Below, in pieces: positions 1-52,528 of a stretch of DNA of 52,528 nucleotides. The stretch is from positions 1 to 52,528 of IMG/VR virus record IMGVR_UViG_3300042485_002903; one strand, 5' to 3'. A program made the translations under genes and the position numbers. The number at the start of each line of letters is the position of its first letter. Position 1 is the first letter of the stretch. The DNA comes from a virus. The notes under the pieces were generated by a model. The model did not search any database. It was not told the DNA's origin and saw only the letters and a list, made by a program, of their open reading frames with translations.

Positions 1-40
1 TATTAAAACTTGTAACATTATTTCCATATTTTACAATCAT
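1..40 (-). CDS. 5' end of an unidentified gene, cut by the window edge
   Basis: The ATG (40-38) overlaps the stop of the preceding minus-strand gene as TAATG, the coupling style used throughout this window. Thirteen codons are visible (MIVKYGNNVTSFN) before the sequence ends. It is probably the next virion gene in the same unit. No function can be given. Confidence 0.45.
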   Translation of the reverse strand, partial: MIVKYGNNVTSFN

Positions 41-1170
41 TATCCTCTAATAAATCTAATAAAGAGATTATCAGCAACTGCTTCAAAAAAATAATTGTTA
101 TTGTAATGTTTTTGTCCTTGAAATGTTCCCGTTATAATTGACCCAGTGTAATTTCCATTTATATCCCAATTATTTGTGTCATCTAATAAATTGGCAATAG
201 TTCCACCTGAAGTTATATATGCTGGTATAATATCGGCACTTGCTGAAATAGTACCACCTGAATTAACTTGAACCATTCTATCTGTTGAACCAGCCAATCC
301 TGATGAAGAAATAGTACCATTCAAAGCGGATGTTCCCGTTACAATTAAATTCCCAGTAATACTTGTATTACCATTTACTGTCCAACCTGTGACACTATTA
401 ATACTTGCGGTTAGAGTTGAACCACTATTCCTTGATATTGTGAATGTATTATTAGAATATGTAAATCCAGTAACAAATGTATCAAAAGAAGAAATACCTG
501 AAACATTGAATGTTCCCCCAGTATTATTTGTAAAAACAATACTTCCACCACTAAATGTACCGCCAGTTACAAAAACATCTCGTGGTAAATTTTGATATGT
601 TGTTGCAGATATTGTTGAAGCCGAAATTCCTGCTGTTGAAACAATATTGAATGTTATTGAAGATAATGCACCAGATAATGATATTGATGATAAAGTTGCT
701 GTTATGTTGGGTTGATTCTCATTTTGGGAAATGATTAACGATGTTCCACTAAATGTTGCACCAGTCACATATGTATCAGTCAATCCACTTAAACCACTTC
801 CATCCCCAAAAAAAGTTCCTCCACTTATTGTATTTGCTGTTAGTCCATCCAAAAAAATAGTCGCACCTGACACAGTACCACCAGTAAATGTTCCACTACC
901 ACCACCTGAATTAAAAATAGACCAATCAGATAATGTATTTGTCCAAGGTGGTAAGTTTAATTTATAATAGGTCGTACCTCCACCTATACCCACAACCATA
1001 CCAGCTCTTCTTCTCAAAGTTGGTATGTTATTTAAATCACTTAATAAATCAACATTTCTTAATCCATCAATACCATATAAGGGGTCTATCACCGGATATG
1101 TATCCGTTGTATCACTCGGAGAAATAAAACCAAAAACCTCAACACCCCCTGATAAACTAAATGAACCCAT
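40..1170 (-). CDS. Gly/Ser/Thr-rich fibre-like virion protein
   Basis: This 376-residue protein is dominated by short repeats of Gly, Ser and Thr with regularly spaced hydrophobic residues (for example VTGATFSGTSLII, VTGGTFSGGSIVF and VTGFTYSNNTFTI), the pattern of beta-solenoid or trimeric phage fibres. The first 60 residues are less repetitive and could be the virion attachment domain. It ends with a short non-repetitive segment (FFEAVADNLFIRFIRG) that could be a tip or registration element. It is the fourth gene from the divergent promoter region near 4340 if the partial gene is counted, and lies 13 nt after the Pro/Thr-repeat gene. A tail fibre or baseplate appendage is inferred from composition only; no catalytic or receptor-binding motif is recognisable. 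Confidence 0.6.
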   Translation of the reverse strand: MGSFSLSGGVEVFGFISPSDTTDTYPVIDPLYGIDGLRNVDLLSDLNNIPTLRRRAGMVVGIGGGTTYYKLNLPPWTNTLSDWSIFNSGGGSGTFTGGTVSGATIFLDGLTANTISGGTFFGDGSGLSGLTDTYVTGATFSGTSLIISQNENQPNITATLSSISLSGALSSITFNIVSTAGISASTISATTYQNLPRDVFVTGGTFSGGSIVFTNNTGGTFNVSGISSFDTFVTGFTYSNNTFTISRNSGSTLTASINSVTGWTVNGNTSITGNLIVTGTSALNGTISSSGLAGSTDRMVQVNSGGTISASADIIPAYITSGGTIANLLDDTNNWDINGNYTGSIITGTFQGQKHYNNNYFFEAVADNLFIRFIRG

Positions 1171-1183
1171 TATTATTTAATTT

Positions 1184-2149
1184 TTAAGGACATAACCACA
1201 CACTCACACTTGCAACAAATGGGAAGAATGTCCTATATACATTGTATGTTATGCTAAACCCATTAGCGTCTACTATAATTATCGTACCTATGTTATTAAA
1301 TGGTATTAAACTACCTAAACATCCCGCACTACTATCTCTAAACTCACTTGGTTGTGTTAAACCAGTTGGTATTAAAATATATCCATAATCACCACTTGAA
1401 CCACTTGGCAGTACAACAGCACTATTAACAGGATTACTTGTATAACCACTAGTTAATCCACTCGTTTCACCTGAAGTAATTGACGAACCACTGAACTTAC
1501 CATAATATATTTTTGGTGATTCAGGTCCTAAAGGACTCACTGAAGGTGTTGGTGTCACAGTTGATGTTGGTGTAATCGTAGGTGTCACCGTTGGTGTTGT
1601 AGTAGGTGTAGTCGTTGGTGTCACCGTATTCGTTGGTGTATTAGTCGGTGTTATAGTAGGTGTAACTGTTGGTGTTGCCGTTGTTGGTGGTGTTTTAGTA
1701 GGTGTAGGTGTCGCAGTTGGTGTCTTACTTGGAGTTACACAAGGATTTCTACTTGGTGTAACTGTTGGTGTAACAGATATCGTTGGTGTCGGTGTAAGTG
1801 TTTGTGTCGTTGTTGGTGTCGGAGTTGGTACTTTACAAGGGTCATAACTCGGTGTTGGTGTGACAGTAGATGTCGGAGTTGGAGTTTGAGTCCTTGTAGG
1901 TGTAATAGTAGGTGTTGGGGTTGGTGTTGGCCTTGGTACATTCAAAATACTCAAACAATCACCACTCAATGATAAAATACTATAAGTCCCATAAATCTCT
2001 TGTGGAGGTGTCAATGTATTTGATGAAAATGTGTAAGGTAGAGTTTGAACCCCCAAGTTAAACACATTAGTAGTCCCTTGTGGTGTAAACACAATACTTG
2101 TTTGTTCCCCACTATAATTTATACTACTAATTGTTATTGATTGACTCAT
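1184..2149 (-). CDS. Mucin-like Pro/Thr-repeat virion protein
   Basis: A 321-residue protein in three parts. Residues 1-67 are a small beta-rich N-terminal region. Residues about 70-203 are an almost pure Thr-Pro repeat ([25 protein letters not shown]) interrupted by two short Cys-containing breaks (SYDPCKVP and SRNPCVTP). Residues 204-321 form a C-terminal domain rich in Gly and Ser that ends in Cys-Pro. The central part resembles extended, O-glycosylatable linkers. It lies between the Cys-rich 716-residue protein, which has a shorter [13 protein letters not shown] linker of its own, and a fibre-like protein, so a structural stalk or appendage is likely. Whether the Thr residues are glycosylated by the sugar cassette in this window is an inference. 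Confidence 0.6.
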
Positions 2150-2166
2150 ACTATAATTACATATTT

Positions 2167-4317
2167 TTAATTTATTGTGAATGTGAAATCATCAGGTTCA
2201 CAAACTATTGTTGAACAATCAGGACAATCAGGATTAAACATTTGAAACTGAGTTTTTAACAAATTGAAGTTATGTTTCACTTCTGGTGCTGATAATGGAG
2301 TAACATACATTCTCAATTGAGATATTGCCCCCTCAAATGTACCAGCAAAGTTTTGTTCAATTAATATATTTGTATTTAACCCACTCAATGTTGTTCCACT
2401 TAAATCATTAATTGGAAAACATTCAGGGTCTTGTTGATAAGGACCATCAGGATTACTTAATGATGTAAATGTTAAGTTCTCCCTCAATCCTTGTGTACCA
2501 CCACCCCAAGATATATTAAATGGAACACCAACTTGTTTTTCTTTATCAGTGTTCAAAGCTCTAGGTATAATCTCCTCAAAGTCCTCTATTGTATAAAATA
2601 TCTTACCATTAACATAAATCTTCAACCTACCTTTTCTATATTTACCCTCTTGTAACCACTTCTCATTCAAGTTAATCAACTCAACTTGTAAAGCAGTTTC
2701 ATTTCTTGTGTATGGTGGAGCAATCAACGATACAGAATTATTTACCAATCCCTCCAAAAATAACTTTTTAGTTATGTCACCCAATCCACCTCTCCAATAT
2801 AAATCACACTCATCCAAGAAATTATATCTTTCCCAAACAACATCAACCTGAAACCAATGTTCCAAATCCAACCAAGCAGGATTTACTTGTAAACAAGTTG
2901 GATATATCGGTGGTGTACATATTTCTGTTATTGTATAACCAGTTGTATATGTAATACCAGTTGTACAAGTACCCGTAGTTTCACATCCACCTGTAAATCT
3001 TAAAAATCTAATCCCAATACCAGGATTCTTAGGGTCACCACATAATTTTATGGCCAAAGCATTCGACATTGTATCCAACAATGGATTCTTCTCGCAAGTG
3101 TCCTCAATAGATGTAAACCCTGATGTCGTACAATCATTACAAGACGAACAATCATTACAATTTGTACAAGTAGGTGTACAAGTTGTTTGTGGTGGGAAAG
3201 GATTACAAGATGGTGTTGGACTTGGTGTTGGTGTAGGTGTCGGAGTTACTGGTATAGTAACATCACAAGTATGTGTTTGACATTCCCATCCACAAGTTTG
3301 ACAAGCCAACTCATTACATCCACAACCACAACTAATCTTTGTTTCAGGGTGACCACCACACTTATCACATCCGTAATTGACCTGAGGGTCGTGTACACCA
3401 TTTACTGAACGAGGGGGATAAACATATATACATCTACTATTTGTAATGTTGTAATTACAACAAGCACAAGTTTGAAGTTTAGTTAAACCTGATGTTACTC
3501 TTGTATAACCTGAATCACAAATAGGACTTCCATCTGCGTGGTGATAGAATTTGTTTTCGGCTCTTGTTCCTATGTAAAAGAATATATTTTTATTGTTTGG
3601 ATATATTTCATTTAGGGTTGTTTCACCAGTTGTACCTGAAAACTCATTTGTTAATCTTGGTTTCAAAAGTAATTCAACAGCCCATCCCTTGTTCATTCGT
3701 TCAGGGAAAATATTGTAGTCGTAACCAAATAACTTATAAAAACCTTGATAAAACCCACCATATAATTCGTGGTATCTTCCGACATATGGACTTTCCTTAC
3801 TTACAACTTCATACAAAATATTTTTATCGAAACCTGAAAATCTCAAGTTGGTAGATGTAAATCCTGTAACTTGGTGTAACTTCAATCTTCTATCAAAATA
3901 CAATCTGTTGAATTCTAAATTACTTGGCAATAGACCATCTGTGAAAACAATAGTTTGTGCTGACATACCAGTAACCAAACCATTGTCAATTCCTGTCAAA
4001 CCAATGTCACAAGATGAACCTGACAATTGACAACTTAAAACTTCATTTTTTGGGTTATAGTAGTTTTCAGAAATAAAAACATTATTGAAATTATAATTTT
4101 TGTACGTCAAAATTAAATTTTGAGTGGATGCCGTACTATTAATATCAAAATAAAAAGGTAATCTGTTACCATATGTTTGAGCAATCAAATATGGTGAAAA
4201 AACAACCTCTTGGTTAAAATTTACTTCATCAGAAGTAAGAGACATATCTTGTGTCTCCAATGATAGCTTCAAAAACCAATTTGATGGGTTAAACTGATTT
4301 ATGTTTTGATATGACAT
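2167..4317 (-). CDS. Large virion protein with Cys-rich insert and LamG-like C-terminus
   Basis: This 716-residue protein is the first gene of the minus-strand unit. Residues about 1-265 are beta-rich and lack Cys clusters. Residues about 268-405 contain many Cys pairs ([33 protein letters not shown]) broken by a [13 protein letters not shown] linker, suggesting metal-binding knuckles or disulphides. The C-terminal third contains a stretch typical of concanavalin/LamG-like folds ([20 protein letters not shown]), usually carbohydrate-binding. The start is supported by a TATTTAT element ending 11 nt before the ATG. An adsorption or appendage protein is the best guess; the family cannot be named from sequence alone. 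Confidence 0.6.
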
Positions 4318-4327
4318 TCTTTTTTAG

Positions 4328-4356
4328 AATAAATACTTTGATACGAAGTATTTATT
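4328..4356. promoter_or_regulatory. Divergent pair of TATTTAT late-type promoters
   Basis: An 11-bp perfect inverted repeat (AATAAATACTT at 4328-4338 and AAGTATTTATT at 4346-4356, 7-nt spacer) lies between two divergent genes. Read outward on each strand it gives TATTTATT followed by an A-rich run, ending 11 nt before the ATG at 4317 and 15 nt before the ATG at 4371. The same element recurs before other virion genes here. T4 late promoters have only a TATAAATA-type -10 box, which suits a gp55-like sigma; the assignment is inferred. Confidence 0.6.
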
Positions 4357-4370
4357 AAGAAAAATTACTA

Positions 4371-5171
4371 ATGAACAAATTCAGAAAAGAATATTTCAAT
4401 GACCATTATCACTTCATTATCGAAGGTGATGGGGAAAACTTTTCGTTGACCTATACAACCTACAATTTATTAACTGAAGACAAAAAACCAACTAAGAAAA
4501 AATTTAAAAAAGAAAACTTAAAAAATGTTGTCAGTAAAGTTGAAAAAATAACCAAATCAAGAAAAAAATATTCCAAAAAAGAAATAGATGAGTTGATTGA
4601 CACTGATGGTACTTTTTTAAGTTCTAAGATTCCTTTTTTGAATCAGTATCTTACACCTAAAAAAACTATGGACCAAACAGTGGTTGCTGCAAGAATATCA
4701 AACGACCCAGTTACAAGAGGATATCGTGTTTATTATGGTGAAAGTGAAAATAAAGATGGTGAAGTTATTGACGAAGAAAATATGTCCGATGCTTTTGGAT
4801 ATGAAGAAACTAAAAATAAGGATTTCAAAGAAACACTTAAAACTTTTAAGAAGATGGGTGTGGAAGACCCTGAAGAAAGAATTCAAAGAACAAAACAACT
4901 AGGTAAAATTCCAAATGTAAAAAAAAGAAAAGGAAAATTAAAACAAAGATTGACCGAAAAAGAAATTGAAGAAGAAAAGAAAAACAAAATGGTTAAAATG
5001 GTCGAAGATATTATAACTAATAAGTTGGGGGGTAGTGATGGTGAAGTTATTGAGAAAGTTGATAGTTTATCTAAAATTTTAATTAAGAACTTAGAAAGTA
5101 TCAAAAAATTAGCAAAAAAAGAAGGTATAAGTTTGAATAAACTAATTAATGTTTTGAAAAAAAGTGAATAA
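4371..5171 (+). CDS. Lys-rich protein of unknown function
   Basis: A 266-residue, highly charged protein, very rich in Lys and Glu, with predicted helical C-terminal half (residues about 165-266) and a mixed N-terminal half (YHFIIEGDGENFSLTYTTYN). No recognised family. It opens a five-gene plus-strand unit of small proteins that closes with the terminator at 6952 and is preceded by one half of the divergent promoter. Its 3' end overlaps the next gene by 8 nt, suggesting coupled translation. A virion or assembly role is possible because of its late-type promoter and neighbours, but nothing in the sequence proves it. Confidence 0.55.
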   Translation: MNKFRKEYFNDHYHFIIEGDGENFSLTYTTYNLLTEDKKPTKKKFKKENLKNVVSKVEKITKSRKKYSKKEIDELIDTDGTFLSSKIPFLNQYLTPKKTMDQTVVAARISNDPVTRGYRVYYGESENKDGEVIDEENMSDAFGYEETKNKDFKETLKTFKKMGVEDPEERIQRTKQLGKIPNVKKRKGKLKQRLTEKEIEEEKKNKMVKMVEDIITNKLGGSDGEVIEKVDSLSKILIKNLESIKKLAKKEGISLNKLINVLKKSE

Positions 5172-5634
5172 AGATTTATACGGCAAAAAAATAGAATTAC
5201 CTGAAGACGTTATTGTTTATCTTAAACAATGTAATGATAATGCTATTGGTGCCGATGAAAGTACAGAAGGATTTAGAAGAAATAGAGAACTCAGAGATAC
5301 CGGATTTGTAACATATCAACAACTCAAAAGAATGAAGAACTTCTTTGATAATTTTAACGGACATCAGAATGATTTACCTTTTATTTTAAATGGTGGTCAC
5401 TATGTTAAAGGTTGGGTAAATAATATGTTGAAATCGATGAGAGATGATATTTCATTAGGAAAAGAAATAAAATCAGTTGTTTTACCAAATCAATACATAC
5501 AACCACATCAAAAAAATAATCTCACAACAACTAATAGACCAAGTAAAAGTCATTCAAATACCTTGGAAAAATATAATTTACAAGTAACTGAAGACCTTAA
5601 AAGGATAAATGATTTAATAAAAAAATTAATTTAA
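5164..5634 (+). CDS. Conserved-looking small protein, unknown function
   Basis: A 156-residue protein that starts with GTG overlapping the end of the previous gene (GTG at 5164, upstream stop at 5169-5171). The N-terminal two thirds (LPEDVIVYLKQCNDNAIG, then helical segments with FFDNFNGHQNDLPFILNGG) look like a compact folded domain; the C-terminal part is a Ser/Asn-rich linker followed by a short helix. No family recognised. The overlap and the lack of an ATG nearby support the GTG start. Confidence 0.55.
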   Translation: MNKDLYGKKIELPEDVIVYLKQCNDNAIGADESTEGFRRNRELRDTGFVTYQQLKRMKNFFDNFNGHQNDLPFILNGGHYVKGWVNNMLKSMRDDISLGKEIKSVVLPNQYIQPHQKNNLTTTNRPSKSHSNTLEKYNLQVTEDLKRINDLIKKLI

Positions 5635-5635
5635 T

Positions 5636-5929
5636 ATGGCTCAAGTAGAACCTTTAAGTTTTGCACAACCTGATAATGAGTTGTCAAGAATCGCTGAAGC
5701 TGAAAGAAAAAAACTTTTTCCCAAAAATGATTATGCAACGAATAATCAATATTCTTCAGTTAATCCAAATGCTTTATCTGATGGTGACGAAAAAGGTAGA
5801 GGTACTGGTAATTTCTTAGATGTTTATAATCAAAACATTGGAACTCGTACTGACATTGTTGAAAGAAAAAATGAAATCAAAGTGAACGAGTATCAAGTAA
5901 ACAAACCTTATACAACTCCACCAGCGTAA
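5636..5929 (+). CDS. Small hydrophilic protein, unknown function
   Basis: A 97-residue protein with little predicted structure: an acidic/basic N-terminal helix (ELSRIAEAERKKLFPK) followed by Asn-, Gly- and Asp-rich sequence ending in Pro-Pro-Ala. It starts 1 nt after the upstream stop and its last base is the A of the next ATG (TAATG). It may be a virion-associated or linker protein; no homology is recognised. Confidence 0.5.
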   Translation: MAQVEPLSFAQPDNELSRIAEAERKKLFPKNDYATNNQYSSVNPNALSDGDEKGRGTGNFLDVYNQNIGTRTDIVERKNEIKVNEYQVNKPYTTPPA

Positions 5930-6312
5930 TGAAACTTTACAACATAACCAAAAATCTTATTTTAGAAGTAGCTTCTATCGAATCCGTAATTAACTCAATT
6001 AGAAATAAAAATAGAGTTATTATTTATTATGATGGAGAAGAACCAGGTGGACGTGGTTTAAGAGAAATCGAACCCGTATGTTTTGGTTATTCAAAAAAAG
6101 GTAATCCAGTTCTTAGAGCTTGGGATTTGGAGGGAGCTTCCCATAGAGGATTCAAAGGAGAAAAACCACTACCAAGTTGGCGACTTTTTAGATTGGATAG
6201 GATTATGTCATTAACACCAACAGGAAATAATTTTGAAACTCCTAGACCCAACTATAATCCAAGTGGAGACAAATCTATGAATAGAGTTATAATAAATGCC
6301 AAATTTGATTAA
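5929..6312 (+). CDS. WYL-like small protein with possible prohead-targeting N-terminus
   Basis: A 127-residue protein. Residues about 25-95 have the rhythm of a WYL-type SH3-like barrel: a basic/aromatic strand (RVIIYYDGEEP), then REIEPVCFGYSKKGNPVLRA and a final WRLFRLDRI strand, which matches the WYL core where Arg and aromatic residues bind ligand or nucleic acid. The N-terminus (MKLYNITKNLILEVAS) is a short helix with I-L-E, which fits the (L/I)xE rule of T4 gp21 cleavage, so the protein could be packaged in the head. WYL domains usually occur in transcription regulators; here there is no HTH. Both assignments are by eye. Confidence 0.5.
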   Translation: MKLYNITKNLILEVASIESVINSIRNKNRVIIYYDGEEPGGRGLREIEPVCFGYSKKGNPVLRAWDLEGASHRGFKGEKPLPSWRLFRLDRIMSLTPTGNNFETPRPNYNPSGDKSMNRVIINAKFD

Positions 6313-6321
6313 AAATATTAT

Positions 6322-6927
6322 ATGAACGAAAATGATTTAATGAACAAATTAGCTATATCTAAAAAGATTATGGAACGTCATAATCAGACCCCTAGAAATA
6401 CAAATGGTGGGGGTAATATGAATTTTGATACTAATGTAAGAGAATTTGACGTACCACAAGCTAAATTCAACATACCTCAGGAATTTATGGGTGTTAATGA
6501 ATCTAAACAACAAATACCACAACACACAAATACAAAGGATAGAATTCTATCATCTAAATTACCTGATGAAATTAAAAGATTAATGATTGAACATCCAATC
6601 AATCAACCAAACAATATGGGTGGTGGGGGTTCAGTTTTAAGTAATGAATTGGTTGAAAAAGCAGCAAGATTAATGAACAATGACATTGCTAATAATGTTA
6701 ATCCATACCAACCAAAAAAAGTTGTACAAGAAACGAAATCACAGAATGTAACATCCAACTTGGATAAAAATGTTCTAAAAGATTTAATTAGAGAAACTAT
6801 CGAAGAAGTGTTAGGTGAAAATGGTCTGTTAGTTGAAAGTACAAATAAAACAAATGATATGTTCCAATTTAAAGTTGGAAGTCACATTTTCGAAGGAAAA
6901 GTAACACGTATTAAAAAAGTTAAATAA
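6322..6927 (+). CDS. Virion-type protein, unknown function
   Basis: A 201-residue protein. The first 140 residues are Asn/Gln/Pro-rich and look flexible; residues about 145-201 form a helix (DLIRETIEEVLGENG) followed by a small beta domain (FQFKVGSHIFEGKVTRIKK). The helix-plus-beta tail resembles the ends of several small proteins in T4-like phages, but I cannot name a family. It is the last gene before the terminator at 6952 and is 9 nt downstream of the WYL-like gene. Confidence 0.5.
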   Translation: MNENDLMNKLAISKKIMERHNQTPRNTNGGGNMNFDTNVREFDVPQAKFNIPQEFMGVNESKQQIPQHTNTKDRILSSKLPDEIKRLMIEHPINQPNNMGGGGSVLSNELVEKAARLMNNDIANNVNPYQPKKVVQETKSQNVTSNLDKNVLKDLIRETIEEVLGENGLLVESTNKTNDMFQFKVGSHIFEGKVTRIKKVK

Positions 6928-6951
6928 TTTATTTTTTTCATAATTCTTATT

Positions 6952-6997
6952 CCCCACATCCCCTGAAGAAATTCAAGTTGTGGGGTTTCGTTTTTTT
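6952..6997 (+). terminator. Rho-independent terminator
   Basis: CCCCACA (6952-6958) pairs with TGTGGGG (6979-6985), with an inner TGAA/TTCA stem, followed by TTTCGTTTTTTT. It sits 25 nt after the last gene of the 4371-6927 unit and separates it from the homing endonuclease and sugar cassette. Confidence 0.85.
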
Positions 6998-7031
6998 AGA
7001 GGGTAATACTTTCCTTTTGACATAACGTTTA

Positions 7032-7038
7032 TATTTAT
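7032..7038 (+). promoter_or_regulatory. TATTTAT late-type promoter element
   Basis: TATTTAT within GTTTATATTTATATAATATA, 21 nt before the ATG of the endonuclease gene at 7060 and just after a terminator, so a promoter is needed here. It matches the element found before other transcription units. Confidence 0.45.
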
Positions 7039-7059
7039 ATAATATAAAATATATTGATT

Positions 7060-7818
7060 ATGGACATTGAAACTGAAAAATTTATAATAGAGGAATATAA
7101 AAAAGGGTTGGGTTCTGTAATGATTTCACGTAAAGTGGGGTTATCTAAACCTACGATATTAGCTGTAATAAAAAAACACAAACTAACGAGGTATAAAGAT
7201 AGATGTAAATGTTTAAAAATAAAAGAAGTTGGTGACAAATTTACATTATCATGGACGTGTAAGATGTGTAAAAACGAATTCCAAAAAACCTCGAAAAATA
7301 AATCCGTATTGTGTCGTAATTATTACAACTCAATAAAAAAAAGTAGTAATTGTAAATCTTGTAGTTTATTATTACAGAGAGGTAAAGGAAATCCTTTTTA
7401 TGGGAAAAAACATAGTAAACAAACACTCGATTTAATTTCCAAAAAAATATCTGAAAATCCACCAAAACAAAGTTGTGTGTCTAAATTGGAAAAAAAATTG
7501 TTGAGTGAAATTAAAAATAGGGGAATAGATGCTAAAGGAACTGTGTCTATTGATAGATTTATATGTGATATTTTTATTGAAAAATACAATTTAATTATTG
7601 AATTTTATGGTGATTATTGGCATTGTAATCCCAAAAAATATAAATCTGATTATTTTCACCCGCACAAAAAAAAGACAGCAAAAGAAATATGGGACGAGGA
7701 TAAACTAAGAATTGATTATTTGAAAAAAATGGGTTATAATTTAGAAGTTATCTGGGAACGTGAATTCTCAGATGATAAAAAATTAAACAAAATTATTAAA
7801 AAATATGTCAAAAATTAG
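7060..7818 (+). CDS. Homing endonuclease with HTH, NUMOD3 and Vsr-like nuclease domain
   Basis: This 252-residue protein is a mobile endonuclease. Residues 1-45 hold a helix-turn-helix (VMISRKVGLSKPTILAVIKK). Residues about 65-110 have paired Cys (CKMC, CKSC) like a zinc ribbon. A NUMOD3 DNA-binding motif follows (NPFYGKKHSKQTLDLI). The C-terminal 110 residues match the Vsr-like PD-(D/E)XK fold: FICDIFIEKYNLIIEFYGD, WHCNP, then a W..D..R..YL..MGY.LEVIWE tail. The ATG at 7060 is preferred over the in-frame TTG two codons earlier. It overlaps the following glycosyltransferase gene by 14 nt. It lies beside, not inside, a recognisable gene, so its target is unknown. Confidence 0.8.
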   Translation: MDIETEKFIIEEYKKGLGSVMISRKVGLSKPTILAVIKKHKLTRYKDRCKCLKIKEVGDKFTLSWTCKMCKNEFQKTSKNKSVLCRNYYNSIKKSSNCKSCSLLLQRGKGNPFYGKKHSKQTLDLISKKISENPPKQSCVSKLEKKLLSEIKNRGIDAKGTVSIDRFICDIFIEKYNLIIEFYGDYWHCNPKKYKSDYFHPHKKKTAKEIWDEDKLRIDYLKKMGYNLEVIWEREFSDDKKLNKIIKKYVKN

Positions 7819-9019
7819 AGTTCTAGTAACCCCCTCAGACACGACCGGAGTTGGAAAATTCAGAAGTGTAGACCCCCATGTAATGTTACAAAATATGTAT
7901 CCAGATGACTTCCACGTGGATATTGATTATCAACCTAGAATTAATGATGTAAATTATTGGAAACAATATCAAATTGTTCATATACATAGGAATATTGGTA
8001 ATAGTTACGAACATACACCAAGTATTATTAATTTTTTGAAATCAATAGGTATTGTTGTTATTGTAGATTTGGATGATTATTGGTTACCAGGAAAGGAGCA
8101 CCCAATTCATACATTGATTGTACAAGACAAAATCCATGAGAAAATTATGGCAAATTTAAAAGTTGCAAGTTATGTTACTACAACTACAAATATCTTTGCT
8201 GATGAAATCAAAAAATTAAATAGAAATGTTGTCATTTTCCCAAATGCAATCGACCCAACTGAAAGTCAATTTAAACAACCTACTGAGAAATCAGATAGAA
8301 TAAGAATTGGTTGGTTAGGTGGTTCATCTCACTTACATGACTTGAAATTGTTAGAGGGATTTGTCTCAAAGAATATATCTTTGAAGGATAAGGTACAATA
8401 TGTGTTGTGTGGTTTTGATACAAGAGGTACAATTACTGAAATAAACCAACAAACAGGTGAAAAGAAACAAAGACCAATCAACCCTGACGAAACAGTTTGG
8501 GCGAGATATGAAGAAATTTTCACGAATAAATATGGTACAATTGATGATAACTACAAACAATTTTTACTTCAGTTTAAAGAAGAAGAATACCCAAATATAA
8601 GTGATTTACCATATAGACGAGTTTGGACTAAACCAATCAATACTTATGCAACTAACTATTCAAAGTTTGATATATCAATGGCACCAATCAAAAACCATAT
8701 ATTCAATAGAGTAAAATCTCAACTGAAAGTTATTGAGGCTGGTTTTTATAAAAAAGCATTAATTGCATCTGAAGTAGGACCTTATACAATTGACCTCAAA
8801 CACGCTTTAAGTTTTGGTAATTTTACTGATGGAAATGCTTTGTTAGTTAAGGAAGAAAGAAATCATAGTGATTGGGCAAAAAATATTAAATTTCTTGTAA
8901 ATAATCCGAATTTAATCGTAGATTTGGGTGAGAGATTATATGAGTCAGTCAAAGACAAATATGATTTAAGAAATGTTACAAGAGATAGAGCTCAATGGTA
9001 CAAATCACTAATTAAATAA
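7805..9019 (+). CDS. GT-B fold glycosyltransferase
   Basis: A 404-residue protein with the layout of GT-B (GT4/GT1-like) enzymes: an N-terminal Rossmann-like half with VVIVDLDDYWLPGKEHPIH and VVIFPNAIDP, and a C-terminal half beginning at IRIGWLGGSSHLHDL, followed by a nucleotide-sugar site region (SQLKVIEAGFYKKALIASEVGPY) where the Glu corresponds to the E of the E-x7-E motif. It probably transfers a sugar from an NDP donor in the cytoplasm. It opens the sugar cassette and overlaps the endonuclease gene upstream. Acceptor and sugar cannot be inferred. Confidence 0.75.
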   Translation: MSKIRVLVTPSDTTGVGKFRSVDPHVMLQNMYPDDFHVDIDYQPRINDVNYWKQYQIVHIHRNIGNSYEHTPSIINFLKSIGIVVIVDLDDYWLPGKEHPIHTLIVQDKIHEKIMANLKVASYVTTTTNIFADEIKKLNRNVVIFPNAIDPTESQFKQPTEKSDRIRIGWLGGSSHLHDLKLLEGFVSKNISLKDKVQYVLCGFDTRGTITEINQQTGEKKQRPINPDETVWARYEEIFTNKYGTIDDNYKQFLLQFKEEEYPNISDLPYRRVWTKPINTYATNYSKFDISMAPIKNHIFNRVKSQLKVIEAGFYKKALIASEVGPYTIDLKHALSFGNFTDGNALLVKEERNHSDWAKNIKFLVNNPNLIVDLGERLYESVKDKYDLRNVTRDRAQWYKSLIK

Positions 9020-9025
9020 AAATAT

Positions 9026-9739
9026 ATGTTAATCAAACAACCAATTACTAAGATTTTATTTATGGACATTGAAACAGTTGGGGGTTGTCCCAACTATGAT
9101 GTGTGTTCTAATTTAAACCCATCTGTGGCTGACCAATTTGACAAATATTTTGATTGGTTCTTGAAAAGGTTTCCTGAAGATAACGAAATTAAAGAAGACC
9201 AAAAAAATATTGTATTTTCAAGTAGAGCTGGTTTAGTTCCTGAATTTGCAAAAATTATTTGTGTTAGTTTTGCATTTGTTTTAGATGATGGGTCTGTTAG
9301 AAAACAAACATTTTCAAATGATAATGAACATCAATTGTTGAAAGATGTTCAAGGTTTATTAAACAAATGTGCAAAGTTAGATTTTTGGTTGTGTGGACAT
9401 AATTTGAAAAACTTTGATATCCCAATGTTGGCAAAACGTATGATTATTAATGGATTGATGCCTCCGGCACTTCTTCCATCATATGATACAAAACCTTGGG
9501 AAATCAAAGCAATTGATACCAAAGAAATTTGGCAATATGGGGCATATTCTTCAATTGGGTCACTCGATTTATTATGTTCTACTATGGATATACCAACTCC
9601 AAAGGATGGTGAGGTAAAAGGTGATAAAGTTCACTCAGAATATTGGGAAAAACAAAACATCAAGGGTATTAGTGAATATTGTGAAAAAGATGTTGATGTC
9701 TTAATTCAAATAATTAAAAAGTTAAAAGAACTCAGATAA
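9026..9739 (+). CDS. DEDDy 3'-5' exonuclease, PolB-exonuclease-like
   Basis: A 237-residue protein with all three exonuclease motifs: Exo I ILFMDIETVGG near residue 10, Exo II CGHNLKNFDIPML near residue 128, and Exo III SEYCEKDVDVLIQ near residue 218 with the Tyr-x3-Asp of the DEDDy class. The four acidic residues bind two metals for 3'-5' hydrolysis of single-stranded DNA. There is no polymerase domain, so it is a stand-alone exonuclease resembling the predicted PolB-like family of bacteria. It probably works in phage DNA repair or recombination. It sits next to dUTPase (TAATG overlap), consistent with a small nucleic-acid metabolism pair embedded in the sugar cassette. Confidence 0.8.
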   Translation: MLIKQPITKILFMDIETVGGCPNYDVCSNLNPSVADQFDKYFDWFLKRFPEDNEIKEDQKNIVFSSRAGLVPEFAKIICVSFAFVLDDGSVRKQTFSNDNEHQLLKDVQGLLNKCAKLDFWLCGHNLKNFDIPMLAKRMIINGLMPPALLPSYDTKPWEIKAIDTKEIWQYGAYSSIGSLDLLCSTMDIPTPKDGEVKGDKVHSEYWEKQNIKGISEYCEKDVDVLIQIIKKLKELR

Positions 9740-10416
9740 TGCAAGGAAATATGAAAGATTTGTTTAAACAAGTCGATGATTTACAAAATTATTTAAAAGG
9801 AAAGGAAGATGAAATAGATTACAATATTATCTATGAAACTTATGGAGTTGACATTAAACAACTAGAACAAGAAATGTTGAATTATGTCCCCAAACAAATA
9901 CTTGGTTACACTAAACTTAATCCCGATGCTATTGACCCTAGTTACAATTATATAAGTGACTCAGGCTTTGACTTGTACTCAACAGAAGAAATTGTTGTAA
10001 ACCCATTAGGTAGAGCTTTAATACCAACAGGATTGGCCTTTGACATCAAAGATGGTTATGAAATACAAGTAAGGTCAAAAAGTGGTTTAGCAATAAATCA
10101 GGGTTTATTTGTATTAAATTCACCAGGAACTGTGGATTGTTTTTCTGAAGATATGAAAATTTTAACTATAAATGGTGAAAAACATATTAAGGATTTAAAA
10201 ATAAATGATATAGTATTTTCATTCAATGAAAAAAGTTTAGAAATTGAAAAAGATATTGTTCTTAAAATTTTTGACACTAATGTACAAGATATATTGAAAA
10301 TTGAGACTGAAGAAGGTGTACTTGAGGTAACCCCCAATTCAGAAATTTATACAAATAAAGGGATTGTTTTGGCCAAAGATTTACAAGAAAATGATGAGAT
10401 AATTGTATTTTTTTAA
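9739..10416 (+). CDS. dut: dUTPase N-terminal half fused to split-intein N-fragment (IntN)
   Basis: A 225-residue protein with two parts. Residues 1-133 are the first part of a trimeric-type dUTPase with a roughly 55-residue N-terminal extension, motif 1 (DSGFDLYS), motif 2 (VRSKSGLA) and the beginning of motif 3 (SPGTVD). Residues 134-225 are a 92-residue intein N-fragment starting at Cys134 (CFSEDMKILTINGEKHIKDL, block A) and ending IIVFF-stop. The block B region reads EVTPNSEIYTNKG, with Ser where the TxxH His is usual. The missing half of dUTPase is encoded at 11324-11626 after an IntC. Protein trans-splicing would give a 197-residue enzyme with motif 3 restored as GTVD-CGYLGE. dUTPase hydrolyses dUTP to dUMP, keeping uracil out of DNA. 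Confidence 0.9.
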   Translation: MQGNMKDLFKQVDDLQNYLKGKEDEIDYNIIYETYGVDIKQLEQEMLNYVPKQILGYTKLNPDAIDPSYNYISDSGFDLYSTEEIVVNPLGRALIPTGLAFDIKDGYEIQVRSKSGLAINQGLFVLNSPGTVDCFSEDMKILTINGEKHIKDLKINDIVFSFNEKSLEIEKDIVLKIFDTNVQDILKIETEEGVLEVTPNSEIYTNKGIVLAKDLQENDEIIVFF

Positions 10417-10425
10417 CCAAGATAC

Positions 10426-10432
10426 TATTTAT
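10426..10432 (+). promoter_or_regulatory. TATTTAT late-type promoter element inside the broken dut locus
   Basis: TATTTATCAATAAAG lies in the 33-nt gap between the IntN stop and the endonuclease ATG (17 nt before it). It matches the TATTTATnAATAAA form found before virion genes, so the endonuclease may be separately and late transcribed. Phage homing endonucleases with their own late promoter are known from T4. Confidence 0.45.
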
Positions 10433-10449
10433 CAATAAAGATAATAAGT

Positions 10450-11343
10450 ATGTCAGTAAAATGTAAAATTTGTGGGATTGAAAAACAATATTCAATTGTT
10501 GAACATTTAAAATTTGAACATAAATTAACCTCAAAAGAATACAAAGAGTTATATCCAGGTAATTTAGTTAAATCAAAAGAATATGCAACAATATTTTCAG
10601 AGAAACAAAAAACTAAATGGAGTGATACTGAATATAAACAAAAAATGACAAAATCTAGACAAGTATCCCATAATAAATCTGAATTCAAAAATAAAATGTC
10701 TAATATTATAAAAAAGAGACATAAAGAAACACCCGAAATCTATTCAGGTTTTACCAATTGGCATAAAAGTGAAAAATTTAAAGAGTGGGTCAAATCTGAA
10801 GATAGAATAAAAAAAATATCAAAAACATCAAAAGAAAGATGGGAAAATGAGGAGTATAGACAAAAAACAATCAAATCAATCGTAAAAGTGTTGGGTGATG
10901 GTAGATGTGAAAAAGGAAAAGAGTTTAGGGAAAATATGTCAAAAATTATTTCTGAATTATATAGTACAGGTAAATTAAGTAATACAAGTAACAAATATAA
11001 AACAGGAAAATATGAATCAAAGGAAAATGAAACCTTTTTATATTCATCCTCATATGAATTGGAAACTATGATTTTTTTTGACTCAGTTAATTTTATAAAA
11101 AGATGGACGAACAAACATGGTATTCGAATAAGATATTTTTATAATGGACTACACAGAAACTATGTTCCTGATTTTTACATTGAATTAGCCAATGGTAAAA
11201 TCTTTTTAATTGAACTAAAGGGGTGGGAAACTGAGGAAGTATTAGTAAAACAACAATTTGCATTAAAAGAATACCCAAACTATAAATTGTTTTACTCAGT
11301 TGAAGAACTAAAAAATTTTATATATGAAAACAACGAAGATTAA
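10450..11343 (+). CDS. Free-standing PD-(D/E)XK homing endonuclease between the split-intein halves
   Basis: A 297-residue protein. Residues 1-40 form a C2H2-like zinc finger with a MucR/Ros-like look (CKICGIEKQYSIVEHLKFEH, then LTSKEYKELYPG). Residues 45-190 are Lys-rich helices with repeated short segments typical of DNA-binding NUMOD-like linkers. The C-terminal region holds a nuclease core, YVPDFYIELANGKIFLIELK, that is PD-x(n)-ExK of the PD-(D/E)XK superfamily. Codons 10450-11343 are in the same frame as IntN but follow a stop. The 3' end overlaps the IntC start by 20 nt in another frame. Its position matches the published fractured-gene arrangement, in which an endonuclease gene separates split intein halves. 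Confidence 0.8.
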   Translation: MSVKCKICGIEKQYSIVEHLKFEHKLTSKEYKELYPGNLVKSKEYATIFSEKQKTKWSDTEYKQKMTKSRQVSHNKSEFKNKMSNIIKKRHKETPEIYSGFTNWHKSEKFKEWVKSEDRIKKISKTSKERWENEEYRQKTIKSIVKVLGDGRCEKGKEFRENMSKIISELYSTGKLSNTSNKYKTGKYESKENETFLYSSSYELETMIFFDSVNFIKRWTNKHGIRIRYFYNGLHRNYVPDFYIELANGKIFLIELKGWETEEVLVKQQFALKEYPNYKLFYSVEELKNFIYENNED

Positions 11344-11626
11344 AAAAATAACATCAGAAAAAAAACAAACTTATGATATAACAGTAAGTAATAATCATAA
11401 CTTCTTTTGTAATAGTCATTTGATACATAATTGCGGTTATTTGGGTGAAGTAAAAGTTATAATTTTTAATACGAATTCAGACCAAGTAACAATAAAAAAA
11501 GGAATGAAAATTGCACAAGCAGTTTTATGTCCAGTAATAAACGGAAAATATGTTGATTTGGAACTAAAGAAAGATTTAGGTCAAAAAGACAGAGGTGATA
11601 ACGGATTTGGCTCAACAGGAATATGA
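11324..11626 (+). CDS. dut: Split-intein C-fragment (IntC) fused to dUTPase C-terminal half
   Basis: A 100-residue protein. Residues 1-36 are an intein C-fragment with block F (YDITVSNNHNFF) and block G (SHLIHN), ending in the His-Asn pair needed for C-terminal cleavage, followed by Cys37 as the +1 nucleophile. Residues 37-100 finish the dUTPase: the rest of motif 3 (CGYLGEVKV), motif 4 (KKGMKIAQAVLCPV) and motif 5 (DRGDNGFGSTGI). The lengths of IntN (92) and IntC (36) are typical of natural split inteins. Its stop overlaps the ATG of the next glycosyltransferase (ATGA). Alone it would be inactive because motifs 1 and 2 are on the other polypeptide. Confidence 0.9.
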   Translation: MKTTKIKKITSEKKQTYDITVSNNHNFFCNSHLIHNCGYLGEVKVIIFNTNSDQVTIKKGMKIAQAVLCPVINGKYVDLELKKDLGQKDRGDNGFGSTGI

Positions 11627-13524
11627 TTACTATAATATATTGTACAAGAACTTCAAATGAAGAACATAAAAAACATTTAATTAAAACTTCTGGTTTACAT
11701 AACAAGTTGGAAGTTATTGAAATCGTTAATAATGGTGAATCTCTAACCTCGGCATATAATAGAGGTTTATCACAAGCCTCAAATAGTATAGTTGTTTTCT
11801 GTCATGATGATTTGACTATTGAAACTAATCAATGGGGTAACAAACTACTCAAAATTTTTGATAGAAATTTAGATTATGGAGTAGTTGGTGTTGCGGGTAC
11901 AAAGTTTTTGTCCACATCGGGTAGATGGTGGGAAGATATGAAAAAAATGTATGGAAAAGTAGCACATACACATAATGGTAAAACTTGGTTATCATCATAT
12001 TCACAAGATTTGGGGAGTAATTTAGAGGAAGTTGTTGTTGTTGATGGATTGTTTTTTGCTATTGACAAAAATAGAATAAAAAAAACATTCAATGAAGAGT
12101 TTCAAGGATTTCATTTTTATGATGTATCTTTTTGTTTTGATAACTACTTGTCGGGTGTTAAAATAGGTGTAACAACAGAGATTAGAATTAATCATAAGTC
12201 GATTGGGATGACTAATTCTAAATGGGAGGAAAACAGAATTAAATTCACATCAAAATATGAAGATAATTTACCTGTATTCTTAAATAGAAAAATACACCCC
12301 AACGAGAAATTAAAAATATTAATTTCAACCACTAATTTTAATGGGGAATCAAATAAAGAAAAATTCATTTTCGAATTTGTGAAGTCACTTAAAAACAAAG
12401 GTCATCATTTGTACATATGTTCAAATTTGGGAAATAGAATAACAAGTTTAGCTAAAAGAGAAGGAATAAATTTAAGTTCCATAAATGAACCTTTCGGTTA
12501 TAAATTAGGTGATGGTAAATGGCAAATTAACACACCAAATGGTCTTCAACCAACACAAATAAATCAGTTGTATAAAATAAAAGAAATTGATTTTGATGTA
12601 ATTCAACTTTTCGATGATGAATTAACTGATTTTATTCAAAAGTGTTACCCAACAACACCAATTGAAAATTTTGAGTCGATTGGTAATGATAGTTTTTTAT
12701 TTGACTTGAACTGGTTTCGTAATTTGAATAACATAGATAACATAATTGAAAAATATAAAAACAATATAACCCAACAAGTTTCTGAACAATTTAAACAAGA
12801 GAACTATCAAAAGAGTTTGAAATTTTTAACAGAAAAATACGTTAAAAATTTAGGTCCTCTAGTTAGTATCATTATCCCTTGTTTTAACGATGGTCAATAT
12901 TTACCTGAGGCAATAAAATCGGCTAAAGATTTAACATACTCAAATAAAGAAATTATCGTTATTAATGATGGGTCGAGTGATACAAAAACTTTGGAAATAT
13001 TAAATAATTTAGATAGTGATATTAAAGTTTTACATCACGAAAGAAATAAAGGACTTTCTGCAGCAAGAAATACAGCTATTAAATCCTCACAAGGATATTA
13101 TATATTACCACACGATGTTGATGATACATTTGATAAAAACTATTTGTTATTTGCAATTTATGAAGCTGAGAAGAATGAGAATTTGAGTCCAATATATTGT
13201 GATACAAATCATATTGGTTTTATACAAGGTATGGAAAAAAGACCTGAATGGTCATTGAGTAGATTAAAAAGAGGGCCTTTTATTGTAAGTTGTTCTTTGT
13301 TCAGAAAAAAAGCTTGGGACGATGTGTTAGGTTATGATGAATCTATGAAAGGGTGGGAGGATTATGATTTTTGGTGGAGAATAGGAAATAATGGGTATAA
13401 GGGAGTTAGAATACCTCTACCATTATTTAACTATAGACACATTAGACCAAGTATGATTCAAAACATCAAAAATGACGAAAGAAAATTATACGATTATATT
13501 ATGAATAAACCTCTATCAAAATGA
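11623..13524 (+). CDS. Two-domain glycosyltransferase (StrF-like plus GT2)
   Basis: A 633-residue protein. Residues 1-225 are a GT-A type domain related to the StrF-like group (MITIIYCTRTSNEEHKKHL, VFCHDDLTI, VVVVDGLFFAIDKNRI). Residues about 230-400 form a middle region with a GT-B-like rhythm (KILISTTNFNGESN, HLYICSNLG). Residues about 412-633 are a classic GT2 domain: LVSIIIPCFNDGQYLPEAI, VINDGSSD, and HDVDD at the DxD position, then GWEDYDFWWR. Such multi-GT proteins assemble glycans without a separate complex. It overlaps both neighbours by 4 nt. Donors and acceptors are unknown. Confidence 0.8.
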   Translation: MITIIYCTRTSNEEHKKHLIKTSGLHNKLEVIEIVNNGESLTSAYNRGLSQASNSIVVFCHDDLTIETNQWGNKLLKIFDRNLDYGVVGVAGTKFLSTSGRWWEDMKKMYGKVAHTHNGKTWLSSYSQDLGSNLEEVVVVDGLFFAIDKNRIKKTFNEEFQGFHFYDVSFCFDNYLSGVKIGVTTEIRINHKSIGMTNSKWEENRIKFTSKYEDNLPVFLNRKIHPNEKLKILISTTNFNGESNKEKFIFEFVKSLKNKGHHLYICSNLGNRITSLAKREGINLSSINEPFGYKLGDGKWQINTPNGLQPTQINQLYKIKEIDFDVIQLFDDELTDFIQKCYPTTPIENFESIGNDSFLFDLNWFRNLNNIDNIIEKYKNNITQQVSEQFKQENYQKSLKFLTEKYVKNLGPLVSIIIPCFNDGQYLPEAIKSAKDLTYSNKEIIVINDGSSDTKTLEILNNLDSDIKVLHHERNKGLSAARNTAIKSSQGYYILPHDVDDTFDKNYLLFAIYEAEKNENLSPIYCDTNHIGFIQGMEKRPEWSLSRLKRGPFIVSCSLFRKKAWDDVLGYDESMKGWEDYDFWWRIGNNGYKGVRIPLPLFNYRHIRPSMIQNIKNDERKLYDYIMNKPLSK

Positions 13525-14180
13525 TGAAAACTTGTTGTATTTTATATCACTCAAATATATTTTCAATCTACAAAAAAGAGTGGATTCAAAAGTGTTTAGA
13601 TACAATTTTAAACCAAACTTATACTAATTTTGATATTTTTGAATTGAATTATGGTGACGATAGTTCAAATTTGAAAGAAATATTTACTATCAATAAAAAA
13701 CATTTTTTTTTCAAAGTTAAGATGAACAATCATGCCGAAGCAATGAATTTTCTTCTTGACTTAGTGTTCAAAGAAGAAAACTATGATATTTGTTTTAATA
13801 TAAATTTAGATGATTTTTATACTCTAAATAGATTTCAACAACAAATTGACATTTTAAATGGAGATATTGATATAGTTTCCTCAGAATATGTTTTTACAAA
13901 AGAAACAAATGGGATTTATAGTTTTAGTGCCCCAGTTGGTTTAGGAAATCACGATTTAGAAACTTTATTTAATATGGATATCACACCATTAGCTCACCCT
14001 TGTGTTGCATATACCAAAAAGTTTTGGTTAGAATTCGGTCCTTATATACCTCAAGAAATACCAAGAGAAGATAAAAATCTTTGGATTAGAAGTTACAGAA
14101 ATGGTGCTAAATTACATATTATAAAAGAACCTTTGCTATTTTATAGAATTCATGATAAACAAGTAAGTAAAACTAATTAA
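13521..14180 (+). CDS. GT2-like glycosyltransferase
   Basis: A 219-residue protein with a short GT-A fold: CCILYHSNIFSIYKKEWI at the N-terminus, IFELNYGDDSSNLKEIF, the metal-binding region CFNINLDDFYTLNRFQQQ, and a C-terminal EDKNLWIRSYRNGAKL-type segment that carries the catalytic Glu-Asp. It is near the minimum size for GT2. It overlaps the two-domain GT upstream by 4 nt and is followed by a GT11-like gene 1 nt later, so these three probably act on the same glycan. Confidence 0.7.
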   Translation: MMKTCCILYHSNIFSIYKKEWIQKCLDTILNQTYTNFDIFELNYGDDSSNLKEIFTINKKHFFFKVKMNNHAEAMNFLLDLVFKEENYDICFNINLDDFYTLNRFQQQIDILNGDIDIVSSEYVFTKETNGIYSFSAPVGLGNHDLETLFNMDITPLAHPCVAYTKKFWLEFGPYIPQEIPREDKNLWIRSYRNGAKLHIIKEPLLFYRIHDKQVSKTN

Positions 14181-14181
14181 T

Positions 14182-14958
14182 ATGGTTTCAAGTTTTTTAC
14201 AAGGTGGGTTAGGAAATCAAATGTTTCAAATAGCTGCAGCATATGCGTTAGCTTTAAGAAATAATGATAAAGCAGTTTTTGATTTTGATAAATGTTTCAC
14301 ACCTTTACAAGGGTTCAAATCTACGAAGTATCAAAACACTTTATTCAAAAAAGTTACCAATATAAATAATTTTACCCCCTCCAAAATTTATTATGAACCA
14401 AAATTCAGTTATACTGAAATCGAATATCATAATAATATTCTTCTAAATGGATATTTTCAGAGTGAGAAATATTTTGAGGATTTTAAAAATGAAATTATAA
14501 ATTTATTTGATTTTAATGAAGATATTATAAATGAACTTACAAACTTCATAAATGAAATAAACTCCAATAATTTACCTACAAGTGTTATACATGTCAGACG
14601 TGGGGATTATCTTTTGAATTCTGAATTTCACCCACCTTGTTCAAACGAATATTATTATGAGGGGATTGATATTTTAGGTAAATGTTGTTATATTTTTATA
14701 TCCGATGACATCAATTGGGTAAAAAATGAGTTCATAGGTGAAAACTTTTTTTATTATAGTGGTAGTAATGAAATTGTGGACTTGACCCTAATGACTCTTG
14801 TAGATAACATAATAATTTCGAATAGTAGTTTTAGTTGGTGGGGGGCATACCTAAATAAAAATCCAAATAAAAAAATAATAACACCAAAAAAATGGTTCGG
14901 GATAAAAGGACCAAAAGAAACCGAAAATTTAATCCCAACAACATGGTTCAAAATTTAA
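14182..14958 (+). CDS. GT11-family alpha-1,2-fucosyltransferase-like protein
   Basis: A 258-residue protein with the GT11 signatures: GGLGNQMFQIAAAYALA at residues 8-24 (GDP-fucose-type nucleotide site), VIHVRRGDYL near residue 134, and ISNSSFSWWGAYLN near residue 213. GT11 enzymes transfer fucose, usually alpha-1,2, from GDP-fucose. The HxRRGDY arginines are present, so it looks active. No GDP-fucose synthesis genes are seen nearby, so the donor would have to be made by the host. It is the first of three GT11-like genes in the cassette. Confidence 0.85.
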   Translation: MVSSFLQGGLGNQMFQIAAAYALALRNNDKAVFDFDKCFTPLQGFKSTKYQNTLFKKVTNINNFTPSKIYYEPKFSYTEIEYHNNILLNGYFQSEKYFEDFKNEIINLFDFNEDIINELTNFINEINSNNLPTSVIHVRRGDYLLNSEFHPPCSNEYYYEGIDILGKCCYIFISDDINWVKNEFIGENFFYYSGSNEIVDLTLMTLVDNIIISNSSFSWWGAYLNKNPNKKIITPKKWFGIKGPKETENLIPTTWFKI

Positions 14959-14977
14959 AAATTAAAAATAAAAAAAA

Positions 14978-16276
14978 ATGGAAATTCAAAATTTAGTAGA
15001 CAATTTATCAGAGTACTTGAAGGATAATAAACCAAAATACTTATATAATCAGAAATTTGAAGCAGGTAGAGACCAAGTATTATATTCTGGACCATATTGG
15101 GACGAAAAAGAAATTATGGCAGCAATAAAATCTTTAATTTTTGGTAAGTGGGTTGTGACAGGCGAAAACGTTAGTAAATTCGAATACTATTTTAGTAGAA
15201 AATTTGGAGTTAAGTTTGCTCATATGGTCAACTCTGGTAGTTCTGCTAATTTAGTTTTAATTGCCGCACTTAAAAAATATTTTGGCTGGAATGATGGAGA
15301 TGAAATAATCGTTTCTCCTGTTGGGTTTCCAACAACCATTTCAACAATTGTTCAAAATAATTTAGTTCCAGTATTTGTTGATATTGAATATGATACCCTA
15401 AATTTTGACTTGACTCAAATTGAAAGTAAAATTACTGAGAAAACTAAAGGTATTTTTGTTTCACCAGTTCTAGGTAATCCTCCGAATATGGATTTTTTAT
15501 CTGAACTATGTAAAAAACATAATATACAATTAATTGGTGATAGTTGTGATAGTTTGGGGTCTAAATGGGATGGAAAAGATTTAAGTGATTATTATGTTGC
15601 TTGGTCAACTTCATTTTATCCTGCACATCATATTTCTACTGGTGAGGGTGGAATGGTTTGTACAAATAACCCTGATATAAAAAAACTATTTGTTTCTTTT
15701 TCGTGGTGGGGACGAGATTGTTATTGTGTTGGTTCGGCTAATTTACTCTCTTGTGGTACTTGTGGTAAAAGATTTGATAATTGGTTAGAATCCTATGATG
15801 GTATTATTGACCATAAATATGTTTTTACAACAATGGGATATAACTTGAAACCTATGGACTTACAAGGTGCAATAGGAATAGTACAATTAGAAAAATTTGA
15901 CGAGATAGATAGTAGAAGAAAATCAAATAAGAAAAAAATGGAAGACATCATTACAAAATATGTTGATGGTGTAAAAGGGGTTATCCAATTAGATAAAGCT
16001 GATACATGTTGGTTTGGAACACCACTAGTTTGCAACTCAAAAATTATTAAAGATAAATTAGTTTCATTCTTGGAGGAAAATAAAATACAAACTAGAAATT
16101 ACTTTGCGGGAAACATTCTATTACATCCAGGATATTCACACTTAGATTCTTTAGACAAATATCCTTTAGCTAATACAGTATTAGATAAAGTTTTTTTCTT
16201 GGGTGCTGCACCACACTATGATGATAAAGTGTTTGATTATGTTAAAAAAGTATTTGCGGAAAAGTGGACGAACTAA
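14978..16276 (+). CDS. rfbH: RfbH/ColD-type sugar 3-dehydrase (PLP-dependent, DegT family)
   Basis: A 432-residue DegT/DnrJ/EryC1-family enzyme. The segment SFYPAHHISTGEGGMV near residue 213 has His at the position where aminotransferases carry the PLP-binding Lys; this substitution marks the 3-dehydrases RfbH (E1) and ColD, which remove the C-3 hydroxyl of an NDP-4-keto-6-deoxyhexose. Also present are NSGSSANLVLIAALKKYFGW and a Cys-containing region (SWWGRDCYC, SCGTCGKRFDNW) and HKYVFTTMGYNLKPMDLQGA, as in RfbH. RfbH uses an iron-sulphur reductase partner (RfbI) that I do not see here, so either the host supplies it or the enzyme works as ColD does. The result would be a 3-deoxy sugar. Confidence 0.85.
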   Translation: MEIQNLVDNLSEYLKDNKPKYLYNQKFEAGRDQVLYSGPYWDEKEIMAAIKSLIFGKWVVTGENVSKFEYYFSRKFGVKFAHMVNSGSSANLVLIAALKKYFGWNDGDEIIVSPVGFPTTISTIVQNNLVPVFVDIEYDTLNFDLTQIESKITEKTKGIFVSPVLGNPPNMDFLSELCKKHNIQLIGDSCDSLGSKWDGKDLSDYYVAWSTSFYPAHHISTGEGGMVCTNNPDIKKLFVSFSWWGRDCYCVGSANLLSCGTCGKRFDNWLESYDGIIDHKYVFTTMGYNLKPMDLQGAIGIVQLEKFDEIDSRRKSNKKKMEDIITKYVDGVKGVIQLDKADTCWFGTPLVCNSKIIKDKLVSFLEENKIQTRNYFAGNILLHPGYSHLDSLDKYPLANTVLDKVFFLGAAPHYDDKVFDYVKKVFAEKWTN

Positions 16277-17634
16277 AAGTTTTAATATTAGGAGATGGAT
16301 TGTTGGGGTCTGAATTAGAAAAACAAACTAATTGGGATTGTATATCAAGAAAAAGAAAAAATTTTTCTATTAATACCTTTACCCATACAATCCCACCAAA
16401 AAAATATAACACAATTATTAATTGTGTTGCCAACACGAACACTTATTTAGACAACCGAGAACCACATTGGGAAACTAATTGTGTTTTTTTGAAAAATTTA
16501 ATAGAGTTTTGTAATACTAATCAAATAAAACTAATTCATATTTCTTCTGATTATGTTTATACATTTTCAATTGAAAACGCAAGTGAAGAAGATGTTCCTG
16601 TTCATTGTAGGAACTGGTATGGTTATACAAAATTATTAGGTGATGGTTTGGTCCAATTAATATCAAACGATTATTTGTTAATAAGATGCACACATAAACC
16701 AAAACCATTTCCATATGAAAAAGCTTGGATTGACCAAGTTGGTAATTTCGATTATGTTGATAAAATTGGTCAAATTATTATACAATTAATATACGAAAGA
16801 AAAAATGGAGTTTATAATGTTGGAACTGAAACTAAATCTATGTTTGATTTAGCACAACAAACTAAAAATGTAATTCCTATCAGTTCTCCTGATTATGTAC
16901 CTAAAAATACAACGATGAACATAATGAAACTTGAAAACAAACCCTTTTTTTCAATTGCAATTCCCACCTATGGATATAATGGTAGAGGTTCTGAATTTTT
17001 AGAATTTAGTTTAAAAATTATCCATAATCAAACATTCAAGGACTTCGAGGTTATTATATCCGACCATAGTACTGACGATACTATACTAAACGTTGTAAAC
17101 AAGTGGAAAAATAAATTAACTTTGAAATATCAAAAAAATGAAAATGGTAGAGGTATAATATCACCAAATATCAATAATGCAATGACTTTGTGTGAAGGTA
17201 AATGGATTAAAATCTTATTCCAAGATGATTTTTTGTATGATGAAAAATCACTAAAAATTCAACATAATTTTATTACGACCTCAGGTGATGATTTAAAATG
17301 GTTAATGACAAAATTCTACCACAGTAATGATGGCGTAGCATTTTATAGATTATACCATCCAATTTGGAACGATAGGATATGGACAGGTAATAATACTATG
17401 GGTTGTCCTAGTGGATTAACGTTAAAAAATGAAAACTTGATTTTTTTTGATGAGGGATTAAATTGGTTAATGGATTGTGATTATTATCAAAAAATGTTTT
17501 TAAAATATGGTGTTCCTAAAATTTTGAACGAAATCACAGTTGTCAATAGAACATGGGGTAATAGATTAACAGATACTACACCTCAAAGTTTAAAAGATAA
17601 TGAATTTAAAATGTTAAAAGAAAGATATGATTGA
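16264..17634 (+). CDS. Fusion of RmlD-like SDR and GT2 glycosyltransferase
   Basis: A 456-residue two-domain protein with a GTG start overlapping the end of the 3-dehydrase gene by 13 nt. Residues 1-220 resemble the RmlD-type dTDP-sugar reductases (KVLILGDGLLGSEL for the NAD(P) site, IHISSDYVYTF and YGYTKLLGD for the Ser/Tyr-x3-Lys triad). Residues about 226-456 are a GT2 domain (PFFSIAIPTYGYNGRGSEF, VIISDHSTDD, LFQDDFLYD). The pair could reduce a 4-keto sugar and transfer it. In most gene clusters these activities are separate proteins, so the fusion suggests substrate channelling. Confidence 0.8.
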   Translation: MDELKVLILGDGLLGSELEKQTNWDCISRKRKNFSINTFTHTIPPKKYNTIINCVANTNTYLDNREPHWETNCVFLKNLIEFCNTNQIKLIHISSDYVYTFSIENASEEDVPVHCRNWYGYTKLLGDGLVQLISNDYLLIRCTHKPKPFPYEKAWIDQVGNFDYVDKIGQIIIQLIYERKNGVYNVGTETKSMFDLAQQTKNVIPISSPDYVPKNTTMNIMKLENKPFFSIAIPTYGYNGRGSEFLEFSLKIIHNQTFKDFEVIISDHSTDDTILNVVNKWKNKLTLKYQKNENGRGIISPNINNAMTLCEGKWIKILFQDDFLYDEKSLKIQHNFITTSGDDLKWLMTKFYHSNDGVAFYRLYHPIWNDRIWTGNNTMGCPSGLTLKNENLIFFDEGLNWLMDCDYYQKMFLKYGVPKILNEITVVNRTWGNRLTDTTPQSLKDNEFKMLKERYD

Positions 17635-18286
17635 TTTACCTAACATTACTTTAATTGCACTAACTAGTGTCCGTTTACCACAAACAATAAAAGCTTTAGA
17701 GTATAGTTGTAAAGGTATTAATTTTGGTAAAGTTAAAATAGCTTCAGATATAAAACCTGATAACTTACCTGACTTTATAATTCACGAATACACAGAAAAA
17801 AGTTCCAATATTGATGAATGGAACTACAATATTATTTATAATTTGACTAAACACATTGATACTGAATTTGCACTACTCATACACGACAATGGTTTTGTTG
17901 TACATCCAGAATCTTGGAGGAATGAATTTTTGGATTATGATTATATTGGTGCCCCTTGGCCATTACCTAAAGATAATTTTTCATACAGAGATATAAATGG
18001 AAACATCATTAGACAAGGAAATAGTGTCTCTTTAAGAAGTAAAAAACTATTAGATATACCCATAAAACTTAATTTAGAATGGAAACCTTTTTATGGTTTT
18101 ACAAATGAGGATGGTTTTATTTGTGTAAACTATCGACACAAATATTTGGAAGAAGGTTGTAGGTTTGCTGATATTGATGTTGCTAAATATTTTTCTAGAG
18201 AAACAGATTTACCCGAAAATGTGAGTATTAATCCTTTTGTTTTTCATAACTATTCAGGTACTAATAGCAAATATATCAAGTTTTAA
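17627..18286 (+). CDS. DUF5672-like putative glycosyltransferase
   Basis: A 219-residue protein with features of DUF5672: ALLIHDNGFVVHPESWRNEF, then YDYIGAPWPLPKDN, a GNSVSLRSKKLLDI loop and a C-terminal PFVFHNYSG. This family is found in glycan clusters of bacteria and phages and has a GT-A-like fold by prediction. It overlaps the upstream fusion gene by 8 nt. The substrate is unknown. The assignment is from motif memory and not from a search. Confidence 0.7.
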   Translation: MIDLPNITLIALTSVRLPQTIKALEYSCKGINFGKVKIASDIKPDNLPDFIIHEYTEKSSNIDEWNYNIIYNLTKHIDTEFALLIHDNGFVVHPESWRNEFLDYDYIGAPWPLPKDNFSYRDINGNIIRQGNSVSLRSKKLLDIPIKLNLEWKPFYGFTNEDGFICVNYRHKYLEEGCRFADIDVAKYFSRETDLPENVSINPFVFHNYSGTNSKYIKF

Positions 18287-18288
18287 AA

Positions 18289-18960
18289 ATGGTAAAAGAG
18301 ATAGTTATTTCAGCATATGATAAACCATTGGATTGGATTAAAGAAATTAGTCCTGAAATAAAAATTACGATTTATAGAAAAGGAAATGTTGTTCCGATTC
18401 AAAAAAACGAAATCAGTTTGAATCCAAACAGAGGAAGATGTGTACATACTTTTTTTAACCACATTTACTTGAACTATGAAAACTTGTCGGATTATACTTT
18501 TTTTGTCCAAGATTTTCCATTTGACCATTGGGGTAACTTATTAGAGGTTTTGAATTCCGATATTAGTGAAATAGATAACAATGCTTCATTAATTATTGAT
18601 GGGTATTTTGGATTTCATAATAACAATATCGGCACGGCATGGAAAATGAATCCATCAAATCAATTTGGTGGTGGATTTGTTTTATCTTGTCAATCTAATG
18701 GTTTTCCCCAAGATTTAAGTTCAAATATTAATGTAAACCAATACTGGTCAATTTTATTTTCAGATGTACACACACCCCCAAACCAATACGAATTTATACC
18801 AGGAGGACATTTTGTAATAACAAAAGAACAAGCTTGGGTTAGGAGTAAAGAATTCTATAAAAAAATTGTTGAGTTTCTTTTAGAAAATGAAAATAGTCCT
18901 TGGATAATTGAAAGGTTAGAGTGTTATATCTTCAACAAAAATTTCGAAACCATACTTTAA
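18289..18960 (+). CDS. DUF3431-like putative glycosyltransferase
   Basis: A 223-residue protein with the DUF3431 pattern: VISAYDKPLDWIKEI near the start, a strand-turn ITIYRKGNVV, GRCVHTFFNHIYLNYENL and YTFFVQDFPFDHWGN, followed by a C-terminal PGGHFVITKEQAWVRSKEFY segment typical of sugar-transferase-like DUFs. It lies 2 nt after the DUF5672-like gene, and these two probably act together. A 38-nt A-rich gap follows before the next gene. Confidence 0.7.
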   Translation: MVKEIVISAYDKPLDWIKEISPEIKITIYRKGNVVPIQKNEISLNPNRGRCVHTFFNHIYLNYENLSDYTFFVQDFPFDHWGNLLEVLNSDISEIDNNASLIIDGYFGFHNNNIGTAWKMNPSNQFGGGFVLSCQSNGFPQDLSSNINVNQYWSILFSDVHTPPNQYEFIPGGHFVITKEQAWVRSKEFYKKIVEFLLENENSPWIIERLECYIFNKNFETIL

Positions 18961-18998
18961 TAAAATAACAAAAATAAAAAAATATATAAAATAGGTTA

Positions 18999-19928
18999 AT
19001 GATAACAACAAACTTGACTGGAAATTTTGGAAATCATATGTGGTATTATACCATATGTCGTTTAGTTGCCGAAAAAAATAACTACGAATGGGGAGTCAAT
19101 CCGAAACCAACACACGACTATTACAATGGTATGAATCAATTTTACTTTTTAGATGTTAATTTTGGTAAAGAAGTTTTTGTTGATGGAAAAAACGAAAGAG
19201 GTCTAAACAAGTATCAAGGAATTCCGAATGAGTATTATGACTTTCACAAAGAACATATCTATAATGGTGATAGTTGTTTAATTAATATGTACGATGAAAA
19301 TGTATGGAATGTTAGTGATAATACTATGGTTCATCTTATTAGTCAATCCGAAGATTATCTTTTAGAAAGAAGAAATGATGTAATTAGTTGGTTCAAATTT
19401 AAAAATGAATACGAAAATTCATACACCGAAAAACTTAAAGAATTAGGTATTGTACTTGATGATAATTTATGTGTGATTAATTTTAGAGGTGGGGAATATA
19501 AAAATGTGATGAATTTAATACCAAATAAAAAATACTGGACTGATTCAATTAATCAAATGTTGACAATAAACCCAAATATGAAATTCATAATTGTAAGTGA
19601 TGACCCCAATTATGCAAAAGGGTTCGTAGGTAATTTTCCTTGTTACCATTTTGATATTGGTTTTGACTTTTATTTGGTAAACAATAGTAAATATTTGATA
19701 ATCGCTAATTCTAGTTTTAGTTGGTGGGCGGCTTGGTTAAATACTAAGTCCAAGTTAACTATAGCACCAATTTATTGGGCAAAACATAATGTAAGTAATG
19801 GTTACTGGTCTTTAGGTGATTCGTATTCTAAGTTTTTTTCTTATATGAATAGGGAAGGTGATTTGGTCAATTATGAGGAATGTAAAAATAACGCAATAAA
19901 CTTTTATAAAGAAAACAACTTATTATAA
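18999..19928 (+). CDS. GT11-like glycosyltransferase with altered donor motif
   Basis: A 309-residue GT11-like protein: TTNLTGNFGNHMWYYTICRL at the N-terminus and IIANSSFSWWAAWLN near residue 238 match the family, but the HxRRGDY motif is replaced by INFRGGEY, so one Arg and the Asp are lost. The enzyme may use a different donor or be a specialised member. It is longer than the GT11 at 14182, with an insertion between the N-terminal site and the RGGEY motif. It overlaps the following GT17-like gene by 1 nt (TAATG). Confidence 0.7.
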   Translation: MITTNLTGNFGNHMWYYTICRLVAEKNNYEWGVNPKPTHDYYNGMNQFYFLDVNFGKEVFVDGKNERGLNKYQGIPNEYYDFHKEHIYNGDSCLINMYDENVWNVSDNTMVHLISQSEDYLLERRNDVISWFKFKNEYENSYTEKLKELGIVLDDNLCVINFRGGEYKNVMNLIPNKKYWTDSINQMLTINPNMKFIIVSDDPNYAKGFVGNFPCYHFDIGFDFYLVNNSKYLIIANSSFSWWAAWLNTKSKLTIAPIYWAKHNVSNGYWSLGDSYSKFFSYMNREGDLVNYEECKNNAINFYKENNLL

Positions 19929-20824
19929 TGAAATTATACGATTGCTTTCAGTTTTACAATGAATTAGATTTATTAGAAATTAGATTGACACTTTTGTACG
20001 ATGTTGTTGATTATTTTGTGATTAGTGAAACAACTAAATCTCATGCTAACAATCCCAAAAAACTATTTTTTGAAGAAAACAAAAGTATGTTTGACAAATT
20101 TTCTGACAAAATCATACATATTAAACATAATTTTCCTGAAGACATTTTAAATATGGGAACAAAGATAGGAAATGATAAATATACACTTACGTATAATAAA
20201 ATTTCCGAAAGATACGATATCGAAGAAAATGAAGGAGAATTGAAGAAACACCCAACATTCTGTCGAGATTATCTCCAAAAAGAATTTATTAAGTTTGGTC
20301 TTATGGATTGTGAGGATGACGACTTAATTATGATTTCAGACTTAGATGAGATACCAAAACCTGAAATTGTTAAAAAAATACGAGAAAATAACTTATACAA
20401 TCATTGTTTAATGCAAGATTGTTTTTATTATTATATAAATCTTTTAGCTCATACTAATTGGTATGGAAACTATATAGTAAAATTTTCTGACACTAAAGAA
20501 GTATCATTAACCCATCTTAAGAACAAAAGAGTCAATTTTGAAAAGATATTCGATGGTGGTTGGCACTTGAGTTTTATGGGTGGAGTGGAAAGGGTAAAAA
20601 CAAAAATTCAGAACTACGCACATCAAGAATTTAATAATGATTTTTACCTCAACAATGTTGCTACAAAAATCAAAAATGGTGTTGATGTTTACAATAGGTT
20701 TGGGTATTCTGAACCATTTCAGGAGTTCTTTTTTTCTAAAATGAAAGAAACTAGTTTGACACAATATCCTACAGAAATGTTAGATTTAATCAAAGAAAAA
20801 TATAATTATTTAATAAAACAATAA
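19928..20824 (+). CDS. GT17-like N-acetylglucosaminyltransferase-type protein
   Basis: A 298-residue protein with GT17 hallmarks: LYDCFQFYNELDLLEIRLTL at the N-terminus, a CRDYLQKEFIKFGLMDCEDD segment followed by LIMISDLDEIPKPEI (the DxDE motif), and GWHLSFMGGVERVKTKIQNY near the C-terminus. Eukaryotic members are beta-1,4-mannosyl-glycoprotein GlcNAc-transferases; many bacterial and viral members are uncharacterised. It starts at the A of the upstream TAATG. The transferred sugar is not determinable from sequence. Confidence 0.8.
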   Translation: MKLYDCFQFYNELDLLEIRLTLLYDVVDYFVISETTKSHANNPKKLFFEENKSMFDKFSDKIIHIKHNFPEDILNMGTKIGNDKYTLTYNKISERYDIEENEGELKKHPTFCRDYLQKEFIKFGLMDCEDDDLIMISDLDEIPKPEIVKKIRENNLYNHCLMQDCFYYYINLLAHTNWYGNYIVKFSDTKEVSLTHLKNKRVNFEKIFDGGWHLSFMGGVERVKTKIQNYAHQEFNNDFYLNNVATKIKNGVDVYNRFGYSEPFQEFFFSKMKETSLTQYPTEMLDLIKEKYNYLIKQ

Positions 20825-20835
20825 AAAAAAAACTA

Positions 20836-21672
20836 ATGAAAATTATTATAACAGGTGGATTGGGTTACATAGGAACTGAACTTTGTAAATTATACTCAGG
20901 TGAAGCAAGATACAAAGAAATTATTGTTATTGACAACAGATTTATTTCCGAAAGAGTTAAACAACTACGAGATTGGGGTATAAATTACATTAATTGTGAT
21001 GTTACGGATACTGATACAATGAAAAGGTTGTTAGAAAATTGTGATATTGTTTTTCATTTGGCAGGTACAACCGATGTTGCCTACACTAAAACTGAATCTA
21101 ATGACGAAAAAGATTTAACAATTAAAAGAAATGGTGTTGATGCAACAAAAGTTCTACTCAAAAACTTGTCCAATAGTACAAAGTTGGTGTTCCCTTCTAC
21201 ACATGTTGTATATGAGGGCTTAACTGAAACAAAATTTGAGATTTCTGAAGAATTCCCACCTTGTCCTATGTTATCATATGCCAAAGGTAAATATGAGTCT
21301 GAACAAGATATTATTAATTCTGATTTAAACTATCTTATTTTAAGATTAGGTACTGTTTATGGTTATTCTACCGATACGATGAGGATAAACATTATGCCAA
21401 ATCTTTTTTCTAAAATTACCTCATCTAATGGGACAATTAAATTGTTTTCTGGTGGAGTTCAATACAAAAGTTTAGTTAACATATTAGATGTTGTGAGAAG
21501 TATGAAATTTTTAGCAGAATCGGAAATGAACAAAGAAATTTTTCATATAACTAACGAAAACTTAACTATAAAGGAGGTCGCCGAAATTTGTAAAAAAATA
21601 AACCCTAAAGTTAATATTTTAGAAACAAACGATGAAATCCCTAATTTCTTTACAATATTGAAAACTCAATAG
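20836..21672 (+). CDS. NAD-dependent sugar epimerase/dehydratase (extended SDR)
   Basis: A 278-residue extended SDR with the Rossmann motif IIITGGLGYIGTEL at residues 3-16, a Ser motif (VFPSTHVVYEG) and the catalytic Tyr-x3-Lys (SYAKGKYESEQ). Members act on NDP-sugars as 4-epimerases, 4,6-dehydratases or 4-reductases. It lies 11 nt after the GT17-like gene and 5 nt before the cupin/methyltransferase fusion, so it probably works on the same keto sugar. Confidence 0.8.
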   Translation: MKIIITGGLGYIGTELCKLYSGEARYKEIIVIDNRFISERVKQLRDWGINYINCDVTDTDTMKRLLENCDIVFHLAGTTDVAYTKTESNDEKDLTIKRNGVDATKVLLKNLSNSTKLVFPSTHVVYEGLTETKFEISEEFPPCPMLSYAKGKYESEQDIINSDLNYLILRLGTVYGYSTDTMRINIMPNLFSKITSSNGTIKLFSGGVQYKSLVNILDVVRSMKFLAESEMNKEIFHITNENLTIKEVAEICKKINPKVNILETNDEIPNFFTILKTQ

Positions 21673-21677
21673 ATGAA

Positions 21678-23351
21678 ATGGTAACCAACTGGAGTGAAAA
21701 GAAACCAGTTCAAGAGTTAGAATATTTCATCGAAGGAAACAAAGAATTTGTTGATAGTAGAGGAAGAATTTTAAACTATGAATTGACTGAACCAATTAAT
21801 TTAATTGGTTATATAGAATCCAAAGCTAATACAATTCGTGCAAATCATTACCATCCAATTCAAGAACAAAAATGTTTATTAATCTCAGGTAAATATGTAA
21901 GTGTAACCAAAGACTTAGCTGATTCAAATTCAGTAATCGAAACTAGAATCGTTAATGCTGGTGACTTATCAGTAATTCGACCAAATGTTGCACATACAAT
22001 GGTTTTTTTAGAGGATTCTGTTTTTTTAAATTTAGTTCGAGGTGAAAGAGAGCATGAAAATTATGGTATCACTCATACTATACCTTATATTTTAGTGGAT
22101 GAAAAGTTAAAAGAAATAATCGTATCTAACTACAAGTATCAATGTAGAGTCTGTAATAATCAAAAACTAAATGATGTTTTGTCTTTAGGACTTTCTCCTT
22201 TGGCAAATAACTTATTAAGTTCAGAATCAGACATTGAAAAACTATATCCTCTTGAAATAAAACATTGTAACAAGTGTGAAAATGTACAATTATCTATTGT
22301 TGCCCCTCCAACAGAAATGTTTAGTAACTACTTGTATACTTCGTCAACAACACAAACCTTCAAAAAACATTTTCAAAATGCAGCAAAACAATATGTCCAA
22401 GACTTTAAATTAAATTCAGATTCTATTGTTGTTGATATTGGTTCAAATGATGGTGTCTTCTTAAGTCCTTTGAAAGAAATGGGTATAAAAGTTATTGGTA
22501 TTGAACCTGCAACAAACTTGGCTAAACTATGTAACGATAATGGTATATATACAATAAATGATTTTTTTAATTCAAATGTTGTAAATACAATTTTAGAAAA
22601 TTTTGGAAAAGTGTCTCTCGTTACAGCATCAAATGTTTTTGCACATAGTGATGAATTGGATGACATTGTAAATGGTGTCAAAAAAATATTAAAGAGTGAT
22701 GGTACCTTTATAGTTGAAGTACAATACTTCATTAAAACAATGGAAGACCTAACATTTGACAATATATATCATGAACATGTAAACTATTGGACTATTACTT
22801 CTCTAATTAAATTCTTTGATAGGTTTGGTTTATTTCTTAACAGGGTAGAGGAAATTAATACACATGGTGGTTCTATTAGGGTGTATGTAGGTAAAAACAA
22901 CAACAAAGATTTTTCTGTAGAAAAATTTATAAAGTTGGAACAAGACTTTGGAATCCAAAATAAAACAATTTATAAAAATTTTGAGGTCAAGGTTTCTGAA
23001 ATAAGAACAAATGTCAGAGAAAATTTTAATAAGTTGAGAAACAAATATAATAAAATTGTTGGTTATGGTTCACCAGCTAAAGCTACCACAAGTTTAAACT
23101 ATTTTGGAATTGATTCAACTTACTTAGATTATATTGTCGAAGATAACAAACTTAAAGTTAACAAAATTATACCTGGAATTCGAGTTCCAATAAAAAGTAT
23201 CAATGAACTTAAGACAGATAAACCTGATTTAGTGGTTGTTATGGCTTGGAATTTTTTTGATGAAATATTAAAAAATAACCAAGATTTAGTGGAAATGGGG
23301 GTTAAATTTATTTCCATAATGGATTTACATAAAAAAGAATTGTTTAAATGA
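21678..23351 (+). CDS. Fusion of sugar cupin and C-methyltransferase (TylC3-like)
   Basis: A 557-residue protein with two enzymes. Residues 1-145 are a cupin with NHYHPIQEQKCLLISGKYV and VIRPNVAHTMVFLEDSV, of the type found in sugar 3,4-ketoisomerase or 3,5-epimerase relatives. Residues about 153-557 are a TylC3/NovU-like C-methyltransferase: a four-Cys zinc site (CRVCNN and CNKCEN), SAM motif I VVDIGSNDGVF near residue 252, DNIYHEHVNYWT, and a C-terminal domain with YGSPAKATTSLNYFG. Such enzymes methylate C-3 of a keto deoxyhexose to give a branched sugar. Together with the 3-dehydrase this points to a C-methylated deoxysugar. Confidence 0.85.
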   Translation: MVTNWSEKKPVQELEYFIEGNKEFVDSRGRILNYELTEPINLIGYIESKANTIRANHYHPIQEQKCLLISGKYVSVTKDLADSNSVIETRIVNAGDLSVIRPNVAHTMVFLEDSVFLNLVRGEREHENYGITHTIPYILVDEKLKEIIVSNYKYQCRVCNNQKLNDVLSLGLSPLANNLLSSESDIEKLYPLEIKHCNKCENVQLSIVAPPTEMFSNYLYTSSTTQTFKKHFQNAAKQYVQDFKLNSDSIVVDIGSNDGVFLSPLKEMGIKVIGIEPATNLAKLCNDNGIYTINDFFNSNVVNTILENFGKVSLVTASNVFAHSDELDDIVNGVKKILKSDGTFIVEVQYFIKTMEDLTFDNIYHEHVNYWTITSLIKFFDRFGLFLNRVEEINTHGGSIRVYVGKNNNKDFSVEKFIKLEQDFGIQNKTIYKNFEVKVSEIRTNVRENFNKLRNKYNKIVGYGSPAKATTSLNYFGIDSTYLDYIVEDNKLKVNKIIPGIRVPIKSINELKTDKPDLVVVMAWNFFDEILKNNQDLVEMGVKFISIMDLHKKELFK

Positions 23352-24286
23352 AGTTACTAGAACCCACTTTTTTTCATATTAATTGTGATTATTCATTCGG
23401 TGACCAATCAGGATATCAAAATGGTTTAGTGTCAATAAAAGATGCAAATTTGTCAAATTTTGAGTTTTTAAATAAAGTCGATGAGTGTATCAAACAAGGA
23501 AAAAAACATATGACTTTATTTATAGACAACATACGATTGTACAAGAGAGATGGTATAAAATACACAGCTGGTGAATTGAACAATGAACAATTACGCATCT
23601 ATAAAGATAAAGTTGTTGCAGATTTTTTTTTAAAAAATGATTTGTTGTTCCTTTGTGGACAAATAAAAAATATGAATTTTATAATTTACACAGGGTTTGA
23701 GGACACACCAATAGATGATGAAATTTTTGATAAAATTCCAGAAAATGTGTTAAAAATTTATGCTTCTAATGCAATATCCTTTGGTGGAAAAGTAGTACCC
23801 ATACCTTATGGTATAAAAAGGAAATTAAATCAATTTGACAATAATCATGAAATTCTTAAACAAACAATCAATGTTGAAATCACCCCAACGAAATTAGCTT
23901 ATTTAAATTTTTCAATAACTAACCCAAATAGAAAAAAAATAATTGATTCTTTTCGAAATGAAAGTTGGGTAACGATAGAAATTAACAAATTAAATTATTC
24001 TAATTATTTAATTAATTTAAAAAAACACAAATTTGTATTTTGTCCTGATGGTAACGCAATAGGTTGTGATTGTCACAGAGATTGGGAAACAATATATATG
24101 AAAAGGGTACCAATAGTTCTTGATACAAGTTATTTAAGAGAAATTTACAAAGATATTCCAGTACTTTTTGTGAAAGATTTTTCTGAAGTGACTGAAAAAC
24201 TACTTTTAGATAATTCACATCTATTTGATGAGATGTCCAATTTTGATTTAAACAATTTAAAATATGAATTTATTTTCTCCAACTAA
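23348..24286 (+). CDS. Exostosin-like (GT47-type) glycosyltransferase
   Basis: A 312-residue protein. The C-terminal half has the exostosin-like pattern: FVFCPDGNAIGCDCHRDWET followed by IYMKRVPIVLDTSYL, comparable to the GNG-IDCHRTWE-Y-G-IPIV block of that superfamily. The N-terminal half (CDYSFGDQSG, MTLFIDNIRLYKRDG, NVLKIYASNAISFGGKVVPI) is shared with the next gene, showing tandem duplication. It overlaps the cupin/methyltransferase gene by 4 nt and the next gene by 23 nt. Confidence 0.75.
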   Translation: MKLLEPTFFHINCDYSFGDQSGYQNGLVSIKDANLSNFEFLNKVDECIKQGKKHMTLFIDNIRLYKRDGIKYTAGELNNEQLRIYKDKVVADFFLKNDLLFLCGQIKNMNFIIYTGFEDTPIDDEIFDKIPENVLKIYASNAISFGGKVVPIPYGIKRKLNQFDNNHEILKQTINVEITPTKLAYLNFSITNPNRKKIIDSFRNESWVTIEINKLNYSNYLINLKKHKFVFCPDGNAIGCDCHRDWETIYMKRVPIVLDTSYLREIYKDIPVLFVKDFSEVTEKLLLDNSHLFDEMSNFDLNNLKYEFIFSN

Positions 24287-26000
24287 ATTGATGGAAATTT
24301 GTGACTATTGTTTTGGTTCACATACAAGTATAGATATATGGGAACTTAAAATAGCTAACGAACATAATTTGGAATTTTTACAAAAATGTGAAGATTGGAA
24401 AAAAGAGGGTAGAAAGAATATAACTTTATTTATCGATAATTTAAGGTTATATAAAAGACAAAAAAATATATCTTCTATTTTTACAAATATGGAAGAATTT
24501 CCAAACAACAATTTTGAAGAACACAAATCGAAAAAATTAGAATTATACAATAACTTTTTTAATCAAGACTTGTTAAAATTATGTCAAGAACTTGATTATT
24601 TAAACTTTATAATTTTTACTGGTTTAGATGATACAAATATAGATGAAGAAATATTTGAAAGAATACCTAAGAATGTTTTAAAAATTTATGTTTCATCAGC
24701 GAATATTCATATAAATGAAATTGTAAGACCATTCCCATTTGGGCTACCAAGAAAAGTATCACAAAATGACAACAGATTAAATATAATAGAGGAATATATT
24801 AATAAAGTTGAGTCTCCACAAAACTTGTTATACATCAACCATAGTATTGGGTCTAATATTTTTAGAAACCAAGTTAATAATTATTTCAAACAATTTGATT
24901 GGTGTGACATCCAAACACCAAAATCAATTGGTGATGACGATTATAAAAATTATTTAGAAGAAATTAAAAAATCCTTTTATGTACTTTCTGTTGATGGTAA
25001 TGCTAAAAATTGTGATTGTTATAGAGTTTGGGAAACAATTTATATGAAACGCGTACCAGTACTTATTAAAAATAAAAATTTCGAGGAGCTATTTCAAAAT
25101 ATACCAGTATTATTAGTTGATAGTTATAATACAATTACAAAAGAATTTTTAGAATCAAATATTCACATTTTTGAGAAAATTAATAATTTTGATTTAAATA
25201 AATTAGATATAAAAAAAATTTACAACAAAATTTTGAGTGAGTTTGAATATTTAGAAATCATTGAGTGGATTAAAAACTACGCTACAAATATTAATATGTC
25301 TTTAGTTATTGGCATTTCTGGTGGTGTGGATTCTGCTGTTACATCTACATTGTGTGCTCTTACGGGACTTAAAACCTACGTAGTTTCGTTACCAATTAAT
25401 AGAAATGAAGAACAACTTTCATTAGCTCGAAAACATATTTCTTGGTTAAAAGAAAATTATAAAAATGTTGAAAGTTTGGAAATCGACTTAACATCTGTTT
25501 ATAAAACTTTTTTAGATGACGTAAATATAAATAATAACTTTACTAAAAGTTTATCTTTAGCTAACACAAAATCACGATTAAGGATGGTTACTTTATATCA
25601 CATAGCTAGTAATTTGAATAGTATAGTTGTTGGAACTGGTAATAAAATCGAAGATTTTGGTATTGGTTTTTTCACAAAATATGGTGATGGTGGTGTTGAT
25701 ATTTCACCAATAGCTGACTTAACCAAAACTGAAGTGATTGAAATTGCAAAAAAACTTGAAATTAATAAAAATATTATCTATACAAGTCCCACCGATGGTT
25801 TGTGGGAAGATAACAGAACTGATGAGGAACAAATTGGTACAACATATTCTAAATTAGAATGGGCAATGAATTTTCATGGCGATGAAACAAACTTGTCATT
25901 TGATGAAAAAAATACTTTAGAAATATTTAGAGATTTGAACAAAAAAAATAAACATAAAATGATACCAATACCAATGTATCAAAAAAAAATAATTGATTAA
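24264..26000 (+). CDS. nadE: Fusion of exostosin-like glycosyltransferase and NAD synthetase
   Basis: A 578-residue protein. Residues 1-340 are paralogous to the previous gene, with the same spacing from Met1 (MNLFSPTKLMEICDYCFG against MKLLEPTFFHINCDYSFG), which supports the start at 24264 despite the 23-nt overlap; it includes VDGNAKNCDCYRVWETIYMK. Residues about 344-578 are an NH3-type NAD synthetase: the P-loop IGISGGVDSAVTS, ANTKSRLRMVTLY, VVGTGNKIEDFGIGFFTKYG, DISPIADLTKTEV and SPTDGLWEDNRTDEEQIG. All the key NadE motifs are present, so this domain looks active: it amidates nicotinate adenine dinucleotide to NAD with ATP. No glutaminase domain is present. I know of no published example of this fusion. 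Confidence 0.85.
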   Translation: MNLFSPTKLMEICDYCFGSHTSIDIWELKIANEHNLEFLQKCEDWKKEGRKNITLFIDNLRLYKRQKNISSIFTNMEEFPNNNFEEHKSKKLELYNNFFNQDLLKLCQELDYLNFIIFTGLDDTNIDEEIFERIPKNVLKIYVSSANIHINEIVRPFPFGLPRKVSQNDNRLNIIEEYINKVESPQNLLYINHSIGSNIFRNQVNNYFKQFDWCDIQTPKSIGDDDYKNYLEEIKKSFYVLSVDGNAKNCDCYRVWETIYMKRVPVLIKNKNFEELFQNIPVLLVDSYNTITKEFLESNIHIFEKINNFDLNKLDIKKIYNKILSEFEYLEIIEWIKNYATNINMSLVIGISGGVDSAVTSTLCALTGLKTYVVSLPINRNEEQLSLARKHISWLKENYKNVESLEIDLTSVYKTFLDDVNINNNFTKSLSLANTKSRLRMVTLYHIASNLNSIVVGTGNKIEDFGIGFFTKYGDGGVDISPIADLTKTEVIEIAKKLEINKNIIYTSPTDGLWEDNRTDEEQIGTTYSKLEWAMNFHGDETNLSFDEKNTLEIFRDLNKKNKHKMIPIPMYQKKIID

Positions 26001-27241
26001 TGAATATAGGTTTTTTAGGTTTGGGTAAGTTAGGATTACCTTGTGCTTTAGCTATCGAAAAAAAAGGACATAAAATTTATGGTTTTGATATAGATAAAAA
26101 AGTTAAAAAAATTCTTGATGAAAAAAAATTACCTTATAGAGAGGAGGGCGCCCAAGAACTTTTGGATACTCATAGTATTATATGGTCTGATATCTCTCAA
26201 GTAGTAAATAATTCAGATATTATATTTGTACCAATTCAAACCCCACATAATGAAAAATATGAGGGAGTTACCAGAATTCCTGAAGAAAGAGTGGATTTTG
26301 ACTATTCTTTTTTGATTGAGGGTATGAAAAACCTTTCCAAGGAAATAGACAATCAACCAAACGAAAAAATAGTTGTAATTATTTCAACAGTTTTACCAGG
26401 AACGATTAGAAATCAAATAAAACCATTATTATGTGATAAACTTAAATTATGTTACAACCCATTTTTTATTGCTATGGGAACAACTATAAATGATTTTATG
26501 AACCCTGAATTTGTTTTGTTTGGTGTTGATGATGAAAATGCTTACAATGTAGTAACAAACTTTTATTCAACATTACATAATAAACCAATTTATAAATGTA
26601 CTATAGAGGAAGCTGAAATGATAAAAGTAAGTTATAATACGTACATCACTATGAAAATTTGTTTGGCTAACACAATTATGGAGTTATCACACAAATTAAA
26701 CAACATAAATTGTGACAATGTAATGAAAGGTCTATTTATGGCCAACCAAAGATTAATAAGTACAAAATACCTTTTAGGTGGTATGGGGGATGGTGGTGGT
26801 TGCCATCCAAGAGACAACATAGCTCTTTCTTGGTTAGCACAAAAAGAAAATCTGAGTTTTGACTGGTATAGTAATTTGATGGAATGTAGAGAAAAACAAA
26901 CAGAATGGTTAGCTGATTTACTTATTGAAAAAAGAAATCAACATAATTTACCAATAGTAATATTGGGAAAAACTTTCAAAAAGGAAACAAACTTGATTGT
27001 TGGTAGTACAGCAATTCTTTTGAAGAATATTTTAGATGAAAAAAATATAATCGTTGAAATGTTTGACCCTTGGATTGATTCAGAAGAACCACCAATCAAT
27101 AAAAAATCAATATTTTTCATAGGAACGAATCACGATGCTTTTTTGGATTATCAGTTTCCATCAGGTTCAATAGTTATTGACCCATGGAGATTTATGAAAG
27201 AACAAAATGAAGTCGAAATAATAAAAATCGGAATTTCTTAA
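26000..27241 (+). CDS. UDP-glucose/GDP-mannose dehydrogenase family protein
   Basis: A 413-residue protein with the three domains of nucleotide-sugar 6-dehydrogenases. The NAD site is IGFLGLGKLGLPCALAIEKK near the N-terminus; the catalytic Cys lies in GGGCHPRDNIALSWL (about residue 271), and GKTFKKETNLIVGSTAI matches the C-terminal sugar-binding motif. The usual Pro-Glu of the central motif is replaced (YNPFFIAMGT), so specificity may differ. The enzyme oxidises the 6-OH of an NDP-hexose to a uronic acid, using two NAD. It begins at the TAATG overlapping the NadE fusion. Confidence 0.8.
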   Translation: MNIGFLGLGKLGLPCALAIEKKGHKIYGFDIDKKVKKILDEKKLPYREEGAQELLDTHSIIWSDISQVVNNSDIIFVPIQTPHNEKYEGVTRIPEERVDFDYSFLIEGMKNLSKEIDNQPNEKIVVIISTVLPGTIRNQIKPLLCDKLKLCYNPFFIAMGTTINDFMNPEFVLFGVDDENAYNVVTNFYSTLHNKPIYKCTIEEAEMIKVSYNTYITMKICLANTIMELSHKLNNINCDNVMKGLFMANQRLISTKYLLGGMGDGGGCHPRDNIALSWLAQKENLSFDWYSNLMECREKQTEWLADLLIEKRNQHNLPIVILGKTFKKETNLIVGSTAILLKNILDEKNIIVEMFDPWIDSEEPPINKKSIFFIGTNHDAFLDYQFPSGSIVIDPWRFMKEQNEVEIIKIGIS

Positions 27242-27255
27242 AAAATTATAAAAAT

Positions 27256-27768
27256 ATGTGGAGTCAAGGTAAAATAGAAAAATTTTGGGATGACGAATTT
27301 AAAAATTTAAATTATAAACGAGAAATTTTTAACAACCAAAGTGATATCGAAAATTGGCGTAATTTAGGATATAAACAAGATGTTGAGTTATTTTCAGGCA
27401 TGATGTGTCCATTTGGCGAGAACCATCCAATTTGGACAGATAAGTTTGTAAAATATGTAGAAGAAAATCTTGGTCTAAAAGACATTGGTGTTTGTTATTA
27501 TCGTATGGAAACAGGGGTTATATTACCCACACATAGTGACCACTATAATGTGTATAGAAAAAAATTCAATTTGGAATTAAATCAAATCCATAGAGTTTTA
27601 ATCTTTTTGGAGGATTGGAAAAGTGGACACTATTTTGAAGTTGATGGTCAACCTTTTTTTAACTATAAAGCAGGTACTTTTGTGGCATGGTATGGAAATA
27701 CAAAACATATGGCGGCAAATATTGGACAAGATATGCGATATACATTACAATTAACAGGTTGGAAATGA
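27256..27768 (+). CDS. Fe(II)/2-oxoglutarate-type oxygenase
   Basis: A 170-residue protein with the facial triad of Fe(II)/2OG oxygenases: His and Asp in LPTHSDHYNVY (about residues 93-95), a second His in GNTKHMAANIG, and an Arg in RYTLQLTGWK that would bind 2-oxoglutarate. The overall look is that of aspartyl/asparaginyl beta-hydroxylase-like or small-molecule hydroxylases. It lies 14 nt after the dehydrogenase and its stop overlaps the acyltransferase start. It could hydroxylate a sugar precursor or a virion protein; the substrate is unknown. Confidence 0.7.
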   Translation: MWSQGKIEKFWDDEFKNLNYKREIFNNQSDIENWRNLGYKQDVELFSGMMCPFGENHPIWTDKFVKYVEENLGLKDIGVCYYRMETGVILPTHSDHYNVYRKKFNLELNQIHRVLIFLEDWKSGHYFEVDGQPFFNYKAGTFVAWYGNTKHMAANIGQDMRYTLQLTGWK

Positions 27769-28292
27769 TAATAGGGCAAGATGTTATAATAGAAGATGGG
27801 GTTGTAATAAAACGTCCTCACCTTGTGAAAATGGGTAATCATATTGCAATTGATAAAGGATTCTATTGTACAACTTCATTGACCTTAGGTAATTATATTC
27901 ATATATCACCCTATGTCACTTGTATAGGTGGTATAAATAGTGAGTTCATTGTAAAAGGATTTAATAATATTATGGCTGGTGTAAGGATAATTTGTTCATC
28001 AGACAGATTTGATGAAAGTGGACTATTTGGTGTACTAATCCCGAAAGAATTGAAAGGTAACCAAATAACAAAACCTGTAATTATGGAGGAATTTTCAAAC
28101 ATAGGTACTAACGCAATTGTTTTACCTGGAACAATATTAAGAAAAGGTGTTTTGTTAACTGCCGGTAGTTTATTGATGGGAGATACTGAAGAATGGGGTG
28201 TTTATAAGGGTAATCCAGCTAAATTAGTAAAAAAAATAAATCCTACAAAAATAATAGAAAACGCAAAAAAAATGGGATATAATAATGAGTGA
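27765..28292 (+). CDS. Hexapeptide-repeat (LbH) acyltransferase
   Basis: A 175-residue protein starting at ATGA overlapping the stop of the oxygenase gene; an ATG 26 codons earlier would run inside that gene and adds an unrelated leader. The sequence shows left-handed beta-helix periodicity ([LIV]-G-x4) as in IIGQDVIIEDGVVIKRPHLV and VIMEEFSNIGTNAIVLPGTI, with the final PAKLVKKI tail. The family includes sugar O- and N-acetyltransferases. An acylated amino- or hydroxyl-sugar is a plausible product, given the DegT-like gene next door. Confidence 0.8.
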   Translation: MIIGQDVIIEDGVVIKRPHLVKMGNHIAIDKGFYCTTSLTLGNYIHISPYVTCIGGINSEFIVKGFNNIMAGVRIICSSDRFDESGLFGVLIPKELKGNQITKPVIMEEFSNIGTNAIVLPGTILRKGVLLTAGSLLMGDTEEWGVYKGNPAKLVKKINPTKIIENAKKMGYNNE

Positions 28293-29010
28293 AAACAAAT
28301 ATAAGTATAATGTTTGGCCTTTGGGGAAGATACCTAAAGAACTACAAAGACCTGAATTGGATTTAATTAAAAAATTAGGTTATGAATGGAGTGACCCAAG
28401 AGAAGTAATCGATATTTTTGAGAAAAAAGTAGCTGACTTTTCTGCTTGTAAATATGCTGTGAGTGTAGATTGTTGCTCCAATGGTATTTTCTTAAGTCTC
28501 AAGTATCTACAACACATTGGGGAACTCGATGGTAAAAACAAAATAATAATACCTGATAGGACATATATTTCAGTCCCTATGCAAATAAAACATTCTGGTT
28601 TAGATTTTGAAATTGAAGATGTAGAATGGAAAGGGATTTATCAACTAAAAAATACTAGAATTTGGGATGGGGCAGGTAGATTCACTAAAAATATGTTTGT
28701 TGGTGGAGATGCACTACAAGTTTTATCTTTTCAAATTAAAAAGATAATTCCGATTGGTAAAGGTGGAATGATACTAACAAATGACGAGCAAGCCTACAAA
28801 TGGTTAAAACTTTCCTCTTATGATGGTAGAGATTTGACCACACCTTACACAAATAGTGAACATATAAAAATGTTTGGTTATCATATGTATATGACTCCTG
28901 AAGATGCAGCAAGGGGAATAATTTTGATGGATGCTAAGGAAGAAATAAATGAGGATTCCCAAAATTTCACTATGTACCCAAGTATAAAAGAAATGTTAAA
29001 AGAATTTTAA
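28285..29010 (+). CDS. Short DegT/DnrJ/EryC1-type aminotransferase
   Basis: A 241-residue protein, shorter than the usual 370-400 of the family. The start (FEKKVADFSACKYAVSVDCC) and RIWDGAGRF segments match DegT proteins. The PLP region is LSFQIKKIIPIGKGGMILTN, with Lys where the 3-dehydrase at 14978 has His, so it is aminotransferase-like. The C-terminal small domain appears to be reduced, ending soon after GYHMYMTPEDAARGIILMDA. It may be an active short form or a degraded copy. It overlaps the acyltransferase by 8 nt; an aminotransferase next to an acyltransferase suggests an N-acyl-amino sugar. Confidence 0.75.
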   Translation: MSENKYKYNVWPLGKIPKELQRPELDLIKKLGYEWSDPREVIDIFEKKVADFSACKYAVSVDCCSNGIFLSLKYLQHIGELDGKNKIIIPDRTYISVPMQIKHSGLDFEIEDVEWKGIYQLKNTRIWDGAGRFTKNMFVGGDALQVLSFQIKKIIPIGKGGMILTNDEQAYKWLKLSSYDGRDLTTPYTNSEHIKMFGYHMYMTPEDAARGIILMDAKEEINEDSQNFTMYPSIKEMLKEF

Positions 29011-29012
29011 AA

Positions 29013-29777
29013 ATGATTACAGTTGGTTTAAATAAAGTTTTTGTTGAGGAAAACATTGCTCTTGGTAACCATATGTTCCAATATTCAATTTGTCGTATAG
29101 TTGCAATGGAAAATAATTACAAATTTTATATACCATATAGTGGACATTTAAAAAAATGTTTTCCCAATATTGATTTAGGAGAATCTGATGGTTTTGTCAA
29201 ATACAACTATTATGAAAGTTTTGAACAAAATTATGATGAAAATATTTTCAGGGTAAAAGATTTTACAAATTTAAATGGTTATTTCCAAACAGAAAAATAT
29301 TACTCTAAGTATAAAAATTTAATAACTGAATGGTTCAAAATTGAAAGTTGTGAAAAAACTAATGAAATATTATCTAAATATCCTATTGACAAATTTTGTT
29401 ATATTCACATCAGAGGAGGTGATAATAAAATAGGAACGAACAATTGGTTAATTCCTAAAAAATATTATGAAAAAGCAATTAACGAAATAAAACAACACAA
29501 TAAAAATTTATCTTTTGTTATTGTGACTGATGATGTCGAATTATCCAAATCGTATTTTGATAATATTGAGATAATATCTAATGATGTCATAACTGATTTT
29601 AAAGTTCTATTTTTTTCAAAATATTGTATAATATCAGCATCAACATTTTCATGGTGGGCGGCATGGTTGAATAAAAAAGAATTAACAATAGCACCTAAAT
29701 TTTGGTTAAACTATAATCAACCCGAAAAAGGTTGGTATCCAAATGAAATAAAATGTAAAAATTTTACTTACCTATAG
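29013..29777 (+). CDS. GT11-family fucosyltransferase-like protein
   Basis: A 254-residue GT11 member with ALGNHMFQYSICRIVAMEN at the start, a donor-site motif CYIHIRGGDNK near residue 130, and ISASTFSWWAAWLN near residue 209. It has the IxIRGGDN form, between the canonical RRGDY of the first copy and the RGGEY of the second. It closes the large cassette; the next gene is PhoH, 15 nt downstream. Confidence 0.8.
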   Translation: MITVGLNKVFVEENIALGNHMFQYSICRIVAMENNYKFYIPYSGHLKKCFPNIDLGESDGFVKYNYYESFEQNYDENIFRVKDFTNLNGYFQTEKYYSKYKNLITEWFKIESCEKTNEILSKYPIDKFCYIHIRGGDNKIGTNNWLIPKKYYEKAINEIKQHNKNLSFVIVTDDVELSKSYFDNIEIISNDVITDFKVLFFSKYCIISASTFSWWAAWLNKKELTIAPKFWLNYNQPEKGWYPNEIKCKNFTYL

Positions 29778-29792
29778 TAAAAAAAAAGTTAA

Positions 29793-30518
29793 ATGACACA
29801 AAGAAAAAAACCAACACAACCTCAGGAAACTGAAACAAAAAAAACTAAGAAAGAAATAATTTCTGAGATTATTAAAAAAAAGTCGAAAGAAAAATTCCTG
29901 ACTGAGAATCAAAAGTTTTATTATGATTTACTTAAAAAAAATCAAATAACAATTTGTTCAGGACCAGCAGGTGTTGGTAAATCATATATAGCAATGAAGG
30001 CAGCAATTGACTTATTAGCTGACCCTCAGTCACCATATGAGAAAATAATTATCGTAAGACCAGCTGTAGAAGCGGAAGAAAAATTAGGTGCATTACCTGG
30101 AAACGTAGAAGAAAAATTAGACCCATATATTTTTCCTTCATATTATTTGATGAACAAAATTATTGGGAAGGAAGCAAGAGAAAAACTTAAAGAAAACGAT
30201 ATCATCGAAGTTTTTGCCTTGGCGTATATGAGAGGTATGAATATTGACAACTCAATCTTGATATTTGAAGAAGCTCAAAATTCGACTCCAAATCAAATGA
30301 AATTACTCTTGACAAGGATAGGTTTCAATAGTAAATTTTTCATAAGTGGTGACCTTGAACAAACGGATAGGTACAAAGATAAAACACATACAGGACTTTA
30401 TGATGCCATTAAAAAGTTTAAAGAACTTGATGATGTGGGTATTTTTGAATTCTCTAATCAAGACGTTGTAAGAAATCCATTAATTGGTAAAATCTTAAGA
30501 AGATACGAAGATAAATGA
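29793..30518 (+). CDS. phoH: PhoH-like P-loop ATPase
   Basis: A 241-residue protein matching PhoH. After a Lys-rich N-terminal extension of about 45 residues come Walker A (CSGPAGVGKSYIAMKAA), the conserved KIIIVRPAVEAEEKLGALPG segment with GNVEEKLDPY, then YMRGMNIDNSILIFEEAQNS (Walker B) and FISGDLEQTDR. PhoH proteins are common in marine T4-like phages; they are P-loop ATPases with a proposed RNA or phosphate-related role, not settled. It sits between the sugar cassette and the late-gene section and overlaps the next gene by 4 nt. Confidence 0.9.
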   Translation: MTQRKKPTQPQETETKKTKKEIISEIIKKKSKEKFLTENQKFYYDLLKKNQITICSGPAGVGKSYIAMKAAIDLLADPQSPYEKIIIVRPAVEAEEKLGALPGNVEEKLDPYIFPSYYLMNKIIGKEAREKLKENDIIEVFALAYMRGMNIDNSILIFEEAQNSTPNQMKLLLTRIGFNSKFFISGDLEQTDRYKDKTHTGLYDAIKKFKELDDVGIFEFSNQDVVRNPLIGKILRRYEDK

Positions 30519-31162
30519 GGATAGCTATAGATATTAATGGGGTTTTAAGAGATACTATTGGTAAATTTAAACAACTATACGAAAAACATTTAATTGATTC
30601 CCCACAAAGTGAGTACCTAAATCCAACGTATACAATTGATTTATCAGGTAATACAGAAATCCAAAATGTTTCAGAACCATTTGAGTACAAAATTTTATCG
30701 GATGTCAGTAGTTTGGATTTGAAGAACCATTTTGCGTTTCAAAATGAAGAGGAATATTATACATTTATGTATGAAGAATATTGTATGGAACTATTTGGTC
30801 ATGCTCCCTCAATAGAAATGTCAACTTTCTATGATTTAAATGATGTTTATCATAATCTGAGACAAAATGTTGATTTTCTTTTGGTTTCAGATGAAATTGG
30901 AAAATCTAAACCAGCGACTCTTTTCTTTTTATCTAAGTTTGGGTGTGAATTGGAAAAGATTGTCTTCTATTCTAATATCACAATAAATTCTTTGTGGGAT
31001 GAATTTGATGTTTTACTTACAGCAAATCCTAACCTATTATTGAATCATCCAAAAGACAAAAAGGTAATCAAATTTAGTACTGATTATAATAAGGATATAA
31101 ATAAATATGACTCAATCACAAGTTTGAAAGAGTTAGAACCAATACTCAAACAAATAATATAA
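30515..31162 (+). CDS. HAD-like hydrolase-fold protein
   Basis: A 215-residue protein. MRIAIDINGVLRDTIGKF has the position and shape of HAD motif I, with Asp-x-Asn in place of the DxD common in phosphatases; VSDEIGKSKPATLFFLSKFG supplies the Ser and Lys motifs, and LWDEFDVLLTANP the acidic end. The second acidic residue of motif I is missing, so activity as a phosphatase is doubtful. The gene overlaps phoH by 4 nt, and its stop overlaps the next ATG by 1 nt. Function unknown. Confidence 0.65.
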   Translation: MRIAIDINGVLRDTIGKFKQLYEKHLIDSPQSEYLNPTYTIDLSGNTEIQNVSEPFEYKILSDVSSLDLKNHFAFQNEEEYYTFMYEEYCMELFGHAPSIEMSTFYDLNDVYHNLRQNVDFLLVSDEIGKSKPATLFFLSKFGCELEKIVFYSNITINSLWDEFDVLLTANPNLLLNHPKDKKVIKFSTDYNKDINKYDSITSLKELEPILKQII

Positions 31163-31431
31163 TGTTAAAAATATTAGGCGAAAATTATTATTTCGATATA
31201 GATGCGATAGAAAATTACATAAACGTTGACCCCCCTAAAGATTATAGTGGTGTACCACAAAATCATATAAGTGTAGTAAAATACGAAATGGTCAAAATGA
31301 TGACTGAAACACTTATTGTAGAAAACGAAGAAGCAGATGAAACATTAGGAATGAAAAGTACAGAACTTTCAATTCCTTTTAGATTAGCATTTAATTCATT
31401 ACTATATAAAAAATTAATAAATAAAATTTAA
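31162..31431 (+). CDS. Small acidic protein, unknown function
   Basis: An 89-residue protein with a short leading strand (MLKILGENYYFDIDAIENYI), then a Pro-rich turn and an acidic helical C-terminus (MMTETLIVENEEADETLG). Nothing recognised. It is in the same unit as the HAD-like and glycosyltransferase genes, with a 1-nt overlap upstream and 1 nt between it and the next gene. Confidence 0.5.
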   Translation: MLKILGENYYFDIDAIENYINVDPPKDYSGVPQNHISVVKYEMVKMMTETLIVENEEADETLGMKSTELSIPFRLAFNSLLYKKLINKI

Positions 31432-31432
31432 T

Positions 31433-32491
31433 ATGAATTCTGAACAAATACAAAAAGTAGAACAATCAATTAAAAATTTAAAAGACAAGAAGTCGAAAAT
31501 TTATCTTTTAGTACAAGATACTAAAGGTAATGCAAAAGCATCAGTAGCTTACATTTATAATATGGGGTTAACATTGATGGAAGATGGATTTAATGTTATT
31601 ATGTTACATGAAAAAAATGATTACTATGGTGTTGGTTCTTGGTTAGGTGAGGAATATATGAAAATTCCACACACATTCATTGAAGGACAAAACCTATCTG
31701 TAGCTCCTGAGGACTTCATAGTTGTACCTGAAATTTATGGTTTTGTTATGGAACAGATAACTAAGTTACCTTGTGGAAAAATTGTTTTAACCCAAGCTTA
31801 TGACCACATTTTAGAAACCTTACAACCAGGTCAATCTTGGACTCAATTAGGATTTTACAAATGTATTACAACATCAAATATGATTAAGGAATATTTGGAA
31901 AACACAATGAGAGGGGTTTCTTTTGATGTGTTAGAACCATTTATCTCAGAAAGTTTTACAAAACAAAAATTACCAAACAAACCGATTGTTGCAGTACACA
32001 CTAGAGACCAAAGAGACACTTTAAACCTAATCAAAAGTTTTTATCTAAAATTCCCTCAATATAGATGGGTGACCTTCAAAGACATGAGAGGTTTGACTAC
32101 TGAACAATTTGCCGAAGAACTAAAAAATTGTTTCATTTCTGTGTGGGTTGATGAAACCAGTTCTTATGGAACTTTTCCTTTGGAAAGTATGAAAACTAAT
32201 ATTCCTGTCATTGGTTTAGTACCTAATATAGTACCTGAATGGATGAGTGAAGACAACGGTTTGTGGATAAATAACAAAACCCAAGTTGTTGATTTCTTGG
32301 CTGATTACATCCAAAATTGGTTGGAAGACAATACCAACCCAAAAATTATTTCTGAAATGGAAAAAACAGTTGAAAGTTTACCAACCAAAGAAAACTTTAC
32401 TAAAAAAGTTAAAGAATTATTTAACGAATACGTGGAAAAAAGAGCCATAACCTTTGAAGAACAACTAAACAAATTACAAGAAGTAGAATAA
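31433..32491 (+). CDS. GT-B-like glycosyltransferase
   Basis: A 352-residue protein with a GT-B-like pattern: KIYLLVQDTKGNAKASVAYI at the start, IVVPEIYGFVMEQI and IVLTQAYDHIL in the N-terminal half, then PIVAVHTRDQRDTLNLIKSF and CFISVWVDETSSYGTFPLES as a donor-side segment. It probably modifies a late product because it lies close to the sigma and virion genes and not in the main cassette. Followed 1 nt later by a GT2-like gene. No donor can be inferred. Confidence 0.65.
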   Translation: MNSEQIQKVEQSIKNLKDKKSKIYLLVQDTKGNAKASVAYIYNMGLTLMEDGFNVIMLHEKNDYYGVGSWLGEEYMKIPHTFIEGQNLSVAPEDFIVVPEIYGFVMEQITKLPCGKIVLTQAYDHILETLQPGQSWTQLGFYKCITTSNMIKEYLENTMRGVSFDVLEPFISESFTKQKLPNKPIVAVHTRDQRDTLNLIKSFYLKFPQYRWVTFKDMRGLTTEQFAEELKNCFISVWVDETSSYGTFPLESMKTNIPVIGLVPNIVPEWMSEDNGLWINNKTQVVDFLADYIQNWLEDNTNPKIISEMEKTVESLPTKENFTKKVKELFNEYVEKRAITFEEQLNKLQEVE

Positions 32492-32492
32492 T

Positions 32493-33296
32493 ATGGAAAA
32501 ATTTAATGTATCAGTAATATTACCAATAAAATCGGGTTCGGCTTTTGACTTTGACGAATACTTTGTAAAAGCAATCACATCACTTAAAGAACAAAAAACT
32601 CAAATCAATGAATTAGTTATTGTTCACACTGATGAAACAAAATTATTAGAAGTACTTGATACTTATGATTTTGGTGATTTAAATATTAAAAAAGTAAAGT
32701 GGGACTATGAACCTAACTTTTGTGAACAAGTTAACCTTGGTATCCAAGAATCAAGTTCTGAATGGATTTCTATTTTTGAATTTGATGATGAATATTCTAA
32801 AATTTGGTTTGACAACGTAGAAAAATATTCATCAGTTTATAATGATGTTGACGTATTCCTACCAATCGTTGTTGATACTGATGAAAAAGGAAAATTTGTT
32901 GGATTTACTAATGAGGCAACCTTTGCTTTGAATATTTCAAGTGAAATTGGTTTATTGACAAATGAAGTTCTACAACAATATCAGAACTTTCAAATTTCGG
33001 GTATGGTTATTAAAAAATCAGCTTTAGAAAGTACTGGTTTATTCAAAGGAACTATCAAACTTACATTTGGTTATGAATTTTTACTAAGGGCTTCACATTA
33101 TGGTTTAAAAATTATGTCACTACCCAAAATTGGTTACAAACATACTAATTTCAGACCAGGTTCTATATTTTGGAACTACAAAAATGGAGATAGTCAACTT
33201 CAACCTGATGAAGTTAAATTTTGGATTGAGAGTGCAAAAAAAGAATATTTCTTCACTAGTGATAGAAAAATAAAGTATGAAGGACAAACAATTTAA
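32493..33296 (+). CDS. GT2-like glycosyltransferase
   Basis: A 267-residue GT-A protein: NVSVILPIKSGSAFDFDEYF, QINELVIVHTDETKLLE and SSEWISIFEFDDEYSKIWFD (DD at the metal site), then GYEFLLRASHYGLKI. It pairs with the GT-B-like gene immediately upstream. The stop overlaps the ATG of the sigma gene (TAATG). Confidence 0.75.
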   Translation: MEKFNVSVILPIKSGSAFDFDEYFVKAITSLKEQKTQINELVIVHTDETKLLEVLDTYDFGDLNIKKVKWDYEPNFCEQVNLGIQESSSEWISIFEFDDEYSKIWFDNVEKYSSVYNDVDVFLPIVVDTDEKGKFVGFTNEATFALNISSEIGLLTNEVLQQYQNFQISGMVIKKSALESTGLFKGTIKLTFGYEFLLRASHYGLKIMSLPKIGYKHTNFRPGSIFWNYKNGDSQLQPDEVKFWIESAKKEYFFTSDRKIKYEGQTI

Positions 33297-34048
33297 TGAC
33301 CGAAACAAATATCATTTCAGGTGATACTATTTTAGATTCTAAAAAAAAGGGAAGAAAACCAAAACAAAAAAACTATTTCGATATACAAGAAGAAGTTGCT
33401 GTAGTCGATTATCTTAATGCGGAGACATCGGAGGAAAAAAACAAGATTTATAATGAATTCCTCCGAATTCCACTTGATAAAATGATTTCATCAATTATTC
33501 GTAGGTACAAATTATATCGAAAGGATATGGATTTCGAAGAACTACATATAGATACACATTCATTTCTAATGACTAAAATAGACAAGTTTAAGCCCTCGAA
33601 GGAAAAGAAGGCTTATTCTTATTTTGGTACAATCTGTAAAAATTATTTGATGGGTCAAATAATTAAAGATGCTAAGGAAACCAATAGAAAAATATCATAC
33701 GAGGATATCTCCTCAGATTTAGAAAATGATGAAAATTTATCATACTCAATTGATAATGACACATTAGATTCTCAAAATATTATTCAGAGTTTTTTAATTG
33801 AACTAGAAAAAGTTTTGAAAGAAAAAAACTTATCAGAAAATGAATTTAAGTTAGGTCAAGCACTTATGGAATTGTTTGAAAACTATGACTCAATTTTTAT
33901 TGGTAACTCAAACAATAAATTTAATAAAAATGTGATTCTTCTTTCCCTTCGAGAAATGACTAATTTATCAACTAAAGAAATTAGGGTTTGTATAAAACGA
34001 TATAAAAATATTTATATTAGTATGCTTGACAAAATGATGCAAGAATAA
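33296..34048 (+). CDS. gp55: gp55-like late sigma factor
   Basis: A 250-residue protein whose central part resembles sigma region 2 of T4-like late sigma factors: DKMISSIIRRYKLYRKDMDF, ELHIDTHSFLMTKIDKFKPS, KAYSYFGTICKNYLMGQIIK, then an acidic linker. The last 60 residues carry a helix that could bind a -10 element (LSLREMTNLSTKEIRVCIKR). T4 gp55 (185 residues) redirects host RNA polymerase to TATAAATA-type late promoters; the longer protein here fits the TATTTAT elements found before virion genes. A clear counterpart of gp33 is not seen. It overlaps the upstream GT2 by 1 nt. Confidence 0.8.
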   Translation: MTETNIISGDTILDSKKKGRKPKQKNYFDIQEEVAVVDYLNAETSEEKNKIYNEFLRIPLDKMISSIIRRYKLYRKDMDFEELHIDTHSFLMTKIDKFKPSKEKKAYSYFGTICKNYLMGQIIKDAKETNRKISYEDISSDLENDENLSYSIDNDTLDSQNIIQSFLIELEKVLKEKNLSENEFKLGQALMELFENYDSIFIGNSNNKFNKNVILLSLREMTNLSTKEIRVCIKRYKNIYISMLDKMMQE

Positions 34049-34059
34049 AACAAAAACCT

Positions 34060-34434
34060 ATGGCCAGACCTCACAAAAAAGAAATTAATTTAACGAAAGA
34101 ATCAATGCTTTCTTTGATGCAAGAGATATATAACGAACTTGTAGAACAGAGAAACACAGCTATTCGTATACAAAATAAAATGTTGACTATGATGAAAGAA
34201 CCTGAAGATATGACTCTCATAGGTCCTGTTATAGAAAAACAACAAAAGATAATAAATGATTGTGTTGAGAAAAAGTTGACACTTTCAAAGTTACAATCCT
34301 CAATGTGGGAAAAAAGTAACAACACAAAAGAATCATTCTCAATTTCTGATATAGATGTTGATGATGATATTATAAAAGATTTATTAGAAAGAGATGTTTC
34401 AAAAACTGATAATGTTTACAAAATGAAAAAATAA
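34060..34434 (+). CDS. Helical protein, unknown function
   Basis: A 124-residue, mostly helical protein (SMLSLMQEIYNELVEQRNTA, MKEPEDMTLIGPVIEKQQK) with an acidic end. No family recognised. It sits between the sigma factor and a large baseplate-region protein and overlaps that gene's ATG by 1 nt. A chaperone or sigma partner role is possible but unsupported. Confidence 0.5.
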   Translation: MARPHKKEINLTKESMLSLMQEIYNELVEQRNTAIRIQNKMLTMMKEPEDMTLIGPVIEKQQKIINDCVEKKLTLSKLQSSMWEKSNNTKESFSISDIDVDDDIIKDLLERDVSKTDNVYKMKK

Positions 34435-36350
34435 TGTCATTAGACCTCAGTTTTGATTATGAATCAGCCAAGAAAAAAATTGCGGCTACGAGTGCTTATA
34501 AAGATTTAAAAGAAAAATTTGATAAAGCACAAGAAAAATCTGGTGATTCACAAGAGAAAGCTTTGGACGCAATCCAAAGTAAATTAGACCAAGTAAAAGA
34601 ACAAACTAAAAGATATCAAAAAGATATAAAAAATCAATTTGAGCAACTTTTAGATTTGAATAACGTGACTGGTGGTAAAGGTTCTAATACAATTTCTTAT
34701 ATCAAACGTCTCTTAATCCAAACGCTTAAAAATATTGAACCAAGAATTGCTGAAATAATAAATGAAGAAGCGATTACGGCAATAGGTTGTGACCAACAAC
34801 AAACTTTTTCATCAAACCAAGGTGGTGCACCACTTTATATTAAAGTAAGTTCAATTGACTTAGGTGGATTATTAAAAAAGAATCCTACTGAAGGTGCTGG
34901 TAAAGTACTATATGAAAAATTACAAATAGACATTCAAAAGGCACCATTCTCTATGAATAGAGAACTATATCAAAGGATTCAAAGTGGTTCACCATATAAT
35001 TCAGACAATGGTTCATATTATTTAGGTAAATCAGGACAACCCCTTTTTGATATCCAATTTGTTGACCAAACAATTTATGGACAAACTGGTGGTTTTTATG
35101 CTATCACGTTAGCCAATCGAGTTAATGGTGTTAATAAAGTTGGGGACTTTTTATTAGATTATTTTGGTACTATAAAAATGTTTGATTTTGAAACAGTTTT
35201 ACCCGCAATATTAGAATCATTGTGTGGGGCTATATCAATTTCAGCAAACATTGGTTTCGCTCAAGCAGAAAACGCATCAAGATTTGAATTATTCATACAA
35301 AGAATTTTAGGTCTTTGTTTTGATAATGTTTCAGAAATTGATGTACAAGGTACTGCAAAATTAGCAGAACTAGATGGTATAGATGATTCATTTTTTGAAC
35401 TTACAGAATTGGATTTAAGGAAAATAGAGCAAAAAATAGCAAACATACAAAAAGGTGTTGTTACATTTGTTGAGTGTAATAATGTTGATTTACCAGTAGA
35501 TGCTGATTCTATATTAAATGCTTTAGAAAATTTAAGATTTATACCTGATAGTGATTTGGTCGATGCCGCAGATAAAATAACACAAACCTTAACTGACAAT
35601 CCCCAATGGCAAGGTTTAGTATTAACAGGTGATATCAAAGCTACAGTGGACTTCAACTTTGTAAAACTTATTGTTCAAGGTTTAATATTTTCAATATTAA
35701 CTCCGAAAGTATTATTACCAATATTCATTATCTTAAAAGCTTTAGGAAGAACTATCATTGACCAAATTAATAGTTGGAGGGATTTTATAACTCAATTCAG
35801 AAAATTTATAATAAATTTCATATCCAAAGTTGGGGCTATATTTGTTGAGGAACTTTTCAATTTAATCAAAAAAGATATTCTCAATTTATTACAAACTGTT
35901 ATAAAAGATTTAGCTAAAGAAAAAGTAGATAAAAGATTAATAATGATTATTAAACTTGTACAATTACTTTTAGTAATAGCACAATTTATAAGGGATTTCA
36001 GGAAGTGTAAAAGTGTTATTGATGAAATTCTTTGGCTATTGAAAATAGCGTTATCAGGATGGGGTGGTGAAATTCCATTACCTTTATTAGCGGTTTCTCA
36101 ATTGTTGGATGGGTACTCTGAAACAAGAGCATTCATTGGTGCAATTGAAGAATTACAAAGATTAGGAATTCCAACAGGTGATTTACCAGATGGGAGTCCA
36201 AATTTGGGTATATTGAGTATATTAGCTCAAATGAAAGCTATGGCTAATGAAAATTCAGAAAATGGAAAAACACAAATATTTATTCCACCATTAGCAATTA
36301 CACCAGCTGGAGTTACAACACCAGCAACAGGATTTGGAAAATCATATTAA
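34434..36350 (+). CDS. Large tail/baseplate-region protein with long hydrophobic helices
   Basis: A 638-residue protein. Residues 1-85 are a Lys/Gln-rich coiled-coil-like segment (SKLDQVKEQTKRYQKDIKNQ). The middle 300 residues are mixed. Residues about 405-540 contain several hydrophobic helices (KLIVQGLIFSILTPKVLLPI, FIINFISKVGAIFVEELFNL, IMIIKLVQLLLVIAQFI), unusual for a soluble virion protein, followed by a Pro-rich C-terminus ending in Gly-Phe-Gly-Lys-Ser-Tyr. The neighbouring gene at 36561 has features of a gp5-like hub protein, so a tape-measure or hub role is conceivable; membrane-interacting helices would fit a protein that enters the cell envelope. Not a family I can name. Confidence 0.55.
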   Translation: MSLDLSFDYESAKKKIAATSAYKDLKEKFDKAQEKSGDSQEKALDAIQSKLDQVKEQTKRYQKDIKNQFEQLLDLNNVTGGKGSNTISYIKRLLIQTLKNIEPRIAEIINEEAITAIGCDQQQTFSSNQGGAPLYIKVSSIDLGGLLKKNPTEGAGKVLYEKLQIDIQKAPFSMNRELYQRIQSGSPYNSDNGSYYLGKSGQPLFDIQFVDQTIYGQTGGFYAITLANRVNGVNKVGDFLLDYFGTIKMFDFETVLPAILESLCGAISISANIGFAQAENASRFELFIQRILGLCFDNVSEIDVQGTAKLAELDGIDDSFFELTELDLRKIEQKIANIQKGVVTFVECNNVDLPVDADSILNALENLRFIPDSDLVDAADKITQTLTDNPQWQGLVLTGDIKATVDFNFVKLIVQGLIFSILTPKVLLPIFIILKALGRTIIDQINSWRDFITQFRKFIINFISKVGAIFVEELFNLIKKDILNLLQTVIKDLAKEKVDKRLIMIIKLVQLLLVIAQFIRDFRKCKSVIDEILWLLKIALSGWGGEIPLPLLAVSQLLDGYSETRAFIGAIEELQRLGIPTGDLPDGSPNLGILSILAQMKAMANENSENGKTQIFIPPLAITPAGVTTPATGFGKSY

Positions 36351-36351
36351 T

Positions 36352-36564
36352 ATGGGAAAAAAACAAGATGCTGAAAAAGTTTTAAATATAGTTAAAGATT
36401 ACAAATCACAATCAAACAAAGATTTGGTTTTTGCTATGGATTTTATGAAAGAAGATTTTGAACAAACGAAAGAAACTTTAATAAAATTAACTCATCATTT
36501 AGATAAGGTTGAACTAACCTATAACACAATTTTGAAAGAGTACGAAAGTAGAGTCAAAAAATGA
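36352..36564 (+). CDS. Small helical protein, unknown function
   Basis: A 70-residue protein starting at the ATG just after the upstream stop; an ATG at 36334 lies within the preceding gene and adds six residues that look accidental. It forms two helices (AEKVLNIVKDYKSQSNK and LIKLTHHLDKVELTYNTI). Possibly an accessory or chaperone of the baseplate proteins on either side. Overlaps the next gene by 4 nt (ATGA). Confidence 0.5.
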   Translation: MGKKQDAEKVLNIVKDYKSQSNKDLVFAMDFMKEDFEQTKETLIKLTHHLDKVELTYNTILKEYESRVKK

Positions 36565-38135
36565 ACATAAGTAATGAAAATATTCACCAGATAATTTTTC
36601 CTGGTATTGTTTTGGACAATAAAGACCCAATGATGTTGGGTAGGTTAAGGGTTATCCCCGAAACTGAAAATTATCAATCATTAATCAATTCAGTTCCCGA
36701 TTGGAATGAGGAAAAAGACAAATGGACAAGAAAAGACCCTTTAGTTTTTTTACCATTATTACCCTTCTTTGTAAGTCAAACTCCCAAAATACAAGAGTAT
36801 GTTCATATTTTTTATCAAAACAAAAAATTTGATAAAGAAAATAGATTTTATATACAAGGGCCATTCTCAACCCCACTTACAACTAAGTACGAATATTTCC
36901 AAGGGGCGAAAACTTATTTGGCTGCAGGTGTTCAAAACAAGGAAAGTTTTCCATTAAGAAATCCACAAGATGGAAGTTATAAAGAAAATGTTAAAGGTAT
37001 ATTTCCTGAACCTGGTGATAACGGATTTTTAGGTAGGGGTTCAGCTGATTTAATTCTTAAGGAAAATGAAGTTTTGATTAGAGCTGGAAAATCATTAAAC
37101 ATTACAGCTCAGTCCTTACCTCAAGAAAATCAAAATAGAGCATTCATTCAATTAACAAACTTTACACAAGAAAAGGTTTTAGGTGAACCTGATACATCAA
37201 CAACACTTAAAGAGGATGTACAACTTGTCAAAAAAATAATTATTTGGGATATTGAAAATCTTGAAAACCTATTTGATACATTCAATGGGTCAGTTTCAAT
37301 TCATAATGTGATTCCATCTATCAAAACAAATACAAGAAACTTTAAAATAGATTCAATTAAAACTTTGAGTATGGGTACTGACTATGGTGCCGCTTTAGAT
37401 ACATTAACATTTTCAAACAAGAGTTATGATGATGCTGTATATTTAATTAATAAATTTATTGAGGGTACATTCAAAAGTGATATTGTTATAACAGGATATA
37501 GTTTTAATCAACAAAACTTTAAAGACCAATTTCCTTTTATAGTTACTCCATCAAAAATTACATATGAAACAGGTATTAAAATATCACCTGATACTTTAGC
37601 TAGTGACTTCAAAGAAGGAATTAATTATTTGAGATTCAAACAAGGAATAAAACTTGTTCAAGGTAATTTAAAGAGTGGATTCTTTTTGGTTTCAGGTAAT
37701 AAAGCAGGTAGTCCTGTGATAGGTCCTCAAGCAACACCAGTTCAAGAAACAACACAACCATCAATCTATACAGATAGACCAATAAGTTATGGCGTTATGG
37801 GAGCTCAAAGGATTTATTTATTATCACAAGATTCACCAAGTCCAAAAAGTAGAAAATTATCACTAAAAGATACAATCTATGGTATTCCTCAGGATAGATT
37901 TATTGGAAGTAATGAAAACTCAATTGAGAATTTAACCTTCTCTGTTGTGAGAGGTGAAGAATTAATAAAATTATTAACCAAAATATACGCATTTCTTGAA
38001 GGTCATGTTCACCCATTCCCTGGTATGAAACCTGTACCAATCTCAACAAGAAGTGGGCAATCAATTACAGAAATAGGTCAATTATTAGCTGACGCATCAA
38101 ATACAATTCTAAATGGAAATATCCGAATTAATTGA
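36561..38135 (+). CDS. Baseplate hub-like protein with gp5-type OB fold
   Basis: A 524-residue protein. The first 60 residues (NIHQIIFPGIVLDNKDPMML, then GRLRVIP) match the N-terminal OB-fold of T4 gp5 and related baseplate spike proteins, where VxDNxDPxxxGRLRVRI is typical. Most of the rest is beta-rich with a GSADLILKENEVLIRAGKSL segment. The C-terminal region (LTKIYAFLEGHVHPFPGMKP) is like those near the ends of phage baseplate hub proteins. No lysozyme domain is evident. It overlaps the small gene upstream by 4 nt and is followed by a late-type promoter at 38136. A hub or spike role is likely. Confidence 0.65.
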   Translation: MNISNENIHQIIFPGIVLDNKDPMMLGRLRVIPETENYQSLINSVPDWNEEKDKWTRKDPLVFLPLLPFFVSQTPKIQEYVHIFYQNKKFDKENRFYIQGPFSTPLTTKYEYFQGAKTYLAAGVQNKESFPLRNPQDGSYKENVKGIFPEPGDNGFLGRGSADLILKENEVLIRAGKSLNITAQSLPQENQNRAFIQLTNFTQEKVLGEPDTSTTLKEDVQLVKKIIIWDIENLENLFDTFNGSVSIHNVIPSIKTNTRNFKIDSIKTLSMGTDYGAALDTLTFSNKSYDDAVYLINKFIEGTFKSDIVITGYSFNQQNFKDQFPFIVTPSKITYETGIKISPDTLASDFKEGINYLRFKQGIKLVQGNLKSGFFLVSGNKAGSPVIGPQATPVQETTQPSIYTDRPISYGVMGAQRIYLLSQDSPSPKSRKLSLKDTIYGIPQDRFIGSNENSIENLTFSVVRGEELIKLLTKIYAFLEGHVHPFPGMKPVPISTRSGQSITEIGQLLADASNTILNGNIRIN

Positions 38136-38142
38136 TATTTAT
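38136..38142 (+). promoter_or_regulatory. TATTTAT late-type promoter element
   Basis: GATATTTATTAATAAAAG with TATTTAT at 38136-38142, 13 nt before the ATG at 38156. It begins directly after the stop of the hub-like gene. Confidence 0.5.
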
Positions 38143-38155
38143 TAATAAAAGATAA

Positions 38156-39622
38156 ATGTCAATTCATAATTCTTATTTCAGTAGAAATAATACAATAATT
38201 TCCAATAGTTACACAAACACTGGAAGAAATCCTGTTACAGAACTATTTTTCGGAGCTACAGCTATATCACAATTTCCAAGTGGTTATAGTAGATTCATTT
38301 TTGATTTAGATTTGACTTTATTGAGACAAAAAATATCGAATGGTACAATTACTACTGGATGTACTAATAGTATGGTACATACCCTTAGAATGACCAATAC
38401 ATCAAATTTCAATAAAGAATTACTCAACACCACAACGTCACAGACTAGAATGAGAGCAACATCTTTTGATTTGTTCTTATTTAGAATACCTTATATAGAT
38501 AATGACCCAGCTCAACCACAATATTGGGATGAGGGTGTTGGTTATGATTTTGCTGACTTGTTATATGAATTCAGTGATTTAGATAGAAACTTTTCAGAAA
38601 GACCATCAAATTGGATTCAAAGAACCACTATAAATGATTGGGAAACACCAGGTTTATATAATAATAGAAATTCAGGAGCAACACCTTATAGTGGTCTCAC
38701 AATTGTAGCAACCCAACATTTTGAATTTGGAGATGAAAACATATCTTTTGATATGACAAACGAAATCAACAATATTCTTAATGGAGCAATTACTGGTGTG
38801 ACAGGTTGGGGGATTGCCTATTTACCTCAAGTTGAATTACTATCAGGATTAACAGATACTTATGAAGTTCAATTTTTCACAAGACATACTCAAACTTTCT
38901 ACGAACCATTTTTAGAAACGAATTACAATGATATTATTCAAGATGATAGAAATAGTTTCACTTTGGGTAAAGTTAACAAGTTATATTTGTATCTATATGA
39001 AGATGGTAATCCAATTAATTTAGATTCAAATCCTATAGTTTCAATCTTAGACAATTCAGGTAATGTTATTCCAAGTTTATCAGCTATCACTGGTTGTCAA
39101 AGAACACAAGGTGTTTACGAAGTTGTTATACCGCCACTTATTGGTTACAAAACTCCTTGTACATTCTCTGATAGATGGACAAATCTATTTTATAATGGAT
39201 TCCCACTACCTAACGTACTTAATGACTTTACACTCCAACCATTCAAAAACACATTTACAATTGGAACAAACTCAGTTGACCCCAAAATATATGGTTTTGA
39301 TTATTATGGTATCAAACAAGATGAAAAAATATTTAATACAGACATTAGAAAGGTTGGGGTTATTATCAAACAAGCATATACCACAAACAGATTATTACCA
39401 AAAGTAAGTGCTTACTATCGTGTATATGTCAGAGAGGGACAAACAGAAGTCCAAGTTCAAGATTGGACAGCAATTAACAGAACTCCAAATGAATACTACT
39501 TTATATTTGATACCAGAGATAAAATACCAAATGAATACTTTATTGATATTAAAGTTGAAAGTAGTAGGGAGGTTAATACTTATAAAAGACAAATCAAGTT
39601 CCAAATTGTGAACTATAAATAA
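38156..39622 (+). CDS. Virion structural protein, beta-rich
   Basis: A 488-residue beta-rich protein (SRFIFDLDLTLLRQKISNGT, FTLGKVNKLYLYLYEDGNP, ISYG-type strands, ending YKRQIKFQIVNYK) with few Lys or Glu clusters and no enzyme motif. The layout suggests one N-terminal domain of about 260 residues and two small Ig-like domains at the C-terminus. A tail, baseplate or appendage protein is likely because it has its own late-type promoter and follows the hub gene. The N-terminal part has the look of DNRLRE-like carbohydrate-binding domains, not certain. Confidence 0.6.
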   Translation: MSIHNSYFSRNNTIISNSYTNTGRNPVTELFFGATAISQFPSGYSRFIFDLDLTLLRQKISNGTITTGCTNSMVHTLRMTNTSNFNKELLNTTTSQTRMRATSFDLFLFRIPYIDNDPAQPQYWDEGVGYDFADLLYEFSDLDRNFSERPSNWIQRTTINDWETPGLYNNRNSGATPYSGLTIVATQHFEFGDENISFDMTNEINNILNGAITGVTGWGIAYLPQVELLSGLTDTYEVQFFTRHTQTFYEPFLETNYNDIIQDDRNSFTLGKVNKLYLYLYEDGNPINLDSNPIVSILDNSGNVIPSLSAITGCQRTQGVYEVVIPPLIGYKTPCTFSDRWTNLFYNGFPLPNVLNDFTLQPFKNTFTIGTNSVDPKIYGFDYYGIKQDEKIFNTDIRKVGVIIKQAYTTNRLLPKVSAYYRVYVREGQTEVQVQDWTAINRTPNEYYFIFDTRDKIPNEYFIDIKVESSREVNTYKRQIKFQIVNYK

Positions 39623-39640
39623 TTATTATAACTAAAAAAT

Positions 39641-40282
39641 ATGGCAAATAGTATTCAGTGTCAGGATATATTAAGTACAGATTCAGTTTTTTTCAATGGA
39701 TTAGCATTGGTAAATGGTGATATAGTATCAGCGTGGAATGACCCAGACCCAAATTTAGCAACGAGGGTTTGTTTAACAATAACAGATGTTGATGACCCTA
39801 TGGCATCAATTACTGCAAATACAATATATAATTCTTGTTATGAATGTTTAGTTAATAATTATACGATTGTTCAATTAGAATCTTGTGATAGTGCAACCAT
39901 TTTGTCTGTTGACATATCAGAATTTGGGGAAATTCCAACTATTGAGAGTGCTTATTTTATTAGAGCAACAGGTAGATATGATAGTTTTGTTGGTTGTTTC
40001 AAAGTCAGAACCTTTGGTCAAATTTCACTTGAGGATTATCTTCTTACTACTTTCTATACATTAGAGTTTCTTAGTACAGCGTCTTTTCCTGATTGTGACA
40101 CTTGTTTATATGGTTTTTCAGCAGGTACGGAATCGGCTATTTGTAATGTGTGTTACGATGGAAGTGGATATACAACTACGACCGTTACAGCACCACACCC
40201 AACTTGGACAAATGGTCAAGGACAAGCAGTAATACAACTAAATGCAGTAACATTAGGAGGACATAATGGTCTTAATAATTAA
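39641..40282 (+). CDS. Virion protein with C-terminal HPxW/GGxNGLNN module
   Basis: A 213-residue protein with Cys pairs (CYEC, CDTC, CNVC) spread over beta-rich sequence. Its last 30 residues (APHPTWTNGQGQAVIQLNAV, TLGGHNGLNN) are shared with the following 61-residue gene, suggesting a separate domain that can stand alone. It is 18 nt downstream of the previous virion gene and followed by a late-type promoter. Function unknown; a tip or decoration protein is possible. Confidence 0.6.
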   Translation: MANSIQCQDILSTDSVFFNGLALVNGDIVSAWNDPDPNLATRVCLTITDVDDPMASITANTIYNSCYECLVNNYTIVQLESCDSATILSVDISEFGEIPTIESAYFIRATGRYDSFVGCFKVRTFGQISLEDYLLTTFYTLEFLSTASFPDCDTCLYGFSAGTESAICNVCYDGSGYTTTTVTAPHPTWTNGQGQAVIQLNAVTLGGHNGLNN

Positions 40283-40289
40283 ACAACGA

Positions 40290-40296
40290 TATTTAT
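40290..40296 (+). promoter_or_regulatory. TATTTAT late-type promoter element
   Basis: GATATTTATAAATAAAA with TATTTAT at 40290-40296, 11 nt before the ATG at 40308; among the closest matches to the T4 late TATAAATA box, because the two overlap here. Confidence 0.55.
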
Positions 40297-40307
40297 AAAT
40301 AAAAAAT

Positions 40308-40493
40308 ATGCCTACATATACTTACCCATTAAGTGCCACAAGTGCAAACACAGAATATTTACTTTGTGTTGAGTGTTCTGGTACTACTCGTACAGTCCAA
40401 ACACCTCATCCAGTTTGGTCTGATGCCCAAAATAAACCTGTCATCCAAATGAACGCAGTTGTTTTGGGAGGACCTAATGGATTAAATAATTAA
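40308..40493 (+). CDS. Small protein made of the HPxW/GGxNGLNN module
   Basis: A 61-residue protein that is nearly the C-terminal module of the preceding gene on its own: CVECSGTTRTVQTPHPVWSD, then VIQMNAVVLGGPNGLNN. It is preceded by a late-type promoter and is therefore probably made in quantity late. Possibly a decoration or assembly peptide. It starts 25 nt after its partner gene and ends 6 nt before the next gene. Confidence 0.65.
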   Translation: MPTYTYPLSATSANTEYLLCVECSGTTRTVQTPHPVWSDAQNKPVIQMNAVVLGGPNGLNN

Positions 40494-40499
40494 AAAAAT

Positions 40500-40964
40500 A
40501 TGAGAATTACAGAATCACAACTTAACAACTTAGTTAAAAAAATAGTTAATGAAAAGGATTATGGACAAATCCAAAACTATATGTTCTTTTCAAACTTAGA
40601 ACAAATGATAAGACAAGCTCAATTATTATTAGAGTTAGACCCTATGGAAGTTGAAGCTATCCTAAAAGGTGGTCACGATTGGGCTGATGACCATATAACA
40701 GTAGCAAAAGAAAATCTAAGTCAGGTATTTGATTTTATGATGAATGAAACTCAATATGATGACTATGAAGAAGACGAAGAAATGGTTATGATGGAAGGGA
40801 AAAAGAAAACTGGTACAAAACTATGTAGTCGAGGAAAAGCTGCAGCTAAATCCAAATTCAAAGTGTACCCCTCCGCTTATGCGAACGGTTTTGCCGTTCA
40901 AGTTTGTAAAGGTAAAATGAAAGGATTAGATGGAAAGAAACGTTGTTCCCCACCTTATTGTTAA
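40500..40964 (+). CDS. Protein with N-terminal helix and small basic Cys domain
   Basis: A 154-residue protein with three parts: an N-terminal amphipathic helix (MRITESQLNNLVKKIVNE) like those at the N-termini of other putative packaged proteins here, though its VNE lacks the L/I at the third position; an acidic middle (DDYEEDEEMVMMEG); and a compact Lys-rich end (GTKLCSRGKAAAKSKFKVYP, SAYANGFAVQVCKGKMKGLD) with four Cys. The C-terminal domain is a widespread small domain of marine phage proteins, of unknown function. It closes the unit before the terminator at 40979. Confidence 0.6.
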   Translation: MRITESQLNNLVKKIVNEKDYGQIQNYMFFSNLEQMIRQAQLLLELDPMEVEAILKGGHDWADDHITVAKENLSQVFDFMMNETQYDDYEEDEEMVMMEGKKKTGTKLCSRGKAAAKSKFKVYPSAYANGFAVQVCKGKMKGLDGKKRCSPPYC

Positions 40965-40978
40965 ATTATAAATTATTA

Positions 40979-41010
40979 AAAAGGTAGAATTATTTTCTAC
41001 CTTTTTTTTT
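40979..41010 (+). terminator. Rho-independent terminator
   Basis: GGTAGAA (40983-40989) pairs with TTCTACC (40995-41001), with AAA before and nine T after. It ends the virion gene unit; its last T overlaps the -33 box of the host-type promoter that follows. Confidence 0.85.
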
Positions 41011-41038
41011 GTTTTATCAAAACCTATCCATATATTTG
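41008..41038 (+). promoter_or_regulatory. Bacteroidota-type housekeeping promoter
   Basis: TTTG at 41008-41011, a 19-nt spacer and TATATTTG at 41031-41038 match the Bacteroides/Flavobacterium consensus (-33 TTTG, -7 TAnnTTTG) exactly. It lies 26 nt before the ATG at 41065, so transcription would start about 20 nt before the gene. The gene would therefore be read by unmodified host polymerase, unlike the late genes. Confidence 0.65.
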
Positions 41039-41064
41039 TACTCAATCAAAAAATAAACAATCAT

Positions 41065-41499
41065 ATGGAAAAGTTCATCAAACGAATCACAAAAAGAATC
41101 TATGTCAAATGGTTAACTTGGAATAGTAAAAGTGTAGCCAAAAAAGAAAAAATCTCAGAAACCCAAAAAATGTGTATGTCAATTGCTCGTTCACTTATTA
41201 CACATCCCGAATCAAAATTCTTGTTAGCACCTTTAAGTGGAAAACGTTATATCAAAAATGCAGAATTAGATTTGTTTTGCATCTTAGACCACGGAACAAT
41301 CAGTATCACAAATCACGTGTACCACTATGATGTTGTTGTTGGTGATAGAAATTGGGAAAGATTATCAAAAATGTATGATGGAAAAGTGGAAACAATTAGA
41401 CAAGAGTACGAAGACCAAATAATGTCACAAATAGAACACTCATTAGAAAACATAATAAAAAAGGTTAAATCACTATCTGATTTAACCCCTTCTAAATAA
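41065..41499 (+). CDS. Small protein, unknown function, host-type promoter
   Basis: A 144-residue protein with basic N-terminal 25 residues (MEKFIKRITKRIYVKWLTWN), a compact middle (MCMSIARSLITHPESKFLLA, LDLFCILDHGTISITNHVYH) and a helical C-terminus. No family recognised. It is the only gene here behind a clear Bacteroidota-type promoter, so it may be expressed early. Its 3' coding end contains a hairpin that serves as the terminator of the opposing gene at 41500, directly abutting it. Confidence 0.6.
   Translation: MEKFIKRITKRIYVKWLTWNSKSVAKKEKISETQKMCMSIARSLITHPESKFLLAPLSGKRYIKNAELDLFCILDHGTISITNHVYHYDVVVGDRNWERLSKMYDGKVETIRQEYEDQIMSQIEHSLENIIKKVKSLSDLTPSK
41457..41487 (-). terminator. 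Terminator of the minus-strand gene, inside the end of the plus-strand gene
   Basis: A perfect 10-bp stem (GGTTAAATCA at 41463-41472, TGATTTAACC at 41478-41487, 5-nt loop) is followed on the minus strand by TTTTTT (41462-41457). It lies after the stop of the 41500-42438 gene and within the coding region of 41065-41499. Confidence 0.65.
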
Positions 41500-42438
41500 T
41501 TATTTTTTCTTTGGTTTGTATGATGTCATCGTAGGTTTGTTACCAGTACCTAACTTTGGGTCTTTCTTTTCAGCCCTACGTTTCTGAGCACAAGCTGCTT
41601 GTTTCTGAGATGCGCTCATTTTACCAGCAACACCAGCTGCTCTACATTTGGGATATCCTTTTGTATCAGCTTCACTTCTTCCACAAGGAGGATGTTTACC
41701 ATCTACTTTTCTACATATGTTAACCCAAGGTCCTTTAGGTTGTTTTGACCCCTTGGGTTTTTTCTTTGTTCCAAACCATACGGCCAAATCTTCAGTCAAA
41801 ATTGGGGCTTCTTCATAACTCCATTCATTCATTGTGTGAACATTGTGGGTATCAATCTTGTAAGTATTGTCATTACCCTTTTCCCACATTCCAACTACAC
41901 GTTTGATATTATCCTTGGTAGTTGATTTAATACTTTTGTTATTAACTTCAGTATCAACAAATTCTGTAAATGGGGCTAAAGATTCTTTTTTCCATTTTTT
42001 CATACCCAATTCTATGGGTGCATTGTACTCACCACCATAACCTGAGGTTACCTCTTTAATTGTTTTGTTGAATGGTTGGTTAATTTCATTTTTTGATGGT
42101 CTTTTGATTTTGTGACCTGGAAATGGATTAATTACATCACCATCATCATCATTTCTTACAGGATTATTTTTTGCATATATTGATACCTTTTTTGCGATTG
42201 ATTCTAATTTTTTTATTTCTTTTTTTGGTGTCTCCATTGACCCATCATAACTATCTGTTGCCAATTTCTGACTAAAATATTTGGATGCGGGTTCATTAAA
42301 AGGTGCAAGTTGTGATTTATCAAATATTCTTTTTCCTGGTCTCAATGGTACAACAAATGAACCACGAGCTCCACTTGAATCTGAAGTGGCTTCTTTTAAA
42401 ATCTCTTGTTTTAATTTCTTGACAATCTTATCTATCAT
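41500..42438 (-). CDS. Putative prohead internal protein with capsid-like cleavage site
   Basis: A 312-residue protein. The first 16 residues (MIDKIVKKLKQEILKE) form a basic amphipathic helix ending in L-K-E, followed by ATSDSSGARGSF. The major capsid protein at 44369 has INE followed by ATSDGSSGSF, so this looks like a matching gp21-type cleavage site. After a Lys/Pro/Asn-rich middle region, the last 85 residues contain a Cys-rich basic domain (GPWVNICRKVDGKHPPCGRS, YPKCRAAGVAGKMSASQKQA) of a type seen in large DNA viruses and phages. It could be a capsid-packaged DNA- or RNA-binding protein. It diverges from the gene at 42454, 15 nt away. Confidence 0.65.
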   Translation of the reverse strand: MIDKIVKKLKQEILKEATSDSSGARGSFVVPLRPGKRIFDKSQLAPFNEPASKYFSQKLATDSYDGSMETPKKEIKKLESIAKKVSIYAKNNPVRNDDDGDVINPFPGHKIKRPSKNEINQPFNKTIKEVTSGYGGEYNAPIELGMKKWKKESLAPFTEFVDTEVNNKSIKSTTKDNIKRVVGMWEKGNDNTYKIDTHNVHTMNEWSYEEAPILTEDLAVWFGTKKKPKGSKQPKGPWVNICRKVDGKHPPCGRSEADTKGYPKCRAAGVAGKMSASQKQAACAQKRRAEKKDPKLGTGNKPTMTSYKPKKK

Positions 42439-42453
42439 TTGTATATTATTTTT

Positions 42454-42678
42454 ATGGAAGAAAAAGAATTATTCGGTAAATTATTTAATAGTGTTCCTTT
42501 ATTAACTGATGACCACTTACAAACATTACTCGATGTAATGGATAGAGAACAAGCAATCTTTATGTTAGTACAAGCTGTAAAATACGCATATATGTCAGGT
42601 GTATATTCAATTGGTGAAGTTGAAGTAATTTCAAAATCTATTAGAATACTCTCCAGTAAAGAAACTAAGGATTCTTAG
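42454..42678 (+). CDS. Small acidic helical protein, unknown function
   Basis: A 74-residue protein starting at the ATG at 42454; an in-frame TTG five codons earlier is not preferred. It is helical (LLTDDHLQTLLDVMDREQAI, FMLVQAVKYAYMSGVYSIGE). No family recognised. It is divergent from 41500-42438 and its 3' end overlaps the convergent gene at 42665 by 14 nt. Confidence 0.55.
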   Translation: MEEKELFGKLFNSVPLLTDDHLQTLLDVMDREQAIFMLVQAVKYAYMSGVYSIGEVEVISKSIRILSSKETKDS

Positions 42679-43075
42679 AATCTATAGCATCTGAAGCATT
42701 TTCCTCAGGTTTACCTTGAACTGTTGAAGTTGCGACCCCAGTCACTTTACCACCATCAGTAGTTAATGCCCCAACTTTCATTTGTGACATTTCTATTGGT
42801 TTAATTTGTCCAAAGTCACTTGGTAAATCTGTTTTAGTTGTCTCAGTAGAACTTGTCGTTATAGTAGGTGTTGTTGTCACTTTATCAGGTTGTCCTAACT
42901 TAGTTTTAATTGCGGCTAAGGTTTGTGGCCCGAACTGATTATCATCTTTTAACCCCAAAAGTTTTTGAATATCTGCGATAGATTTATTTTCTGTTGTTTG
43001 TTCAGCCAAAATATTTTTGTTATGTAAACTTAATATTCTTAATTTATCATTTTTATCAATTCTTATTTGTTTCAT
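42665..43075 (-). CDS. Peptidoglycan-binding-like protein with prohead-targeting-like N-terminus
   Basis: A 136-residue protein. The N-terminal 25 residues (KNDKLRILSLHNKNILAEQ) form a helix with L-A-E and resemble the N-terminus of the gene at 43079 (ERERILNLHENRTKKQYLTE). Residues about 28-58 resemble a PG_binding_1 domain (IADIQKLLGLKDDNQFGPQT, LAAIKTKLG), which in that family binds cell wall. The rest is Thr/Ser-rich. A wall-binding module behind a possible head-targeting helix would suggest an injected protein. It is separated by 3 nt from the next gene upstream. Confidence 0.6.
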   Translation of the reverse strand: MKQIRIDKNDKLRILSLHNKNILAEQTTENKSIADIQKLLGLKDDNQFGPQTLAAIKTKLGQPDKVTTTPTITTSSTETTKTDLPSDFGQIKPIEMSQMKVGALTTDGGKVTGVATSTVQGKPEENASDAIDSKNP

Positions 43076-43078
43076 ATT

Positions 43079-43561
43079 CTATTTCTTTGATAATATATCA
43101 TAAAGTTTGTTTATGTTTTCCTGACTTAAATCGGTACCACTCAAACCTGCAAGTTTTAAAACTTCAGGTATTTGTGGTTTTACACTATTTATGACTTTCC
43201 CCATTCCAATAATATTAGTTCCACTTGTTACTGGTGTAATCTGTATCTTTCCATCAGTACCACAATAATAAGTTGACATTTCTTTAGTTGTTTTATTCAT
43301 CCTTCTACCATTCCCAAACCATAAAAAACCACTTCCATCATACATAACTGTATTATCCTTTCTTAAAATTGGTTTAACATTTTTAGATTGTACAACACAC
43401 GGAAATTTTTCCCAACCTGTTGTAATAATACCTGTTCCTAAAGTTTTAAATAAGTCGGAAAAGATATTTTCAGTCAGATATTGTTTTTTGGTTCTGTTTT
43501 CGTGTAAATTCAAAATCCTTTCTCTTTCGGATTCATTCAAAAAATATAACTTCTTATTCAT
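43079..43561 (-). CDS. Putative internal/head protein with prohead-targeting-like N-terminus
   Basis: A 160-residue protein with a charged N-terminal helix ending in YLTE (residues 1-31), which fits the L-x-E rule for gp21-type processing. The middle (TGWEKFPCVVQSKNVKPILR, then WFGNGRRMNKTTKEMSTYYC) is a small beta domain, and the end is helical (GTDLSQENINKLYDILSK). No family recognised. It has a late-type promoter element 14 nt before its ATG and precedes the peptidoglycan-binding-like gene. Confidence 0.6.
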   Translation of the reverse strand: MNKKLYFLNESERERILNLHENRTKKQYLTENIFSDLFKTLGTGIITTGWEKFPCVVQSKNVKPILRKDNTVMYDGSGFLWFGNGRRMNKTTKEMSTYYCGTDGKIQITPVTSGTNIIGMGKVINSVKPQIPEVLKLAGLSGTDLSQENINKLYDILSKK

Positions 43562-43575
43562 AAAAATCTTTCTTT

Positions 43576-43582
43576 ATAAATA
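43576..43582 (-). promoter_or_regulatory. TATTTAT late-type promoter element
   Basis: On the minus strand GATATTTATAAAGAAAG, with TATTTAT at 43582-43576, 14 nt before the ATG at 43561. Confidence 0.5.
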
Positions 43583-43590
43583 TCATTAAT

Positions 43591-44271
43591 CTATGAAAAC
43601 TTGTTACCCTTTTTAATATTTTCTATTCCCCACATTGGTTGAAGATTTTCTAACGACCAACACTTCTTAAACTCATCATCTCCACTACTCTCAAATATAA
43701 ACGATGATATTGGTTTAATATGGTCAATATGCCACTCACCATAGTTATCCCAATTCATCCCATCGTTAAATTGTTTTTGTAAATGTACAATAAGTTCCTC
43801 AGGTGAGTAACCCAAGATATCAAAGTAGTGTCCGTACTTCTGTAAATTGTTTTCTTTAAGTACTATGTATATTGCAGTTCTAAAGTTAGAGATGAGTTTA
43901 TAAATTGGGTCAGTATGTCTTTTGTGTTTTTGATATTCTCGTTTTTTTTCTCGATGTTTATTAATATTATTTTCTCTCCATTCTTTATGATATGAATTTA
44001 ATTTATCCCTATTATTTTTTTGCCATTCTTTGTGATAAATCGTTTTCTTCTCTTTGTATTTTTCATAAGTTCTTTTATATGTGGCTTTTTTACCTCCTTT
44101 GAACTTTTTACCAGGGACACCAACTTTCACATTGTTTTCTTTTAATATACGTAATACAATATGTTTATTAATACCCAATCTTTCGGATATACTGGGACTA
44201 CCCAACATTTCGTCATTGTATAACCTTATTATTTCGTTAACTATTTGTTTATCTAATTGTATCTTTTTCAT
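43591..44271 (-). CDS. HNH homing endonuclease with N-terminal HTH
   Basis: A 226-residue protein. Residues 1-48 are a helix-turn-helix (EIIRLYNDEMLGSPSISERL, GINKHIVLRILKENN) similar to the one in the Vsr-like endonuclease at 7060. Residues about 50-125 are Lys/Arg/Glu-rich helices. The C-terminal 80 residues hold a standard phage HNH domain: GYSPEELIVHLQKQF, NWDNYGEWHIDHIKPISSF, then CWSLENLQPMWGIENIKKGN. It probably propagates by cutting a site near the capsid gene next to it. It looks intact. Confidence 0.85.
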   Translation of the reverse strand: MKKIQLDKQIVNEIIRLYNDEMLGSPSISERLGINKHIVLRILKENNVKVGVPGKKFKGGKKATYKRTYEKYKEKKTIYHKEWQKNNRDKLNSYHKEWRENNINKHREKKREYQKHKRHTDPIYKLISNFRTAIYIVLKENNLQKYGHYFDILGYSPEELIVHLQKQFNDGMNWDNYGEWHIDHIKPISSFIFESSGDDEFKKCWSLENLQPMWGIENIKKGNKFS

Positions 44272-44315
44272 ATAAGATAAATATAAACATAAAGTTGATT
44301 ATTTCAATAATCAAT

Positions 44316-44343
44316 AAAAAAAAAAGGGACAAAAACTTGTCCC
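44316..44343 (-). terminator. Rho-independent terminator after the capsid gene
   Basis: On the minus strand GGGACAA pairs with TTGTCCC (44343-44326) and is followed by ten T (44325-44316). It lies 26 nt after the stop of the capsid gene and separates it from the HNH gene. Confidence 0.85.
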
Positions 44344-44368
44344 TCTCGTCAATATTAACTAAGATTGA

Positions 44369-46237
44369 TTATCTCAATTCTTGTAAGTCGAATGTTCTAA
44401 CACCATCAACTGTAATTCTTCCATAGAACCTGTTGTTCACCATTTTTTTAGCGTATCTAGTCATGATACCTTTGATTGGTGTAAAGTTGAATGGATTATA
44501 CATTGTTGGAGTCAATTGAAGTGGAACATACGGAGCATAGATGTAACCAGTATCAAGAAGTGACGTACCTTTGTGTCCAATTAACACTTGGTTAGGTGGG
44601 AAGTAAGGGTCACGATATACTTGGTATCTACCTGCTAATGTACCTACTCTTTCAATACCCATATTGTATTGGTCTTGGTCAGGAGAAGCATTTGATACGT
44701 GGAAGTATTCCAAGTCATCAAAGATTGCAGAAACCTCAGAAGACACAACAATCCAGTTAGCACCACCTCTAAGAGTTGATTTGTGGATTTGAGCAGAAAG
44801 TTGGTTGATAGCAGTAATCAACGTTTGATTCCAATCTTTTTGAGTGTAAGAAGTAGTAGCACTAATTCTTCTCCATCCGTTGTAATCCCATCTTAGATTC
44901 CAAGCAGCACCTTTTCTAAGGTCACGTAGGATTTCTCTATCGATTTCAGCTGCAACTTGCTCAGAAAGAAGAGCAGTTAATTCAGCTTCAGCATCGATGT
45001 TGTGGAATGCAGCAACGTCTTGTGCTAATTCAGGAGACCATTGAGCTCTTAATTTTCTTTCAGTTACAGAAACAGTTACTGATTCAAGGTCGAAAGAAAC
45101 TTCACCAATTTTGTCTTCAAATTCTAATTCTTCGTATCTTCTAAATACTGTTGTGAATGCAGTACCTGAAAGTGTACCAGTCAAAGTTGTACCTGTGTAA
45201 CCATCTAAAGAGTCAGAACCACAATCAGCACATATTGGACAAGAAAGGTCTACCTCTAAGTAGATACAACCATCTTGACTACAAATGTCATTGTAAGTAC
45301 CACCACCATTTGAAGGCCAAGTAGTTTTAGTATTAGTTGAAGTTGGAGAAACGATACCTTTACCATATTGTTGAGTTACAACACGGAATAATAATGAGTT
45401 TCTTGTACCAGCAGCATTGTAAATAACATTACAAGGAGTTGTTGCACTGAAAGGTGAAGATGCTTGAGCGGCTGTTGCATATACTCTTAAATCAGATAAG
45501 AATGCCTCAGTATCAATTTCATTACCATCAGGTGCAATAAGTTTACCAACACCAGTGTCAGCAAATCCACACATTTTGATAATTACTTTTCTTACGTTAG
45601 TTGTTGCTGGATATTGAGATGTTGCATCAGTAAGTAATCCACTACTCCAAACTTGAACAGTAGCTGTTTGAGTAATAGCAGACCAACGACCTTTTGAATA
45701 ATCAAATAAACCAGGAGGGTCTAAAGCAGCTTCATTACCTTCATAGAATAAATCATAAAGATTTTTTGCATAAGCACCAGTACTTGTACCATAACCAGCA
45801 CTTGTATCACCAGGATAGTTACCAGGACTTCCTACAGGTGCGTAGTGTTGACCACTATCACCAGCATTGAAGTTACCTGAAGGGTAAGTAGCACCAGTGT
45901 AACCTTGGATTTTAGGTACGAAGTAGAACAATTTACCAATAGGTAAGTTCATAGCTTGTACAGATACGATATCGTTAGCTAACAATTTAGAGAAAACTCT
46001 TCTTACGATAGGAAATACAACAGTTTCGAAAGAACCTGAACTTCCATCAGAAGTTGCTTCATTGATTAAGAAAGAAGCTTGGTTTTCATATAACTGAGCT
46101 ACGTTTTCTTTTAGGTGGCCTCTAAGACCTTCAAGGAATCCTAATTTATCCCATTTGTTGATAGTATCTTCTTTGATAACTTTAAGGTGTTTCAAACCAA
46201 TATTACCAACAAGACCCGATTCTAATAATGCTCCCAT
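44369..46237 (-). CDS. gp23: Major capsid protein (gp23-like)
   Basis: A 622-residue T4-type capsid protein. Residues about 1-60 are a helical propeptide (HLKENVAQLYENQASFLINE) ending at I-N-E before ATSDGSSGSF, comparable to the T4 cut after L-I-A-E at residue 65. The mature part starts with VVFPIVRRVFSKLLANDIVS, then PIGKLFYFVPKIQG, as in gp23. Later gp23-type segments include ALLSEQVAAEIDREILRDLR, ANWIVVSSEVSAIFDDLEYF and NPFNFTPIKGIMTRYAKKMV. It is longer than T4 gp23 (521), with an extra region around residues 200-370 that contains a Cys cluster (CPICADC). The start has A-rich sequence and no ribosome-binding site, typical of Bacteroidota. Confidence 0.95.
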   Translation of the reverse strand: MGALLESGLVGNIGLKHLKVIKEDTINKWDKLGFLEGLRGHLKENVAQLYENQASFLINEATSDGSSGSFETVVFPIVRRVFSKLLANDIVSVQAMNLPIGKLFYFVPKIQGYTGATYPSGNFNAGDSGQHYAPVGSPGNYPGDTSAGYGTSTGAYAKNLYDLFYEGNEAALDPPGLFDYSKGRWSAITQTATVQVWSSGLLTDATSQYPATTNVRKVIIKMCGFADTGVGKLIAPDGNEIDTEAFLSDLRVYATAAQASSPFSATTPCNVIYNAAGTRNSLLFRVVTQQYGKGIVSPTSTNTKTTWPSNGGGTYNDICSQDGCIYLEVDLSCPICADCGSDSLDGYTGTTLTGTLSGTAFTTVFRRYEELEFEDKIGEVSFDLESVTVSVTERKLRAQWSPELAQDVAAFHNIDAEAELTALLSEQVAAEIDREILRDLRKGAAWNLRWDYNGWRRISATTSYTQKDWNQTLITAINQLSAQIHKSTLRGGANWIVVSSEVSAIFDDLEYFHVSNASPDQDQYNMGIERVGTLAGRYQVYRDPYFPPNQVLIGHKGTSLLDTGYIYAPYVPLQLTPTMYNPFNFTPIKGIMTRYAKKMVNNRFYGRITVDGVRTFDLQELR

Positions 46238-46273
46238 TTTCTATTTTTTTTAGTTTAGTTTGCAGTTTATTGT

Positions 46274-47824
46274 TTATTTTAATTTTGACATTAAATCTTT
46301 CATTCTAAGGAATTGAGGATTTTCGTAAGTTTTTGACTCAATCAAGTTAATTGATGAACCATTTGAAGGACTTTTTTGAATTGTTCTTTCGATTGATTCA
46401 TTAACTTGTTTTCCTGTAGAAGGAGTTAATTCGTCTTTAATAATTTTGTAAAGATTTTTTGATTCTTTAAGAGTTTCTACACCATCAAATCTTTTCAGAA
46501 TGTTAATTTTTTCTTGTTTTGAAGTTGAATGTTCTGTAAACAATCTTGTCGCATAAGCTAAGTTTGAATTAAATATTGCAACTTCATTTAATTTATTTCT
46601 GAAAACGTTTAATGCTTTTCTGTATTCCTCATTTTTTTCTCTAAGTAAATTTACTTCTTGAGATTCGATAGATTCTTTTCTGATATGACGTGGTGCTGCT
46701 TTTGGTTTTGGAAGACCTTCTCTACCCCAATATTTACCATTACCTAGTGTTCTTGAAGCTTCTTTAGTTTCCCTTTTTTCAAAATCTGAACCTTTGTGAG
46801 TTTTTGATTTCATACCTTTTTTTCCGGTATAATCTTCTTCACCTTTGTGAGTTTTTGATTTATCGCCTTTGTTCATACCATATTTACCCTCCTTAAATTC
46901 ACCTTGTAAACTTGGTGATTTTTTGTCGAATTCATACTTCGGTCCTTTACCAGTATATGGTGCTTCATCACCCTTTTTCATTTTCTTTGTTGGGAAGTCC
47001 ATAACCTTTCCATAGTTAAATTTAGGTCCGTGTCCAATACCAACTCCTTTCGGTTTTCTGGCTTTCTTTGCTTCCATTAAATCATCCATTTCCTCGTCCA
47101 TAGAATCATCCATTTCCTCGTCCATTTCGATTTCATAGATTGGTTCATCCATTTCCATCATATCCATGTCATCCATTTCCATCATATCCATGTCATCCAT
47201 TTCCATCATATCTATGTCATCCATTTCCATCATATCCATGTCATCCATTTCTTCGTCAGTTTCCATTTCGAGTTCATAGATTGGTTCATCCATTTCATAC
47301 ATTTCTTCATCCATATCTAACCCTTCACGTACAATGTAATACTCTTTATTAGTCTCATCATCAGATAGTTCAATGTTACCTTCACCATCTTCAACCACCG
47401 ATATTTTGTCAGTATCTTTCATTCTTGAAAATACTTTCATTACGTTTTCGATTGGTTCATTTGTTAAATCAATTGTAACATCTTCATCATCTTCCATTTC
47501 TTCATCGTCTTCAAATTCCATGTCTTCATCATCCATTTCGTCTTCCATGTCTTCATCATCCATTTCGTCTTCATCGTCCATTTCGTCTTCCATGTCTTCA
47601 TCATCCATTTCGTCATCGAATTCAACATCAGCAATGTCAGATTCTTCTTCTTCTGAATCAACCTCTTCTTCGTCTTCTTGTTCGTTAAGAGATTCTTTTA
47701 CTAATTCCTTGATTTCTTGTCTCATTACTGAACCAAGTATTCCTTTTGCATTCTCAGCAACCGCTTCTTCCAAATTTTTCATTTGAATGATTGCCTCTTC
47801 TAAAATGTTTTTTTCTTCAGCCAT
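46274..47824 (-). CDS. gp22: Prohead scaffold protein (gp22-like), highly acidic
   Basis: A 516-residue protein directly upstream of the capsid gene. The N-terminal helix (EEAIIQMKNLEEAVAENAKG) leads to a long Asp/Glu/Met stretch (residues about 55-260) with imperfect tandem repeats; then comes a Lys/Gly-rich part and a helical C-terminal part (LREKNEEYRKALNVFRNKLN, ATRLFTEHSTSKQEKINILK) as in gp22. T4 gp22 (269 residues) forms the core of the prohead and is degraded by gp21; this one is nearly twice as long because of the acidic repeats. Two late-type promoter elements lie upstream. The capsid start is 36 nt downstream. Confidence 0.85.
   Translation of the reverse strand: MAEEKNILEEAIIQMKNLEEAVAENAKGILGSVMRQEIKELVKESLNEQEDEEEVDSEEEESDIADVEFDDEMDDEDMEDEMDDEDEMDDEDMEDEMDDEDMEFEDDEEMEDDEDVTIDLTNEPIENVMKVFSRMKDTDKISVVEDGEGNIELSDDETNKEYYIVREGLDMDEEMYEMDEPIYELEMETDEEMDDMDMMEMDDIDMMEMDDMDMMEMDDMDMMEMDEPIYEIEMDEEMDDSMDEEMDDLMEAKKARKPKGVGIGHGPKFNYGKVMDFPTKKMKKGDEAPYTGKGPKYEFDKKSPSLQGEFKEGKYGMNKGDKSKTHKGEEDYTGKKGMKSKTHKGSDFEKRETKEASRTLGNGKYWGREGLPKPKAAPRHIRKESIESQEVNLLREKNEEYRKALNVFRNKLNEVAIFNSNLAYATRLFTEHSTSKQEKINILKRFDGVETLKESKNLYKIIKDELTPSTGKQVNESIERTIQKSPSNGSSINLIESKTYENPQFLRMKDLMSKLK
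47148..47250. repeat. 24-nt tandem repeats in the scaffold gene
   Basis: About four copies of a 24-nt unit (reading on the minus strand MDMMEMDD, with one MDMMEMDD to IDMMEMDD change) lie in tandem. They encode part of the acidic region of the gp22-like protein. The near identity at nucleotide level suggests recent slippage expansion. Confidence 0.8.
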
Positions 47825-47849
47825 TTTTGGTTTTTTGTATTTTTATTCT

Positions 47850-47856
47850 ATAAATA
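47850..47856 (-). promoter_or_regulatory. TATTTAT late-type promoter element, proximal
   Basis: ACATATTTATAGAATAAAAATAC on the minus strand with TATTTAT at 47856-47850, 25 nt before the scaffold ATG. Confidence 0.4.
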
Positions 47857-47914
47857 TGTTAATACTTTAAAAAAACTTTTGTAGAGTTATAAACAAACCC
47901 AAAAAAGTTTATTT

Positions 47915-47921
47915 ATAAATA
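47915..47921 (-). promoter_or_regulatory. TATTTAT late-type promoter element, distal
   Basis: GGGATATTTATAAATAAAC on the minus strand with TATTTAT at 47921-47915, 90 nt before the scaffold ATG and just after the terminator at 47944. The closest sequence match to the full consensus GATATTTATnAATAAA. Confidence 0.5.
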
Positions 47922-47943
47922 TCCCCAAAATCTATAAAATGAA

Positions 47944-47967
47944 AAAAGGAGGAACAAAGTCCTCCTT
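47944..47967 (-). terminator. Terminator after the 71-residue gene
   Basis: AAGGAGGA (47946-47953) pairs with TCCTCCTT (47960-47967), loop ACAAAG. On the minus strand TTTTTT follows. It separates the gp21 unit from the scaffold-capsid unit. The hairpin is symmetrical enough to stop plus-strand transcripts as well. Confidence 0.75.
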
Positions 47968-47990
47968 TATTTTTTAATTAGATAAAAAAA

Positions 47991-48206
47991 TTATTCAATT
48001 ACTTCATCTATTTTACTCTCGACTATTGCGGTAATACGCCAATCTTGTGTATAGTGCTCATAGATTTTAGTTACTTTTGCTTCAACATCTGTGGGATTGT
48101 AACCAAGAACTAATTTTTCTAATTTTATTTTTTTTACTTTACCTGATTCTTCATCAACTAAATCCTCGGCAATTTTTGCTACAAAATACTTTTGTCCATC
48201 TTCCAT
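47991..48206 (-). CDS. DUF4494-like small protein
   Basis: A 71-residue protein (KYFVAKIAEDLVDEESGKVK, then YNPTDVEAKVTKIYEHYTQD, WRITAIVESKIDEVIE). The layout of a strand, a charged turn, a helix with xxDVEAxV and a second strand resembles DUF4494, a small family common in Bacteroidota, but the match is by eye. It lies between protease and scaffold, where T4 has no equivalent. Confidence 0.55.
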   Translation of the reverse strand: MEDGQKYFVAKIAEDLVDEESGKVKKIKLEKLVLGYNPTDVEAKVTKIYEHYTQDWRITAIVESKIDEVIE

Positions 48207-48230
48207 ATCTTAATGATTTTTTTAATTTAA

Positions 48231-48953
48231 CTAATACCCAAGTTTAGCCAATTTTTTCATTAAATCAAGAGTAGCGTTACCTTTTTCACCAACATTTCTT
48301 TCTATAGCCATTTTTTTATCTTCGTCTAAGTTTTCAGCGTACATATCTCTATCCTCTTTATTTATAAAAAGGTAAGCCCCTGGTGTTGATGGTGAAGATA
48401 CTAAGTCAAAACAAATTAACTCGAAGTCATCTTGTACTTCATTCTGTTCCCCAACCTTTTTAAGTGAACCAACACCACGAGATGAAATACCTAACGTAAC
48501 TCCTTGTCTGAGATAATTCGCAGCCATATCTCCTTTTGTTGAAACTATTCCCCTCTCGTGAAAACCTGGTGAGGTTAGTAATTTTAGTTTACCCATCAAT
48601 ATAGGTCCTTCCCACCATACTTCAGTAATAATATGAGAAACTCTATCTAAATCTATCAAGGAGGACTCAGGGTGATTTAACTCAGACAATGAAGTACCTT
48701 TAGCAATCATTTTTTTGTAGTTTTCTGCTTCTCTTTTTAAGATTCTTTCAGGATAAACTCTTCCATTACGATTTGGGGTGTTATATTTTTGTAATACAGC
48801 ATAAAATTCGAATGGTTTGGAGTGGTCTAAAAAGTTTTTAGATTCTTTTATTATTTTGGCATTTTCATCCATTGAAGGAGAAACATAACCTGCATCATAT
48901 TCGATTAATATACCTTTACCCACGTGTCCTGGTTTGATTACTTCTAAGTTCAT
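48231..48953 (-). CDS. gp21: Prohead maturation protease (gp21-like, S80-type)
   Basis: A 240-residue protease with the herpesvirus/T4-type triad region: NTPNRNGRVYPERILKREAE, SELNHPESSLIDLDRVSH with catalytic His, MGKLKLLTSPGFHERG, and LGISSRGVGS with the catalytic Ser, then FELICFDLVSSPSTPGAYLF. The T4 enzyme activates itself in the prohead and cuts scaffold, capsid and internal proteins after (L/I)xE. It precedes a 71-residue gene and the scaffold gene as in T4 order. A TATTTAT element lies 16 nt before its ATG. The last 40 residues are Lys/Glu-rich. Confidence 0.9.
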   Translation of the reverse strand: MNLEVIKPGHVGKGILIEYDAGYVSPSMDENAKIIKESKNFLDHSKPFEFYAVLQKYNTPNRNGRVYPERILKREAENYKKMIAKGTSLSELNHPESSLIDLDRVSHIITEVWWEGPILMGKLKLLTSPGFHERGIVSTKGDMAANYLRQGVTLGISSRGVGSLKKVGEQNEVQDDFELICFDLVSSPSTPGAYLFINKEDRDMYAENLDEDKKMAIERNVGEKGNATLDLMKKLAKLGY

Positions 48954-48969
48954 ATTTGAATTTTACTAT

Positions 48970-48976
48970 ATAAATA
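48970..48976 (-). promoter_or_regulatory. TATTTAT late-type promoter element
   Basis: On the minus strand GATTTATATTTATATAGTAAAA with TATTTAT at 48976-48970, 16 nt before the protease ATG and just after the stop of the preceding gene. Confidence 0.45.
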
Positions 48977-48992
48977 TAAATCAAATATAGTT

Positions 48993-49448
48993 TTATATTT
49001 CTGAAGAGTTATTTTTATCCTTTTTGGTTAAGGTAAATGAAAAATATTTGTTATTGTGAAAGTTTTCTCTGAAAACGTCTTTTGTGATGTTTTTCAAACA
49101 ATCCTTTATTTCAGAAGATTTGAAATCTAAGTAAGGTTGTTTTGTAAAAAAGTTTATTTCTAAGTTGAGAAAAGATTTTTTATTTAAGTTTATACCACTC
49201 GACCTTAAATCTAAGTCCACAATAAAATTTTCGTTGAATAATTCTTTGTTTATATTGTGATAAATTGTATGTTTGATACTTCTACTTAGATTCAAAACAA
49301 CTCTATTCCAATTCTCTACGTCTTCTTTTGGTTCTACCCATGTTTGTATGTTTAGGTAAATGGAGTTCAATTCAAACGAATCTACAGTACCATAAACAAC
49401 TTTTGCAATTTTAAAACCTTGTATTTTTGAGGTTTTCCCTTTTTTCAT
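48993..49448 (-). CDS. Protein of the head module, unknown function
   Basis: A 151-residue protein. The sequence (IQGFKIAKVVYGTVDSFELN, SIYLNIQTWVEPKEDVENWN, LRSSGINLNKKSFLNLEINF) is beta-rich and looks folded. T4 has core genes 67 and 68 in this stretch, but those encode small acidic or helical proteins; this one is different, so the equivalence is by position only. It is divergent from the bS21 gene, 94 nt away. Confidence 0.5.
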   Translation of the reverse strand: MKKGKTSKIQGFKIAKVVYGTVDSFELNSIYLNIQTWVEPKEDVENWNRVVLNLSRSIKHTIYHNINKELFNENFIVDLDLRSSGINLNKKSFLNLEINFFTKQPYLDFKSSEIKDCLKNITKDVFRENFHNNKYFSFTLTKKDKNNSSEI

Positions 49449-49542
49449 TAATTTGTAACATTTTCAGTTTATTTTTTCATAAAAATAGGGGATATTTACT
49501 TAATAGTCAAAAATAAATTGTTTTAACAAATATTTGTATCAT

Positions 49543-49734
49543 ATGCTAATAATCAAAGTCGATAATAAAACACCAATAGAAAAGGCCTTGAAACTTTTTA
49601 AAAGTAAAGTTATCAAGACCAAATTGATGACTGAGTTAAAAAACAGAAAGGAATTTGTTAAAAATTCAGTCAAAAGAAGAACTGAATTGAACAAAGCAAA
49701 ATATGTTCAAAAAATCAAAAATAAAATAGATTAG
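49543..49734 (+). CDS. rpsU: Ribosomal protein bS21 (phage-encoded)
   Basis: A 63-residue basic protein with the bS21 pattern: IIKVDNKTPIEKALKLFKSK at the start and an RRTELNKAKYVQKIKNK tail. The NKAKYVQKI end is the Bacteroidota variant (EIQKAAYVQHL type); proteobacterial proteins end differently. The ATG at 49543 gives MLIIKV and is preferred over the TTG three codons upstream. bS21 sits near the mRNA-binding cleft and, in Bacteroidota, helps hide the anti-Shine-Dalgarno sequence. Being alone on the plus strand among minus-strand head genes, it could be expressed on its own schedule. Phage S21 genes are known from several large and marine phages. Confidence 0.85.
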   Translation: MLIIKVDNKTPIEKALKLFKSKVIKTKLMTELKNRKEFVKNSVKRRTELNKAKYVQKIKNKID

Positions 49735-50447
49735 ATACTATTATCCAATTCCTCCAATCTAAATAAATTCAATTTATCAAACTTTTCATTTGTAATCTTC
49801 GAAATTGTTTCATCAATTTTGGTGACTACTTCTTCTTCTGAATTTTGTTTGATGTTACTTAGTTTATTTAAAACACTTTCTTTAACTACTTTGTACTTAG
49901 ATTCCATTTCAGTAACATCTGAAGAAAGAAATCTCAACAACTTACCCTTAGTGTTTTCGTCTAATTGTTGTACGTAGTTTTTGATTGTTTTATTTGCTAT
50001 ATTAACCATTGTTGATATTGGTAAATTAATTGATTCTTTTTCTTTTTTAACCTTTCTTTTAAGGGATTCTGTTATTTTCTTTCTACTATTAATTTTTTGT
50101 TCAATAGTTAGAACACTATCAGAAAACAAATTGTCAATGTCAGTATATTCGTTTTCAACATCAACACCCTCAACCCATAGTTCAAGTTTCCTCAATTTCT
50201 TTGGGTTAATTTTGCTCACAATATTTTTGTATTGGTTAATAGTTTCATTAACATAGTCGTTAACAATCGTACTATCTATGTTTGATTTATTTTTTAATTC
50301 ATCATAAATCCAAAATAATTTAGTAAGATTTTTATTTTCTAAAATTGTATTTTGAAAATTTTTAAGTTCAGATTTAAATTCATTTTTATTGGAAAATGAT
50401 TCCAACAAAATCTTATCAATTTTCGATTTAATTATACCAAATTTCAT
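49731..50447 (-). CDS. Putative prohead core protein
   Basis: A 238-residue, almost fully helical, Lys/Glu-rich protein. The N-terminus (MKFGIIKSKIDKILLESFS) has L-L-E, a candidate gp21 site, and the rest suggests coiled coils (KINSRKKITESLKRKVKKEK, NKLSNIKQNSEEEVVTKIDE). Its place between portal and protease corresponds to T4 genes 67 and 68, prohead core proteins that are also processed. The similarity is positional and compositional. It has a late-type promoter element 14 nt before the ATG. Confidence 0.6.
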   Translation of the reverse strand: MKFGIIKSKIDKILLESFSNKNEFKSELKNFQNTILENKNLTKLFWIYDELKNKSNIDSTIVNDYVNETINQYKNIVSKINPKKLRKLELWVEGVDVENEYTDIDNLFSDSVLTIEQKINSRKKITESLKRKVKKEKESINLPISTMVNIANKTIKNYVQQLDENTKGKLLRFLSSDVTEMESKYKVVKESVLNKLSNIKQNSEEEVVTKIDETISKITNEKFDKLNLFRLEELDNSI

Positions 50448-50461
50448 AATTTTTTTTATTA

Positions 50462-50468
50462 ATAAATA
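50462..50468 (-). promoter_or_regulatory. TATTTAT late-type promoter element
   Basis: TAATATTTATTAATAAAAAAA on the minus strand with TATTTAT at 50468-50462, 14 nt before the ATG at 50447, directly after the portal stop. Confidence 0.45.
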
Positions 50469-52256
50469 TTAATCTTTTAGGAGTTTACTTAGTTGACTCT
50501 CCATTTCCCCCAAATAATTTTTGGCTTTGGACAAATCAATAAAACTCATTTCCTCAAATATCCCTTCGTTTTCCAACAATATGTTTAAATTATCTCTATT
50601 GTTAAATGTTTCACCCATACCTTCAGGACCACCTGCTGGTGGTGGAGTTCCCCCTTCAGCTCCTCCTGGAGGTGGTGGTGCCCCACCTGATGTTGTACCT
50701 GTTGTTTGAGTATATAATTTATCAACATTATCAAACACACCAGTATTTGTTATAATTGTTGCGGTATTTGTAAGCTCAGCACCTACAGCTTTTTCAATTC
50801 TCTGTTGTTGTAAATCAAGTTTGATTTCCTCATCAGAGAATCCCATAACGTGTTTCTTAGCCCATGAAACAGAAGTTGGTGCAATACCCTCAATTGATGT
50901 AACACATTCCTTATATAATGCGACCTTCTCTTTCCATATGTCAATTTTTAATAAATCTGCTTGACTCGATGGGTTTGTTAAACTTAAAGTAAAATTGGAT
51001 AATTCATCTTCAAAACCTAAAAGGAATAAATGTACAATCGCAATCTTATTTAACTCAGCAACCATAGATTTTTGGATTCTGTTAATTGTTCTTGCAAAAC
51101 GAATATCAATTAATGATAAATTTTTACCATCACCAACTGGTTCTTCAAAACCTAAAAACGCTTTAGGTACACGTAAAGCAGTAAGTAGTTTCTTTTGGAT
51201 GTATTCAATATCAGCAATCTCACCTAAGTTTTGACCACCAGGTAATGTATCAATCGGACTTGCCGCAGCGGCATCACGTACAGGAATGAAATAATCTTGG
51301 TCAACAGCCATTTGATTAAATCTCATATCCACATTACCTGTTTGAGAATCAACAACCTGACTTCTTTTGAACTTGTTTGCAACACGTTGTACATATGGTT
51401 CAACATCTTTATCATCCATATTACCAACGAATACTTTGAACACCCTTCTTTCAGGTGCACGTGATGTTCTATAAATTAACATCGCATCTTCAGATAACAA
51501 TAGTTGTTTCCAAATACGCCTTGCCTTTTCTAACATTGATGTACCATATGGTAACTTTCTATCATCACCTAATAATCTAAAGTGTGCTATTTCCCAAGAA
51601 TTAAATTCCATATCTTTAGCTTTCCACTTGAATCTTAGTCCTTTGTTTTCAGCTGGCTCTTCTACGTTTTGTCTACTTGCTTGCGCTGGCATACCTCTTT
51701 CCAAACGTTCAATTTCGATATTTGGTAATTGCATACAACCAACAACTCCTTTTTCAGGGTCAAGTTTAAGATAGACAAAGTTATCACCATACTTACAAGT
51801 ATTTCTAGTCCACATTGGTAGATTTGTATTTAAATCTAAAACATTCAAAAATAAATCTATTAAAATACCCTTGATACGTTTTGATTCTGAGTATATTTGT
51901 AACATATACCCATTCTGGTCAACCGTAGTAGATTCCTCACCATAAATGTCTAACGCAGCAGATATTTCGGGTGTATATTCCATAGATTCATAATCATAAA
52001 ACGAAGCCAATCTAGTTGGTTCGTAATATACAGCCTGAGTGTATAAGTTACTTTCAATCTTAGTCCATTGATTTGCTAAGTAGTAAGTTTGTTGTGCTTG
52101 GAGTAATTCCTTATCAAATTCTTGTTTTGATTTAGTTTTTAATAACTCCTTTCTATCGAAACTATAAGTTGGGTAATCTTGATTAAGTAAAGCATTAGGA
52201 CCGAATGCTTGTGTTAATCTTTGCCAAACTGTTAAATTATTTTGATTATTTTCCAT
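50469..52256 (-). CDS. gp20: Portal protein (gp20-like)
   Basis: A 595-residue portal protein with T4 gp20-like segments: EYTPEISAALDIYGEESTTV near residue 95, MWTRNTCKYGDNFVYLKLDP, AHFRLLGDDRKLPYGTSMLE, then KQLLLSEDAMLIYRTSRAPE and RRVFKVFVGNMDD, and KLLTALRVPKAFLGFEEPVG with SLIDIRFARTINRIQKSMVA. T4 gp20 has 524 residues; the extra length includes a Pro/Gly-rich stretch near residue 540 (GGAPPPPGGAEGG). The portal forms the dodecameric DNA gate of the head. It heads the T4-like gene order. Confidence 0.95.
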   Translation of the reverse strand: MENNQNNLTVWQRLTQAFGPNALLNQDYPTYSFDRKELLKTKSKQEFDKELLQAQQTYYLANQWTKIESNLYTQAVYYEPTRLASFYDYESMEYTPEISAALDIYGEESTTVDQNGYMLQIYSESKRIKGILIDLFLNVLDLNTNLPMWTRNTCKYGDNFVYLKLDPEKGVVGCMQLPNIEIERLERGMPAQASRQNVEEPAENKGLRFKWKAKDMEFNSWEIAHFRLLGDDRKLPYGTSMLEKARRIWKQLLLSEDAMLIYRTSRAPERRVFKVFVGNMDDKDVEPYVQRVANKFKRSQVVDSQTGNVDMRFNQMAVDQDYFIPVRDAAAASPIDTLPGGQNLGEIADIEYIQKKLLTALRVPKAFLGFEEPVGDGKNLSLIDIRFARTINRIQKSMVAELNKIAIVHLFLLGFEDELSNFTLSLTNPSSQADLLKIDIWKEKVALYKECVTSIEGIAPTSVSWAKKHVMGFSDEEIKLDLQQQRIEKAVGAELTNTATIITNTGVFDNVDKLYTQTTGTTSGGAPPPPGGAEGGTPPPAGGPEGMGETFNNRDNLNILLENEGIFEEMSFIDLSKAKNYLGEMESQLSKLLKD

Positions 52257-52299
52257 AAAGAAATTTTAAATATATTTCTATTGTTTTAAATAGTTCTAC

Positions 52300-52464
52300 C
52301 TAATTTGATGTATTATTATTAGTTGTACTATTCGTATTATTGTTTTTGAATGGGACTTTATCAGGAGGACTAATTTTTGTAGTAGATATACCCTGACCTG
52401 GGACATTCAATTTTGACCCATTGAATTTCTTATCTCCACTTTTTTTTCTGTTTACAAATCCCAT
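52300..52464 (-). CDS. Short basic, Asn/Thr-rich protein, unknown function
   Basis: A 54-residue reading frame with a Lys-rich start (MGFVNRKKSGDKKFNGSKLN), a Pro-containing middle and an Asn/Thr/Ser tail (NNNTNSTTNNNTSN). It is preceded by a TATTTAT element 12 nt before its ATG, which supports it being a gene. No function can be inferred. Confidence 0.5.
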   Translation of the reverse strand: MGFVNRKKSGDKKFNGSKLNVPGQGISTTKISPPDKVPFKNNNTNSTTNNNTSN

Positions 52465-52476
52465 AATCTTTTTTTT

Positions 52477-52483
52477 ATAAATA
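52477..52483 (-). promoter_or_regulatory. TATTTAT late-type promoter element
   Basis: GATAATATTTATAAAAAAAAG on the minus strand with TATTTAT at 52483-52477, 12 nt before the ATG at 52464. Confidence 0.45.
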
Positions 52484-52528
52484 TTATCTACCTCCGAATA
52501 ACCAAGAGTATTTCATATAGTCCTCCTT
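52484..52528 (-). CDS. 3' end of an unidentified gene, cut by the window edge
   Basis: An open frame enters from the window edge and reads KEDYMKYSWLFGGR-stop. It is presumably the end of a virion or packaging gene upstream of the portal unit. A short gene starting at the internal ATG is less likely, although AAGGAGG precedes it; the phage does not otherwise use Shine-Dalgarno sequences. Confidence 0.4.
   Translation of the reverse strand, partial: KEDYMKYSWLFGGR

What the first reader, a model, noticed from the sequence alone, without database searches (positions are those of the whole stretch)
9739..11626. Fractured dUTPase gene: split intein halves with an endonuclease gene between them
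Seen: a dUTPase open to motif 3 (GTVD), then a 92-residue intein N-fragment starting with Cys and ending in a stop, a separate 297-residue endonuclease gene, and a 36-residue intein C-fragment (ends LIHN) followed by +1 Cys and the rest of dUTPase with motifs 4 and 5. Known: the fractured-gene arrangement (Dassa and colleagues) has been described for other phage-type genes. Inference: trans-splicing restores a 197-residue dUTPase. I do not know of a dUTPase with this arrangement.
Basis: partly seen in the sequence, partly recalled or inferred. Interest (0 to 1): 0.93.

Follow-up and report, generated by a model that had tools for sequence, protein, structure and literature searches.

The report
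Split-intein dUTPase gene in phages
In a family of uncultured phages, the gene for the DNA-quality enzyme dUTPase is broken in two by a mobile element, and the two protein pieces are very probably stitched together after translation by a split intein that lacks one of the most conserved catalytic residues of inteins.

Summary
The break lies directly after the motif-3 catalytic Asp. It is real: nine contigs from nine datasets carry it with at most one mismatch, and about 20 distinct phage lineages (dUTPase parts 35-100% identical) share the arrangement. About 40 related phage dUTPases have an empty site (Asp followed by Ser, Asn or other, never Cys). IntN, IntC and nuclease are all under purifying selection. 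Carriers do not form one clade (AU p=0.007), and the module is younger than the flanking dUTPase, so it moves as a unit. Thirteen carrier contigs hold no other dUTPase. Relatives show further states: nuclease decayed or deleted with the split kept, and a free-standing relative beside an intact dUTPase. Two features differ from described fractured genes: the nuclease is a TnsA-like PD-(D/E)xK enzyme with a C2H2 finger, not EDxHD/Vsr, and all 20 IntNs lack the block-B histidine. No dUTPase intein was found in the searchable literature or in 50,697 annotated phages. Trans-splicing to a 197-aa dUTPase is strongly supported but not shown experimentally.

The parts
9739..10137 (+). dUTPase N-extein, 133 aa, motifs 1, 2 and first part of 3, ending in catalytic Asp (GTVD)
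   Evidence: PF00692 profile 4-63, E 1.9e-6; PDB dUTPases to 2.4e-19
10138..10416 (+). IntN, 92 aa, Cys1 ... block B TPNS (no His), TAA stop
   Evidence: TIGR01445 E 0.0054 (below cut-off), Hint domains; conserved in 17 lineages, A2
10417..10449 (+). 33-bp spacer between IntN stop and nuclease start (5-58 bp in relatives with an intact nuclease; often Shine-Dalgarno-like there)
10450..11343 (+). free-standing homing-endonuclease-like gene, 297 aa: C2H2-type finger (C5 C8 H19 H24), helical middle, PD-(D/E)xK nuclease (E203, D241, E255xK257)
   Evidence: invariant residues A1; TnsA-like Pfam in 9/14 members; Foldseek TnsA 1t0f top hit
11324..11431 (+). IntC, 36 aa, own ATG inside the end of the nuclease gene; blocks F (YDITV..NNHNFFCN) and G (LIHN)
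   Evidence: TIGR01443 above cut-off; gp41-1 and NrdJ-1 split inteins are weak PDB matches, E 0.006 and 0.01
11432..11626 (+). dUTPase C-extein: +1 Cys, rest of motif 3, motifs 4 and 5 (64 aa + stop)
   Evidence: PF00692 profile 71-129, E 3.1e-12

Best explanation
A mobile split-intein module sits in a phage dUTPase gene. Three overlapping or adjacent ORFs make (i) dUTPase-N fused to IntN, (ii) a nuclease, (iii) IntC fused to dUTPase-C. IntN and IntC associate, and class-1 trans-splicing (Cys1, +1 Cys, terminal Asn) joins Asp133 to Cys to give the only dUTPase of the phage; splicing rebuilds the active site because the junction is in motif 3. The separate nuclease probably cuts uninterrupted dUTPase alleles at or near this site in co-infecting phages, so that repair copies the whole 1.29-kb module (homing). 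Shown from sequence: arrangement, conservation, empty sites, purifying selection, mobility of the module, absence of another dUTPase on the contigs searched. Inferred: fragment association, splicing despite the missing block-B His, nuclease activity and its target.
For: Same arrangement at the same codon in about 20 distinct lineages. Cys1, F-block Asp18 and His25 and terminal Asn36 invariant in 17 aligned pairs; +1 is always Cys or Ser. dN/dS at most 0.22 in IntN and IntC and 0.10-0.27 in the nuclease, in pairs that are not saturated. Relatives without intein have +1 Ser, Asn, Gln, Glu or Phe at a clean empty site. Carriers interspersed with empties; one clade rejected, AU p 0.007. In close pairs synonymous divergence of the module is below that of the exteins, e.g. 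L028/L097 0.26-0.31 against 0.60-0.72. In 13 carrier contigs of 60-354 kb the two halves are the only dUTPase matches. Nuclease-less alleles L110/L112/L122 keep both halves intact and separate. Nuclease catalytic residues invariant down to 34% identity.
Against: Block-B His, usually essential, is Ser/Thr in all 20 IntNs, so the first acyl shift needs compensation. IntN scores below the TIGR01445 cut-off. The structure model of the N half is low-confidence (pLDDT 64). No experiment, no transcript or protein data; contigs may be incomplete, so a second dUTPase cannot be fully excluded.
Confidence: 0.88

Rival explanations
1. The intein halves no longer splice but act as a docking clamp: dUTPase-N and dUTPase-C work as a two-chain enzyme held together by the paired Hint fragments.
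For: Block-B His is missing throughout; split halves persist without the nuclease.
Against: Residues needed only for chemistry (Cys1, Asn36, a +1 nucleophile, F-block Asp and His) are invariant in 17 pairs, penultimate His in 16; docking alone would not keep them. Empty alleles never have +1 Cys, so Cys there goes with the intein.
Confidence: 0.06
2. One continuous polypeptide is made by stop readthrough or frameshifting, i.e. an ordinary cis intein with an embedded endonuclease.
For: In the window the nuclease is in the same frame as IntN with one TAA between.
Against: Relative frames of IntN and IntC are 0, 1 or 2 in different lineages, stops are TAA or TGA, the nuclease has its own ATG and often a Shine-Dalgarno-like site, and nuclease/IntC ORFs overlap.
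Confidence: 0.02
3. A dUTPase gene inactivated by a mobile element and decaying.
For: The active site is interrupted.
Against: Low dN/dS in both exteins and both intein halves, all dUTPase motifs kept, many lineages, no replacement dUTPase found.
Confidence: 0.03
4. RNA-level removal (group I or II intron carrying the nuclease).
For: A relative of the nuclease sits inside the interrupted mcp gene of Bacillus phage SP-15.
Against: No Rfam match in 9000-12500; conserved intein protein blocks flank the nuclease on both sides; removing the region at RNA level would leave no need for IntN/IntC.
Confidence: 0.01

Closest known systems
Fractured genes with split inteins (Dassa et al. 2009, cited in PMC7090010 and PMC6892783; gp41-1, gp41-8, NrdJ-1, IMPDH-1)
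   Same: IntN-stop, free-standing endonuclease gene, IntC ORF inside a phage-type DNA-metabolism gene; canonical split position; IntC resembles gp41-1 and NrdJ-1
   Different: Host gene is dUTPase; nuclease is TnsA-like PD-(D/E)xK with a C2H2 finger rather than EDxHD/Vsr; no block-B His
UvsW of Salmonella phage S16 (gp114 / gp114.1 / gp115)
   Same: Nearest intein relative among annotated phages (36% identity); read here as a fractured gene: helicase-N+IntN, endonuclease-like ORF, IntC+helicase-C
   Different: Different host gene; has the block-B His (TGNH); annotated as separate helicase genes
PolB split intein of Pseudomonas phage MIJ3 (PMC6892783)
   Same: Split intein with a separate endonuclease gene between the halves
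   Different: HNH nuclease, PolB host gene, block-B His present (TEDH)
Tko CDC21-1 intein (PMC7765530, PMC6333167)
   Same: Naturally lacks block-B His
   Different: Archaeal CDC21 intein, not a fractured gene; a Lys compensates there. No equivalent residue is established here
TnsA of Tn7 (PDB 1t0f)
   Same: Closest solved fold of the nuclease domain; PD-(D/E)xK-type nuclease
   Different: Remote (14% identity, TM-score about 0.3); TnsA is a transposase subunit

Membership tests
Fractured gene with split intein | Host gene interrupted by IntN-stop and IntC with own start, in separate ORFs | tested here: met
Fractured gene with split intein | Free-standing endonuclease gene between the halves | tested here: met
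   absent in L110/L112/L122
Fractured gene with split intein | Halves splice in trans | not testable with these tools
   needs co-expression
Class 1 intein | Cys/Ser at position 1, terminal Asn, +1 Cys/Ser/Thr | tested here: met
   (invariant; +1 Ser in L141 and L182)
Class 1 intein | Block-B TxxH | tested here: not met
   Thr present, His replaced by Ser (8) or Thr (12) in all 20; known rare exception: Tko CDC21-1 (PMC7765530)
Class 1 intein | F-block Asp and His, penultimate His | tested here: met
   D18 and H25 invariant in 17; H35 in 16 of 17. L279, not in the alignment, has Ser at the F-block His
EDxHD/Vsr homing endonucleases | EDxHD active site / Vsr profile match | tested here: not met
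   no Vsr match for P0002; conserved pattern is E..PD..ExK
PD-(D/E)xK (TnsA-like) nuclease | PD-(D/E)xK motif and fold | tested here: met
   invariant E203, P240 D241, E255, K257; Pfam TnsA-like_N in 9/14; Foldseek TnsA prob 1.00, E 2.6e-3
Homing endonuclease | Cuts the intein-less allele | not testable with these tools
   mobility pattern fits
Trimeric dUTPase (PF00692) | Motifs 1-5 and profile over the cut-off | tested here: met
   both halves over the cut-off

The most novel reading that the evidence does not exclude
This is a clade of natural split inteins that has permanently lost the block-B His and activates its N-junction through the flanking extein, possibly the catalytic Asp(-1) of dUTPase itself, so that splicing chemistry and host enzyme chemistry share one residue. 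Not excluded: Asp(-1) is invariant, but dUTPase needs it anyway, so its invariance proves nothing.
Probability: 0.15. Interest if true: 0.8.

Novelty: new variant of a known kind. Interest (0 to 1): 0.64.

Why it matters
It adds dUTPase to the genes known to be fractured, with a nuclease of a type not described for them in the sources I could read. It gives a graded natural series (empty site; nuclease beside an intact gene; full module; decaying nuclease; nuclease lost but split kept) that makes the origin and fate of split inteins testable. It also supplies about 20 diverse split inteins lacking block-B His, an absence documented in the reviews I could read for one functional case (Tko CDC21-1), useful for mechanism and possibly as orthogonal ligation tools.

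Tried and rejected
Continuous intein in relatives: none in the loci of 6 viral scans. Readthrough/frameshift: rejected by variable frames. Intron: no Rfam match. Copies in bacterial or archaeal genomes: none. Copies in annotated phages: none for the whole module. Class 3 intein: rejected, Cys1 and F:4 Asp present. The structure model of the N half was too weak to use for a fold search. Literature: of the papers holding both intein and dUTPase, the three that rank highest were read and report no dUTPase intein (second query); Dassa 2009 itself is not held, so its details come from papers citing it and from my own knowledge. The host was not settled: the capsid protein is nearest to an uncultured phage, a Microcystis phage and Flavobacterium phages.

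Full report
WHAT IS THERE. The window is a 52.5-kb IMG/VR virus record with T4-like portal, Gp23 capsid and PhoH genes. At 9739-11626 three ORFs lie in order on the + strand: dUTPase residues 1-133 followed by 92 intein residues and TAA; a 297-aa ORF; and 36 intein residues followed by Cys and the end of dUTPase. The halves fit the dUTPase profile in complementary register. Both intein ends match intein profiles, the N end weakly and below the curated cut-off.

IT IS NOT AN ERROR OR AN ISOLATED CASE. Nine contigs from nine datasets carry the same 1,888 bp with at most one mismatch. Scans of IMG/VR with each part and with alignments found about 20 distinct carriers, with dUTPase parts from 35% to 100% identical, all broken after the motif-3 Asp. 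IntN ends in TAA or TGA; the spacer is 5-58 bp before an intact nuclease gene; nuclease and IntC ORFs usually overlap by 14-44 bp (92 bp counted from the first ATG in L124/L126; a 5-bp gap in L139). IntN and IntC are in relative frame 0, 1 or 2 in different lineages, so no single recoded ORF explains them.

EMPTY SITES AND MOBILITY. About 40 related phage dUTPases have no insert; their residue after the Asp is Asn, Ser, Gln, Glu or Phe, never Cys. On a dUTPase tree the window (row L003) groups with the empty L040, L012 with empty L038, and L014 with empties L078/L080. Holding the nine closer carriers together is rejected (AU p 0.007). In several close carrier pairs IntN, nuclease and IntC have clearly lower synonymous divergence than both exteins, so the module entered as a unit after the host genes had split. 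Synonymous differences near 0.7 are saturated, so only the direction is used.

SELECTION AND FUNCTION. dN/dS is at most 0.22 for IntN/IntC and 0.10-0.27 for the nuclease in unsaturated pairs. Cys1, block-B Thr, F-block Asp and His and terminal Asn are invariant in the 17 aligned pairs. In 13 carrier contigs of 60-354 kb the two halves are the only dUTPase. That the motif-3 Asp is catalytic is established knowledge of trimeric dUTPases (not tested here); the insertion therefore breaks the active site, and only ligation (or fragment complementation) would restore it.

MISSING BLOCK-B HISTIDINE. In all 20 IntNs the TxxH motif reads TxxS or TxxT. [quoted passage not shown] PMC7765530 names Tko CDC21-1, where a Lys compensates, and a degraded pseudogene. 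PMC6333167 also shows that bulky -1 extein residues can compensate in an engineered intein. Here -1 is always Asp. Which residue compensates is unknown.

THE NUCLEASE. Fourteen members share C5 C8 H19 H24 (finger-like; ROS/MUCR matches in 3), E203, P240-D241 and E255-x-K257. The model has a well-predicted nuclease domain whose best PDB match is TnsA. It has no Vsr match, unlike the EDxHD family of the first fractured genes (EDxHD/Vsr as cited in PMC12350094). Relatives are a gene inside the interrupted mcp of Bacillus phage SP-15 and a free-standing gene in phage Moonbeam.

A NATURAL SERIES. L190 has an intact dUTPase with a nuclease gene 53 bp downstream, 59% identical to that of carrier L139. 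L113 has a frame-broken nuclease (an assembly error is possible). L110, L112 and L122 have lost most of it, retaining the 3' remnant in which IntC starts, yet both halves remain intact and separate. This fits a gain-decay-loss homing cycle in which splicing must be kept while the nuclease need not be. The cycle is an inference from standing variation, not an observed sequence of events.

COMPARISON WITH THE KNOWN. It works like, and by arrangement belongs to, the fractured genes with split inteins. The nearest annotated intein, in UvsW of Salmonella phage S16, is itself such an arrangement but keeps TGNH. New here are the host gene, the nuclease type and the block-B variant. The library searched lacks most subscription papers and Dassa 2009 itself, so the novelty of the host gene is provisional.

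Noticed in passing
L311 (HQ331142.1 104626-107352): UvsW of cultured Salmonella phage S16 (and relatives) is split into gp114 (helicase N + IntN), gp114.1 (endonuclease-like) and gp115 (IntC + helicase C); annotated as separate helicase genes, apparently an unrecognised fractured gene that could be tested in a laboratory phage.
   Followed up: partly
L190:2513-3870: Intact dUTPase with a free-standing relative of the nuclease directly downstream, 59% identical to a fractured-gene nuclease.
   Followed up: partly
L110:5330-6288, L112:1-847, L122:488-1419: dUTPase split intein with the nuclease deleted; a 3' remnant of it is retained just upstream of and overlapping the IntC start.
   Followed up: partly
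L141:6001-6294: IntC ends GN instead of HN and +1 is Ser; L182 also has +1 Ser. Divergent splice-junction chemistry in the same family.
   Followed up: no
window 7054-7818: Second homing-endonuclease-like gene (NUMOD3, MTES_1575/Vsr-like nuclease) just upstream of a glycosyltransferase-like gene.
   Followed up: no
window 43591-44271: ORF that looks HNH-like by eye, next to the Gp23 major capsid gene; no Pfam match.
   Followed up: no
G011 (353,772-bp contig of L138): Six further intein N-terminal matches, two within one 1,424-aa open frame: an intein-rich large phage.
   Followed up: no
window 11623-29777: Long run of genes that look by eye like glycosyltransferases, epimerases, aminotransferases and fucosyltransferases between the dUTPase and PhoH genes.
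   Followed up: no
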